From the NCBI GenBank assembly GCA_011390955.1, contig JAABRM010000073.1:1-34307 (forward strand): a stretch of DNA of 34,307 nucleotides. The letters are read 5' to 3'. The translations under genes and the position numbers were made by a program. Under the pieces are notes generated by a model. It was not told the DNA's origin, ran no database searches, and was given only the letters and a program-made list of their open reading frames with translations. This DNA is from Oscillatoriales cyanobacterium (GTDB lineage Bacteria; Cyanobacteriota; Cyanobacteriia; Cyanobacteriales; Laspinemataceae). This document shows, one piece after another, positions 1 through 34,307 of the stretch; the stretch's first letter is position 1, and each line of letters starts with the position of its first letter.

Positions 1-94
1 GCGATCGCTTTTCTTAGGGAGACATAAACCGGGTTTATTGAGAAATATCTCTTGAGATACCAAAGTTATAATAAAAAGCCGGTTTATCGATCTC

Positions 95-175
95 ATTTGG
101 TGCGTCTAGGCGGCAAAATTTAAGATTCTTTGTTGTTGCCAAACATCTCCGCGCCGCCTAACACACCCTACTAAG
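95..175. repeat. 81-bp hairpin repeat, copy 1
   Basis: First of two direct copies of an 81-bp element; the second lies 114 bp further on at 209-289 with no length difference. Each copy begins with GGTGCGTCTAGGCGGC and ends with GCCGCCTAACACACC, which are nearly complementary, so the element can fold into a stem with an AT-rich loop. The ends are well conserved between copies while the loop has drifted. This is the pattern of a small non-coding, MITE-like or REP-like cyanobacterial repeat. No open reading frame is associated with it. Confidence 0.85.
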
Positions 176-208
176 AATAAGGGGCGATCGCTTTTTATAC
201 CAGGGTTG

Positions 209-289
209 ATTTGGTGCGTCTAGGCGGCGAAATTGAAGGTTATTTGTGGTTAGCCAAAATCTCTACGCCGCCTAACACACCCTACTAAG
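209..289. repeat. 81-bp hairpin repeat, copy 2
   Basis: Second copy of the element at 95-175. Both terminal stems (TAGGCGGC and GCCGCCTA) are intact; differences lie mostly in the central loop. A HIP1 octamer sits just upstream, at about 184-191. Confidence 0.85.
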
Positions 290-294
290 CCCAT

Positions 295-329
295 CAAATT
301 TTCGCGAAAATTAATCGCGAGAAAATTTG
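295..329. promoter_or_regulatory. Dyad upstream of a consensus promoter
   Basis: An inverted repeat pairs CAAATTTTCGCGA (295-307) with TCGCGAGAAAATTTG (315-329). The arms are exact apart from a two-base bulge, and the loop is seven bases. It ends 11 bases before the -35 hexamer of the promoter at 341-369. The position suits an operator for a dimeric regulator; an AT-rich hairpin is the alternative reading. The function is inferred. Confidence 0.45.
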
Positions 330-340
330 GCTATTTTTGC

Positions 341-369
341 TTGACAAATTGGCAGGTTTTTTCTATAAT
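341..369 (+). promoter_or_regulatory. Consensus sigma-70 promoter, antisense to the NACHT gene
   Basis: TTGACA at 341-346 and TATAAT at 364-369 are separated by exactly 17 bases, a full match to the consensus for the housekeeping sigma factor (SigA in cyanobacteria). Transcription would begin near 376 and run rightward into the 3' end of the leftward gene at 427-2319. No substantial rightward gene follows. The only small frame seen is 396-449 (17 codons), whose AGGA lies very close to its ATG. A non-coding or antisense RNA is therefore the simplest product. Confidence 0.65.
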
Positions 370-426
370 CAAATTATTCGATTAGATTTAGGATAATGGG
401 AATCCGTGTCAGCCTGCGAGGTGTCC

Positions 427-2319
427 CTAACTTCTTTTATGTAAAATAGTTTTCTGGGCTAAGTGCTGACAGAAAAGTGGATGAATGAAGCGATAAGCAA
501 CCGCCGAATAACTCCGCTGATTGCCGCCGCTAATTCCTTTGACTCGGTGGAGAAATAAACAGCTTTTGCCATAATTCAGCAATTGCCGATAGTTCCAGGG
601 AATGTAGCCTTTAAACCAGAGAGTTAGATGGAGAGAAAATTGGTGAATTTCTGCCAGTCCACCGAGGACGATCGCTAATAATCCACCGATGATGATGCCC
701 CCAATCAACAGTTGCCACCCTAGAAATATTTTACCCTGTAATACCCAAAGAATCCATAACCAAAATATGCCCATCGGTAGACTAATGGTGCAATAGGGAA
801 ACAAATTTTTCAGCCATTCTTTTGGGGTGCGATCGCCTCCCTGAAGTTGGTAAATTAGCTGTGATTCCGTTGATGAAAATCCTCCGGTAAACAACGTTAC
901 CAGGGCAAAAATTAACCCACCATTCACCGCAAATAGCGATCCATAAATCAGTCCCGAATCTTGGCCTAAAATTGGCCAAAATATACTCCCGGCAATTACT
1001 CCACAAATCACCGCAGAAAGCAACGTTCCTACTGTGGCAATAATTAAAGTATCTTTACTGAAGTGAAAAGCCGGTTTTGGGGGGATTAAATATGACATAA
1101 AATTACCGGCGATCGCTCCAACTATCGCTCCTAGAGTTGCCCCAAAAATAAAGCCAAAGCTGCCAGAGAAAATTAACCAAAAAATTACCCCGGAAATCAA
1201 CCCATAAATTAACCCTATAATTAAGCTAAAGGCGATTTTATCTAACGGATTTTCTAGCCAGATATTGGCTAAATCAGAAAATTCTGGTTGGTGATGTTTT
1301 AGGGATTTTTGCGCTAACCAAGCAAACCATCTGACGAGATTTTTGTCTCCATCGTCTTTACTGGTATGACTAAAATAACCCTGACATTTTAGCCCATTTC
1401 TGATATACGCATCCCAAAGATAACTGAGTTTTTCTGCCCGATTTTTCCCTAGCTGCCATTCCCTGAGATTGATTTCTGTCGCTGAAAGAATGATTAAATT
1501 TAAAAACAGTGGGATTTGGGCAATCTGAATTAAATCAGCATCAGATTGGATTGCCTCCCATAAATATTCACAGTCACTTTGGAATAAATAGCGATACACT
1601 GAGTTATTGGTCAGAGGCAGTAATTCGATATAAGTCTCAATATTGACGATAGATAGCTGCATTAGATGGGGTGTTGTTCCCCCGACGATGACTATTTTTC
1701 CTGACCAATAATCCAATAAAAACTGATTAAATTTTGAGATAAATTTATTTTTTGTACTTTCGTCAAGTTCATCTAATCCATCGCATAAGAGAATCACTTG
1801 ATGGGGTTTAAGCAACTGTTTGGCAGTTTGCCGATCTAGATGATATTTTAGTTGCAAGATGGAGATAATCCAAGGAGCGATCGCCTGTTGGTTATTTTGC
1901 CAAGATGAAACATCGAGTAAAATTGGCAAGGGTGATTCTGGATTATACATTGCCTGATTTACTAACCCTTGGGCTAATTTTAAAATTAGGGTAGTTTTGC
2001 CGGAACCGGGAACCCCGCAAATCCCCAATCTTCCCTGAATTTCTTGATGAGCAAAAACTGCCTCAATGTTGGTATATTCTGACAAATTTAACTCCGGGCG
2101 ATCGCCTTTATTTTGGTGAATTGCCCAGGGAATTTCCATGTCCATAAACTGATTTTTTCGGTCCATAGTCCGGGGATAAATTCGGTGATGTAAAGCTTGG
2201 TTGAGTCGCGATTCAATTTCCCGGTGAATGACTGTGAGTAAAAGTTGGGAAACGCGATCGCGCTGACCTGAATGGTCTGGAAAATTTACCGAATGATTGA
2301 TGGGGCGATCGCTGCTCAT
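427..2319 (-). CDS. NACHT-domain NTPase with C-terminal membrane domain
   Basis: A 630-residue STAND-type NTPase. Walker A is GVPGSGKT at residues 102-109 and Walker B is VILLCDGLDE at 175-184, as in the NACHT family. About residues 365-535 hold five or six hydrophobic, glycine-rich segments, so the C-terminus is probably embedded in the membrane. The end (FIHPLFCQHLAQ) resembles other cyanobacterial NACHT-membrane proteins. The strand after Walker B reads IVIVGGTTP, without the arginine usual at sensor 1 of NACHT ATPases. The ATG is preceded by GGAG eight bases upstream, and a 12-bp tandem duplication (2330-2353) lies just before the gene. Related NACHT proteins act in signalling or antiphage defence; the role here is unproven. 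Confidence 0.8.
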   Translation of the reverse strand: MSSDRPINHSVNFPDHSGQRDRVSQLLLTVIHREIESRLNQALHHRIYPRTMDRKNQFMDMEIPWAIHQNKGDRPELNLSEYTNIEAVFAHQEIQGRLGICGVPGSGKTTLILKLAQGLVNQAMYNPESPLPILLDVSSWQNNQQAIAPWIISILQLKYHLDRQTAKQLLKPHQVILLCDGLDELDESTKNKFISKFNQFLLDYWSGKIVIVGGTTPHLMQLSIVNIETYIELLPLTNNSVYRYLFQSDCEYLWEAIQSDADLIQIAQIPLFLNLIILSATEINLREWQLGKNRAEKLSYLWDAYIRNGLKCQGYFSHTSKDDGDKNLVRWFAWLAQKSLKHHQPEFSDLANIWLENPLDKIAFSLIIGLIYGLISGVIFWLIFSGSFGFIFGATLGAIVGAIAGNFMSYLIPPKPAFHFSKDTLIIATVGTLLSAVICGVIAGSIFWPILGQDSGLIYGSLFAVNGGLIFALVTLFTGGFSSTESQLIYQLQGGDRTPKEWLKNLFPYCTISLPMGIFWLWILWVLQGKIFLGWQLLIGGIIIGGLLAIVLGGLAEIHQFSLHLTLWFKGYIPWNYRQLLNYGKSCLFLHRVKGISGGNQRSYSAVAYRFIHPLFCQHLAQKTILHKRS

Positions 2320-2754
2320 AGTTGATTCTCCAATATTTTATCCAATATTTTATCGAATATAATTTGAGTGATTTACTGTCATTTTAAAATAACTTGAGCG
2401 ATCGGGGCAACCTCAATGGTCAGAAATTGCCCGATTTTTCCATAAAATAGCAAATTGGGCGATCTAATGGATATATATAATATAAATATAGACATAAATA
2501 TACCCGTCATATCAAAGCATTCTCGGCTATATCTCTAGGATAAATACAAATTTTTTCGGCGCGGTAAGGGAAGCCATGCCACAGGCTATATGCTTTGCCC
2601 CTACATATACGCAAATACAACGGTTTTAACGGCAATTGGTTAAATTGCTCCATCAAACGCTATAATAAATTATACCAATTTTCTGTAATCTAGAAACAAA
2701 TCTCTAAGCTTCTCAAGCGATCGCGGAGTTTGGGGAGATATAAAACCGAATTCT
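2320..2754. other. Divergent intergenic region between NACHT and GTPase genes
   Basis: This spacer of 435 bases holds no convincing gene. It contains a 12-bp tandem repeat CCAATATTTTAT (2330-2341 and 2342-2353). An inverted pair, GATCGGGGCAA near 2400 and TTGCCCGAT near 2430, is followed by a run of T. An AT-rich stretch spans 2468-2510, and a fragment near 2600 ending GCTTTGCCCCTAC resembles a dispersed repeat. Both flanking genes should have their promoters here. Confidence 0.6.
2636..2666 (+). promoter_or_regulatory. Possible promoter of the GTPase gene
   Basis: TATAAT at 2661-2666 is a perfect -10 hexamer. TTGGTT at 2636-2641 is a weak -35 with a 19-base spacer, longer than optimal. The leader to the ATG at 2755 would be about 80 bases. 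Only the -10 match is strong. Confidence 0.3.
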
Positions 2755-4227
2755 ATGTCTAACTCTGAACCACTTTCTCACAGTGCAATTAATGGCCAAA
2801 CAAATCCAGAATACCGGGAACTGGAAGAAGCAATTTTAACCTTTGCGGATATTCAAGCAGACCTGAACTATAAACAAGCGAAAGACTCCCTAAGAGAATT
2901 AGTCATTCATCTTGATTTAACCCCCAAAGAACGGGAGGGGTTAGAGTCAGAAATTAGCGGCTTAGAAACCATGCTGGATAAGTTAGAACGCACCGTAGTT
3001 CAGATTGCAGTATTTGGCATGGTGGGACGGGGAAAATCTTCTTTACTCAACGCTTTAGTCGGGGAAAATATCTTTGAAACCGGGCCAATTCATGGAGTGA
3101 CACGCACTATTCAAGGAGTGAATTGGCGACTAGATAGGTTTTCCGGCGATCGCGGCAATATTACTCAATTAACCCTTTCTGGAGTGGGGAATTCCCAAAT
3201 AGAATTGATTGATACTCCGGGAATTGATGAAGTAGACGGAGAAACTCGTGAAACTTTAGCACGGAACTTAGCCGCAAAAGCGGATTTAATTTTATTTGCT
3301 TGTGCGGGGGATATTACTAAAGTCGAATATCGCGCCCTTTCCCAACTCAGAGATGCGGGAAAACCGATGTTATTAGTCTTTAATAAAATCGACCAATACC
3401 CGGAAGCTGACCGATTAGCAATTTATGAAACTATTCGCGATCGCCGAGTCAGAGAAATCTTATCTCCCGATGAAATTGTCATGGCTGCCGCCGCACCTTT
3501 AGTCGCCACAGCGGTTAAAAGACCCGATGGCACTTTTGGAGTAAAAATGGAACGAGGACAGCCACAAATTGAGGAATTAAAATTAAAAATATTAGAAATA
3601 TTAGACCGAGAAGGTAAATCTTTGGTTGCCTTAAATACCATGCTTTATGCGGGAGAAGTGAATGAACAATTAGTCGAAAGAAAAATGAAAATTCGGGAAA
3701 CCGCCGCCAACCGAGTTATCTGGAATGCCGCGATCGCCAAAGCCCTAGCCGTCGCCCTCAACCCCGTCACCATCATCGATCTTCTCAGTGGCGCCGCGAT
3801 CGATGTCACCACCATCCTCACCCTATCCCGACTTTACGGCATTCCCATGACCCAACAGGGCGCCATCAACCTGCTGCAAAAAATCGCCCTCAGCATGGGT
3901 GGCATCACTGCCAGCGAACTCCTAGCCAACCTGGGACTCTCCTCCCTCAAAGGCTTATTGGGCATTGCCGCCCCCGCCACAGGTGGCGCCTCCTTAGCCC
4001 CCTATCTCTCCGTGGCCATCACCCAAGCCGGAGTAGCTGGGGTGTCCTCCTACGGTATCGGTCAAGTCACAAAAGCCTATCTTGCGAATGGGGCATCCTG
4101 GGGACCCGATGGACCAAAAGCGGTGGTGAGTCGGATTATTGAATCCCTCGATGAAACCTCAATTATGGGTCGAATCAAAGCCGAATTACAAGATAAGTTA
4201 TTTGGGCAAAAGTTAGAGGTAGATTAA
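2755..4227 (+). CDS. Era/dynamin-like GTPase with DUF697-like tail
   Basis: A 490-residue P-loop GTPase. G1 is GMVGRGKS at 88-95, G3 is DTPG at 153-156 and G4 is NKID at 210-213, spaced as in the TrmE-Era-EngA-YihA-Septin superfamily. Residues about 22-85 look helical and charged. From about residue 320 the protein becomes alanine-rich and hydrophobic (ALNPVTIIDLLSGAAIDV), as in DUF697 proteins that contact membranes. Base composition is richer in G+C over that tail (about 3720-4120) than over the GTPase part. It may remodel or bind membrane; no specific process can be assigned. The ATG has no good Shine-Dalgarno sequence. Confidence 0.8.
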   Translation: MSNSEPLSHSAINGQTNPEYRELEEAILTFADIQADLNYKQAKDSLRELVIHLDLTPKEREGLESEISGLETMLDKLERTVVQIAVFGMVGRGKSSLLNALVGENIFETGPIHGVTRTIQGVNWRLDRFSGDRGNITQLTLSGVGNSQIELIDTPGIDEVDGETRETLARNLAAKADLILFACAGDITKVEYRALSQLRDAGKPMLLVFNKIDQYPEADRLAIYETIRDRRVREILSPDEIVMAAAAPLVATAVKRPDGTFGVKMERGQPQIEELKLKILEILDREGKSLVALNTMLYAGEVNEQLVERKMKIRETAANRVIWNAAIAKALAVALNPVTIIDLLSGAAIDVTTILTLSRLYGIPMTQQGAINLLQKIALSMGGITASELLANLGLSSLKGLLGIAAPATGGASLAPYLSVAITQAGVAGVSSYGIGQVTKAYLANGASWGPDGPKAVVSRIIESLDETSIMGRIKAELQDKLFGQKLEVD

Positions 4228-4555
4228 CGTAAATTATAAACCATAAATTCAGCAACCGGGTTTCTTTAATAAACCTTGGCTAACCAGCAAAAATTATCCC
4301 AAAAACCCGGTTTATTGGTTGGTAGGGGTTCAGAAACCGGGTTTCTGTTGTAAATATTAAAGTTAACGGTAAAATGCCACAAAGAAACCCGGTTTCTTGG
4401 ACTCTGGATTGGGTGGCAAATCAGCCCATAACATTCTCCTTTGTGTCCTCTGTGTCTCTGTGGTTAATTATTCATTAATAAATTCAGGTAATTGAGTGGT
4501 ACTGATATTTTAATAAAAATTGAGAATTACTGTACCAGTTTAAAGTGAGGAATTG
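4228..4555. other. Repeat-rich spacer before the methyltransferase gene
   Basis: No gene is seen. The spacer has an inverted pair of CCGGGTTT/AAACCCGG near 4258 and 4306, then the 114-bp direct repeat (4323-4436). It continues with a stretch near 4440-4465 (CCTCTGTGTCTCTGTGG) that looks like another dispersed repeat, and a short inverted pair TGGTAC/GTACCA flanking about 4496-4540 just ahead of the methyltransferase start. The last could be an operator, but six bases per arm is weak evidence. Confidence 0.5.
4323..4436. repeat. 114-bp direct repeat, left copy
   Basis: It matches 5748-5861 at a constant offset of 1425 bases with about four mismatches and no gaps. Inside are two copies of a near-perfect 15-base palindrome, AGAAACCGGGTTTCT at 4332-4346 and its reverse form at 4383-4397. 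The pair of repeats brackets the methyltransferase gene. Confidence 0.9.
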
Positions 4556-5785
4556 ATGAGCCAAAAACTTTTCAACGTCGTTGAACTATTTGCAGGGGCA
4601 GGAGGGATGACTTTAGGCTTTGGTAAAGCCGGGTTTAACCACCATACTCTGATTGAATGGAATCCTCATGCTTTGGCAACATTAACTAGAAATCAAAACC
4701 ATCACATTCACTTAATTGCCAATGGGCAGATTTATCCTGATGATGTGAGAACATTTGATTATGCCCAAATTAACCGTCCCATTCATTTAGTTACTGGCGG
4801 GCCACCGTGTCAGCCTTTTTCTATCGGGGGCAAACATCATGGCAATTCCGATCGCCGAGATATGTTTCCTGAAGCAATCCGGGCAGTTCGCGAACTAAAA
4901 CCTGATGGATTTGTTTTTGAAAATGTCAAGGGAATTTTAAGAAAATCATTTGCGGAATATTTTGCCTATATTTTATTACAATTAACCTATCCTATCACGA
5001 TGCGGGGGCAAGATGAATCTTGGCAAGAACATTTAGCCAGATTAGAGAATATCCATCAAAAAGGCATTGGTCAAGAGCTTACTTATAATGTGGTATGGCG
5101 ATCGCTCAATGCGGCAAATTATGGAGTACCCCAAACCAGGGAAAGACTATTTATTGTGGGATTCAGAAGTGATTTAGGAATTGAATGGTCGTTTCCCGAA
5201 CCGACGCATTCCCATGCGGAATTATTACGCAGTCAATGGGTTACAGGTGACTATTGGGAAAAACACCAAATTTCTCGGTCAAATAGACCACAGCCACCGG
5301 AAAAATATCAGCGAAAAATTGAGCAAATGAGAGTATCTCCACCGCTTTTTAGCGATCGGTTGATCCGTCCTTGGCAAACAGTCCGAGATGCCATTAGTGA
5401 TTTGCCCGATCCCACAATAGAAGGGAAAAAAACAAATATTTTTAATCACGATTTGCGACTGGGGGCGAAATCATACCCCGGACATACGGGTAGCTTAATT
5501 GATGAACCGGCAAAAACTCTCAAAGCGGGAGATCATGGTGTACCTGGAGGGGAAAATATGCTGCGACTCCCCGATGGTTCACTGCGATATTTTACCGTCA
5601 GAGAAAGTGCTCGATTACAAACATTTCCCGATGATTATTTAATTGCCGGTTCTTGGACAGAATCCATGCGTCAGTTGGGCAATGCCGTCCCGGTAATGTT
5701 ATCAGAAATTATTGCTCAAAGTGTGGGCGATCGCTTGGTTCAATTGCTAGGGGTTCAGCAACGGGGTTTCTGTTGTAAATATTAA
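4556..5785 (+). CDS. DNA (cytosine-5) methyltransferase
   Basis: A 409-residue C5-MTase with the family motifs in order: motif I (ELFAGAGGMTLGF, residues 10-22), motif IV GGPPCQPFS with catalytic Cys85, motif VI ENV at 122-124, motif VIII QTRERLFIVG at 193-202, a variable recognition region around 220-310, and motif X RQLGNAVPV at 372-380. It methylates cytosine in a specific DNA site; the site cannot be read from the sequence. GAGG five bases upstream supports the ATG at 4556 over the in-frame TTG at 4553. No endonuclease gene is adjacent, so it looks like an orphan enzyme. The last 11 codons and the stop lie in the right-hand 114-bp repeat. Confidence 0.95.
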   Translation: MSQKLFNVVELFAGAGGMTLGFGKAGFNHHTLIEWNPHALATLTRNQNHHIHLIANGQIYPDDVRTFDYAQINRPIHLVTGGPPCQPFSIGGKHHGNSDRRDMFPEAIRAVRELKPDGFVFENVKGILRKSFAEYFAYILLQLTYPITMRGQDESWQEHLARLENIHQKGIGQELTYNVVWRSLNAANYGVPQTRERLFIVGFRSDLGIEWSFPEPTHSHAELLRSQWVTGDYWEKHQISRSNRPQPPEKYQRKIEQMRVSPPLFSDRLIRPWQTVRDAISDLPDPTIEGKKTNIFNHDLRLGAKSYPGHTGSLIDEPAKTLKAGDHGVPGGENMLRLPDGSLRYFTVRESARLQTFPDDYLIAGSWTESMRQLGNAVPVMLSEIIAQSVGDRLVQLLGVQQRGFCCKY

Positions 5786-5861
5786 AGTTAACGGTGAAAT
5801 GCCACAAAGAAACCCGGTTTCTTGGACTCTGAATTGGGTGGCAAATCAGCCCATAACATTC
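5748..5861. repeat. 114-bp direct repeat, right copy, overlapping a gene end
   Basis: Right-hand partner of 4323-4436. Its first 38 bases are coding: they supply the last residues GVQQRGFCCKY and the stop codon of the methyltransferase. The first internal palindrome is slightly degenerate here (5757-5771); the second (5808-5822) is intact. Confidence 0.9.
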
Positions 5862-5925
5862 GTAGGGTGGGCAAAAAAATTTACCTACCCTACCATATAC
5901 GATCGTGTAATTTTGCCCACCCTAC
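5862..5925. repeat. GTAGGGTGGGC palindromic repeat, copy 1
   Basis: GTAGGGTGGGCAAAA at 5862-5876 is the exact reverse complement of TTTTGCCCACCCTAC at 5911-5925. A second partial complement, TTACCTACCCTAC, lies between them, so alternative hairpins can form. A near-identical element is at 8844-8907 and a shortened one at 12338-12364. It directly abuts the 114-bp repeat. This is a non-coding repeat family of MITE-like form. Confidence 0.85.
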
Positions 5926-6008
5926 AATATCAATACTTATTGTTGTATAAATTTTGGCAAATGGTATAAAATTTTTTATATTTTAGTCGCAGGAAATCTG
6001 CCTTAATT

Positions 6009-6575
6009 ATGTCTCTCAAACGCGATCGCATCCTAGTCATTGACATTGAAGCCACTTGCTGGTCAGGAAAAATTCCCCCTGGACAAGAAAGTGAAATCAT
6101 AGAAATTGGCATTGCCACCCTAGAAATTACCTCCGGTCAACCTTTAGAAAAAGATAGCATCTTAGTCCAACCCACTCGCTCAACGGTCAGCGAATTTTGC
6201 ACCCAATTAACCACCATAACTCCAGCCCAAGTCAACCAAGGAATCCCCTTTGCGGAAGCTTGCCAAATTCTCCAGAAAAAATATCATGCCCTTGACCGGA
6301 TTTGGGCGAGTTACGGCGAATACGATCGCACCCAATTCACCAAACAATGTCAAGCCTTTGGGGTGAAATATCCCTTTAACCCGCGACATATTAATGTCAA
6401 AAACTTATTCGCCATTATTTATGATTTGCCCAAAGAAGTAGGCATGAGTCAAGCCCTAGAAATGCTCAATATCCCCTTAGAAGGAACCCACCACCGAGGC
6501 ATTGATGATGCTTGGAATATTGCCAAAATCTTATCTCATTTAATTCTCAAAGCCAGAAATCAAAACTTTCATTAA
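6009..6575 (+). CDS. DEDDh 3'-5' exonuclease, ERI1/KapD-like
   Basis: A 188-residue exonuclease domain with no extra domain. The family's acidic residues are visible: Asp12 and Glu14 in VIDIEATCW, Asp106 in YGEYDRTQF, and His162/Asp167 in HHRGIDDAWNIAKIL. This is the DEDDh pattern of RNase T/ERI1-type enzymes, which remove nucleotides from 3' ends of RNA or DNA with two metal ions. The bacterial relatives are often named after KapD. The substrate is unknown. It stands alone between repeat-filled spacers, so the context gives no partner. The ATG at 6009 has AGGAAA about 14 bases upstream, a loose ribosome-binding site. Confidence 0.85.
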   Translation: MSLKRDRILVIDIEATCWSGKIPPGQESEIIEIGIATLEITSGQPLEKDSILVQPTRSTVSEFCTQLTTITPAQVNQGIPFAEACQILQKKYHALDRIWASYGEYDRTQFTKQCQAFGVKYPFNPRHINVKNLFAIIYDLPKEVGMSQALEMLNIPLEGTHHRGIDDAWNIAKILSHLILKARNQNFH

Positions 6576-6603
6576 TAGGACTTACGCAAAGAATCTATAT
6601 ATG

Positions 6604-6710
6604 AGGTATTGGTGCTCCGCCCCTCCGCCCCGGAGCCCCTCCGCCGACGGCGGGCCCCTCCGCTCCTCCGCCCCGGAGCTCCTCTGCCCCTCCGCTCCTC
6701 CGCCCCCGAC
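6604..6710. repeat. C-rich (G-rich on minus strand) low-complexity tract
   Basis: About 105 bases consist almost entirely of CCTCCGCC-like words with several runs of four or more C on the plus strand. GCCCCTCCGCTC occurs twice (6654-6665 and 6686-6697) and in reverse complement at 31839-31850. The minus strand has enough separated G runs to be a candidate G-quadruplex former. It ends about 100 bases before the oxidoreductase start. Confidence 0.75.
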
Positions 6711-6807
6711 ACAAATATCTCAAAATAAATATCTGAAAAAATCTCGCAGAGGCGATCGCCGATGAATGTACCATAAACTCATAAATCAGCCAGCCCCAGA
6801 AACAACT

Positions 6808-7833
6808 ATGGCAAAAAAGAAACAACCAACCATGAAAGCTGTGGTAATGACCGACGCGGGGGGGCCAGAAGTGCTGCAACTGCAAGAAGTGCCCCGCCCC
6901 ACAATAGAAAAAGACACCGACCTATTAGTGCGCCTCTATGCCGCCGGAATCAACCCCATTGACACCAAACTCCGCAAACGCGGCACCTTTTACCCCGACC
7001 AAACCCCAACTATTCTAGGCTGTGACGGGGCCGGAGTCGTCGAAGCCGTTGGGGAAGCGGTGGAACGGTTCCAAGTCGGGGACGAAATCTACTTCTGCCA
7101 AGGTGGACTCGGTGGGTCAAAAGGTAACTATGCCGAATATGCCGTAGTCGATGAACGGTTTGTCGCCAAAAAACCGACCACCGTCAGCTTTGCCCAAGCC
7201 GCCGCCGCGCCCTTAGTCCTAATCACCGCCTGGGAATCCCTCTACGATCGCGCCCGAATCGATGCCGGTCAAAAAGTCTTAATTCATGCCGGGGCAGGGG
7301 GCGTCGGTCACGTTGCCATCCAACTCGCCAAACTCAAAGGGGCTGAAGTCTGCACCACCGTTTCCTCCGAGGAAAAAGCCGCCTTTGCCCGTAACATGGG
7401 GGCAGACCTAGCCATCAACTACAAACAGAAAGATTTTGTCGAAGCGGTCTTAGAATGGACTCACGGCGAAGGAGTAGATATCGCCTTTGACACCGTAGGT
7501 GGTGAACTATTTGAAAAAACCTTTCCCGCTGTCAAAATTTATGGCGATATCGTAACAATTTTGTCCCCGGATCCGAGTACCAACTGGACTGTTGCCAGAA
7601 ATCGCAATCTGCGGATGAGCATAGAACTGATGCTGACCCCCATGTTGGAAAATAATGTTCACTACCAGCAAGATCAGGCGACCATGTTACGAGATTGTGC
7701 CCGCATGATCGACAAAGGACAGTTAAAAATTCAGTTAACCAAGACCTTCCCCTTAGCAGAAGCAGCACAGGCGCATACTTTGTTAGAGCAAGGTTCCATG
7801 ACAGGTAAATTAGTTTTGGTTATGGACAGTTAA
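6808..7833 (+). CDS. Zinc-less medium-chain dehydrogenase / quinone oxidoreductase-like
   Basis: About 341 residues of the medium-chain dehydrogenase/reductase superfamily, quinone oxidoreductase branch. The GroES-like half starts MKAVVMTDAGGPEVLQL and contains LGCDGAGVVEAVG. The Rossmann half has HAGAGGVGHVAIQLAKLKGAEV, the NAD(P)H-binding glycine motif. The structural-zinc cysteines of classical alcohol dehydrogenases are not seen. Family members reduce quinones or other unsaturated carbonyls with NADPH; the substrate is not predictable. The start is uncertain: ATGs at 6766, 6808 and 6832 are all in frame and none has a good ribosome-binding site. The 6832 start would match the usual N-terminus of the family most closely. 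Confidence 0.85.
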   Translation: MAKKKQPTMKAVVMTDAGGPEVLQLQEVPRPTIEKDTDLLVRLYAAGINPIDTKLRKRGTFYPDQTPTILGCDGAGVVEAVGEAVERFQVGDEIYFCQGGLGGSKGNYAEYAVVDERFVAKKPTTVSFAQAAAAPLVLITAWESLYDRARIDAGQKVLIHAGAGGVGHVAIQLAKLKGAEVCTTVSSEEKAAFARNMGADLAINYKQKDFVEAVLEWTHGEGVDIAFDTVGGELFEKTFPAVKIYGDIVTILSPDPSTNWTVARNRNLRMSIELMLTPMLENNVHYQQDQATMLRDCARMIDKGQLKIQLTKTFPLAEAAQAHTLLEQGSMTGKLVLVMDS

Positions 7834-8279
7834 ACCTTTTGAATTGCTGGTTATTAGTTGTTAGTTGTTAGTTGTTAGTTGTTAGTTGTTAGTTATTGGT
7901 TATTGGTTATTGCCATCGAATGACTAATCACTAATCACTAACAACTAATAATATTCATTAGTACCGGGGAATTGAGCCACAAATCTAAAGATTTTCTGAG
8001 AATACTTGCCTAAATTCTCTGTATGATGTATATATAACTATAGAGTCATAATTTTCCCACTATTCTCTTTTTTTCCCAATCAACCGATCCAATCAAGAGA
8101 AATTTTTTTTACTTTCCCTCAAGATGGCAGGTCAGTCGATCCATTCATACCCGGATGATATCCAGCAGCGCCAAAATAGCCAGCTTGCCTAACTCCAAAA
8201 ACATCTTCTGATTGGGAAATTAAATTGGGATGAATGTGGCTCTAAAATTTTTACCTTGGATAATTTGTGGTGCAGCTAT
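7834..8279. other. Intergenic region with heptamer repeats and a possible promoter
   Basis: No gene is seen in this 446-base spacer. Its left third is the heptamer cluster 7854-7951. TTGCCT (8006-8011), a 17-base gap and TATATA (8029-8034) form a modest promoter candidate for the small gene that follows. That would leave a leader of about 240 bases in which I see nothing recognisable. Confidence 0.5.
7854..7951. repeat. Heptanucleotide repeat pair able to form a hairpin
   Basis: TTAGTTG is repeated five times without error (7854-7888) and followed by one TTAGTTA and two TTGGTTA. After a short gap come CTAATCA twice, CTAACAA and CTAATAA (7924-7951), which are roughly complementary. The two blocks can pair into an imperfect AT-rich hairpin just downstream of the oxidoreductase stop codon, where it could act on transcript ends. 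Period 7 is exact. Confidence 0.85.
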
Positions 8280-8714
8280 ATGACGAAAAATACAACTTAT
8301 TTTCATAATTCAATTTCTAGAGTGATGAACGACGACAAATCGGCGATCGCTAAACCCACGGAATCTCCGCGTACCGAGGGTCAAGCTGGATTGACGAAAT
8401 TGCGTAATCATCATCATCATAATTTATTTGCTCAAATCGATGAATTATCCAAAAAATTTAACTTAAAACATCCCTTAAAACTGGAAGAAAATAAACAAGA
8501 ATATGCGGGTTTATTTGATTTTTTTCAGGAGCAAATAGATACCCAAGAGGCTTTATTTTCAATCAAGAAAAATTTTGCCGAAAGATATGAAAATTTATTT
8601 AATAAATACGACGAAAAACTGAAAAATCCGCACCTGACAAACCGCCAGCGGAATAGATATCAAAAATTATGGACTCAGTATGCGATGTTGTATGTGCAGT
8701 ATTGTCAAAATTAA
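8280..8714 (+). CDS. Small hypothetical protein, coiled-coil-like
   Basis: I do not recognise the family. From the ATG at 8280 it has about 144 residues. The N-terminal 40 are polar and probably disordered, followed by a run of four histidines. The rest is charged and helical with many Lys, Glu, Asn and Gln (KKFNLKHPLKLEENKQEYAG), then a basic stretch HLTNRQRNRYQKLW. There is no signal peptide or membrane segment. In-frame alternatives are TTG 8256 and ATG 8325; none has a strong ribosome-binding site. HIP1 lies within the coding part. Coding status rests on length and sensible composition only. Confidence 0.5.
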   Translation: MTKNTTYFHNSISRVMNDDKSAIAKPTESPRTEGQAGLTKLRNHHHHNLFAQIDELSKKFNLKHPLKLEENKQEYAGLFDFFQEQIDTQEALFSIKKNFAERYENLFNKYDEKLKNPHLTNRQRNRYQKLWTQYAMLYVQYCQN

Positions 8715-8781
8715 CGCGCTACTGGTTATTAGTCAAAAGTTTATAGCGGTTTTTATTGGCTGAAGCACAGAGTTTTTCTGG

Positions 8782-8797
8782 ATTCCCGCGCGGGAAT
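8782..8797. repeat. ATTCCCGC palindrome, perfect form
   Basis: ATTCCCGCGCGGGAAT is a perfect 16-base palindrome followed by GAC. The same arms (ATTCCCGC/GCGGGAAT, flanked by GAC or GTC) recur with four-base loops at 10310-10329 and in each 120-bp unit at 25081-25440. It belongs to a REP-like family. Confidence 0.8.
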
Positions 8798-8843
8798 GAC
8801 AGGTTTTTTTGTACGTCATAACTCCGAAAAGCACCTAACATTC

Positions 8844-8907
8844 GTAGGGTGGGCAAAAAATTTTACCCACCCTACCATATATGATAGTGGACTTTTGCCC
8901 ACCCTAC
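8844..8907. repeat. GTAGGGTGGGC palindromic repeat, copy 2
   Basis: GTAGGGTGGGCAAAA at 8844-8858 pairs exactly with TTTTGCCCACCCTAC at 8893-8907. Between them, TTTTACCCACCCTAC (8861-8875) is an alternative partner for the left arm. The element, including the flanking ACATTC and AATAT, matches 5862-5925 closely. Confidence 0.85.
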
Positions 8908-8998
8908 AATATAAATACTTTTTAGGGATCTGCCAGAAGTCTATTGGTTATGGGGAGGAAATAGCCTGTAACCAATAGACTAATAACCTGGGATAATC

Positions 8999-10198
8999 CT
9001 AAGTGCTTTGATTTAATATTTCGTGATCGAAAATGATTTCAAAGTCAGGGTCTTGCCGCGCGATTTTACGCATATTCGGATTAGCCTTAATCGCTCGTTG
9101 TAAGTTATCAATGACTAAATCAACGTCTTGTTTGATCGCATAACAGCGAGCTTTTTCATACCAAGGTTCGGGATGATCCGGATTGAGTTGGAGAGCTTTG
9201 TTATAACAACCGATCGCTGTTTCGTATTGTTGTAATCGGGTGAAAGCAATCCCTCGTCCCAACCAAGCTTCATAGAAATCGGGATTTGTTTGCAAGGTTT
9301 TATCATACATCTCAATTGCTTCTTCATATTCCCCTTGCTGCAATAGTTCAGTAGCTTGCTTGAAATATATGCCAAAAATTTCTTGAATTGGCTGATTAAT
9401 TCGATCGTGTAATTTCCTGGACTCTTCTAAGGCGCTGCGAGTTTCTTGCAGCAGACTGTTGGTGGCAACGGCCATAGAAATCAGTTCATTAATTTGAGTG
9501 CTATTATCTATAGCTTTTGGCTGCGGTTGCGCGATCGCCAAAGCTGAATTATTCTTTTGTTGTGCCAAGGTTTCCACAAATTCGGCGGAAATTTCCGCTT
9601 TAATTTGCTCGCCAATTTCGGCCTTCAATTGGCCACTAATTTTTTGCTGGAGTTCACCAATCACAATTTTGGTCAAATTCTGACGTAATAGCCAAAGAAA
9701 AACCCAAGTTCCCCCAAGCATGATCAAAATCGCCCCAAACAGGGCATAAAAAAGGCTGTTACGGCGACCTAATGCCCGATCTACTTGAGTTTGGATTAAA
9801 TTTTCTAGTCGCTGTTCTTCTGTAGTTGCGGTTGCTTCTGTTTCTGCTTCCACCGCTTCCGGGGAAAGGGGGCGATCGGGAACTTCTGGTCCTGGTTGCG
9901 GTGAAGTCGAAGCCGCAGGAGTGACAGGAGTGACAGCGCTTGAGGGGGAAGGATTAGGGTTGACGGGGGAGGAGGAATTCGTATCAGTAAAAGGTTCAAC
10001 GGTTGAATCATTGGCTGGATCCGCGAGAGTAGCCGGAGGGGAAGTGCTTGTGCTGTTAGTATTGAGCGGTTTTGGCGGTGGTGGTGGACTGACGGGGCGG
10101 GGGTTGGCACTGACGCTGGCAATGGAGAGCATCCAAGTGGCTAGAATAATACTGGCAGGGGACAAGACCGTTTTCACCAGAGGACTTTTATCTGTCAT
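8999..10198 (-). CDS. Membrane-anchored TPR protein
   Basis: About 399 residues from the ATG at 10198, which has AGGT about ten bases upstream; the in-frame TTG at 10243 is less likely. Residues 1-31 look like a signal or anchor segment ending at ASVSA. A Pro/Ser/Thr-rich stretch follows to about 120, then a transmembrane segment near 147-170 (LFYALFGAILIMLGG), a charged helical region with repeated QLKAEIGEQIKAEIS, and about three TPR units near the C-terminus (EAIEMYDKTLQTNPDFYEAW, ETAIGCYNKALQLNPDH). TPRs mediate protein contacts. It shares its layout with the next leftward gene and is probably a paralogue. The partner is unknown. Confidence 0.75.
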   Translation of the reverse strand: MTDKSPLVKTVLSPASIILATWMLSIASVSANPRPVSPPPPPKPLNTNSTSTSPPATLADPANDSTVEPFTDTNSSSPVNPNPSPSSAVTPVTPAASTSPQPGPEVPDRPLSPEAVEAETEATATTEEQRLENLIQTQVDRALGRRNSLFYALFGAILIMLGGTWVFLWLLRQNLTKIVIGELQQKISGQLKAEIGEQIKAEISAEFVETLAQQKNNSALAIAQPQPKAIDNSTQINELISMAVATNSLLQETRSALEESRKLHDRINQPIQEIFGIYFKQATELLQQGEYEEAIEMYDKTLQTNPDFYEAWLGRGIAFTRLQQYETAIGCYNKALQLNPDHPEPWYEKARCYAIKQDVDLVIDNLQRAIKANPNMRKIARQDPDFEIIFDHEILNQST

Positions 10199-10309
10199 GT
10201 TAATTTTACCTATTCTGAGATCGCAAGACTTAAGCACACGCAATTATCTTAAGATAAGTAGGTGGGCAGAGATAAATGCACCACAGCCCCCATGAGAAGA
10301 AAAACTGTC

Positions 10310-10329
10310 ATTCCCGCGAAGGCGGGAAT
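10310..10329. repeat. ATTCCCGC palindrome with four-base loop
   Basis: ATTCCCGC (10310-10317) and GCGGGAAT (10322-10329) flank the loop GAAG, preceded by GTC and followed by CC. It is a member of the same REP-like family as 8782-8797 and the units at 25081-25440. Confidence 0.8.
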
Positions 10330-10470
10330 CCAAGGATTTACGGTGAGGAAGGAAAAGTGCAATTAATTATGTTCACCTACTTAAGAGCTTTTTTTCGGGA
10401 CAGTAGGACTGGCAAATTATAACTATTCGTTATTTGTTACTTTTTGTTTGTGGTTTAACTCCCCCGATCG

Positions 10471-10491
10471 CGAATAACGAATAACGAATAA
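10471..10491. repeat. Three CGAATAA heptamers
   Basis: CGAATAA is repeated three times without error, directly after a GATCGCGAATAA context. This is another period-7 tandem repeat, located just downstream of the stop of the 10514-12193 gene on its own strand. Confidence 0.8.
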
Positions 10492-10513
10492 CCATTTTGG
10501 GAAAGGGTGACAA

Positions 10514-12193
10514 CTAGGTGGATAATTCATTGTGTTGTATTATCTGCTGAAAGCGGGGGTTTTGCCGAATAGGGTCAAAATCTGCATCGGTTTTAGCGAG
10601 TGGTAAGTAGATTTGTTGATTTTGGCGAATGGCCTGTTGCAAATTTTCGATCGCCCGATCCACATCCCCTTGAAGCCCATAACAACAGGCTTTGTTGTAC
10701 CAAATGGCCGGTTGATCCGGGTCGAGGTCGATCGCCCGATCGCAAGCAGCGATCGCCTCTGGATAACGTTGCAATTTTAATAACATCGCTATCCGATTAT
10801 TTTGCACCATCGGCCAATTCGGTTTTAATTTCAAAGCCTGATTATACGCAGCTAAAGCCTCCGAGTATTGCTCCAATTTACCCAGGGCAATGCCCAGATA
10901 ATTCCAGACGATCGCGTCTTGGGGATTCAATTTCAGGGCGCGATCGTAAGCGGCGATCGCTTCTGCATCCCGTTGGAGGGCGGCCAGGGCGCCACCTTTT
11001 TCCCGCCAAGGGAGGGCATAATTGGGCTGGAGGTCAATGGCGCGATCGTAAGCGGCGATCGCCTCTGAATATTCGCCCAATTTGCTGAAAGCCAGACCCA
11101 AATCAACCCGAAATTCTGGGGAATTTGGCTTTAACTGAACTACTTGCTTAAAACAAATTAACGCCTCGGAATAGCGTTGCAAATTCATTAAAGTCAATCC
11201 TCGGTCATGCCAAGCGGCTAAATAATTGGGATTTAGTTCCGTTGCCTTTTCATAGCAAGCGATCGCCTCATTCCACTGCTGTAATTGCACCAAAGAAAGT
11301 GCTCGATGATACCAAGCATCGGGCCAATCGCCACCGTGATGCAAGGCTTGGTCAATTGAGGCGATCGCTTGTTCATATTCTTTCAGATAAAATAACGTAT
11401 AGCCTCGATGCAACCAAGCTTGACTAGAATTAGCTTTCAAAGCGATACTTTGTTCATAAACAGCGATCGCCTGGTCATAAAGACCTTGTGCCAGCAGGGC
11501 ATTACCTTGCTCCAGCAAATCATTCGCTCGCACCGAAAGAGAAACCGGCTCAATTTCCCGATTGGTCAACCCATCGGCGGGTTGCTGGGTTAAACTTGAA
11601 GACGTATCCGGCTCAAAAACCTGTGAATCTCTAATACTGCGGGAAAAACTACTCCAGTCCGACGAATCGCCACCTTTACTGGTTTTGCTCGTCGCATTTT
11701 CCAAATAATCTTGCAACCAGAATAAGCTATTTTGAGTTTCCACAAACAGATTTTTCAACTCATTTAAAGCCGCCAAAGTTTGCGAATTTATTTCAATTAT
11801 TTCCGGATTTTTATAGCTGTTTAATTGAAATAAAATTAACCAAGAACAAAGCATTATCAAAAAGCATAAAATAACGATAAATATTGAATGCCAATAAAAT
11901 ATCTCAGGATGATTAGATAAAAATATAATCAGTTTTTTTCTATGAAATTGATAGCTTGAGTCAGTTATTTCCTCCTCGTTTTCTGGGGATTCTGATAAAT
12001 CAGGCTCTAGGGGTTCATCTATGGATAATCTTAAGGAATCATTTGGGGGCAAAACCAAACCGTTCCCGGTGGGTAAACTGGCCACTGGCAATTGATGTCC
12101 TTGGCCGATTAACAAAATACTAAAAAATATCCCGATACCATATCTGGTCGTTGTCCAAAATTGCTGAGATTTTATCTGATGTTTCTTGCTCAT
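10514..12193 (-). CDS. Membrane-anchored multi-TPR protein
   Basis: 559 residues from the ATG at 12193, chosen because AAGAGG sits six bases upstream; an in-frame ATG at 12238 lies in a small tandem repeat and lacks a site. A hydrophobic N-terminal segment (about 18-31) is followed by an acidic linker, a transmembrane helix near 101-123 (HSIFIVILCFLIMLCSWLILF) and a polar region. From about residue 220 to the end there are eight or nine 34-residue TPR units with the usual signature (AWLHRGYTLFYLKEYEQAIASIDQAL and so on). HIP1 octamers fall repeatedly inside the TPR codons. It probably acts as an envelope or membrane scaffold; its substrate is unknown. Confidence 0.8.
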   Translation of the reverse strand: MSKKHQIKSQQFWTTTRYGIGIFFSILLIGQGHQLPVASLPTGNGLVLPPNDSLRLSIDEPLEPDLSESPENEEEITDSSYQFHRKKLIIFLSNHPEIFYWHSIFIVILCFLIMLCSWLILFQLNSYKNPEIIEINSQTLAALNELKNLFVETQNSLFWLQDYLENATSKTSKGGDSSDWSSFSRSIRDSQVFEPDTSSSLTQQPADGLTNREIEPVSLSVRANDLLEQGNALLAQGLYDQAIAVYEQSIALKANSSQAWLHRGYTLFYLKEYEQAIASIDQALHHGGDWPDAWYHRALSLVQLQQWNEAIACYEKATELNPNYLAAWHDRGLTLMNLQRYSEALICFKQVVQLKPNSPEFRVDLGLAFSKLGEYSEAIAAYDRAIDLQPNYALPWREKGGALAALQRDAEAIAAYDRALKLNPQDAIVWNYLGIALGKLEQYSEALAAYNQALKLKPNWPMVQNNRIAMLLKLQRYPEAIAACDRAIDLDPDQPAIWYNKACCYGLQGDVDRAIENLQQAIRQNQQIYLPLAKTDADFDPIRQNPRFQQIIQHNELST

Positions 12194-12494
12194 CGATCGC
12201 CTCTTAAAACGCTGAATCTCGATCCATCTTTTATCCATCTTTTATCCATCGATCCCTGAATGGGGAACCGGGAATTCTGCCGGGGCGCCCGGTGTGATGC
12301 CGCCAATCCTGGGGGCAGGGCGCCAAGTTTCAATCTATAGGGTGGGGAAAATTTGCCCACCCTACTGGCTAATATTAGGGTTTTATGCCGATGGGATGCG
12401 AATGGCGCTTTTCCCGATTTCGATTTCCTGCGGGTGCATCTTTTTAAGGCTCAGGCACCTCAAACTACAATCTAGACTCTAAAATATTATTAAT
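12194..12494. other. Divergent spacer between TPR and transglycosylase genes
   Basis: No gene is supported. An 11-bp tandem CTTTTATCCAT occurs at about 12227-12248, and the short GTGGG hairpin at 12338-12364. The promoters of both flanking genes should lie here, but I see no strong match. Confidence 0.45.
12338..12364. repeat. Shortened GTAGGGTGGGC hairpin
   Basis: TAGGGTGGGGAAAATTTGCCCACCCTA contains the two arms of the 5862 and 8844 elements brought almost directly together. It may be an internal deletion form of the same family or a half-unit of it. Confidence 0.6.
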
Positions 12495-14675
12495 ATGGCA
12501 ACAGAGAAGAAAAATAACCCAATTGTGAATCACAAGAAATTTAAGATATCCGTAATAGTTGGACTGGGGGTTTGCGCTCTATTAGTGGGCGCCGCGATGC
12601 CCACGGTTAAATGGACAGGATTTGGTCAACATAAAATTGAAACTTTGAAAACCGAGAATGCAGAATCGGCGGTGCTGAAACTGGCATTGTGGTCGCCGGA
12701 AGCGCGATCGCTGGAACTCCAGACGCTGGCGGAAACAGGCCACCCCCTCGATCGCAGTCGGGCCAAGTATTTACTCGCTGTTGACCTGATGCAACTGGGT
12801 CAAGGGGAAGCCGCCCTCAAGCACCTCGATGGATTAGAAAAAAGTTACCAAATTTTGGCTCCTTATATTCTGAAGCAACGAGCCACGGCTTATGAAATGG
12901 TGGGCAACAGTCAACAAGCGGAGAAAACGTGGCAAACCTTAGTCAAAGATTATGCTAATTCGACCGTTGCGGCAGAAGGGTTGTATAAACTAGGTCAGAC
13001 GAATCGCGAATACTGGCAACAAGCGATCGCCCAATTTCCCAGTCACCCGCGCACCGTAGAGATTGCCACCGAGTTATTAAAACAGCCATCCAGTTTATCC
13101 CCGGAACTGGACAAAAGCTTGCGACTTTTAATTGCTCAATATGGTCTGCACTTGCCGGATATTCTCAATTATCTGGATCGACTAACCAGCAAATATGCCA
13201 AAGTCCTCACCCCCCAAGAGTGGGAAGTGATTGGATTTGCCTATTGGGAAAAACAGGAATATGGTAAAGGTGGCGCCGCCTATCGCCAAGCCACCCGCAC
13301 CCCGCAAAATGCTTACCGGGCAGCGCGGGGACTGTGGCTGGGAAATAAAGAAAAAGAGGCGATCGCCGAATATAAAAAATTAAACGCCGAATTTCCCGAC
13401 AGTGAAGACAACGCCCTAGGGTTAGTGCGACTCGCTAGAATCCTGGATGCCAAAGAAGCCATTCCTTATTTAGATCGAGTCATTGCTAAATTTCCCGAAC
13501 GAGCAGCGGAAGCCTTGCTAGACCGAGCCAACCGACTAGAACAACTAGGCAGCAGTCAATCCGCCGAACAAGCGCGGGAATCACTGTTAACCCAATATAG
13601 CAACTCAAACGAAGCGGCAGAATTGCGTTGGCGAAAAGCCCAAAATCTGGCCAAAGCCGGTGACTATGCCGGTGCCTGGAAATGGGCCTCAGAGTTGGGG
13701 TCTCGAAACCCAAACAGTGAACTGGCGCCAAAAGCCGGTTTTTGGGTGGGAAAATGGGCGCAACGCCTGGGCAAAGCCCAAGAAGCGAAAACCGCTTTTG
13801 AGTATGTCTTAACCAAATATCCAGATTCTTACTATGCCTGGAGATCGGCGGTAAATTTGGGTTGGGATGTGGGAGACTTTACCAACGTGCGATCGCACAA
13901 TCCCGAAGTGGTCAAACCCCACGAGCGATCGACTTTGCCTGCGGGTTCTAAAGTCTTACACGAACTCTATCAACTCGGTCAAGACCAAAAAGCCTGGGAT
14001 CTGTGGCAAACAGAATTCACCAACCGCATGAACCCGACCGTACCCGAACAATTTACCGATGGGGTGATCCGAATCGGTGTCGGCGACAAATTAGATGGGA
14101 TGTTCATGCTTTCCAGCTTATCCTGGCGAACTAAACCCGAAGAAGTTGCCCAATATCAGGAACTCAGAAAAACCACCCTATACGGAGAAGCCCTTTACCC
14201 GTTTCCCTATCAGGATATGATTCTCAACTGGTCAAACCAGCGACAACTCAATCCCCTACTGGTGACAGCCTTAATCCGCCAAGAATCTCGATTTATGCCA
14301 AAAATTAAATCCTGGGTTGGGGCGACCGGACTAATGCAAGTCATGCCCGAAACCGGGGAATGGATTGCCAGCAAAATCAACGTTAAAGAATATAACCTGG
14401 AAAAACCAGAAGACAACATTAAATTCGGCACTTGGTATTTAGACTATACCCACCGAGAATATCAAAATAATTCTATGTTGGCCGTCGCCAGTTACAATGC
14501 TGGTCCAGGTAGCGTTTCCGACTGGTTAAAGCGATTTGGCTGGAACGATCCCGATGAATTTCACGAAAAAATTCCCTTCCCCGAAACCAAAGGGTATGTG
14601 GAACATGTCTTTGGCAATTACTGGAATTATCTGAGATTATACAATCCAGAAGTAGCTAACCGATTAAATCCCTAA
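12495..14675 (+). CDS. Soluble-type lytic transglycosylase (Slt family)
   Basis: 726 residues. A transmembrane or signal-anchor segment lies at about 17-36, so the enzyme is outside the plasma membrane. Residues 60-520 form a TPR-like superhelix (AEKTWQTLVKDYANSTVAAEGLYKLG), as in Slt70. The catalytic domain starts near 570, with ALIRQESRF holding the likely catalytic Glu597, then GATGLMQVMPETG and AVASYNAGPGSV, all GH23/Slt signatures. It cleaves the glycan backbone of peptidoglycan, giving anhydro-muramyl ends. There is no clear Shine-Dalgarno sequence. It is divergent from the two TPR genes and ends directly at a 23-bp tandem repeat. Confidence 0.93.
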   Translation: MATEKKNNPIVNHKKFKISVIVGLGVCALLVGAAMPTVKWTGFGQHKIETLKTENAESAVLKLALWSPEARSLELQTLAETGHPLDRSRAKYLLAVDLMQLGQGEAALKHLDGLEKSYQILAPYILKQRATAYEMVGNSQQAEKTWQTLVKDYANSTVAAEGLYKLGQTNREYWQQAIAQFPSHPRTVEIATELLKQPSSLSPELDKSLRLLIAQYGLHLPDILNYLDRLTSKYAKVLTPQEWEVIGFAYWEKQEYGKGGAAYRQATRTPQNAYRAARGLWLGNKEKEAIAEYKKLNAEFPDSEDNALGLVRLARILDAKEAIPYLDRVIAKFPERAAEALLDRANRLEQLGSSQSAEQARESLLTQYSNSNEAAELRWRKAQNLAKAGDYAGAWKWASELGSRNPNSELAPKAGFWVGKWAQRLGKAQEAKTAFEYVLTKYPDSYYAWRSAVNLGWDVGDFTNVRSHNPEVVKPHERSTLPAGSKVLHELYQLGQDQKAWDLWQTEFTNRMNPTVPEQFTDGVIRIGVGDKLDGMFMLSSLSWRTKPEEVAQYQELRKTTLYGEALYPFPYQDMILNWSNQRQLNPLLVTALIRQESRFMPKIKSWVGATGLMQVMPETGEWIASKINVKEYNLEKPEDNIKFGTWYLDYTHREYQNNSMLAVASYNAGPGSVSDWLKRFGWNDPDEFHEKIPFPETKGYVEHVFGNYWNYLRLYNPEVANRLNP

Positions 14676-14731
14676 TTGATCCCTATATCGATCCTTAATT
14701 GATCCTTATATCGATCCTTAATTGATCCCTA
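14676..14731. repeat. 23-bp tandem repeat abutting the slt stop codon
   Basis: The 23-base unit beginning TTGATCCCTATATCGATCC is repeated from 14676 and from 14699 with one C/T difference, followed by a third partial copy. It begins at the first base after the TAA stop. Confidence 0.8.
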
Positions 14732-15382
14732 CTTTATCCGCGATCGCCCCCCGGAATTCCTGGATAACTCCAGAAATCAATCCCGGTTCTGAAAAACCAC
14801 CGATATTCGTCCTCTTGCTTTCCTAAGTTCAAAAGCCCCCTTTTAGATCCTCCCTGACCCCCCTGAAACTGGCGGCAAATCAACCAATCCCCCGTTTTCC
14901 AGGGGTTTTGGGGGGATCTCTCCGGGATGAAACCAATCAGTCGATTAATTTTTTTGGGGCAAATCGGGGAAAAATATCCGTAATTTTACATAATTTTTTC
15001 AGTGTAATTACATAAAACATAGTCAAAAAATTGCCGGATAATTGCTGAATTCACCGCGATAAAACGGAGTAGGGCGGAAACCCGATGTTTTCGGTCTAAA
15101 TCTTAACAAAAATTAACCAGTCGATCTATAGAAATTCCTTATAGTTCTGAGGATAATCGCTGGATAACCGGGGAAGAATTTGAATCTTGAAGTAATGTTA
15201 AATTTTTAAATTGAAACTCTTGAAGGGCTGTGGCGATCGCCAATAGTCTGGTCTAAAAACCAGGAAAACCGGAGCGAAAAAGCATAGAAGCTCCAAATGA
15301 TCTACATAAGCCATCCATCAACAGGTCAGAGTCGTCTCAAGAGCAACAGATTCGATTTGTCCGATAGATATACAATAAGAAT
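14732..15382. other. Long spacer upstream of the chemosensory locus
   Basis: About 650 bases hold no gene. The first part, near 14835-14925, has runs of C and G (CCCCCTTTT, then GGGGTTTTGGGGGG) that look like a degenerate palindromic repeat. From about 14930 on the DNA is AT-rich. The promoter of the chemosensory locus should lie here, but no TTGACA/TATAAT pair stands out, so I do not place it. Confidence 0.5.
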
Positions 15383-16651
15383 ATGCTGTTAAACAAGTTG
15401 ACTCCTATGTTCTTTGACGTTAAAGGGTGTGCCCAACTGGCTAAAAAACTAGCCAAAATTTCACAGCAAAGGGGTACAGGGAAAGTGCTCCTAGCTGCAA
15501 ACGAGTCCCATCAAGCAAAATCTGCTCCAGAACAGGGGGAACCCATTGAGGCAAAACAATGGGAACTTCTGTTTGTGGAAGGTCAATTGCTTTATGCGAT
15601 CGGCTACCGACACCGAGTTAGGCGGTGGTCTAGAGCCTTACAGCAACATTGTCCTCACTTTGTCATAGAACCGATCCCCTTGCCGGTGAATGAGCCGTGG
15701 GAGTATCAGGTATTAAACCAAGGGCTGCTCCAGGAAAATTTAAGCACGAATCAAGCAAAATCTGTGATTCGCACCACCGCGCAAGAAATATTCTTTGATT
15801 TAGCTAGGTATTCATCCCTCCAAGCCTTATGGCAACCATCTTTAGACATGGATGCCCGGGAAATCCAGCAAATTAATCCTCATTGGTTAGTCGGCTCGGA
15901 CGAAGTGCAACAAATGATATACCGAGGCATCCAACTCTGGGAAAAGTGGCAAGAAATGGGCTTGGACTACATTTGCCCGGATCGATCGCCCACCTTAATC
16001 AATCATCAAAACTTAAAAAAACAAATTAGCTCTGAGTCATTTTTATCTTTAAATAGTTTGTTTAACGGCTGCAACACCATTTGGGATTTGGCGGTTAAGC
16101 GCAAGCAATCCGTATTAGGATTGACTCGCACCCTGGATTATTTCATCAAAGCGGGCAAAATTTCCCTGACAACTCCCGCCGATATTCCTTCGCCATTAGA
16201 GCAATTATTATTGGTGCGTGCCGCCATCAAGCCATCCCGGAAAAAACCTTTAATTGCTTGTATTGACGATAGTCCCATGATTGCCGAAAAATTGGAGCAA
16301 ATTTTACAACCTGCGGGGTTCAGAGTCTTAAAAATTAATAACCCGATGCAGGGAGTGGCCAAACTCGCTGAAGAAAAACCGGATCTAATTTTTCTCGATG
16401 TGGTCATGCCACAAACCAGTGGTTATAATGTATGTAGCTTTCTCCGCCAGAGTTCTTTGTTTCGGGACACGCCGATTATTATCCTCACCAGTCAAAATGG
16501 ATTAATGGATCGGACAAAAGCTAAATTGAATGGAGCATCTGATTTTTTATGTAAACCACCAGAAGCCCATCAAGTTCTCGAAATTGTCAAAAAATACTTG
16601 CAAGAAAGTCCCCCAGAAAATTTGCCCGTTAGTTCCCCAGCAATGGCTTAA
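15383..16651 (+). CDS. PatA/PixG-type response regulator (PATAN + REC)
   Basis: 422 residues. The N-terminal two thirds match the cyanobacterial PATAN-type output region (ELLFVEGQLLYAIGYRHRVRRW). The C-terminal receiver has the acidic pair Asp295/Asp296, phosphoacceptor Asp339 in LIFLDVVMP, and the conserved Lys in FLCKPPEAH. Proteins of this layout (PatA, PixG, TaxP1) head phototaxis or pilus-control loci and are probably phosphorylated by the cognate CheA; the PATAN part is thought to pass the signal to the pilus machinery. Here it is the first gene of the locus. The start is ATG 15383 or ATG 15407; no ribosome-binding site decides. Confidence 0.85.
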   Translation: MLLNKLTPMFFDVKGCAQLAKKLAKISQQRGTGKVLLAANESHQAKSAPEQGEPIEAKQWELLFVEGQLLYAIGYRHRVRRWSRALQQHCPHFVIEPIPLPVNEPWEYQVLNQGLLQENLSTNQAKSVIRTTAQEIFFDLARYSSLQALWQPSLDMDAREIQQINPHWLVGSDEVQQMIYRGIQLWEKWQEMGLDYICPDRSPTLINHQNLKKQISSESFLSLNSLFNGCNTIWDLAVKRKQSVLGLTRTLDYFIKAGKISLTTPADIPSPLEQLLLVRAAIKPSRKKPLIACIDDSPMIAEKLEQILQPAGFRVLKINNPMQGVAKLAEEKPDLIFLDVVMPQTSGYNVCSFLRQSSLFRDTPIIILTSQNGLMDRTKAKLNGASDFLCKPPEAHQVLEIVKKYLQESPPENLPVSSPAMA

Positions 16652-16907
16652 TCCCAGGAGCGAAAATCGATTATGGAGGTGACATAAATTTTCAGCATCG
16701 CGAGCAAATCGCCAACTTTCTACCACCTGTCTTTGATCGAGAGTAGATGCGATTCGCCCCTAAGCAAGTTCAAGATTTTTTGAGGGGGGCTTCGCTTCAC
16801 GGCGATCGGCGATCGGGAAGTTTGATTTAACACAACCCCACAGGATCTCAACGCAGAAATTGCCTGGATAGTCATCGCTCAAAGGGGTGTGCTACCCTGA
16901 CAGGGCG

Positions 16908-16923
16908 TCTGGCGATCGCCAGA
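16908..16923. promoter_or_regulatory. Perfect 16-base palindrome
   Basis: TCTGGCGATCGCCAGA is an extended HIP1 palindrome ending 17 bases before the -35 of the promoter candidate at 16941. It may be an operator, or only a HIP1 site with symmetric flanks. Confidence 0.3.
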
Positions 16924-16940
16924 TAGTTGAGTATCTTGGA

Positions 16941-16970
16941 TTGTCGGAGGTATATTTACGCTCCTATAAT
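16941..16970 (+). promoter_or_regulatory. Promoter candidate for cheR-TPR and downstream che genes
   Basis: TTGTCG (four of six consensus bases) and TATAAT (all six) are separated by 18 bases. A transcript from here would have a leader of about 100 bases to the ATG at 17081, giving the remaining che genes a start separate from the PatA-like gene. Confidence 0.5.
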
Positions 16971-17080
16971 ATCCACCTCTAGATTTTTAAATTCATGGCT
17001 CGATCAAAAAATTTTTTGATGAGTTGATAGAAAAAACCAACCTAGATTTTACCTTTATCGATCGCCAAAAAACTATTCTA

Positions 17081-18856
17081 ATGAATCAAGTTTTAATCGA
17101 GCAGTTTGTCAAACTCATTGCCCAGAATACGGGTTTATTCATTCGTCCCCAAGACTGGATCCCTTTACAAAAAAAGCTTTTAGTGCGTCTCAGCGCCTTG
17201 AGGTTATCTTCCTTAGAAGAGTATTATCAGCTTTTAGCCACAAGTATCTACCAAAAAGAATTACAACTGACAACTCATTTTAATTCGGGGATAGACAATG
17301 GTCTAGCCCCCGAAATGAACGGTCAAAATGAATGGAAACAACTACTGCAACTATTAACCACTGGAGAAAGTTATTTTTTTCGAGACTCCGGTCAATTTTT
17401 CCTGTTAAAAAATATAGTTTTGCCAGAATTGATTGCCTATCAAAGACAAGTCTGGCAGCAACAGGGCAAAGACCGACCGACTTTGCGGATCTGGAGTGCT
17501 GGCTGCTCAACGGGTGAAGAAGCTTATTCTTTGGCGATTTTACTAACTGAACTGATTCCAGATTGGCAATATTGGCATCTACATATTTTAGGCACAGATA
17601 TTAATATCGAGTCAATTAAAAAAGCGCGGCAAGGAGTTTATGGAAATTGGTCATTCCGCACCGTGGATGAACAGAAAAAAACCGCATATTTTACCCCAGA
17701 AAAAAATAATTGGCAAATTCAAGACTGGATTAAGCAATTAGTCAAATTTGAGTATGGGAATTTAGTCAAGGATAATTTTCCTGATTTTAAATCAGATATC
17801 GCTATGATGGATTTGATTGTCTGTCGTAACGTTTTTGTCTATTTTGAAGCAGAGGCGATCGCGCAGGTTTTAAGAAAATTTAATCAAACCCTCAGACCGG
17901 GGGGCTATTTGTTCACGGCTCATGCCGAACTTTATGGTCAGCAACTTGATGATTTCTCGGCTCAAGTTTTCCCCCAATCAGTCATTTACCAACGGCCATT
18001 AATCCCTAAATTAGAAGAAAGAAAAATCGAACAAAATTGGGGGGGAGAATCACTACACAAAAGCCCGATCGCTGGCGAAATGAACGATGGGCGATTCCGC
18101 GAAAGCGGATCGCTATGCGAATCGGCTAATTTTGCTAACTCGTTCTCTTCATCTTACTCACATCCCGCTCATCACCCAAAATCTCACAAATGTCGCAGTA
18201 AAAATCATTTAATCAATCCCAAGAACGATGGACATTTCCCGGAAATTTCGGCTGGCAATGCTCCAGAGTCCGTTTCATTGAGTAGCGTACCGCCTATTTC
18301 TGAACCCTGGCGATCGCCTAGTATAGAATCTGATGTCAGTTTAGCGACCCCAGATGTATCCTGGGAGAAGAAACTCGCCGAACTAAAGTTACTCTTTCAA
18401 ACCCACCAATATCCTGAAGCAATCAAAAGCGCCAAGAAATGTATTTCTTTAGACCCGAAAAATTCTGAAGTCTATTATCTGCTGGCGAAAAGTTTTGCCA
18501 ACTTAGGGAATTATGTAGAAGCGGAAAAGTATTGTGAACAAGCGATTCACTTAAACTATAACTGGATTTTACCCTATTATCTGATGGCAGGTATTGCCGA
18601 AGAAAAAGGGGATGTGGAAATGGCCAAATCAATTTTAAAAAAAGTCATCTATTTATTTCCATCTTCCATAGACGCATATTTACAGATTGCCGAAATTTAT
18701 GAAAAAGAGGGCGATCTCGTTCGGGCTAAAAAAATGCGAATTAATGTGATTTTCTTGTTGGAAAAAATGCCGATGAATACCTGGCTTGACCGCGAAGATG
18801 AAAAGATTAAAGCGGAAGATTTATTAAGCTACATGAAAAAACTATTAGCAGATTAA
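17081..18856 (+). CDS. cheR: CheR methyltransferase with C-terminal TPR domain
   Basis: 591 residues from the ATG at 17081; an in-frame TTG at 17024 is less likely. Residues 1-310 are a CheR SAM-dependent MCP glutamate methyltransferase: the SAM motif RIWSAGCSTGEEAYS is near 136-150, GTDINIESIKKARQGVY follows, and the domain ends with DLIVCRNVFVYF and LRPGGYLFTAHAE. Residues about 320-425 are a polar Ser/His/Asn-rich linker containing an in-frame palindromic repeat (18090-18126). Residues 425-580 hold TPR units (AKKCISLDPKNSEVYYLLAK). TPR-tailed CheR proteins are known in other bacteria, where the tail makes protein contacts. A second, plain CheR is encoded at 32069. Confidence 0.93.
   Translation: MNQVLIEQFVKLIAQNTGLFIRPQDWIPLQKKLLVRLSALRLSSLEEYYQLLATSIYQKELQLTTHFNSGIDNGLAPEMNGQNEWKQLLQLLTTGESYFFRDSGQFFLLKNIVLPELIAYQRQVWQQQGKDRPTLRIWSAGCSTGEEAYSLAILLTELIPDWQYWHLHILGTDINIESIKKARQGVYGNWSFRTVDEQKKTAYFTPEKNNWQIQDWIKQLVKFEYGNLVKDNFPDFKSDIAMMDLIVCRNVFVYFEAEAIAQVLRKFNQTLRPGGYLFTAHAELYGQQLDDFSAQVFPQSVIYQRPLIPKLEERKIEQNWGGESLHKSPIAGEMNDGRFRESGSLCESANFANSFSSSYSHPAHHPKSHKCRSKNHLINPKNDGHFPEISAGNAPESVSLSSVPPISEPWRSPSIESDVSLATPDVSWEKKLAELKLLFQTHQYPEAIKSAKKCISLDPKNSEVYYLLAKSFANLGNYVEAEKYCEQAIHLNYNWILPYYLMAGIAEEKGDVEMAKSILKKVIYLFPSSIDAYLQIAEIYEKEGDLVRAKKMRINVIFLLEKMPMNTWLDREDEKIKAEDLLSYMKKLLAD
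18090..18126. repeat. Palindromic repeat inside the CheR linker
   Basis: A 37-base stretch begins GGCGATTCCGCGAAAGCGG and ends GCTATGCGAATCGGC. TCCGC and GCGGA flank GAAA as a hairpin, and the outer GCCGATTCGC-like ends are also complementary. It is read in frame within the low-complexity linker. The form matches small palindromic repeats widespread in filamentous cyanobacteria. Confidence 0.6.
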
Positions 18857-19069
18857 GTTTTTTCGGCAGTGAATCGGGTATTTTGATCCTGATAATGAAT
18901 TGTTAAAAAAATCTAAATAAAAATCCGGAGGGGTGAGAATTCAGGCGAACCGAGGGGGAAAAGTTTGCCTGAAAAATTTGCTGCGAATTGATTTCAAATC
19001 ACCCTAATAATGATATATTAAAAAAAAGCTTTTAAAAGCCGGTGTAATCAATGACTAAGAATTGTTACA

Positions 19070-20263
19070 ATGGAACATAAATCTTATTTAATCTTTAAAC
19101 TTAATCAATATCGCTATGGTTTGGAAACATCTGTGGTGCAAGAAATTTTCTTCTTGCCAGAGTTGACCCCTGTTCAAGAGGCTCCACCTGATATTGTCGG
19201 GGTCTTGAATTTGCGGGGAAATATTTTGCCAGTGATGGATTTGTCCTTGCGGTTTGGTCATCGATCCATTCAATACCAGATTACGGACAGCACGATCGCG
19301 ATCGAGTGGCAGGGTTTCATTGTGGGCATCATTGTCAACACCGTGGAAGAAGTGAAAGAAATTGAAACCGCCATGATCCAGGCGCAAATTTCTTACGGAC
19401 GCAAAATCACCACGGCAGGACACCATTTTGTGGCGGGGTTTGCCAAACTCAATACGGATATTGTCACCTTGCTCGATCCCCAACATCTGATCGAGTATTC
19501 TGAAGTGGTGAATCCCCTGATTCCATTTAAAGACAAACATAACCGTTCTCTGAGTCGCCGTCAGGCTCACGATCCAGAACTCGCGGATCGAGTTAACCCA
19601 GAAGCAGAGACGACAGCTTTGCCCGGAGAGACGGAGCCAAAGGACACGAAATTAGGGGCGCAAGCATTGCGCCCGAATCCCTTAACCGATCGCGGCGATC
19701 TGGTTGATGGTGATGCACAGGAGTATTTTTGTCCCCAAGCCACTCCGGAAGAACGCGCCATTTTTCGGGAGCGGGCAGCTAATTTAATCCTAGCCAGCGA
19801 TCGCCAAGATATTACTGGTTTAATGTCATTAGCCGTGGTGATGTTAAATGGCGAATACTTTGGCTTGGATCTCAGCTTAGTCCGGGAGTTTACGGATATC
19901 AAGCAAATCACCCCAATTCCTTGCTGTGGAGATTTTATTCTGGGCAACATGAACCTGCGGGGTGAAATTGTCACCTTGGTAGATATTCGCCAGTTGTTAA
20001 ACCTCTCCGGGGACGGAGTAAATGATGTAGCCAAAGCGATGGTGGTGCATCTGAAAGACATTGTAGCAGGAATTACCATTGATGAAGTCTGTGATGTGAT
20101 TTACCTCCAGCCATCTGAGATTAAGCCCGCACCGACTTCTGGACATTCCGGCAATAATGAATATCTCCGGGGAACCGCTCTTTATCGAGACAAAATCCTG
20201 GGTTTGATTGATTTTCATAAAATAATTACAGAGCAAGAGTTGGTGGTGAATCAAGAAGGCTAA
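19070..20263 (+). CDS. cheW: CheW-like coupling protein with two CheW domains
   Basis: 397 residues. The first CheW domain covers about 1-140 (YLIFKLNQYRYGLETSVVQEI, GVLNLRGNILPVMDL). The second covers about 250-390 (NGEYFGLDLSLVREFTDI, GNMNLRGEIVTLVDI). There is no receiver domain, so this is not CheV. CheW domains bridge receptors to CheA; a tandem form could bind two partners at once or alter the receptor-kinase lattice. The acidic linker (about 165-245) carries an in-frame 19-base palindrome at 19656-19674. The locus also has a normal single-domain CheW at 25468. No clear Shine-Dalgarno sequence precedes the ATG. Confidence 0.9.
   Translation: MEHKSYLIFKLNQYRYGLETSVVQEIFFLPELTPVQEAPPDIVGVLNLRGNILPVMDLSLRFGHRSIQYQITDSTIAIEWQGFIVGIIVNTVEEVKEIETAMIQAQISYGRKITTAGHHFVAGFAKLNTDIVTLLDPQHLIEYSEVVNPLIPFKDKHNRSLSRRQAHDPELADRVNPEAETTALPGETEPKDTKLGAQALRPNPLTDRGDLVDGDAQEYFCPQATPEERAIFRERAANLILASDRQDITGLMSLAVVMLNGEYFGLDLSLVREFTDIKQITPIPCCGDFILGNMNLRGEIVTLVDIRQLLNLSGDGVNDVAKAMVVHLKDIVAGITIDEVCDVIYLQPSEIKPAPTSGHSGNNEYLRGTALYRDKILGLIDFHKIITEQELVVNQEG
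19656..19674. repeat. Palindrome inside the double-CheW linker
   Basis: GGGCGCAA and TTGCGCCC flank GCA. It is in frame and encodes part of the linker (GAQALRPN). Similar GCTTGCG words form an 18-bp tandem repeat in the CheA linker at 23224-23277. Confidence 0.65.
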
Positions 20264-20396
20264 CCAAACCCCGAAGTAATGTCCGAGTGATGTCCGAGTG
20301 ATGTCCCTGAGAAATTTGTTAATTCGCTATATTTTCAGCATATTTTTAGCCCCAGAAAAGGGCGGCTCTGTAGCAACCGCCAAGAAGGATCGCAAA

Positions 20397-21794
20397 ATGT
20401 TTAAAAAGTTGAAGACAAGGATCTTCTTAGGATATTCGGCTGTGCTGCTATTGTTCTTATTCATGGCAGGGCTGATGTTTTTTAACTTGGTACAAGTACA
20501 CAAGTCGGTAGAAACTCTGATTACTCAGCGACAAATTTTACCCCCGGTAGAACGGATCGTTTTTGCCGTAGCCAAAATCGAGGGGTCTGTGGCCCAATTG
20601 ATGTTAAACAAAGACCCGATCGCCCTGACTCAGTTGCAGGACTCCTTGAAAATTTACCAAGATTCCGGCGACACCTTGACTCGTTTGCTGCAAAACCCTG
20701 CGGAAAGAGAGCAGTTAAACATAATTTTACAATTGGGTGAAATTATTGAGCAAACAACGCAACAGTGGACACAAGAGACTGCCGCAGCCAATCCCAAAAT
20801 GCATAATAGTAGTAATTTGGCGGCTTTTATGACCTTTACTCAGTCCACCCAACTCACCGATGCCCTGGATCGCTTGATTTTTCAAGCGGATCAAATCCAA
20901 TCGGTGCAAGAGACGATGGCGAAAAAAGCGATCGCCCAGTTGCGGGAGATCATCGTTGGCGGTACTTTTATCTTTGGACTGGCGGCGATCGGACTCAGTA
21001 CATGGCTATCTTCTCGGATTTCTGGGAGAATTACCGACTCAATGAATATCATTGCGGCCTCTGCGAGTCAGATTGCCACTACCGTGGAACAACAAGAACG
21101 TACCACCGTTGGTCAATCCAATTCGGTGAATAAAACCACGGTGACGATTGAGCAATTAAATGTCTCTTCTCAACAAACCACCAAACAAGCAGAAATTGCC
21201 GCCACCAGAGTGCGAGAAGTCTTGGCTTTGGTGGAACAACACCCAGAAGCCCCGGTTGCTGAAGACCCCACCCTAAAACAAATTATGAATGGGATTTCTC
21301 AGCAAATTTTGCGCTTGAGCGAACAGAGCAATCAGATAGCCAATATTTCCGATTTGGTGGGTGACATTGCCAGTCAGACCAATATGCTATCCCTGAATGC
21401 CGCTGTGGAAGCAGCCAGAGCCGGAGAGCATGGGAAGGGTTTTGGGGTCGTCGCCAGTGAAATTCGCAAATTGGCGGAGCAAAGCAAGCAGTCTGCCAAA
21501 AAAATTCGCGAGATCATTGGGCAGATCCAACGGTCGATGGAGTCTTCCGTGACCGTCACCCAGCAAGGGACCCAGACGGTAAACAAAATTGTGTCAGCGA
21601 TTAATGAAGTAGCCCTGAGTAATCAGCAAATCTCTCTGAGCGCCCAACAGCAGCAAACTGCCCTGCAACAGATTGTTTTAGCGATGAACGAAATTAATCG
21701 TTTGGCGGCACAGATTGCGATCGGCATTTCCCAAGCCAAAAATACAACTAAAGAGTTAAACTTTGTAGTACAAGATTTTCAGGACATGGTATAA
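20397..21794 (+). CDS. Transmembrane methyl-accepting chemotaxis protein
   Basis: 465 residues from the ATG at 20397, chosen because AAGGAT lies six bases upstream and the protein then starts [10 protein letters not shown], typical of MCPs; an earlier GTG/ATG at 20298/20301 is in frame but unsupported. TM1 is at about 6-31 and TM2 at about 186-206. Between them is a helical periplasmic segment of about 150 residues resembling the four-helix-bundle sensor class. No clear HAMP is seen. The cytoplasmic coiled coil has the conserved tip [18 protein letters not shown] near 325-345, which contacts CheA and CheW. The ligand is unknown. Tandem ATGTCCGAGTG copies (about 20279-20300) lie upstream. Confidence 0.93.
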
Positions 21795-21837
21795 CCAAAC
21801 AAGCCCAGGGAACTCATTACAGTATTCAGGCCAAAAA

Positions 21838-21861
21838 AAGGAGTAAAATTTATCACTCCTT
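21838..21861 (+). terminator. Hairpin between MCP and cheY
   Basis: AAGGAGT (21838-21844) and ACTCCTT (21855-21861) pair around a ten-base loop. No T run follows directly, so it is a weak terminator, a processing site or an attenuating structure between the two genes. Confidence 0.35.
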
Positions 21862-21917
21862 CACAATTTAGGCCAATAAAGCTTTATTTTATTTGTACAA
21901 CCTTAGAGGTAAATTGT

Positions 21918-22295
21918 ATGAAAAAGATTTTGGTAATTGATGATTCTTCTACCATGCGACGGATGGTCAAAAAATCCCTAGAAAAAATCGAGAATGTTAA
22001 GTTTGATGAAGCCAGCAGTGGCCTGGAAGCAATTGAACGTTTAGTCTTTGGTCCGGTTGACTTAATGGTACTAGATTTAAATATGCCGGATATGCACGGC
22101 CTGGAAGTCCTTAAATTCGTCCGCAACCACGAAAGCTACCGAGGAATTCCGGTAATTGTTTTAACCACCCGCAACGACGACGCCAGTTGCGTAGCTGCCC
22201 TAGCCGCTGGAGCATCCAGATACATCACCAAACCATTTGAACCACAAGTTCTGTCGGCGCAAGCCAATGTTTTGTTGAATTATCAAGAGGGATAA
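21918..22295 (+). CDS. cheY: CheY-type single-domain response regulator
   Basis: 125 residues, a bare receiver. Asp8/Asp9 (VIDDSS), phosphoacceptor Asp53 (MVLDLNMP), Thr83 and Lys105 (ITKPFEP) are all present, so it should accept phosphate from CheA and signal by protein contact. AGAGGT about eight bases before the ATG is a good ribosome-binding site. Its stop codon lies one base before the cheA ATG and its last codons contain the AGAGGGA that can serve cheA, so the two are translationally coupled. In cyanobacterial che loci this position is often filled by a PilH- or PixH-type regulator. Confidence 0.95.
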   Translation: MKKILVIDDSSTMRRMVKKSLEKIENVKFDEASSGLEAIERLVFGPVDLMVLDLNMPDMHGLEVLKFVRNHESYRGIPVIVLTTRNDDASCVAALAAGASRYITKPFEPQVLSAQANVLLNYQEG

Positions 22296-22296
22296 A

Positions 22297-24684
22297 ATGT
22301 CTGACAACGAGGGACAATCTCCATTTTTTGATGAATTCTTGGATGATTACTTTGCGGAAAGTGACACCCACCTCACGAGCATTCGGAGTAATTTGCTTTC
22401 CCTAGAATCGTTACTGGATTGCATTATTAATCAACAATTAACTTCAGAAATCACACTAGAGGTCAAGTCCTTAGTCGATGAACTTTTGCGGAGTTTTCAC
22501 ACTCTCAAGGGTTTGTCCGGCATGGTCGGGATCAAGGAAGCTGAAGCATTAGCCCATACGATGGAGAGCTATCTTCGGGCTATCCGAGAAGAACAAACGA
22601 GCCTTTCTCGGTCAGCGATGGAGGCTTTCATCGTTGGGGTAAAAGTCCTGGAAGAGACGATCGCGGCTCGTCGCACCAAAACCGAGCCACCAGATATCAG
22701 CGCAGTTATGGCGCAAATTGCTGCCGAATTGCCCGGAGATGGCGGCGGAGCCCGCCTTCAGCAGGAGAGCATGGAGGCCCGCCGTCAGCCCGCCGAGCAA
22801 ATACTTGCGCCCCCCGTACAAGAGCAAGATGGCGGCACAAGCGCACAAGCGCACAAGAGCCCGATGACGGATCCCCCGCACAAGAACCCCCCCGCACAAG
22901 CGCACGAGAGTCCGGTGACTTTGAAACCAGACGAGTTAGAGCGCTTGAAGACGGCAATCAACAAAGGTTCACAGGCGTGGCACGTTGAGTTCACCCCCGA
23001 TCGCGATCGCGCCGAACGAGGAATTAATGTCAACTATGTTCGCAGTCGCCTGCAAGAAATTGGCGATTTAATTCATGCTGCCCCGCGACTGGCACCGGGG
23101 GGAAAAACTCTATTTGATTTTGTAGTCGCCACGACCGTCATCGAGGAGAATTTATTTCTGAATCCAGAACAGGATGGGATTAGCTATTGTCTGTTTGCCA
23201 TTCCTGGGGAAGAAGGCTCCCGTGCAACGCTTGCGCCCCCCGCAACGCTTGCGTCCCCCGCAATGCTTGCGCCGATGGCAGCCCCCCCGCTCTCTGTGCC
23301 AGAAACTCAGGAAGAGGACGCGGAGGCCAAAAAAAGTCTTGAACTCACCGCAGCCGAGACTGCCTCAGTCCAGCCATCGGAAACCCCCGCTGCCGCACGA
23401 GCGAACTTAAAATCCGCCCCTACGGTAATGCCGTCCAACGTAGTACGAGTGGACTTAGCCCGACTAGATGACTTAATGCGAATGCTGGGAGAGTTGGTGA
23501 TTAGCCGCGCTCGCTTAGAAGACCAACTAACTCGCCTGCAAAGTGTCGTCCCAACGAAGCATTTACGACCGATTCGCGAAACCAGCCAAACCCTAGAGCG
23601 ACAGTTGCGAGATTTACGCCAAGGGGTGATGCGAGTGCGCTTGGTGCCCATTGGCCAAATTTTTTCCCGGATGCAGTTTGTGGTGCGAGATGTGGCGAAC
23701 GCAACTCACAAGCGGGTGCATTTGGAACTGAAAGGAGAGGAAACAGAGATTGATAAGTATGTGGTAGAGCGGCTGATGGACCCCCTGTTACATATTGTCC
23801 GCAATGCCATTAGCCACGGGTTGGAGTCCGAATCGGACCGCGTAAAAGCCGGAAAACCAGCCCAGGGGCATTTAGCACTCCGGGCGGCCACCTCCGGGGA
23901 AATGGTGGTTCTGGAAATCGAGGACGATGGCCGTGGGGTGGACGTAAACCGGGTGACGGAACGCGCTCGCCAGATGGGGGTGCTGGATAGCGAGACTCAA
24001 ATTGACCTGATATCTCTGTTGGATATTCTCTGTCTCTCCGGCTTTTCCACCAAAGAGCAGGCGGATTTGACCAGCGGCAGGGGGGTGGGCTTGGCGGTGG
24101 TGAAAAATACGGTGCAAGAACTGGGCGGGATTTTGTCTTTGACTACCGCCCCAGGACGCGGGAGTAAGTTCACGATTGAATTGCCTTTGACTTTAGCGAT
24201 CGCCGATGCCTTGATTGTTTCCGTCGGCGGGCAAACTTTTGCCGTCCCCGAATCTTCCGTCCGAGAAGTAATTGAAGTGGAAGCCCAAAAGATTATTGCT
24301 TTAGAAAATTGGGAGAACAATCCGAGTCATCCTCGCGGAGCAGGGAATCAAGGACTCACGTCCGTCCAGCGTCGATTTACCGAACTGCTTTCTTTTCGGC
24401 AAGATGTTTTACCGCTCAGGCGCTTGACCCATCTGTTTGGCTTAAATCAAGTCGATCGAGACCGTTTCCACGCGGTGATTATTGGCAAAGATTTAAACAC
24501 CGTGGGCATCATTGTGGATCGGATTATTGGTCGCCGGGAAATCGTGGTTCAACCTCTGAGCGATCCTTTAATCCAGGTTCCCGGTTTAGCTGGAGCCACA
24601 GAATTGGGTGATGGACGGGTGGTATTAATTCTGGATGTGGCGGCGTTAATTAGATTAAGTAAAGATAGTGAAAAATGGGGATAA
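22297..24684 (+). CDS. cheA: CheA chemotaxis histidine kinase
   Basis: 795 residues. The Hpt (P1) domain has phospho-acceptor His68 in SFHTLKGLSGMVG. Residues about 210-300 (WHVEFTPDRDRAERGINVNYV) look like a small P2/CheY-binding-type domain, flanked by two Ala/Pro-rich linkers. P3 dimerisation begins near 378, the ATPase domain has the N box IVRNAISHG at 500-508 and G boxes EIEDDGRGVD and GRGVGLAVVKN, and a CheW (P5) domain covers about 630-790. No receiver is fused at the end, unlike many cyanobacterial CheA hybrids. It phosphorylates CheY, CheB and probably the PatA-like protein. Confidence 0.96.
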   Translation: MSDNEGQSPFFDEFLDDYFAESDTHLTSIRSNLLSLESLLDCIINQQLTSEITLEVKSLVDELLRSFHTLKGLSGMVGIKEAEALAHTMESYLRAIREEQTSLSRSAMEAFIVGVKVLEETIAARRTKTEPPDISAVMAQIAAELPGDGGGARLQQESMEARRQPAEQILAPPVQEQDGGTSAQAHKSPMTDPPHKNPPAQAHESPVTLKPDELERLKTAINKGSQAWHVEFTPDRDRAERGINVNYVRSRLQEIGDLIHAAPRLAPGGKTLFDFVVATTVIEENLFLNPEQDGISYCLFAIPGEEGSRATLAPPATLASPAMLAPMAAPPLSVPETQEEDAEAKKSLELTAAETASVQPSETPAAARANLKSAPTVMPSNVVRVDLARLDDLMRMLGELVISRARLEDQLTRLQSVVPTKHLRPIRETSQTLERQLRDLRQGVMRVRLVPIGQIFSRMQFVVRDVANATHKRVHLELKGEETEIDKYVVERLMDPLLHIVRNAISHGLESESDRVKAGKPAQGHLALRAATSGEMVVLEIEDDGRGVDVNRVTERARQMGVLDSETQIDLISLLDILCLSGFSTKEQADLTSGRGVGLAVVKNTVQELGGILSLTTAPGRGSKFTIELPLTLAIADALIVSVGGQTFAVPESSVREVIEVEAQKIIALENWENNPSHPRGAGNQGLTSVQRRFTELLSFRQDVLPLRRLTHLFGLNQVDRDRFHAVIIGKDLNTVGIIVDRIIGRREIVVQPLSDPLIQVPGLAGATELGDGRVVLILDVAALIRLSKDSEKWG
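23224..23277. repeat. 18-bp tandem repeat in the CheA linker
   Basis: GCAACGCTTGCG recurs at 23224, 23242 and (with one change) 23260, an exact 18-base period, giving the six-residue protein repeat ATLAPP, ATLASP, AMLAPM. A nine-base CACAAGCG repeat lies in the other linker near 22840. Confidence 0.8.
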
Positions 24685-24731
24685 TTATCAATGGTTATTT
24701 GTTGATTGTTGTTTGTTGTTTGTTGATTGTT

Positions 24732-24839
24732 CTTTGTTGTTTGTTGTTGGGTAGGGATTCTTTGATTGTTGATTGTTGAGGAACACAGAAAAAAGAACAA
24801 ACAACAGGCATAATCCCTACCCAACAACAAACAACAAAG
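24732..24839. repeat. 28-base perfect inverted repeat
   Basis: The 28 bases at 24732-24759 (starting CTTTGTTGTTTG and ending GGTAGGGATT) are the exact reverse complement of 24812-24839, with a 52-base loop. The hairpin begins about 50 bases after the cheA stop codon. Confidence 0.85.
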
Positions 24840-25080
24840 GAATCCCTAACCATCAACCATCAACAGGCATAATCCCTAACCACCAACAAACAACAATCAA
24901 CCAACAAGCAACAACAAGCAACAAACAACAAACAACAAACAACCAACAACAACCAACAACCAACAACCAACAATCAACCATCAACAAACAACCACCAACA
25001 AACAACAAGCAACAAACAACCAACAACCACCAACCACCAACCAAAGAATCCCTACCCAACAACCAACAACCAACAACCAA

Positions 25081-25440
25081 CAACCAACAACAATGCCATA
25101 AGAGTGGATTCCCGCATTCGCGGGAATGACATTCGACCAACAAACAACCACCAACAAACAACCACCAACAAACAACCACCAACAAACAACCACCAACCAC
25201 CAACCAACAACAATGCCATAAGAGTGGATTCCCGCATTCGCGGGAATGACATTCGACCAACAAACAACCACCAACAAACAACCACCAACAAACAACCACC
25301 AACAAACAACCACCAACCACCAACCAACAACAATGCCATAAGAGTGGATTCCCGCATTCGCGGGAATGACATTCGACCAACAAACAACCACCAACAAACA
25401 ACCACCAACAAACAACCACCAACAAACAACCACCAACCAC
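25081..25440. repeat. Three perfect 120-bp tandem repeats
   Basis: 25081-25200, 25201-25320 and 25321-25440 are identical; a fourth copy begins at 25441 and breaks after 13 bases. Each unit has a unique part with an ATTCCCGC/GCGGGAAT palindrome (first at 25108-25127, loop ATTC) and a part made of the 14-mer CAAACAACCACCAA repeated four times. Perfect identity implies recent amplification or continuing homogenisation. Confidence 0.95.
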
Positions 25441-25467
25441 CAACCAACAACAAATAACAAATAAATT

Positions 25468-25935
25468 ATGAACATAGATCGGAAATCCTCGGAACCGTTT
25501 ATCTTGTTTGAAATTGCTCAGACAAATTATGCGATTCAGGCAAAGTTGGTTCAGCAAATGGAAATGATTGAAACGATTACCCCGGTGCCCAATGCGCCGA
25601 ATTTTGTCGAGGGCGTGGTATTTTCCCGGGGGCAGGTGATTCCGGTAATCGATTTACGGGTGAGGTTAGGCTTAAAAAAAGCTGAGTATAATCTGCGGAC
25701 TCGCCTGATTGTAATTCAAACCGGCACTCGCACCGTGGGCGCGATCGCTGATAGTGCTAGAGAGTTTGTTTCCATTCCTACGGATGCGATTCAACCGCCC
25801 CCAGAAGCGATCGGTTCTTCCGCCAAATATATCTCTGGAATTATTCGGCTGGGAGAACGGATTATTCTGTTACTGAATGTGGAGCAACTTTTAACGATCG
25901 CCGATGAAATCGCGGAACTACCTAGGAATGGGTAG
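25468..25935 (+). CDS. cheW: CheW coupling protein
   Basis: 155 residues, a single CheW domain (FILFEIAQTNYAIQAKLVQQMEMI, GVVFSRGQVIPVIDLRVRLGL, GIIRLGERIILLLNVEQLL). It links MCP tips to the P5 domain of CheA. It precedes the soluble MCP gene, suggesting a dedicated receptor-coupler pair, while the double CheW precedes the transmembrane MCP. The 94 bases before its ATG contain no G at all, so there is no Shine-Dalgarno sequence; translation must start in another way, perhaps by an unstructured leader. Confidence 0.95.
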   Translation: MNIDRKSSEPFILFEIAQTNYAIQAKLVQQMEMIETITPVPNAPNFVEGVVFSRGQVIPVIDLRVRLGLKKAEYNLRTRLIVIQTGTRTVGAIADSAREFVSIPTDAIQPPPEAIGSSAKYISGIIRLGERIILLLNVEQLLTIADEIAELPRNG

Positions 25936-25962
25936 TTGACGTTGGGAGTTTCGCTCGTTAAG

Positions 25963-25978
25963 TGAGGAATTTTCCTCA
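25963..25978 (+). terminator. Small hairpin between cheW and MCP
   Basis: TGAGGAA and TTCCTCA are separated by two bases and followed by TTTATTAG. The stem is short (7 bp), so it is at best a weak terminator or processing signal 28 bases after the cheW stop. Confidence 0.35.
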
Positions 25979-26022
25979 TTTATTAGATGGAAGTAAAAAT
26001 AAAAACTTAGGAGAATTCAAAC

Positions 26023-28137
26023 ATGGCTCGCAAACCTAAACCACAATATCAAAAACAATATCAAAAAACTTCCCCAGTCCCCGCCCAACCAGCGGACAGT
26101 AGTGTCACTTTGGCGGCAGAAATTGCTCGCGTCCGAGACCAAGCCAACCAAATAACTGACTCGGCTAAGGAAATTTATCAGATTTCCGAGGACGTACAAA
26201 AAGGGTCGGATGTTCAGTTAAAATCCGTAGAAGAAACCCGCAGTCAAACTCGGTCGATCGCCTTAACTTTGGCCGAAACCGCCAGCCAAGCGGAATCTTT
26301 ATTTAACTCCAGTGAAGAATTGGTGTCCTCCATCAATGAAATGGCGGCATCCAGCGAGCAAGTCTCTGGGAATTCGTTGCAGTTGACGGCGGCAATTCGC
26401 CAAGTTTCTAGCTCGGTTCAAGAAACCAATATTTCTATTAAAGGCGTAGCCGAAAATACTGAGGAAATGGCTACTTCGGCCAATGAAGTCAGTAGCTCAG
26501 TCAGTGAAATTGCCGCGTCGATTAAAAGCGTCAGTCGGGATACCGACAGTCTATCTAGTTCTATTAATGAAACAGCGGCGACCATTGAGGAAATGACTCG
26601 CTCCATTCAAAGCGTGTCGCAAAATGCCGATGACGTGAGTGCAGCGGCAGAAGAAACTACCGCCTCCATGAATGAAATGGGGACTTCTATCGAGCAAGTC
26701 TCGGCGACGATCGAAAATTTGGCCACCAGCGTTCAAGATGTTTCTACTTCAATGGAGGAAATGGGGCGATCGGTTCAAGGGGTAGCCCAAAATGCCGAAC
26801 GGATTACTGATGTCGCCAATACCACCGCTGTTTCTTCCCAGGAACTAGAGCGATCGATCCGGAGTGTGAGTATTCTGACTAAACAAGCGTCGGAACTCAC
26901 CACCAGGGTTACCCGCGATGCCCAAAATGGCGGCGACACGATTCAAAAAGCAATTCAAGGTATGGGTCGGGTGCGGGATGCAATGGTGCAATCTGCCGAT
27001 GTGATTAATGATATGGGCAAGCGCACCAGTGAAATTAGTTCCATTGTGGATACGATTAACTTGATTTCCGAACGGACGAATTTACTCTCGTTGAATGCGT
27101 CCATTGAAGCAGCCCGGGCTGGGGAAGCGGGACGCGGTTTCGCGGTGGTGGCAGAAGAAATCCGCAATTTAGCCGATCGCGCGGCTCAGGCAACTACCGA
27201 GATTGCGGCGATTATTAAAACTTTACAAGGGGTGGCGCAAGAGGCGATTAATACATCTAAGGATGCAGTCCGGGTGGCGGAGGTAAGCTCCACTCAGGCA
27301 GAGGAAGGCGCTAAAGGGTTAAAAACCATTCTGAATGGGATTCAAGAAACTACCCAGGTGGTAGCCCAAATTGCGCGAGCCACGGAAGAACAAATGCTGG
27401 CGGGTCAAAATGTGGTGCAGGCGATCGACACCACGGTGATTCAAGCTAAAGAAGTAGCCCTAGCTACCAAAGAACAAGCCAAATCCACTCAAACTATTGT
27501 GGATGCAACCTTGCAAATGCGGAAAATTACCCAGCAAGTGACCCAGGCGATGAACGAACAAGCTCGCGCAGCGCGAGATGTGTTGAAGGCTACCCAAAAC
27601 ACCAGTTCTTTGACCGTGCAAGTCCGTAAAGCAGCGGCAGAACAGGTGAAAGGTTCCCAGCAAATTATGCAAGCGGTGGAGTCGATGCGTCGAAGTGCTT
27701 CGACTACCGCCCGGGCTTTATCAGAACAAGCCACCGCCAGCGAGCAAATTTCCCAGGAGGTAGACCGACTGACTCGAATGATTGGCAATGTGAATAAGTC
27801 CATGAGCAGTCAGTCGGTGGCGGCGAATCAAATTACCCAGGCGGTGGAGTCAATGCGGCAGCAATCCGAGCAACTGTCCAAAGCAATGACCGAACAGTCT
27901 CGCACGATTAAGGATATGACTATGGCCGCTCAAAATGTGAATAAACAGATTGGTCAGATTACTAAGTCGAATCGGGAGCATTCTCAGATTGCCTCTGCCC
28001 AACTCGAAGCGATGCTAGAAATCAATACCATTGCCGAACGGAATGCTCAAGGGGTGAAGTCAACCCAAAAGGCCGCCGCTAATTTGCTGGAACGGGCGAA
28101 TCAATTGGCGGCGATTATGGATCGCTTAAGTGATTGA
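26023..28137 (+). CDS. Soluble (cytoplasmic) methyl-accepting chemotaxis protein
   Basis: 704 residues without any transmembrane segment or recognisable sensor domain. The tip motif [23 protein letters not shown] lies near 350-372, with long helices on both sides. Before the tip the sequence repeats every 28 residues: SI/SV-x-x-V-type positions at Ser138, 166, 194, 222 and 250, with Ser110 fitting too. That is four heptads per unit and lengthens the coiled coil in register. After the tip, Ala/Gln/Glu-rich helices form the returning strand. The N-terminal 30 residues are basic, Gln/Pro-rich and probably disordered. TAGGAG nine bases upstream is a good ribosome-binding site. It could sense through a partner such as the PAS-HEAT protein encoded next; that is inference. 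Confidence 0.93.
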
Positions 28138-28735
28138 TTGGTGACCTTTTCTCGGAGTCAAAGAAGAAGAAACCGGGTTTCTCTCGCCTCGATCGGCTAA
28201 AATAAGAAGACCCCTAGAAGAAGAAACCGAGTTTCTTTCGCACAATTTATGCTTCGTACCGAGTAGGGGCGATTCGTTGCTTGCCCCTACGGTTAAGCCT
28301 GCCCCCGAGAAGGCGGGGGAAACCCGGTTTCTGGAGTAGGGGTCAACTTGACCCGCTTAGGGGCGAATGGCTCCGCAGATAGAAGAAACCGGGTTTCTGG
28401 GACAATTTATGCTTCGTACCGATATTGTTGGTTGTTCATTGTTGGTTGTTCATTGTTGATGGGTAGGGATTCTATTGTTGACAAACAACAAACAACAAAC
28501 AACAAACAACAAACAACAAACAACAAACAACAAAGAACAAAGAACAAACAACAAACAACAAAGAACAAAGAACAAAGAACAAACAACAAAGAACAAACAA
28601 CAAACAACCAACAACCAACAACCAACAACCAACAACAAACAACCAACAACCAACAACCAACAACCAACAACAAACAACCAACAACCAACAACCAACAACC
28701 AAAAGTTAATTTAATGGGCGAATTTTTTAGGGCTT
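28138..28735. repeat. Repeat-filled spacer between MCP and PAS-HEAT genes
   Basis: No gene is supported. The left half carries four copies of the AGAAACC-N-GGTTTCT palindrome (28168-28182, 28222-28236, 28318-28332, 28384-28398). It also has a direct repeat of ACAATTTATGCTTCGTACCGA (28242-28262 and 28402-28422) and a GTAGGGGC/GCCCCTAC hairpin (28263-28290). The right half (about 28430-28705) is a period-7 tract of ACAAACA, AACAAAG and CAACCAA words, again preceded by GGGTAGGGATTC. Confidence 0.8.
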
Positions 28736-31700
28736 ATGTATTCGTTTAACTCTCAAATCTATATTCTAAAAACAGACAGAAATCTGACGGTGACTTCTTG
28801 GGATCCGTTATTAGAACAGATTACCGGGCTGTCATCTACCACTGTGTGCGGCAAACCTTTGAATGCGATCGCGCCGGAGATGGATTCAGGCGAGTGGGTA
28901 GACCGATTTCAACGGGTGTTAGATGAAGGGGAAATCCAAACCAACACCCCCAATTTCGATCGCCCATTAATTCCTTGTGTCCCTAGTAAGTCATCACCCT
29001 ATTTTCAACAGATGCAGCAGCGGGTGACGATTTCCCCTTGGAGAGACAGCGAACGAATTCGCGGGACAACCATCAGTATCGAGGATGTCACCCCACTGAT
29101 GGACTTAGAACGGGAAATGGCCGAAAAATTAGCCAATCCCGATGAAACTATTCGTCTCCAAGCGGCGCAAGCTCTGGCCAATCAAACTACCGATTTACCC
29201 GATAATCCTTTAGTATCGGCGATGGGGGATGAAAGTTGGCGGGTCAGACAAACAGCGGTGAATACTTTAGTGGTGCAAGCTCGGGAAACCACCATTAATC
29301 GCATCTTAAGCATATTGCGCGAAGAACATACGAATCTGAGTGCGCTCAATAGTGCCTTGCAGGTATTAGCCCTGAGTAATATCGATACCCTGCCAACGCT
29401 GATCGATTGGCTGATTCAAAGCGAGGATTCGGATCTGCGGATTTACACCGCGTTGCTTTTGGGAGAACAAAAAGACCCCCGCGCCATTCAACCCCTGATT
29501 TCGGTTCTAAAAGATGAGGATATTAATGTCCGCTACCACGCGATCGAAGCTTTAGGGAACTTAAGAGCGGTGGAAGCGGTAGAAACCTTGGCGGAAATTG
29601 CCGAGTCGCGGGATTTCTTTTTAGCGTTTCCCGCTTTAGAAGCGTTGATGCGAATTGGCGACCCCCTAGGAGCCGATCGCCTCGTACCCCTGCTGGAAGA
29701 TGAGATGCTTTGCGAACCCGCTGCCGGTGCCCTAGGAAAACTGGGGGACAAACAAGTAGTCGAGCCTTTAGCAGAGTTATTAAACAATCCAGACGGGCCA
29801 ATTTTGGCTATTTCCAGAGCTATTGCTACCCTCTATGACCGTTATGAGAAAGTTTACGGGGAAGGACAGCATATTGCGGATTTGGCAAATCGTGGGATCA
29901 AGGCTCAGGGAGAGGCGAATTTAATTGCCGCATTATCGGAAGCAAAGGGTGAAGAACTAGCCGCCGTGGCGCTGCTGTTAACTTGGCGTTCCGGTCTTGC
30001 AGTGGAACAAGCGTTAGTTCAGCTTTTGGGCGAACCCATCGTCCGCCCAATGGTGATGGAAACTTTGGTCAACTATGGCCGACAAGGGAAGGATATTCGC
30101 TCGCGGGTCTGCAATCTGTTAATCGAACAACTGACCGCCGAGCAGTTAGAAACTCGTCGCTGCGCGGTGGTGATATTGGGACAAATTGGCGACCCCTTGG
30201 CGGTGCCAGCCCTGACGGTTTTGTTGGGGGATATTGACAGTCAGCTTCCGAGTCCACTCTTTGAGGACGATCTCTCTGGGGCGCTCTCAGGGGTATCCTC
30301 ATCCGCTCCAGAGGCTGGCGAGGAGTCTTCTTTGCAGTTATCTCTGGCGGAACAGGAGCAAAGACAGTTGTGGATTATTTTGGAGCGTTTGGCTCATTTG
30401 CCCACCGATCCAGAGTTAATTATTGTGGCCGCTGAAGCTTTGGCTAAAATTGGCGATCGCCGCTCTTTTGAAGCCCTGATGTCCTTGTTGGGTAATTTCG
30501 ATGCGGGAGTCCGCCAAGCAGCGATCGCCGCTTTAAATTCTCTCGGCCATCCGGATATGTCCGCGCAAATCTTCCAGTGTTTACGGGATGAAAATCCGCG
30601 AGTCCGGGAGTCAGCGGTGAAAATTGCGGGCTATTTTGCTTGGCCAAATTGTGTGGAGTTGTTGTTGCAGTTATGTCACGATGCTAACAATCGCGTCCGC
30701 CGCGCCGCCATCGAACATCTGCCTTATTTAGAAAGCGATCGCGTGATTCCGGCATTAGTCGAGGCGATTCATGACGAACAACCCAATGTCCGCGCCTCCG
30801 CCGCTCGGGCTTTCGGTCAGATAGACCCAGAGACGGCTCTCCCCCATCTGCTTAAGGCTTTAAGCGATGTTGAACCCTGGGTACGCTATTATAGTGCGCG
30901 GTCTTTGGGCTGGCACGGGAATATTCAAGCCTTAGAAGCTTTGTGTCTCTTAAGCCAGAACGATCCAGCGACTCATGTCCGGGCAGCGGCGATTGAAGCC
31001 CTGGGACAAATTGCCCGCGCGTTCGCGTCAGCGTTGCGGAGCAATATCGCGTCATTCGCTACGTCCTCAGAGTTGCAGAATCAGATCCAAATGACTTTGG
31101 TGCAAACTTTGGCTCCCCTGGCAATTTCAGAAAGTAGCGAGGAAGATGTCGCCCGGACGGCGATCGCGGCTTTGGGTGCGGTCGCGTCAGCGTTGCAGAG
31201 CAATGTCGGTCATAGTAGTGCATTGGCTCCTTTGCTAACTCTGTTAAGTTCTCCTTTACCGGCGCGGCGGATTGATGCTTTGGAAATGCTGGGGAGTTGT
31301 GGCAGCGAGTCCGTGGTGGAGTCGATTCAACGGTTGCTTAATGAGGAGAGTGAGACCAGGGTGGTGAATGTGGCGATTCAAACTCTGGGTGGTTTGCGTT
31401 CTCAGTCGGCGACGGGGGTTTTGATTGACCTCTTATGTTACTCACAATATCGGGAAGCGGCAATTTCAGCCCTGACCGCCGATGCGGTAGGCGGACATTA
31501 CAGCGGTGTGGGCAAGGTTTCCACCCATACCACAGAGGAGCAAGTCCAGTGGCTTGAGCGGGGTTTGAGTCATGCAGATCCGATGGTGCGATCGGGGTTG
31601 GTGGAGGTGCTGACGCGGTTTAAGCATCCCCTGGCGTCGCGGTTGCTGGTGCGGGCTTTGGATGATGCGGATGCGTCGGTGCGACTGTCTTGCATTAGAG

Positions 31701-31810
31701 CTTTGGCGCATTTAGGTCATCGTGGCATTGAGGAAAAATTAAAAATGATGACCCGCAACGATCCCAATGCCAGAGTCCGTCGGGCAGCCCAAAAGGTGCT
31801 CCAGGATTGA
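28736..31810 (+). CDS. PAS domain plus HEAT-repeat scaffold protein in a che locus
   Basis: 1024 residues. Residues about 5-118 resemble a PAS sensor (IYILKTDRNLTVTSWDPLLEQITGLS, GTTISIEDVTPLMDLEREM). From about 130 to the end there is an alpha solenoid of HEAT/PBS-lyase-type repeats (DPRAIQPLISVLKDEDINVRYHAIEALGNL, and many others ending NARVRRAAQKVLQD). Residues about 500-545 are a Ser/Glu-rich break in the solenoid, and two 31-base repeats enter the solenoid in frame (31019-31049, 31178-31208). HEAT proteins bind other proteins or cofactors; HEAT-containing accessory proteins are known in a few che clusters of other bacteria. It lies between a soluble MCP and cheR/cheB, so a sensory or adaptation scaffold is plausible but unproven. 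Confidence 0.88.
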   Translation: MYSFNSQIYILKTDRNLTVTSWDPLLEQITGLSSTTVCGKPLNAIAPEMDSGEWVDRFQRVLDEGEIQTNTPNFDRPLIPCVPSKSSPYFQQMQQRVTISPWRDSERIRGTTISIEDVTPLMDLEREMAEKLANPDETIRLQAAQALANQTTDLPDNPLVSAMGDESWRVRQTAVNTLVVQARETTINRILSILREEHTNLSALNSALQVLALSNIDTLPTLIDWLIQSEDSDLRIYTALLLGEQKDPRAIQPLISVLKDEDINVRYHAIEALGNLRAVEAVETLAEIAESRDFFLAFPALEALMRIGDPLGADRLVPLLEDEMLCEPAAGALGKLGDKQVVEPLAELLNNPDGPILAISRAIATLYDRYEKVYGEGQHIADLANRGIKAQGEANLIAALSEAKGEELAAVALLLTWRSGLAVEQALVQLLGEPIVRPMVMETLVNYGRQGKDIRSRVCNLLIEQLTAEQLETRRCAVVILGQIGDPLAVPALTVLLGDIDSQLPSPLFEDDLSGALSGVSSSAPEAGEESSLQLSLAEQEQRQLWIILERLAHLPTDPELIIVAAEALAKIGDRRSFEALMSLLGNFDAGVRQAAIAALNSLGHPDMSAQIFQCLRDENPRVRESAVKIAGYFAWPNCVELLLQLCHDANNRVRRAAIEHLPYLESDRVIPALVEAIHDEQPNVRASAARAFGQIDPETALPHLLKALSDVEPWVRYYSARSLGWHGNIQALEALCLLSQNDPATHVRAAAIEALGQIARAFASALRSNIASFATSSELQNQIQMTLVQTLAPLAISESSEEDVARTAIAALGAVASALQSNVGHSSALAPLLTLLSSPLPARRIDALEMLGSCGSESVVESIQRLLNEESETRVVNVAIQTLGGLRSQSATGVLIDLLCYSQYREAAISALTADAVGGHYSGVGKVSTHTTEEQVQWLERGLSHADPMVRSGLVEVLTRFKHPLASRLLVRALDDADASVRLSCIRALAHLGHRGIEEKLKMMTRNDPNARVRRAAQKVLQD
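31019..31049. repeat. 31-base repeat inside the HEAT solenoid, copy 1
   Basis: It starts GCGTTCGCGTCAGCG and matches 31178-31208 at 28 of 31 positions in the same frame, giving ASALRSN here and ASALQSN in the second copy. The match at nucleotide level is far better than between neighbouring HEAT units. Confidence 0.7.
31178..31208. repeat. 31-base repeat inside the HEAT solenoid, copy 2
   Basis: Second copy of 31019-31049 in the same reading frame, 159 bases (53 codons) further on. Confidence 0.7.
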
Positions 31811-32068
31811 ACCGCGATCGGGTGCAGAGGTGCTTCAGGAGCGGAGGGGCTTCAGGTGCAGAGGGGAGAGTGAATAATTGATAATTGATAATTGATAATT
31901 GATAATCATGCTTAATTGTCAATTGTTAATGATCAATTGTTAATTATTCCCTACACCCTACACCCTACACCCTACACCCTACACCCCCCCGATCCCCCGC
32001 TCCCCAGCCGATCGCTAACTTGCTGGTTAAGCAAACACCAAACACTTATGACGACTGATTAGTTTGAT
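31811..32068. repeat. Period-7 tracts between PAS-HEAT and cheR
   Basis: No gene is seen. TAATTGA is repeated four times (31875-31902), followed by partly complementary TTAATTGTCAATTG-type words. CCCTACA is repeated five times (31949-31983). A GAGCGGAGGGGC word (31839-31850) matches the C-rich tract at 6604-6710 in reverse complement. Confidence 0.85.
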
Positions 32069-32917
32069 ATGGAATTTAATTCAGACTCTTTACACTTGTC
32101 CGGGACAACCTTTGAACTATTACGAGATTTAATTGAGGCACATACAGGTGTCCATTACGATCAAGGACAATGCCAAATCTTACAAGATAAACTAGCCCCT
32201 CGCATTTTTACTCTGGGATTAGACTCATTTTTGGATTACTATTATCTGCTCAAATATGATACAGGAGCCAGAGAAGAGTGGGTACAATTGATGAATATCA
32301 TTTCTGTGCCGGAAACATTTTTTTGGCGTGAATTCGATCAAATTAAATCAATGGTTGATGTTTTAGTTCCCGAATATTTTGCCCAGGGCAATCAAGAACC
32401 TTTAAGGATTTGGAGTGCCGCCTGTGCGACCGGGGAAGAACCGTTAACCATTGCGATGGCTCTAAATGAAAAAGGTTGGTTTCATCAAGGTTTACCCATC
32501 GAAATATATGCCAGTGATGGCAGTGCTAGATCCATTGAAATGGCCAAACGGGGTTTATATAGAGAACGCTCTTTTCGCAGTTTACCTTTATATCTGCAAA
32601 AGAAATATTTTCAGCAACACGATCAAACAGCGTGGAAAATTATTCCCGAAATTCATCAACGAGTCCAATGGTCTAGTAGAAATTTGATGAATGAATCTGA
32701 TGTTCGCCCGATGGCCACGGCGCCTTTTATTTTTTGTCGCAATGTGTTTATTTATTTTTCGCCGGAAGCGATTAAAAAGACCTTGCATATTTTTGCCAAA
32801 ATGATGCCAGCGCCTGGATATTTGTTTGTCAGTGCTTCCGAATCTTTATTAAGGTTAACTAATGAGTTTGAACTAGAACAAATTAATGGGGCTTTTGTCT
32901 ATCAGAAGAAAGTATAA
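32069..32917 (+). CDS. cheR: CheR MCP methyltransferase
   Basis: 282 residues, the usual CheR length. An N-terminal helical domain (FELLRDLIEAHTGVHYDQGQ) is followed by PETFFWREFDQ, the SAM motif RIWSAACATGEEPLT near 113-127, the ASDGSARSIEMAKRGLYRERSF stretch and FIFCRNVFIYF. It transfers methyl groups from SAM to receptor glutamates. It pairs with cheB 48 bases downstream, the classic adaptation pair. With the TPR-tailed CheR at 17081 the locus has two such enzymes, perhaps one per receptor. The start is the ATG at 32069; no strong Shine-Dalgarno sequence is seen. Confidence 0.95.
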   Translation: MEFNSDSLHLSGTTFELLRDLIEAHTGVHYDQGQCQILQDKLAPRIFTLGLDSFLDYYYLLKYDTGAREEWVQLMNIISVPETFFWREFDQIKSMVDVLVPEYFAQGNQEPLRIWSAACATGEEPLTIAMALNEKGWFHQGLPIEIYASDGSARSIEMAKRGLYRERSFRSLPLYLQKKYFQQHDQTAWKIIPEIHQRVQWSSRNLMNESDVRPMATAPFIFCRNVFIYFSPEAIKKTLHIFAKMMPAPGYLFVSASESLLRLTNEFELEQINGAFVYQKKV

Positions 32918-32965
32918 GCATAGATTTTTAACGTTCAGTAAAAATATATTGTATAGGTAAAATTT

Positions 32966-34012
32966 ATGGATCATGTGGTCAAAGTTTTAGTAGTAGATGA
33001 TTCCGCTTATGTGCGGAAAGTCGTGAAGCAGATGCTTTTACGCAGCCCGTTTATTGAAGTGGTGGGAACGGCACCAGATGGAGAAGAAGCTTTAACAAAA
33101 GTCGAAGAGTTGCAGCCCGATGTGGTGACATTAGACTTAATTATGCCCAATATGGATGGGGTGCAGTTTCTCAAAGCGCAAATGTCTAAGTTCCCCATTC
33201 CGGTGGTGGTTGTTAGCATTGCTGATGAAGCGGGAGAAATGGCTTTAGCCGCCCTGAATGAGGGTGCCGTTGATTTTGTGCAAAAACCCACCGCCCTCGC
33301 TAATGAAAAAATCTTTGATTTGACTGAGGAGTTAATTGAGAAAGTCAAAGCAGCGGCTAGAGTCCATCCCAAGGGGATGCCGGGGAAAAAGTTGACTCCA
33401 GCCGTTCAGCACCCGATCGCCAAAAAAATGTCATCGGAATCCCTCGATTTAATTGCGATTGGTATTTCTACCGGGGGGCCACAAGCCCTGACTTATTTGA
33501 TTCCCCAGTTGCCTAGGGATTTGCCCGTACCCGTGGCGATCGTGTTGCATATGCCGGTGGGTTATACAAAACTTTATGCCGAACGACTGAATAGCATTTC
33601 TCCCCTGACCGTGGTTGAGGCAGAGGAAGGACAAGAGTTAAAACCTGGAGTGGTGACGATCGCCCCCGCAGGCAGACATTTAACCTTTGTTCGCAAGCCT
33701 GTGACTAACACGGTGATGACTCATTTAGATACTCGTCCTTTTGATACTTTGCATCGTCCCAGTGTGGATGTGATGTTTGAATCCGCCGCTGAGGTGTTTC
33801 GCGATCGGGTTTTGGGCATTGTGATGACGGGAATGGGTAATGATGGCAAACAAGGTGCTGCCTGGATTAAGTCCCAAGGGGGGACAATTTTTACCGAGGC
33901 AGAATCCAGTTGTGTAGTCTATGGTATGCCTCGGTCTGTGGTGGAAGCGGGGTTAAGCGATCGTGTGGTGACACTGGAAAATATGGCCAACGCGATTCTG
34001 GCTTTATTTTAG
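32966..34012 (+). CDS. cheB: CheB methylesterase / response regulator
   Basis: 348 residues. The receiver (1-120) has VVDDSAYVRK with Asp11/Asp12, phosphoacceptor Asp57 (VVTLDLIMPNMDG) and Lys107. A linker of about 40 residues precedes the methylesterase domain with the catalytic triad visible: Ser168 in GISTGG, His195 in VLHMPVGYT and Asp293 in MTGMGNDGKQGA. It removes methyl groups from MCP glutamates when phosphorylated by CheA, closing the adaptation loop with CheR. ATAGGT lies ten bases before the ATG. It is the last gene of the locus within the window. Confidence 0.97.
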   Translation: MDHVVKVLVVDDSAYVRKVVKQMLLRSPFIEVVGTAPDGEEALTKVEELQPDVVTLDLIMPNMDGVQFLKAQMSKFPIPVVVVSIADEAGEMALAALNEGAVDFVQKPTALANEKIFDLTEELIEKVKAAARVHPKGMPGKKLTPAVQHPIAKKMSSESLDLIAIGISTGGPQALTYLIPQLPRDLPVPVAIVLHMPVGYTKLYAERLNSISPLTVVEAEEGQELKPGVVTIAPAGRHLTFVRKPVTNTVMTHLDTRPFDTLHRPSVDVMFESAAEVFRDRVLGIVMTGMGNDGKQGAAWIKSQGGTIFTEAESSCVVYGMPRSVVEAGLSDRVVTLENMANAILALF

Positions 34013-34131
34013 TTAAATTTTAATTCAGGGCTTTCGCATTCGCAGACATCAGGATCCAAGTAATAAGATATCTGCGCGAATGCGGCGCCCCTAAAATATT
34101 GTCGATCGCCGGGTGAATGCAAATAACCGAT

Positions 34132-34173
34132 CGCCCATAAAAAATCGCCCATAAAAAATCGCCCATAAAAAAT
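34132..34173. repeat. Three perfect 14-bp tandem repeats
   Basis: CGCCCATAAAAAAT is repeated three times without error (34132-34145, 34146-34159, 34160-34173), a multiple of the period 7 seen elsewhere. It lies about 120 bases after the cheB stop. Confidence 0.85.
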
Positions 34174-34215
34174 AGCAAATAACCAATATTTACTAGCCAG
34201 TAGCAAATAGCCAAT

Positions 34216-34266
34216 AACTAACAACAAACAACCAACAACAAACAACCAACAACCAACAACCAACAA
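34216..34266. repeat. CAACAAA/CAACCAA heptamer tract after cheB
   Basis: It has the same words as the tracts at 24685-25467 and 28430-28705, including the 14-mer CAACAAACAACCAA. It closes the che locus on the right. Confidence 0.75.
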
Positions 34267-34276
34267 AGTATTCTCG

Positions 34277-34297
34277 TTCCCAGGGTCTCCCTGGGAA
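34277..34297. repeat. TTCCCAGGG hairpin at the window edge
   Basis: TTCCCAGGG and CCCTGGGAA flank TCT, a perfect 9-bp stem, with CTCG before and TGC after. It resembles a widespread dispersed palindromic repeat; it could also end transcripts from cheB, although no T run follows. Confidence 0.6.
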
Positions 34298-34307
34298 TGC
34301 CCGAATA

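Follow-up and report, generated by a model that had tools for sequence, protein, structure and literature searches.

The window, a stretch of 34,307 nt from an Oscillatoriales cyanobacterium (assembly GCA_011390955.1, contig JAABRM010000073.1), carries an inverted repeat composed of heptamers between two tandem open reading frames. The features at this locus are:

6766-7833, plus strand: upstream gene, encoding a zinc-binding dehydrogenase / quinone oxidoreductase-like protein (Pfam ADH_N, ADH_zinc_N and ADH_zinc_N_2).
7850-7912, plus strand: 5′ arm of nine T/G-rich heptamers (GTTATTA, five GTTGTTA, three GTTATTG), from the sequence and Tandem Repeats Finder (period 7).
7851-7951: the entire inverted repeat, folding as a plus-strand RNA hairpin of −50.3 kcal/mol.
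7913-7922, plus strand: 10-nt spacer, CCATCGAATG, separating both tracts, read from the sequence.
7923-7951, plus strand: 3′ arm of four A/C-rich heptamers (ACTAATC twice, ACTAACA, ACTAATA; 7923-7950) and an A at 7951.
7975-8051, plus strand: spacer stretch 3′ of the hairpin, conserved in Planktothricoides sp. SR001.
8256-8714, plus strand: downstream tandem ORF for a small protein, with an uncertain start and an inner ATG at 8325.

The hairpin begins 16 nt past the stop codon of the dehydrogenase, a protein 99% identical to its homologue in SR001. The conserved stretch at 7975-8051 might contain a putative promoter for the next gene; a simple scan returned no sigma-70-like site at the window locus. 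The downstream ORF had no Pfam match over the part at 8322-8711, and no Rfam family reached its gathering score anywhere in the window.

Tandem Repeats Finder assigned period 7 to both blocks (7850-7894, 97% matches; 7919-7949, 83%), and a repeat search recovered inverted arms of 29-38 nt that were 79-83% complementary in several registers spaced 7 nt apart. The outer 14 bp are perfectly paired (7851-7864 with 7938-7951), while further in each heptamer has two differences, and one of these can pair as G-U in the sense RNA. The minimum-energy register places the main stem at 7864-7897 and 7919-7952, with alternative registers 7 nt apart possible. An initial annotation of this DNA had described eight heptamers starting at 7854 and, at once after them, four heptamers of nearly complementary sequence. 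The near-complementarity and the count of four are borne out, the first block has nine heptamers and starts at 7850, and "at once" is slightly off given the 10-nt spacer.

The inverted repeat is real and far beyond chance. Its best ungapped score was 19.0, whereas 500 dinucleotide shuffles averaged 7.2 and reached at most 11.5, and when the 5′ side was fixed and the 3′ side alone was shuffled the maximum was 13.0, with 0 of 500 reaching 19. Plus-strand RNA from 7830 to 7975 folded at −50.3 kcal/mol (z = −7.5; 200 shuffles averaged −25.5 with an sd of 3.3, and none folded as well), whereas the minus-strand RNA at the hairpin folded at −26.5 kcal/mol (z = −3.4, 1 of 200 shuffles as good). The sense fold is the stronger because some differences between the arms are G-U pairs in sense and A-C mismatches in antisense. 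The arms, the fold and the shuffle scores together uphold the earlier view that the repeat tract has an inverted partner. With 7-bp tandem units in at least three copies, the repeat is a cyanobacterial heptameric STRR, and it is of the hairpin type, as its complementary tracts can pair.

We then compared the same intergenic site within Planktothricoides, the genus to which the window genome also belongs, denoting the window genome G000, a genome taken to be that of SR001 G001, and a complete genome of the same genus G002. The sequences from SR001, G001 and G002 were identical to one another over 600 nt and contained a hairpin of GATTATTAGTTATTGGTTA, a loop and TAACCAATAACTAATAATC, with a perfect 21-bp stem. 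Both of its arms differ from the window arms yet match each other. Cognate arms gave stem scores of 19 (window) and 21 (G002) and hybrid arms gave 11 and 10, though the arms in this test were picked for fit within each genome, which favors cognate over hybrid combinations. The initial annotation had named arm covariation across strains as a check, and the outcome is that the arms changed jointly, in what amounts to one independent comparison, since SR001 and G002 are nearly identical (99.8-99.9% in the stretches compared, with no gaps across the ~23 kb compared). Because the arms consist of repeat units, the 3′ arm can be aligned in a second register, and a second alignment did place the SR001/G002 3′ arm differently; base-by-base homology is thus ambiguous and individual compensatory substitutions cannot be claimed. 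Across six ortholog pairs, summed cognate scores exceeded summed hybrid scores in five, the sixth having identical arms in both genomes, and the lowest cognate score exceeded the highest hybrid score at two of the six loci.

The window hairpin, which the initial annotation treated as singular, is one of many in the genus, mostly located after genes. We searched 1.83 Mb free of N (G000, 920 kb; G002, 908 kb) for ungapped inverted repeats with loops of at most 120 nt, and found that 121 of 746 were heptamer-periodic (77 in G000 and 44 in G002), compared to 1 to 5 at lags of 5, 6, 8 or 9; the sample was partly centered on tract-rich G000 spots and their counterparts, and densities are therefore not genome averages. 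In the first sample, 7 was the commonest of periods 4-12 (146 tracts in G000 and 90 in G002), followed by period 12 (67 and 51). A search with the window unit allowing up to three mismatches returned 2,529 matches and its mirror-image control 3,489, and therefore indicates abundance of heptamers, not of this unit. The heptameric repeats are intergenic and dispersed over many sites in a filamentous cyanobacterium, as STRRs are.

Genomic context was assessed for 105 of the 121 hairpins (13 were left out for overlap with a called gene and 3 for having no called neighbor), using genes from a simple ORF caller rather than annotation. Seventy lay between genes in tandem, 26 between convergent and 9 between divergent genes, compared to 584, 189 and 206 among all gene gaps, so that divergent spacers held fewer hairpins than expected (9 of 105 hairpins vs. 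206 of 979 intergenic gaps, Fisher P = 0.0018). Within the tandem set, median distances were 43 nt past the upstream stop and 115.5 nt before the next start, and in 43 of 70 cases the sense RNA folded more stably than the antisense RNA (Wilcoxon P = 0.017). Summed sense-strand mismatches comprised 142 G-U and 69 A-C, while per hairpin G-U exceeded A-C in 34 cases and the reverse held in 22, with 14 ties (P = 0.14, not significant), so that these counts suggest, weakly, rather than show selection on the RNA of heptamer hairpins.

Next to the same dehydrogenase in other genera (loci L004, L005, L008-L011, L013, L016 and L021), the best inverted repeat in 250 nt was never a heptamer hairpin at the 8 valid loci; L011 and three Planktothricoides rows were not counted, as inclusion of the stop codon in the match had misplaced the downstream start. 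Heptamer tracts were nevertheless present near the dehydrogenase at L005, L008 and L016. Among 18 loci with tract matches in other genomes, the best inverted repeat had a lag-7 similarity of at least 0.55 at 11, with G exceeding C in the 5′ arm of 10 and equal to it in one, and 7 were without such a repeat, so a tract often lacks a partner.

The initial annotation also suggested that the repeat may form a transcript-end structure. The position past the stop codon, the depletion between divergent genes and the stronger sense fold agree with this suggestion; a canonical terminator is not supported. The strong hairpin near the dehydrogenase stop codon would fit a rho-independent terminator that happens to consist of heptamers, but the stem is AT-rich, and 0 terminator-like sites were predicted at 7700-8300. 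Over the first eleven bases past heptamer stems the T fraction was 0.29-0.34, compared to 0.30 in intergenic DNA, and at least 5 T occurred in the first 9 bases at 20 of 105 heptamer stem ends, although ordinary short-stem hairpins were only mildly T-richer (33 of 133), so that the T-run test is not powerful. With no terminator-like site at the locus and no U-tract after the 105 sampled stem ends, we rejected the canonical terminator, which we consider very improbable.

Arm order followed a near-absolute rule, with the G-rich (usually G/T) arm first and the C-rich (usually A/C) arm second. The 5′ arm contained more G than C in 109 of the 121 hairpins, less in 7 and equal numbers in 5. When pairs were counted as 5′ base then 3′ base, heptamer hairpins yielded 879 G-C and 46 C-G, and 1996 T-A and 883 A-T, compared to 1803, 1521, 1766 and 2018, respectively, in 358 ordinary hairpins from the same DNA (low lag-7 similarity, score of at least 14, summed over both genomes). 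The bias of T over A is limited to skewed units, as 49 weakly skewed hairpins gave 464 T-A and 706 A-T. An exact pattern of T/G then A/C heptamers matched 97 times in G000 and 52 times in ten other genomes of the class, with 280 of 291 genomes in the class having no match, while the reversed order matched once in G000 and nowhere else. A looser pattern gave 140 (G000), 147 (G001) and 153 (G002) matches, and 1, 2 and 2 when reversed; both sets of counts score overlapping registers separately. Mirror controls matched 0-3 times for the T/G-first kind of pattern and 16, 14 and 12 times for the reversed kind, and these latter control matches themselves read T/G first.

The order was also apparent in adjacent tracts that were not selected for complementarity, where T/G-then-A/C outnumbered the reverse by 47 to 1 (larger sample, composition cut of 0.4) or by 46 to 7 (first sample, no composition cut). 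On the coding strand, lone tracts tended to be T/G past genes (24:3) and A/C ahead of genes (21:11), as did tracts with neighbors (70:28 and 53:12). The rule holds equally on both strands and is therefore not set by gene direction. In five genomes of one distant genus from another order of the class (G138, G194, G269, G303 and G321), heptamer hairpins had identical arm order and often short unique loops. We found no statement of an arm-order rule for STRRs in the literature searched, which left subscription papers mostly outside and is weak evidence of absence; hairpin-forming 7-bp STRRs are already in print, while the arm-order regularity appears unreported.

Turnover was evaluated in 91 orthologous spacers of G000 and G002, identified automatically; the window locus lies outside this set and was added by hand. 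Heptamer hairpins were present in both genomes at 5 spacers, in G000 only at 8, in G002 only at 5 and in neither at 73 (P = 0.005), and in one of the 5 shared cases the hairpin was identical. Tracts were shared more broadly: 17 spacers had one in both genomes, 10 in a single genome and 64 in neither (P = 3 × 10−10). By eye, two sites (near position 30,594 in the part of G000 C53 that begins at 20000, and near position 135,131 in C57) have AATTGAT/ATCAATT-type units in G000 opposite units of the AAGTGAAAAGT / CACTATT type in G002. Both sites have short 5′ arms in G002, and neither the G002 sides nor the G000 side at the first site were called heptamer hairpins, so we treat unit replacement at the C53 and C57 sites as leads. 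Unit families differed in prevalence between the G000 and G002 samples, in the same direction as at these two sites (AATTGAT, 39 vs. 9 sites; CACTATT, 3 vs. 19; TTGTTTG, 36 vs. 6). In a permutation test on neighboring tracts chosen without regard to complementarity, arm-to-arm similarity exceeded that of permuted pairs in G002 (0.389 vs. 0.249, P = 0.008, 15 pairs) and was not clearly different in G000 (0.266 vs. 0.221, P = 0.12, 32 pairs).

A mobile hairpin of the MITE or REP kind, in which all copies belong to one element family with the G/T arm first, would yield a fixed arm order through common descent and would be consistent with the dispersed, intergenic distribution, as well as with one G002 site that has an extra ~160 nt with a perfect 19-bp hairpin where G000 has none. 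Several observations point the other way: orthologous sites carry different units, the hairpins listed show by eye no common loop or terminal sequence, nine aligned one-sided ortholog pairs show by eye no convincing target-site duplication, and G001 and G002 are gap-free over the ~23 kb compared. We consider such an element unlikely.

Matched arms and joint unit change point to arm-to-arm copying, for which fold-back template switching is the known route (PMC8794818). Our favored explanation, held tentatively and at a little under an even chance, is that the window repeat is an STRR hairpin of heptamers at the dehydrogenase gene's 3′ boundary, with arms rematched by fold-back and with a role in protecting the transcript or pausing the polymerase. 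Replication slippage would gain and lose heptamers and thereby set copy number, and fold-back (intrastrand) template switching would copy one arm into the other, such that the arms stay matched while the unit can drift or be replaced. Read-through RNA would then form a long, register-shifting stem just past the stop codon, which would block 3′ decay or pause the polymerase and insulate the dehydrogenase message from the next gene. Slippage and fold-back would thus explain the sequence, and the RNA stem at the 3′ boundary would be its proposed use. The post-gene position and the stronger sense fold would fit a protective or pausing hairpin of this kind, while a 3′-end role does not predict that the polarity also holds for lone tracts near gene 5′ ends.

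The polarity has a possible source in the fold-back step. Monttinen and Löytynoja (2022, PMC8794818) argue that a single template-switch event can make or re-match a stem, and that under intrastrand, strand-conserved switching G-U wobbles resolve to the 5′ base, with G-C and U-A pairs accumulating. The base polarity we observed is what fold-back correction templated by the 5′ arm would give. Carried to its limit, a rule in which the 5′ base wins would leave only G and T in the 5′ arm and only A and C in the 3′ arm, the composition of the commonest heptamer hairpins, including that of the window.

The same processes may operate with no function attached. Slippage and fold-back switching could make and re-match hairpins wherever selection permits, as in spacers after genes, leaving the hairpins as a mutational by-product, and we regard this functionless origin as a substantial possibility, nearly as likely as the functional 3′-boundary hairpin. 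It is consistent with tract-bearing spacers being common to G000 and G002 while units and hairpins differ, with lone tracts obeying the polarity at both gene ends, with the non-significant per-hairpin G-U excess on the sense strand, and with polarity being independent of gene direction (5′ arm G > C or not, 11:1 for plus-strand and 17:3 for minus-strand tandem genes, in the first, smaller sample). Depletion between divergent genes is less expected for a by-product, though selection against promoter hairpins could also cause it. Also less expected are the greater stability of the sense fold in the tandem set and the sharing of occupied sites by congeners more than expected, although common descent alone could give the latter.

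A role at the DNA level, as a cruciform or protein-bound palindrome at gene boundaries acting as a supercoil sink or as a nucleoid- or chromosome-organizing site, would account for the strand symmetry of the polarity, its presence at both gene ends and the convergent gene pairs among the hairpin contexts. Such an element would not be expected to fold better in sense than in antisense RNA, as was the case at the window locus (−50.3 vs. −26.5 kcal/mol) and on average, and the variety of units speaks against a sequence-specific binder; we consider it improbable.

Arm order and joint arm replacement together provide a testable statement on how an STRR repeat is made, and if fold-back holds, heptamer-rich cyanobacteria would offer many parallel cases of two arms rewritten together. 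A stronger version, which we consider doubtful, is that heptamer hairpins represent the runaway outcome of hairpins evolving through intrastrand template switching with G-U corrected to the 5′ base. G-U wobbles tolerated in the transcript would be corrected repeatedly, driving 5′ arms to G/T and 3′ arms to A/C at many sites and across families. If true, this would account for the near-absolute arm order, for the concerted replacement of arms and for the weak excess of G-U on the sense strand. Bacteria would then supply a naturally replicated system, with many instances, in which to study a mechanism so far deduced from rRNA genes.

STRRs were first described earlier than in the account used here for comparison. 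In the available part of PMC2670836, STRRs are usually 7-bp repeats able to form a hairpin and are present between hupS and hupL, and they may affect transcript stability, coupling or termination, with their function called unknown. They resemble the window repeat in having 7-bp tandem units in filamentous-cyanobacterial spacers and in forming hairpins; that account, in the same part, concerns single loci, without arm order or joint arm replacement at orthologous spacers. The P6b stem of the Nostoc trnL group I intron, as described in PMC4476775 and PMC3488679, is likewise built of degenerate heptamers (Class I TDNGATT and Class II NNTGAGT), with variable copy number and with one motif class having repeatedly replaced the other. 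P6b lies within a self-splicing intron of one gene, whereas hairpins of the window type are free, intergenic and found at many sites. The window repeat does not lie in a tRNA-Leu group I intron: it has no Rfam match at gathering score and sits between two ORFs.

Heptamer hairpins show, in extreme form, the excess of G-C over C-G and U-A over A-U predicted in PMC8794818. Events there were inferred by reconstruction for rRNA genes and microRNA loci, whereas the present case is a bacterial tandem-repeat hairpin in two genomes. The TAACTGA heptamers of marine Beggiatoaceae (PMC4679880) also form abundant intergenic heptamer arrays, but these are repeated in direct orientation, for the most part ahead of start codons, and a single inverted case is reported.

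Other features were observed elsewhere in the window. A dispersed element of ~130 nt at 10255-10384 has copies in G002 near 177 kb, and stretches of locus L079 that match those G002 places have more than 30 matching places in G002. The chemotaxis-like gene cluster at 15000-34307 lacked a close equivalent in G002, a complete genome of the genus, whose matches to the 15-34 kb part of the window were one stretch of 65% identity (~32979-33947) and otherwise short repeats. A very long T/G-then-A/C heptamer region occupies 24694-25460 and includes about three near-identical tandem copies of 120 nt, each of which holds a GGATTCCCGC..GCGGGAATGAC palindrome. At 28424-28699, a short T/G heptamer tract is followed by ~31 ACAAACA-type heptamers, such that the T/G-first arm order is kept with very unequal copy numbers. 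The region at 31824-31986 is layered, with an AATTGAT-type hairpin (31869-31952) flanked by GCAGAGGGG units on its 5′ side and CCCTACA units on its 3′ side, G-rich first and C-rich after.
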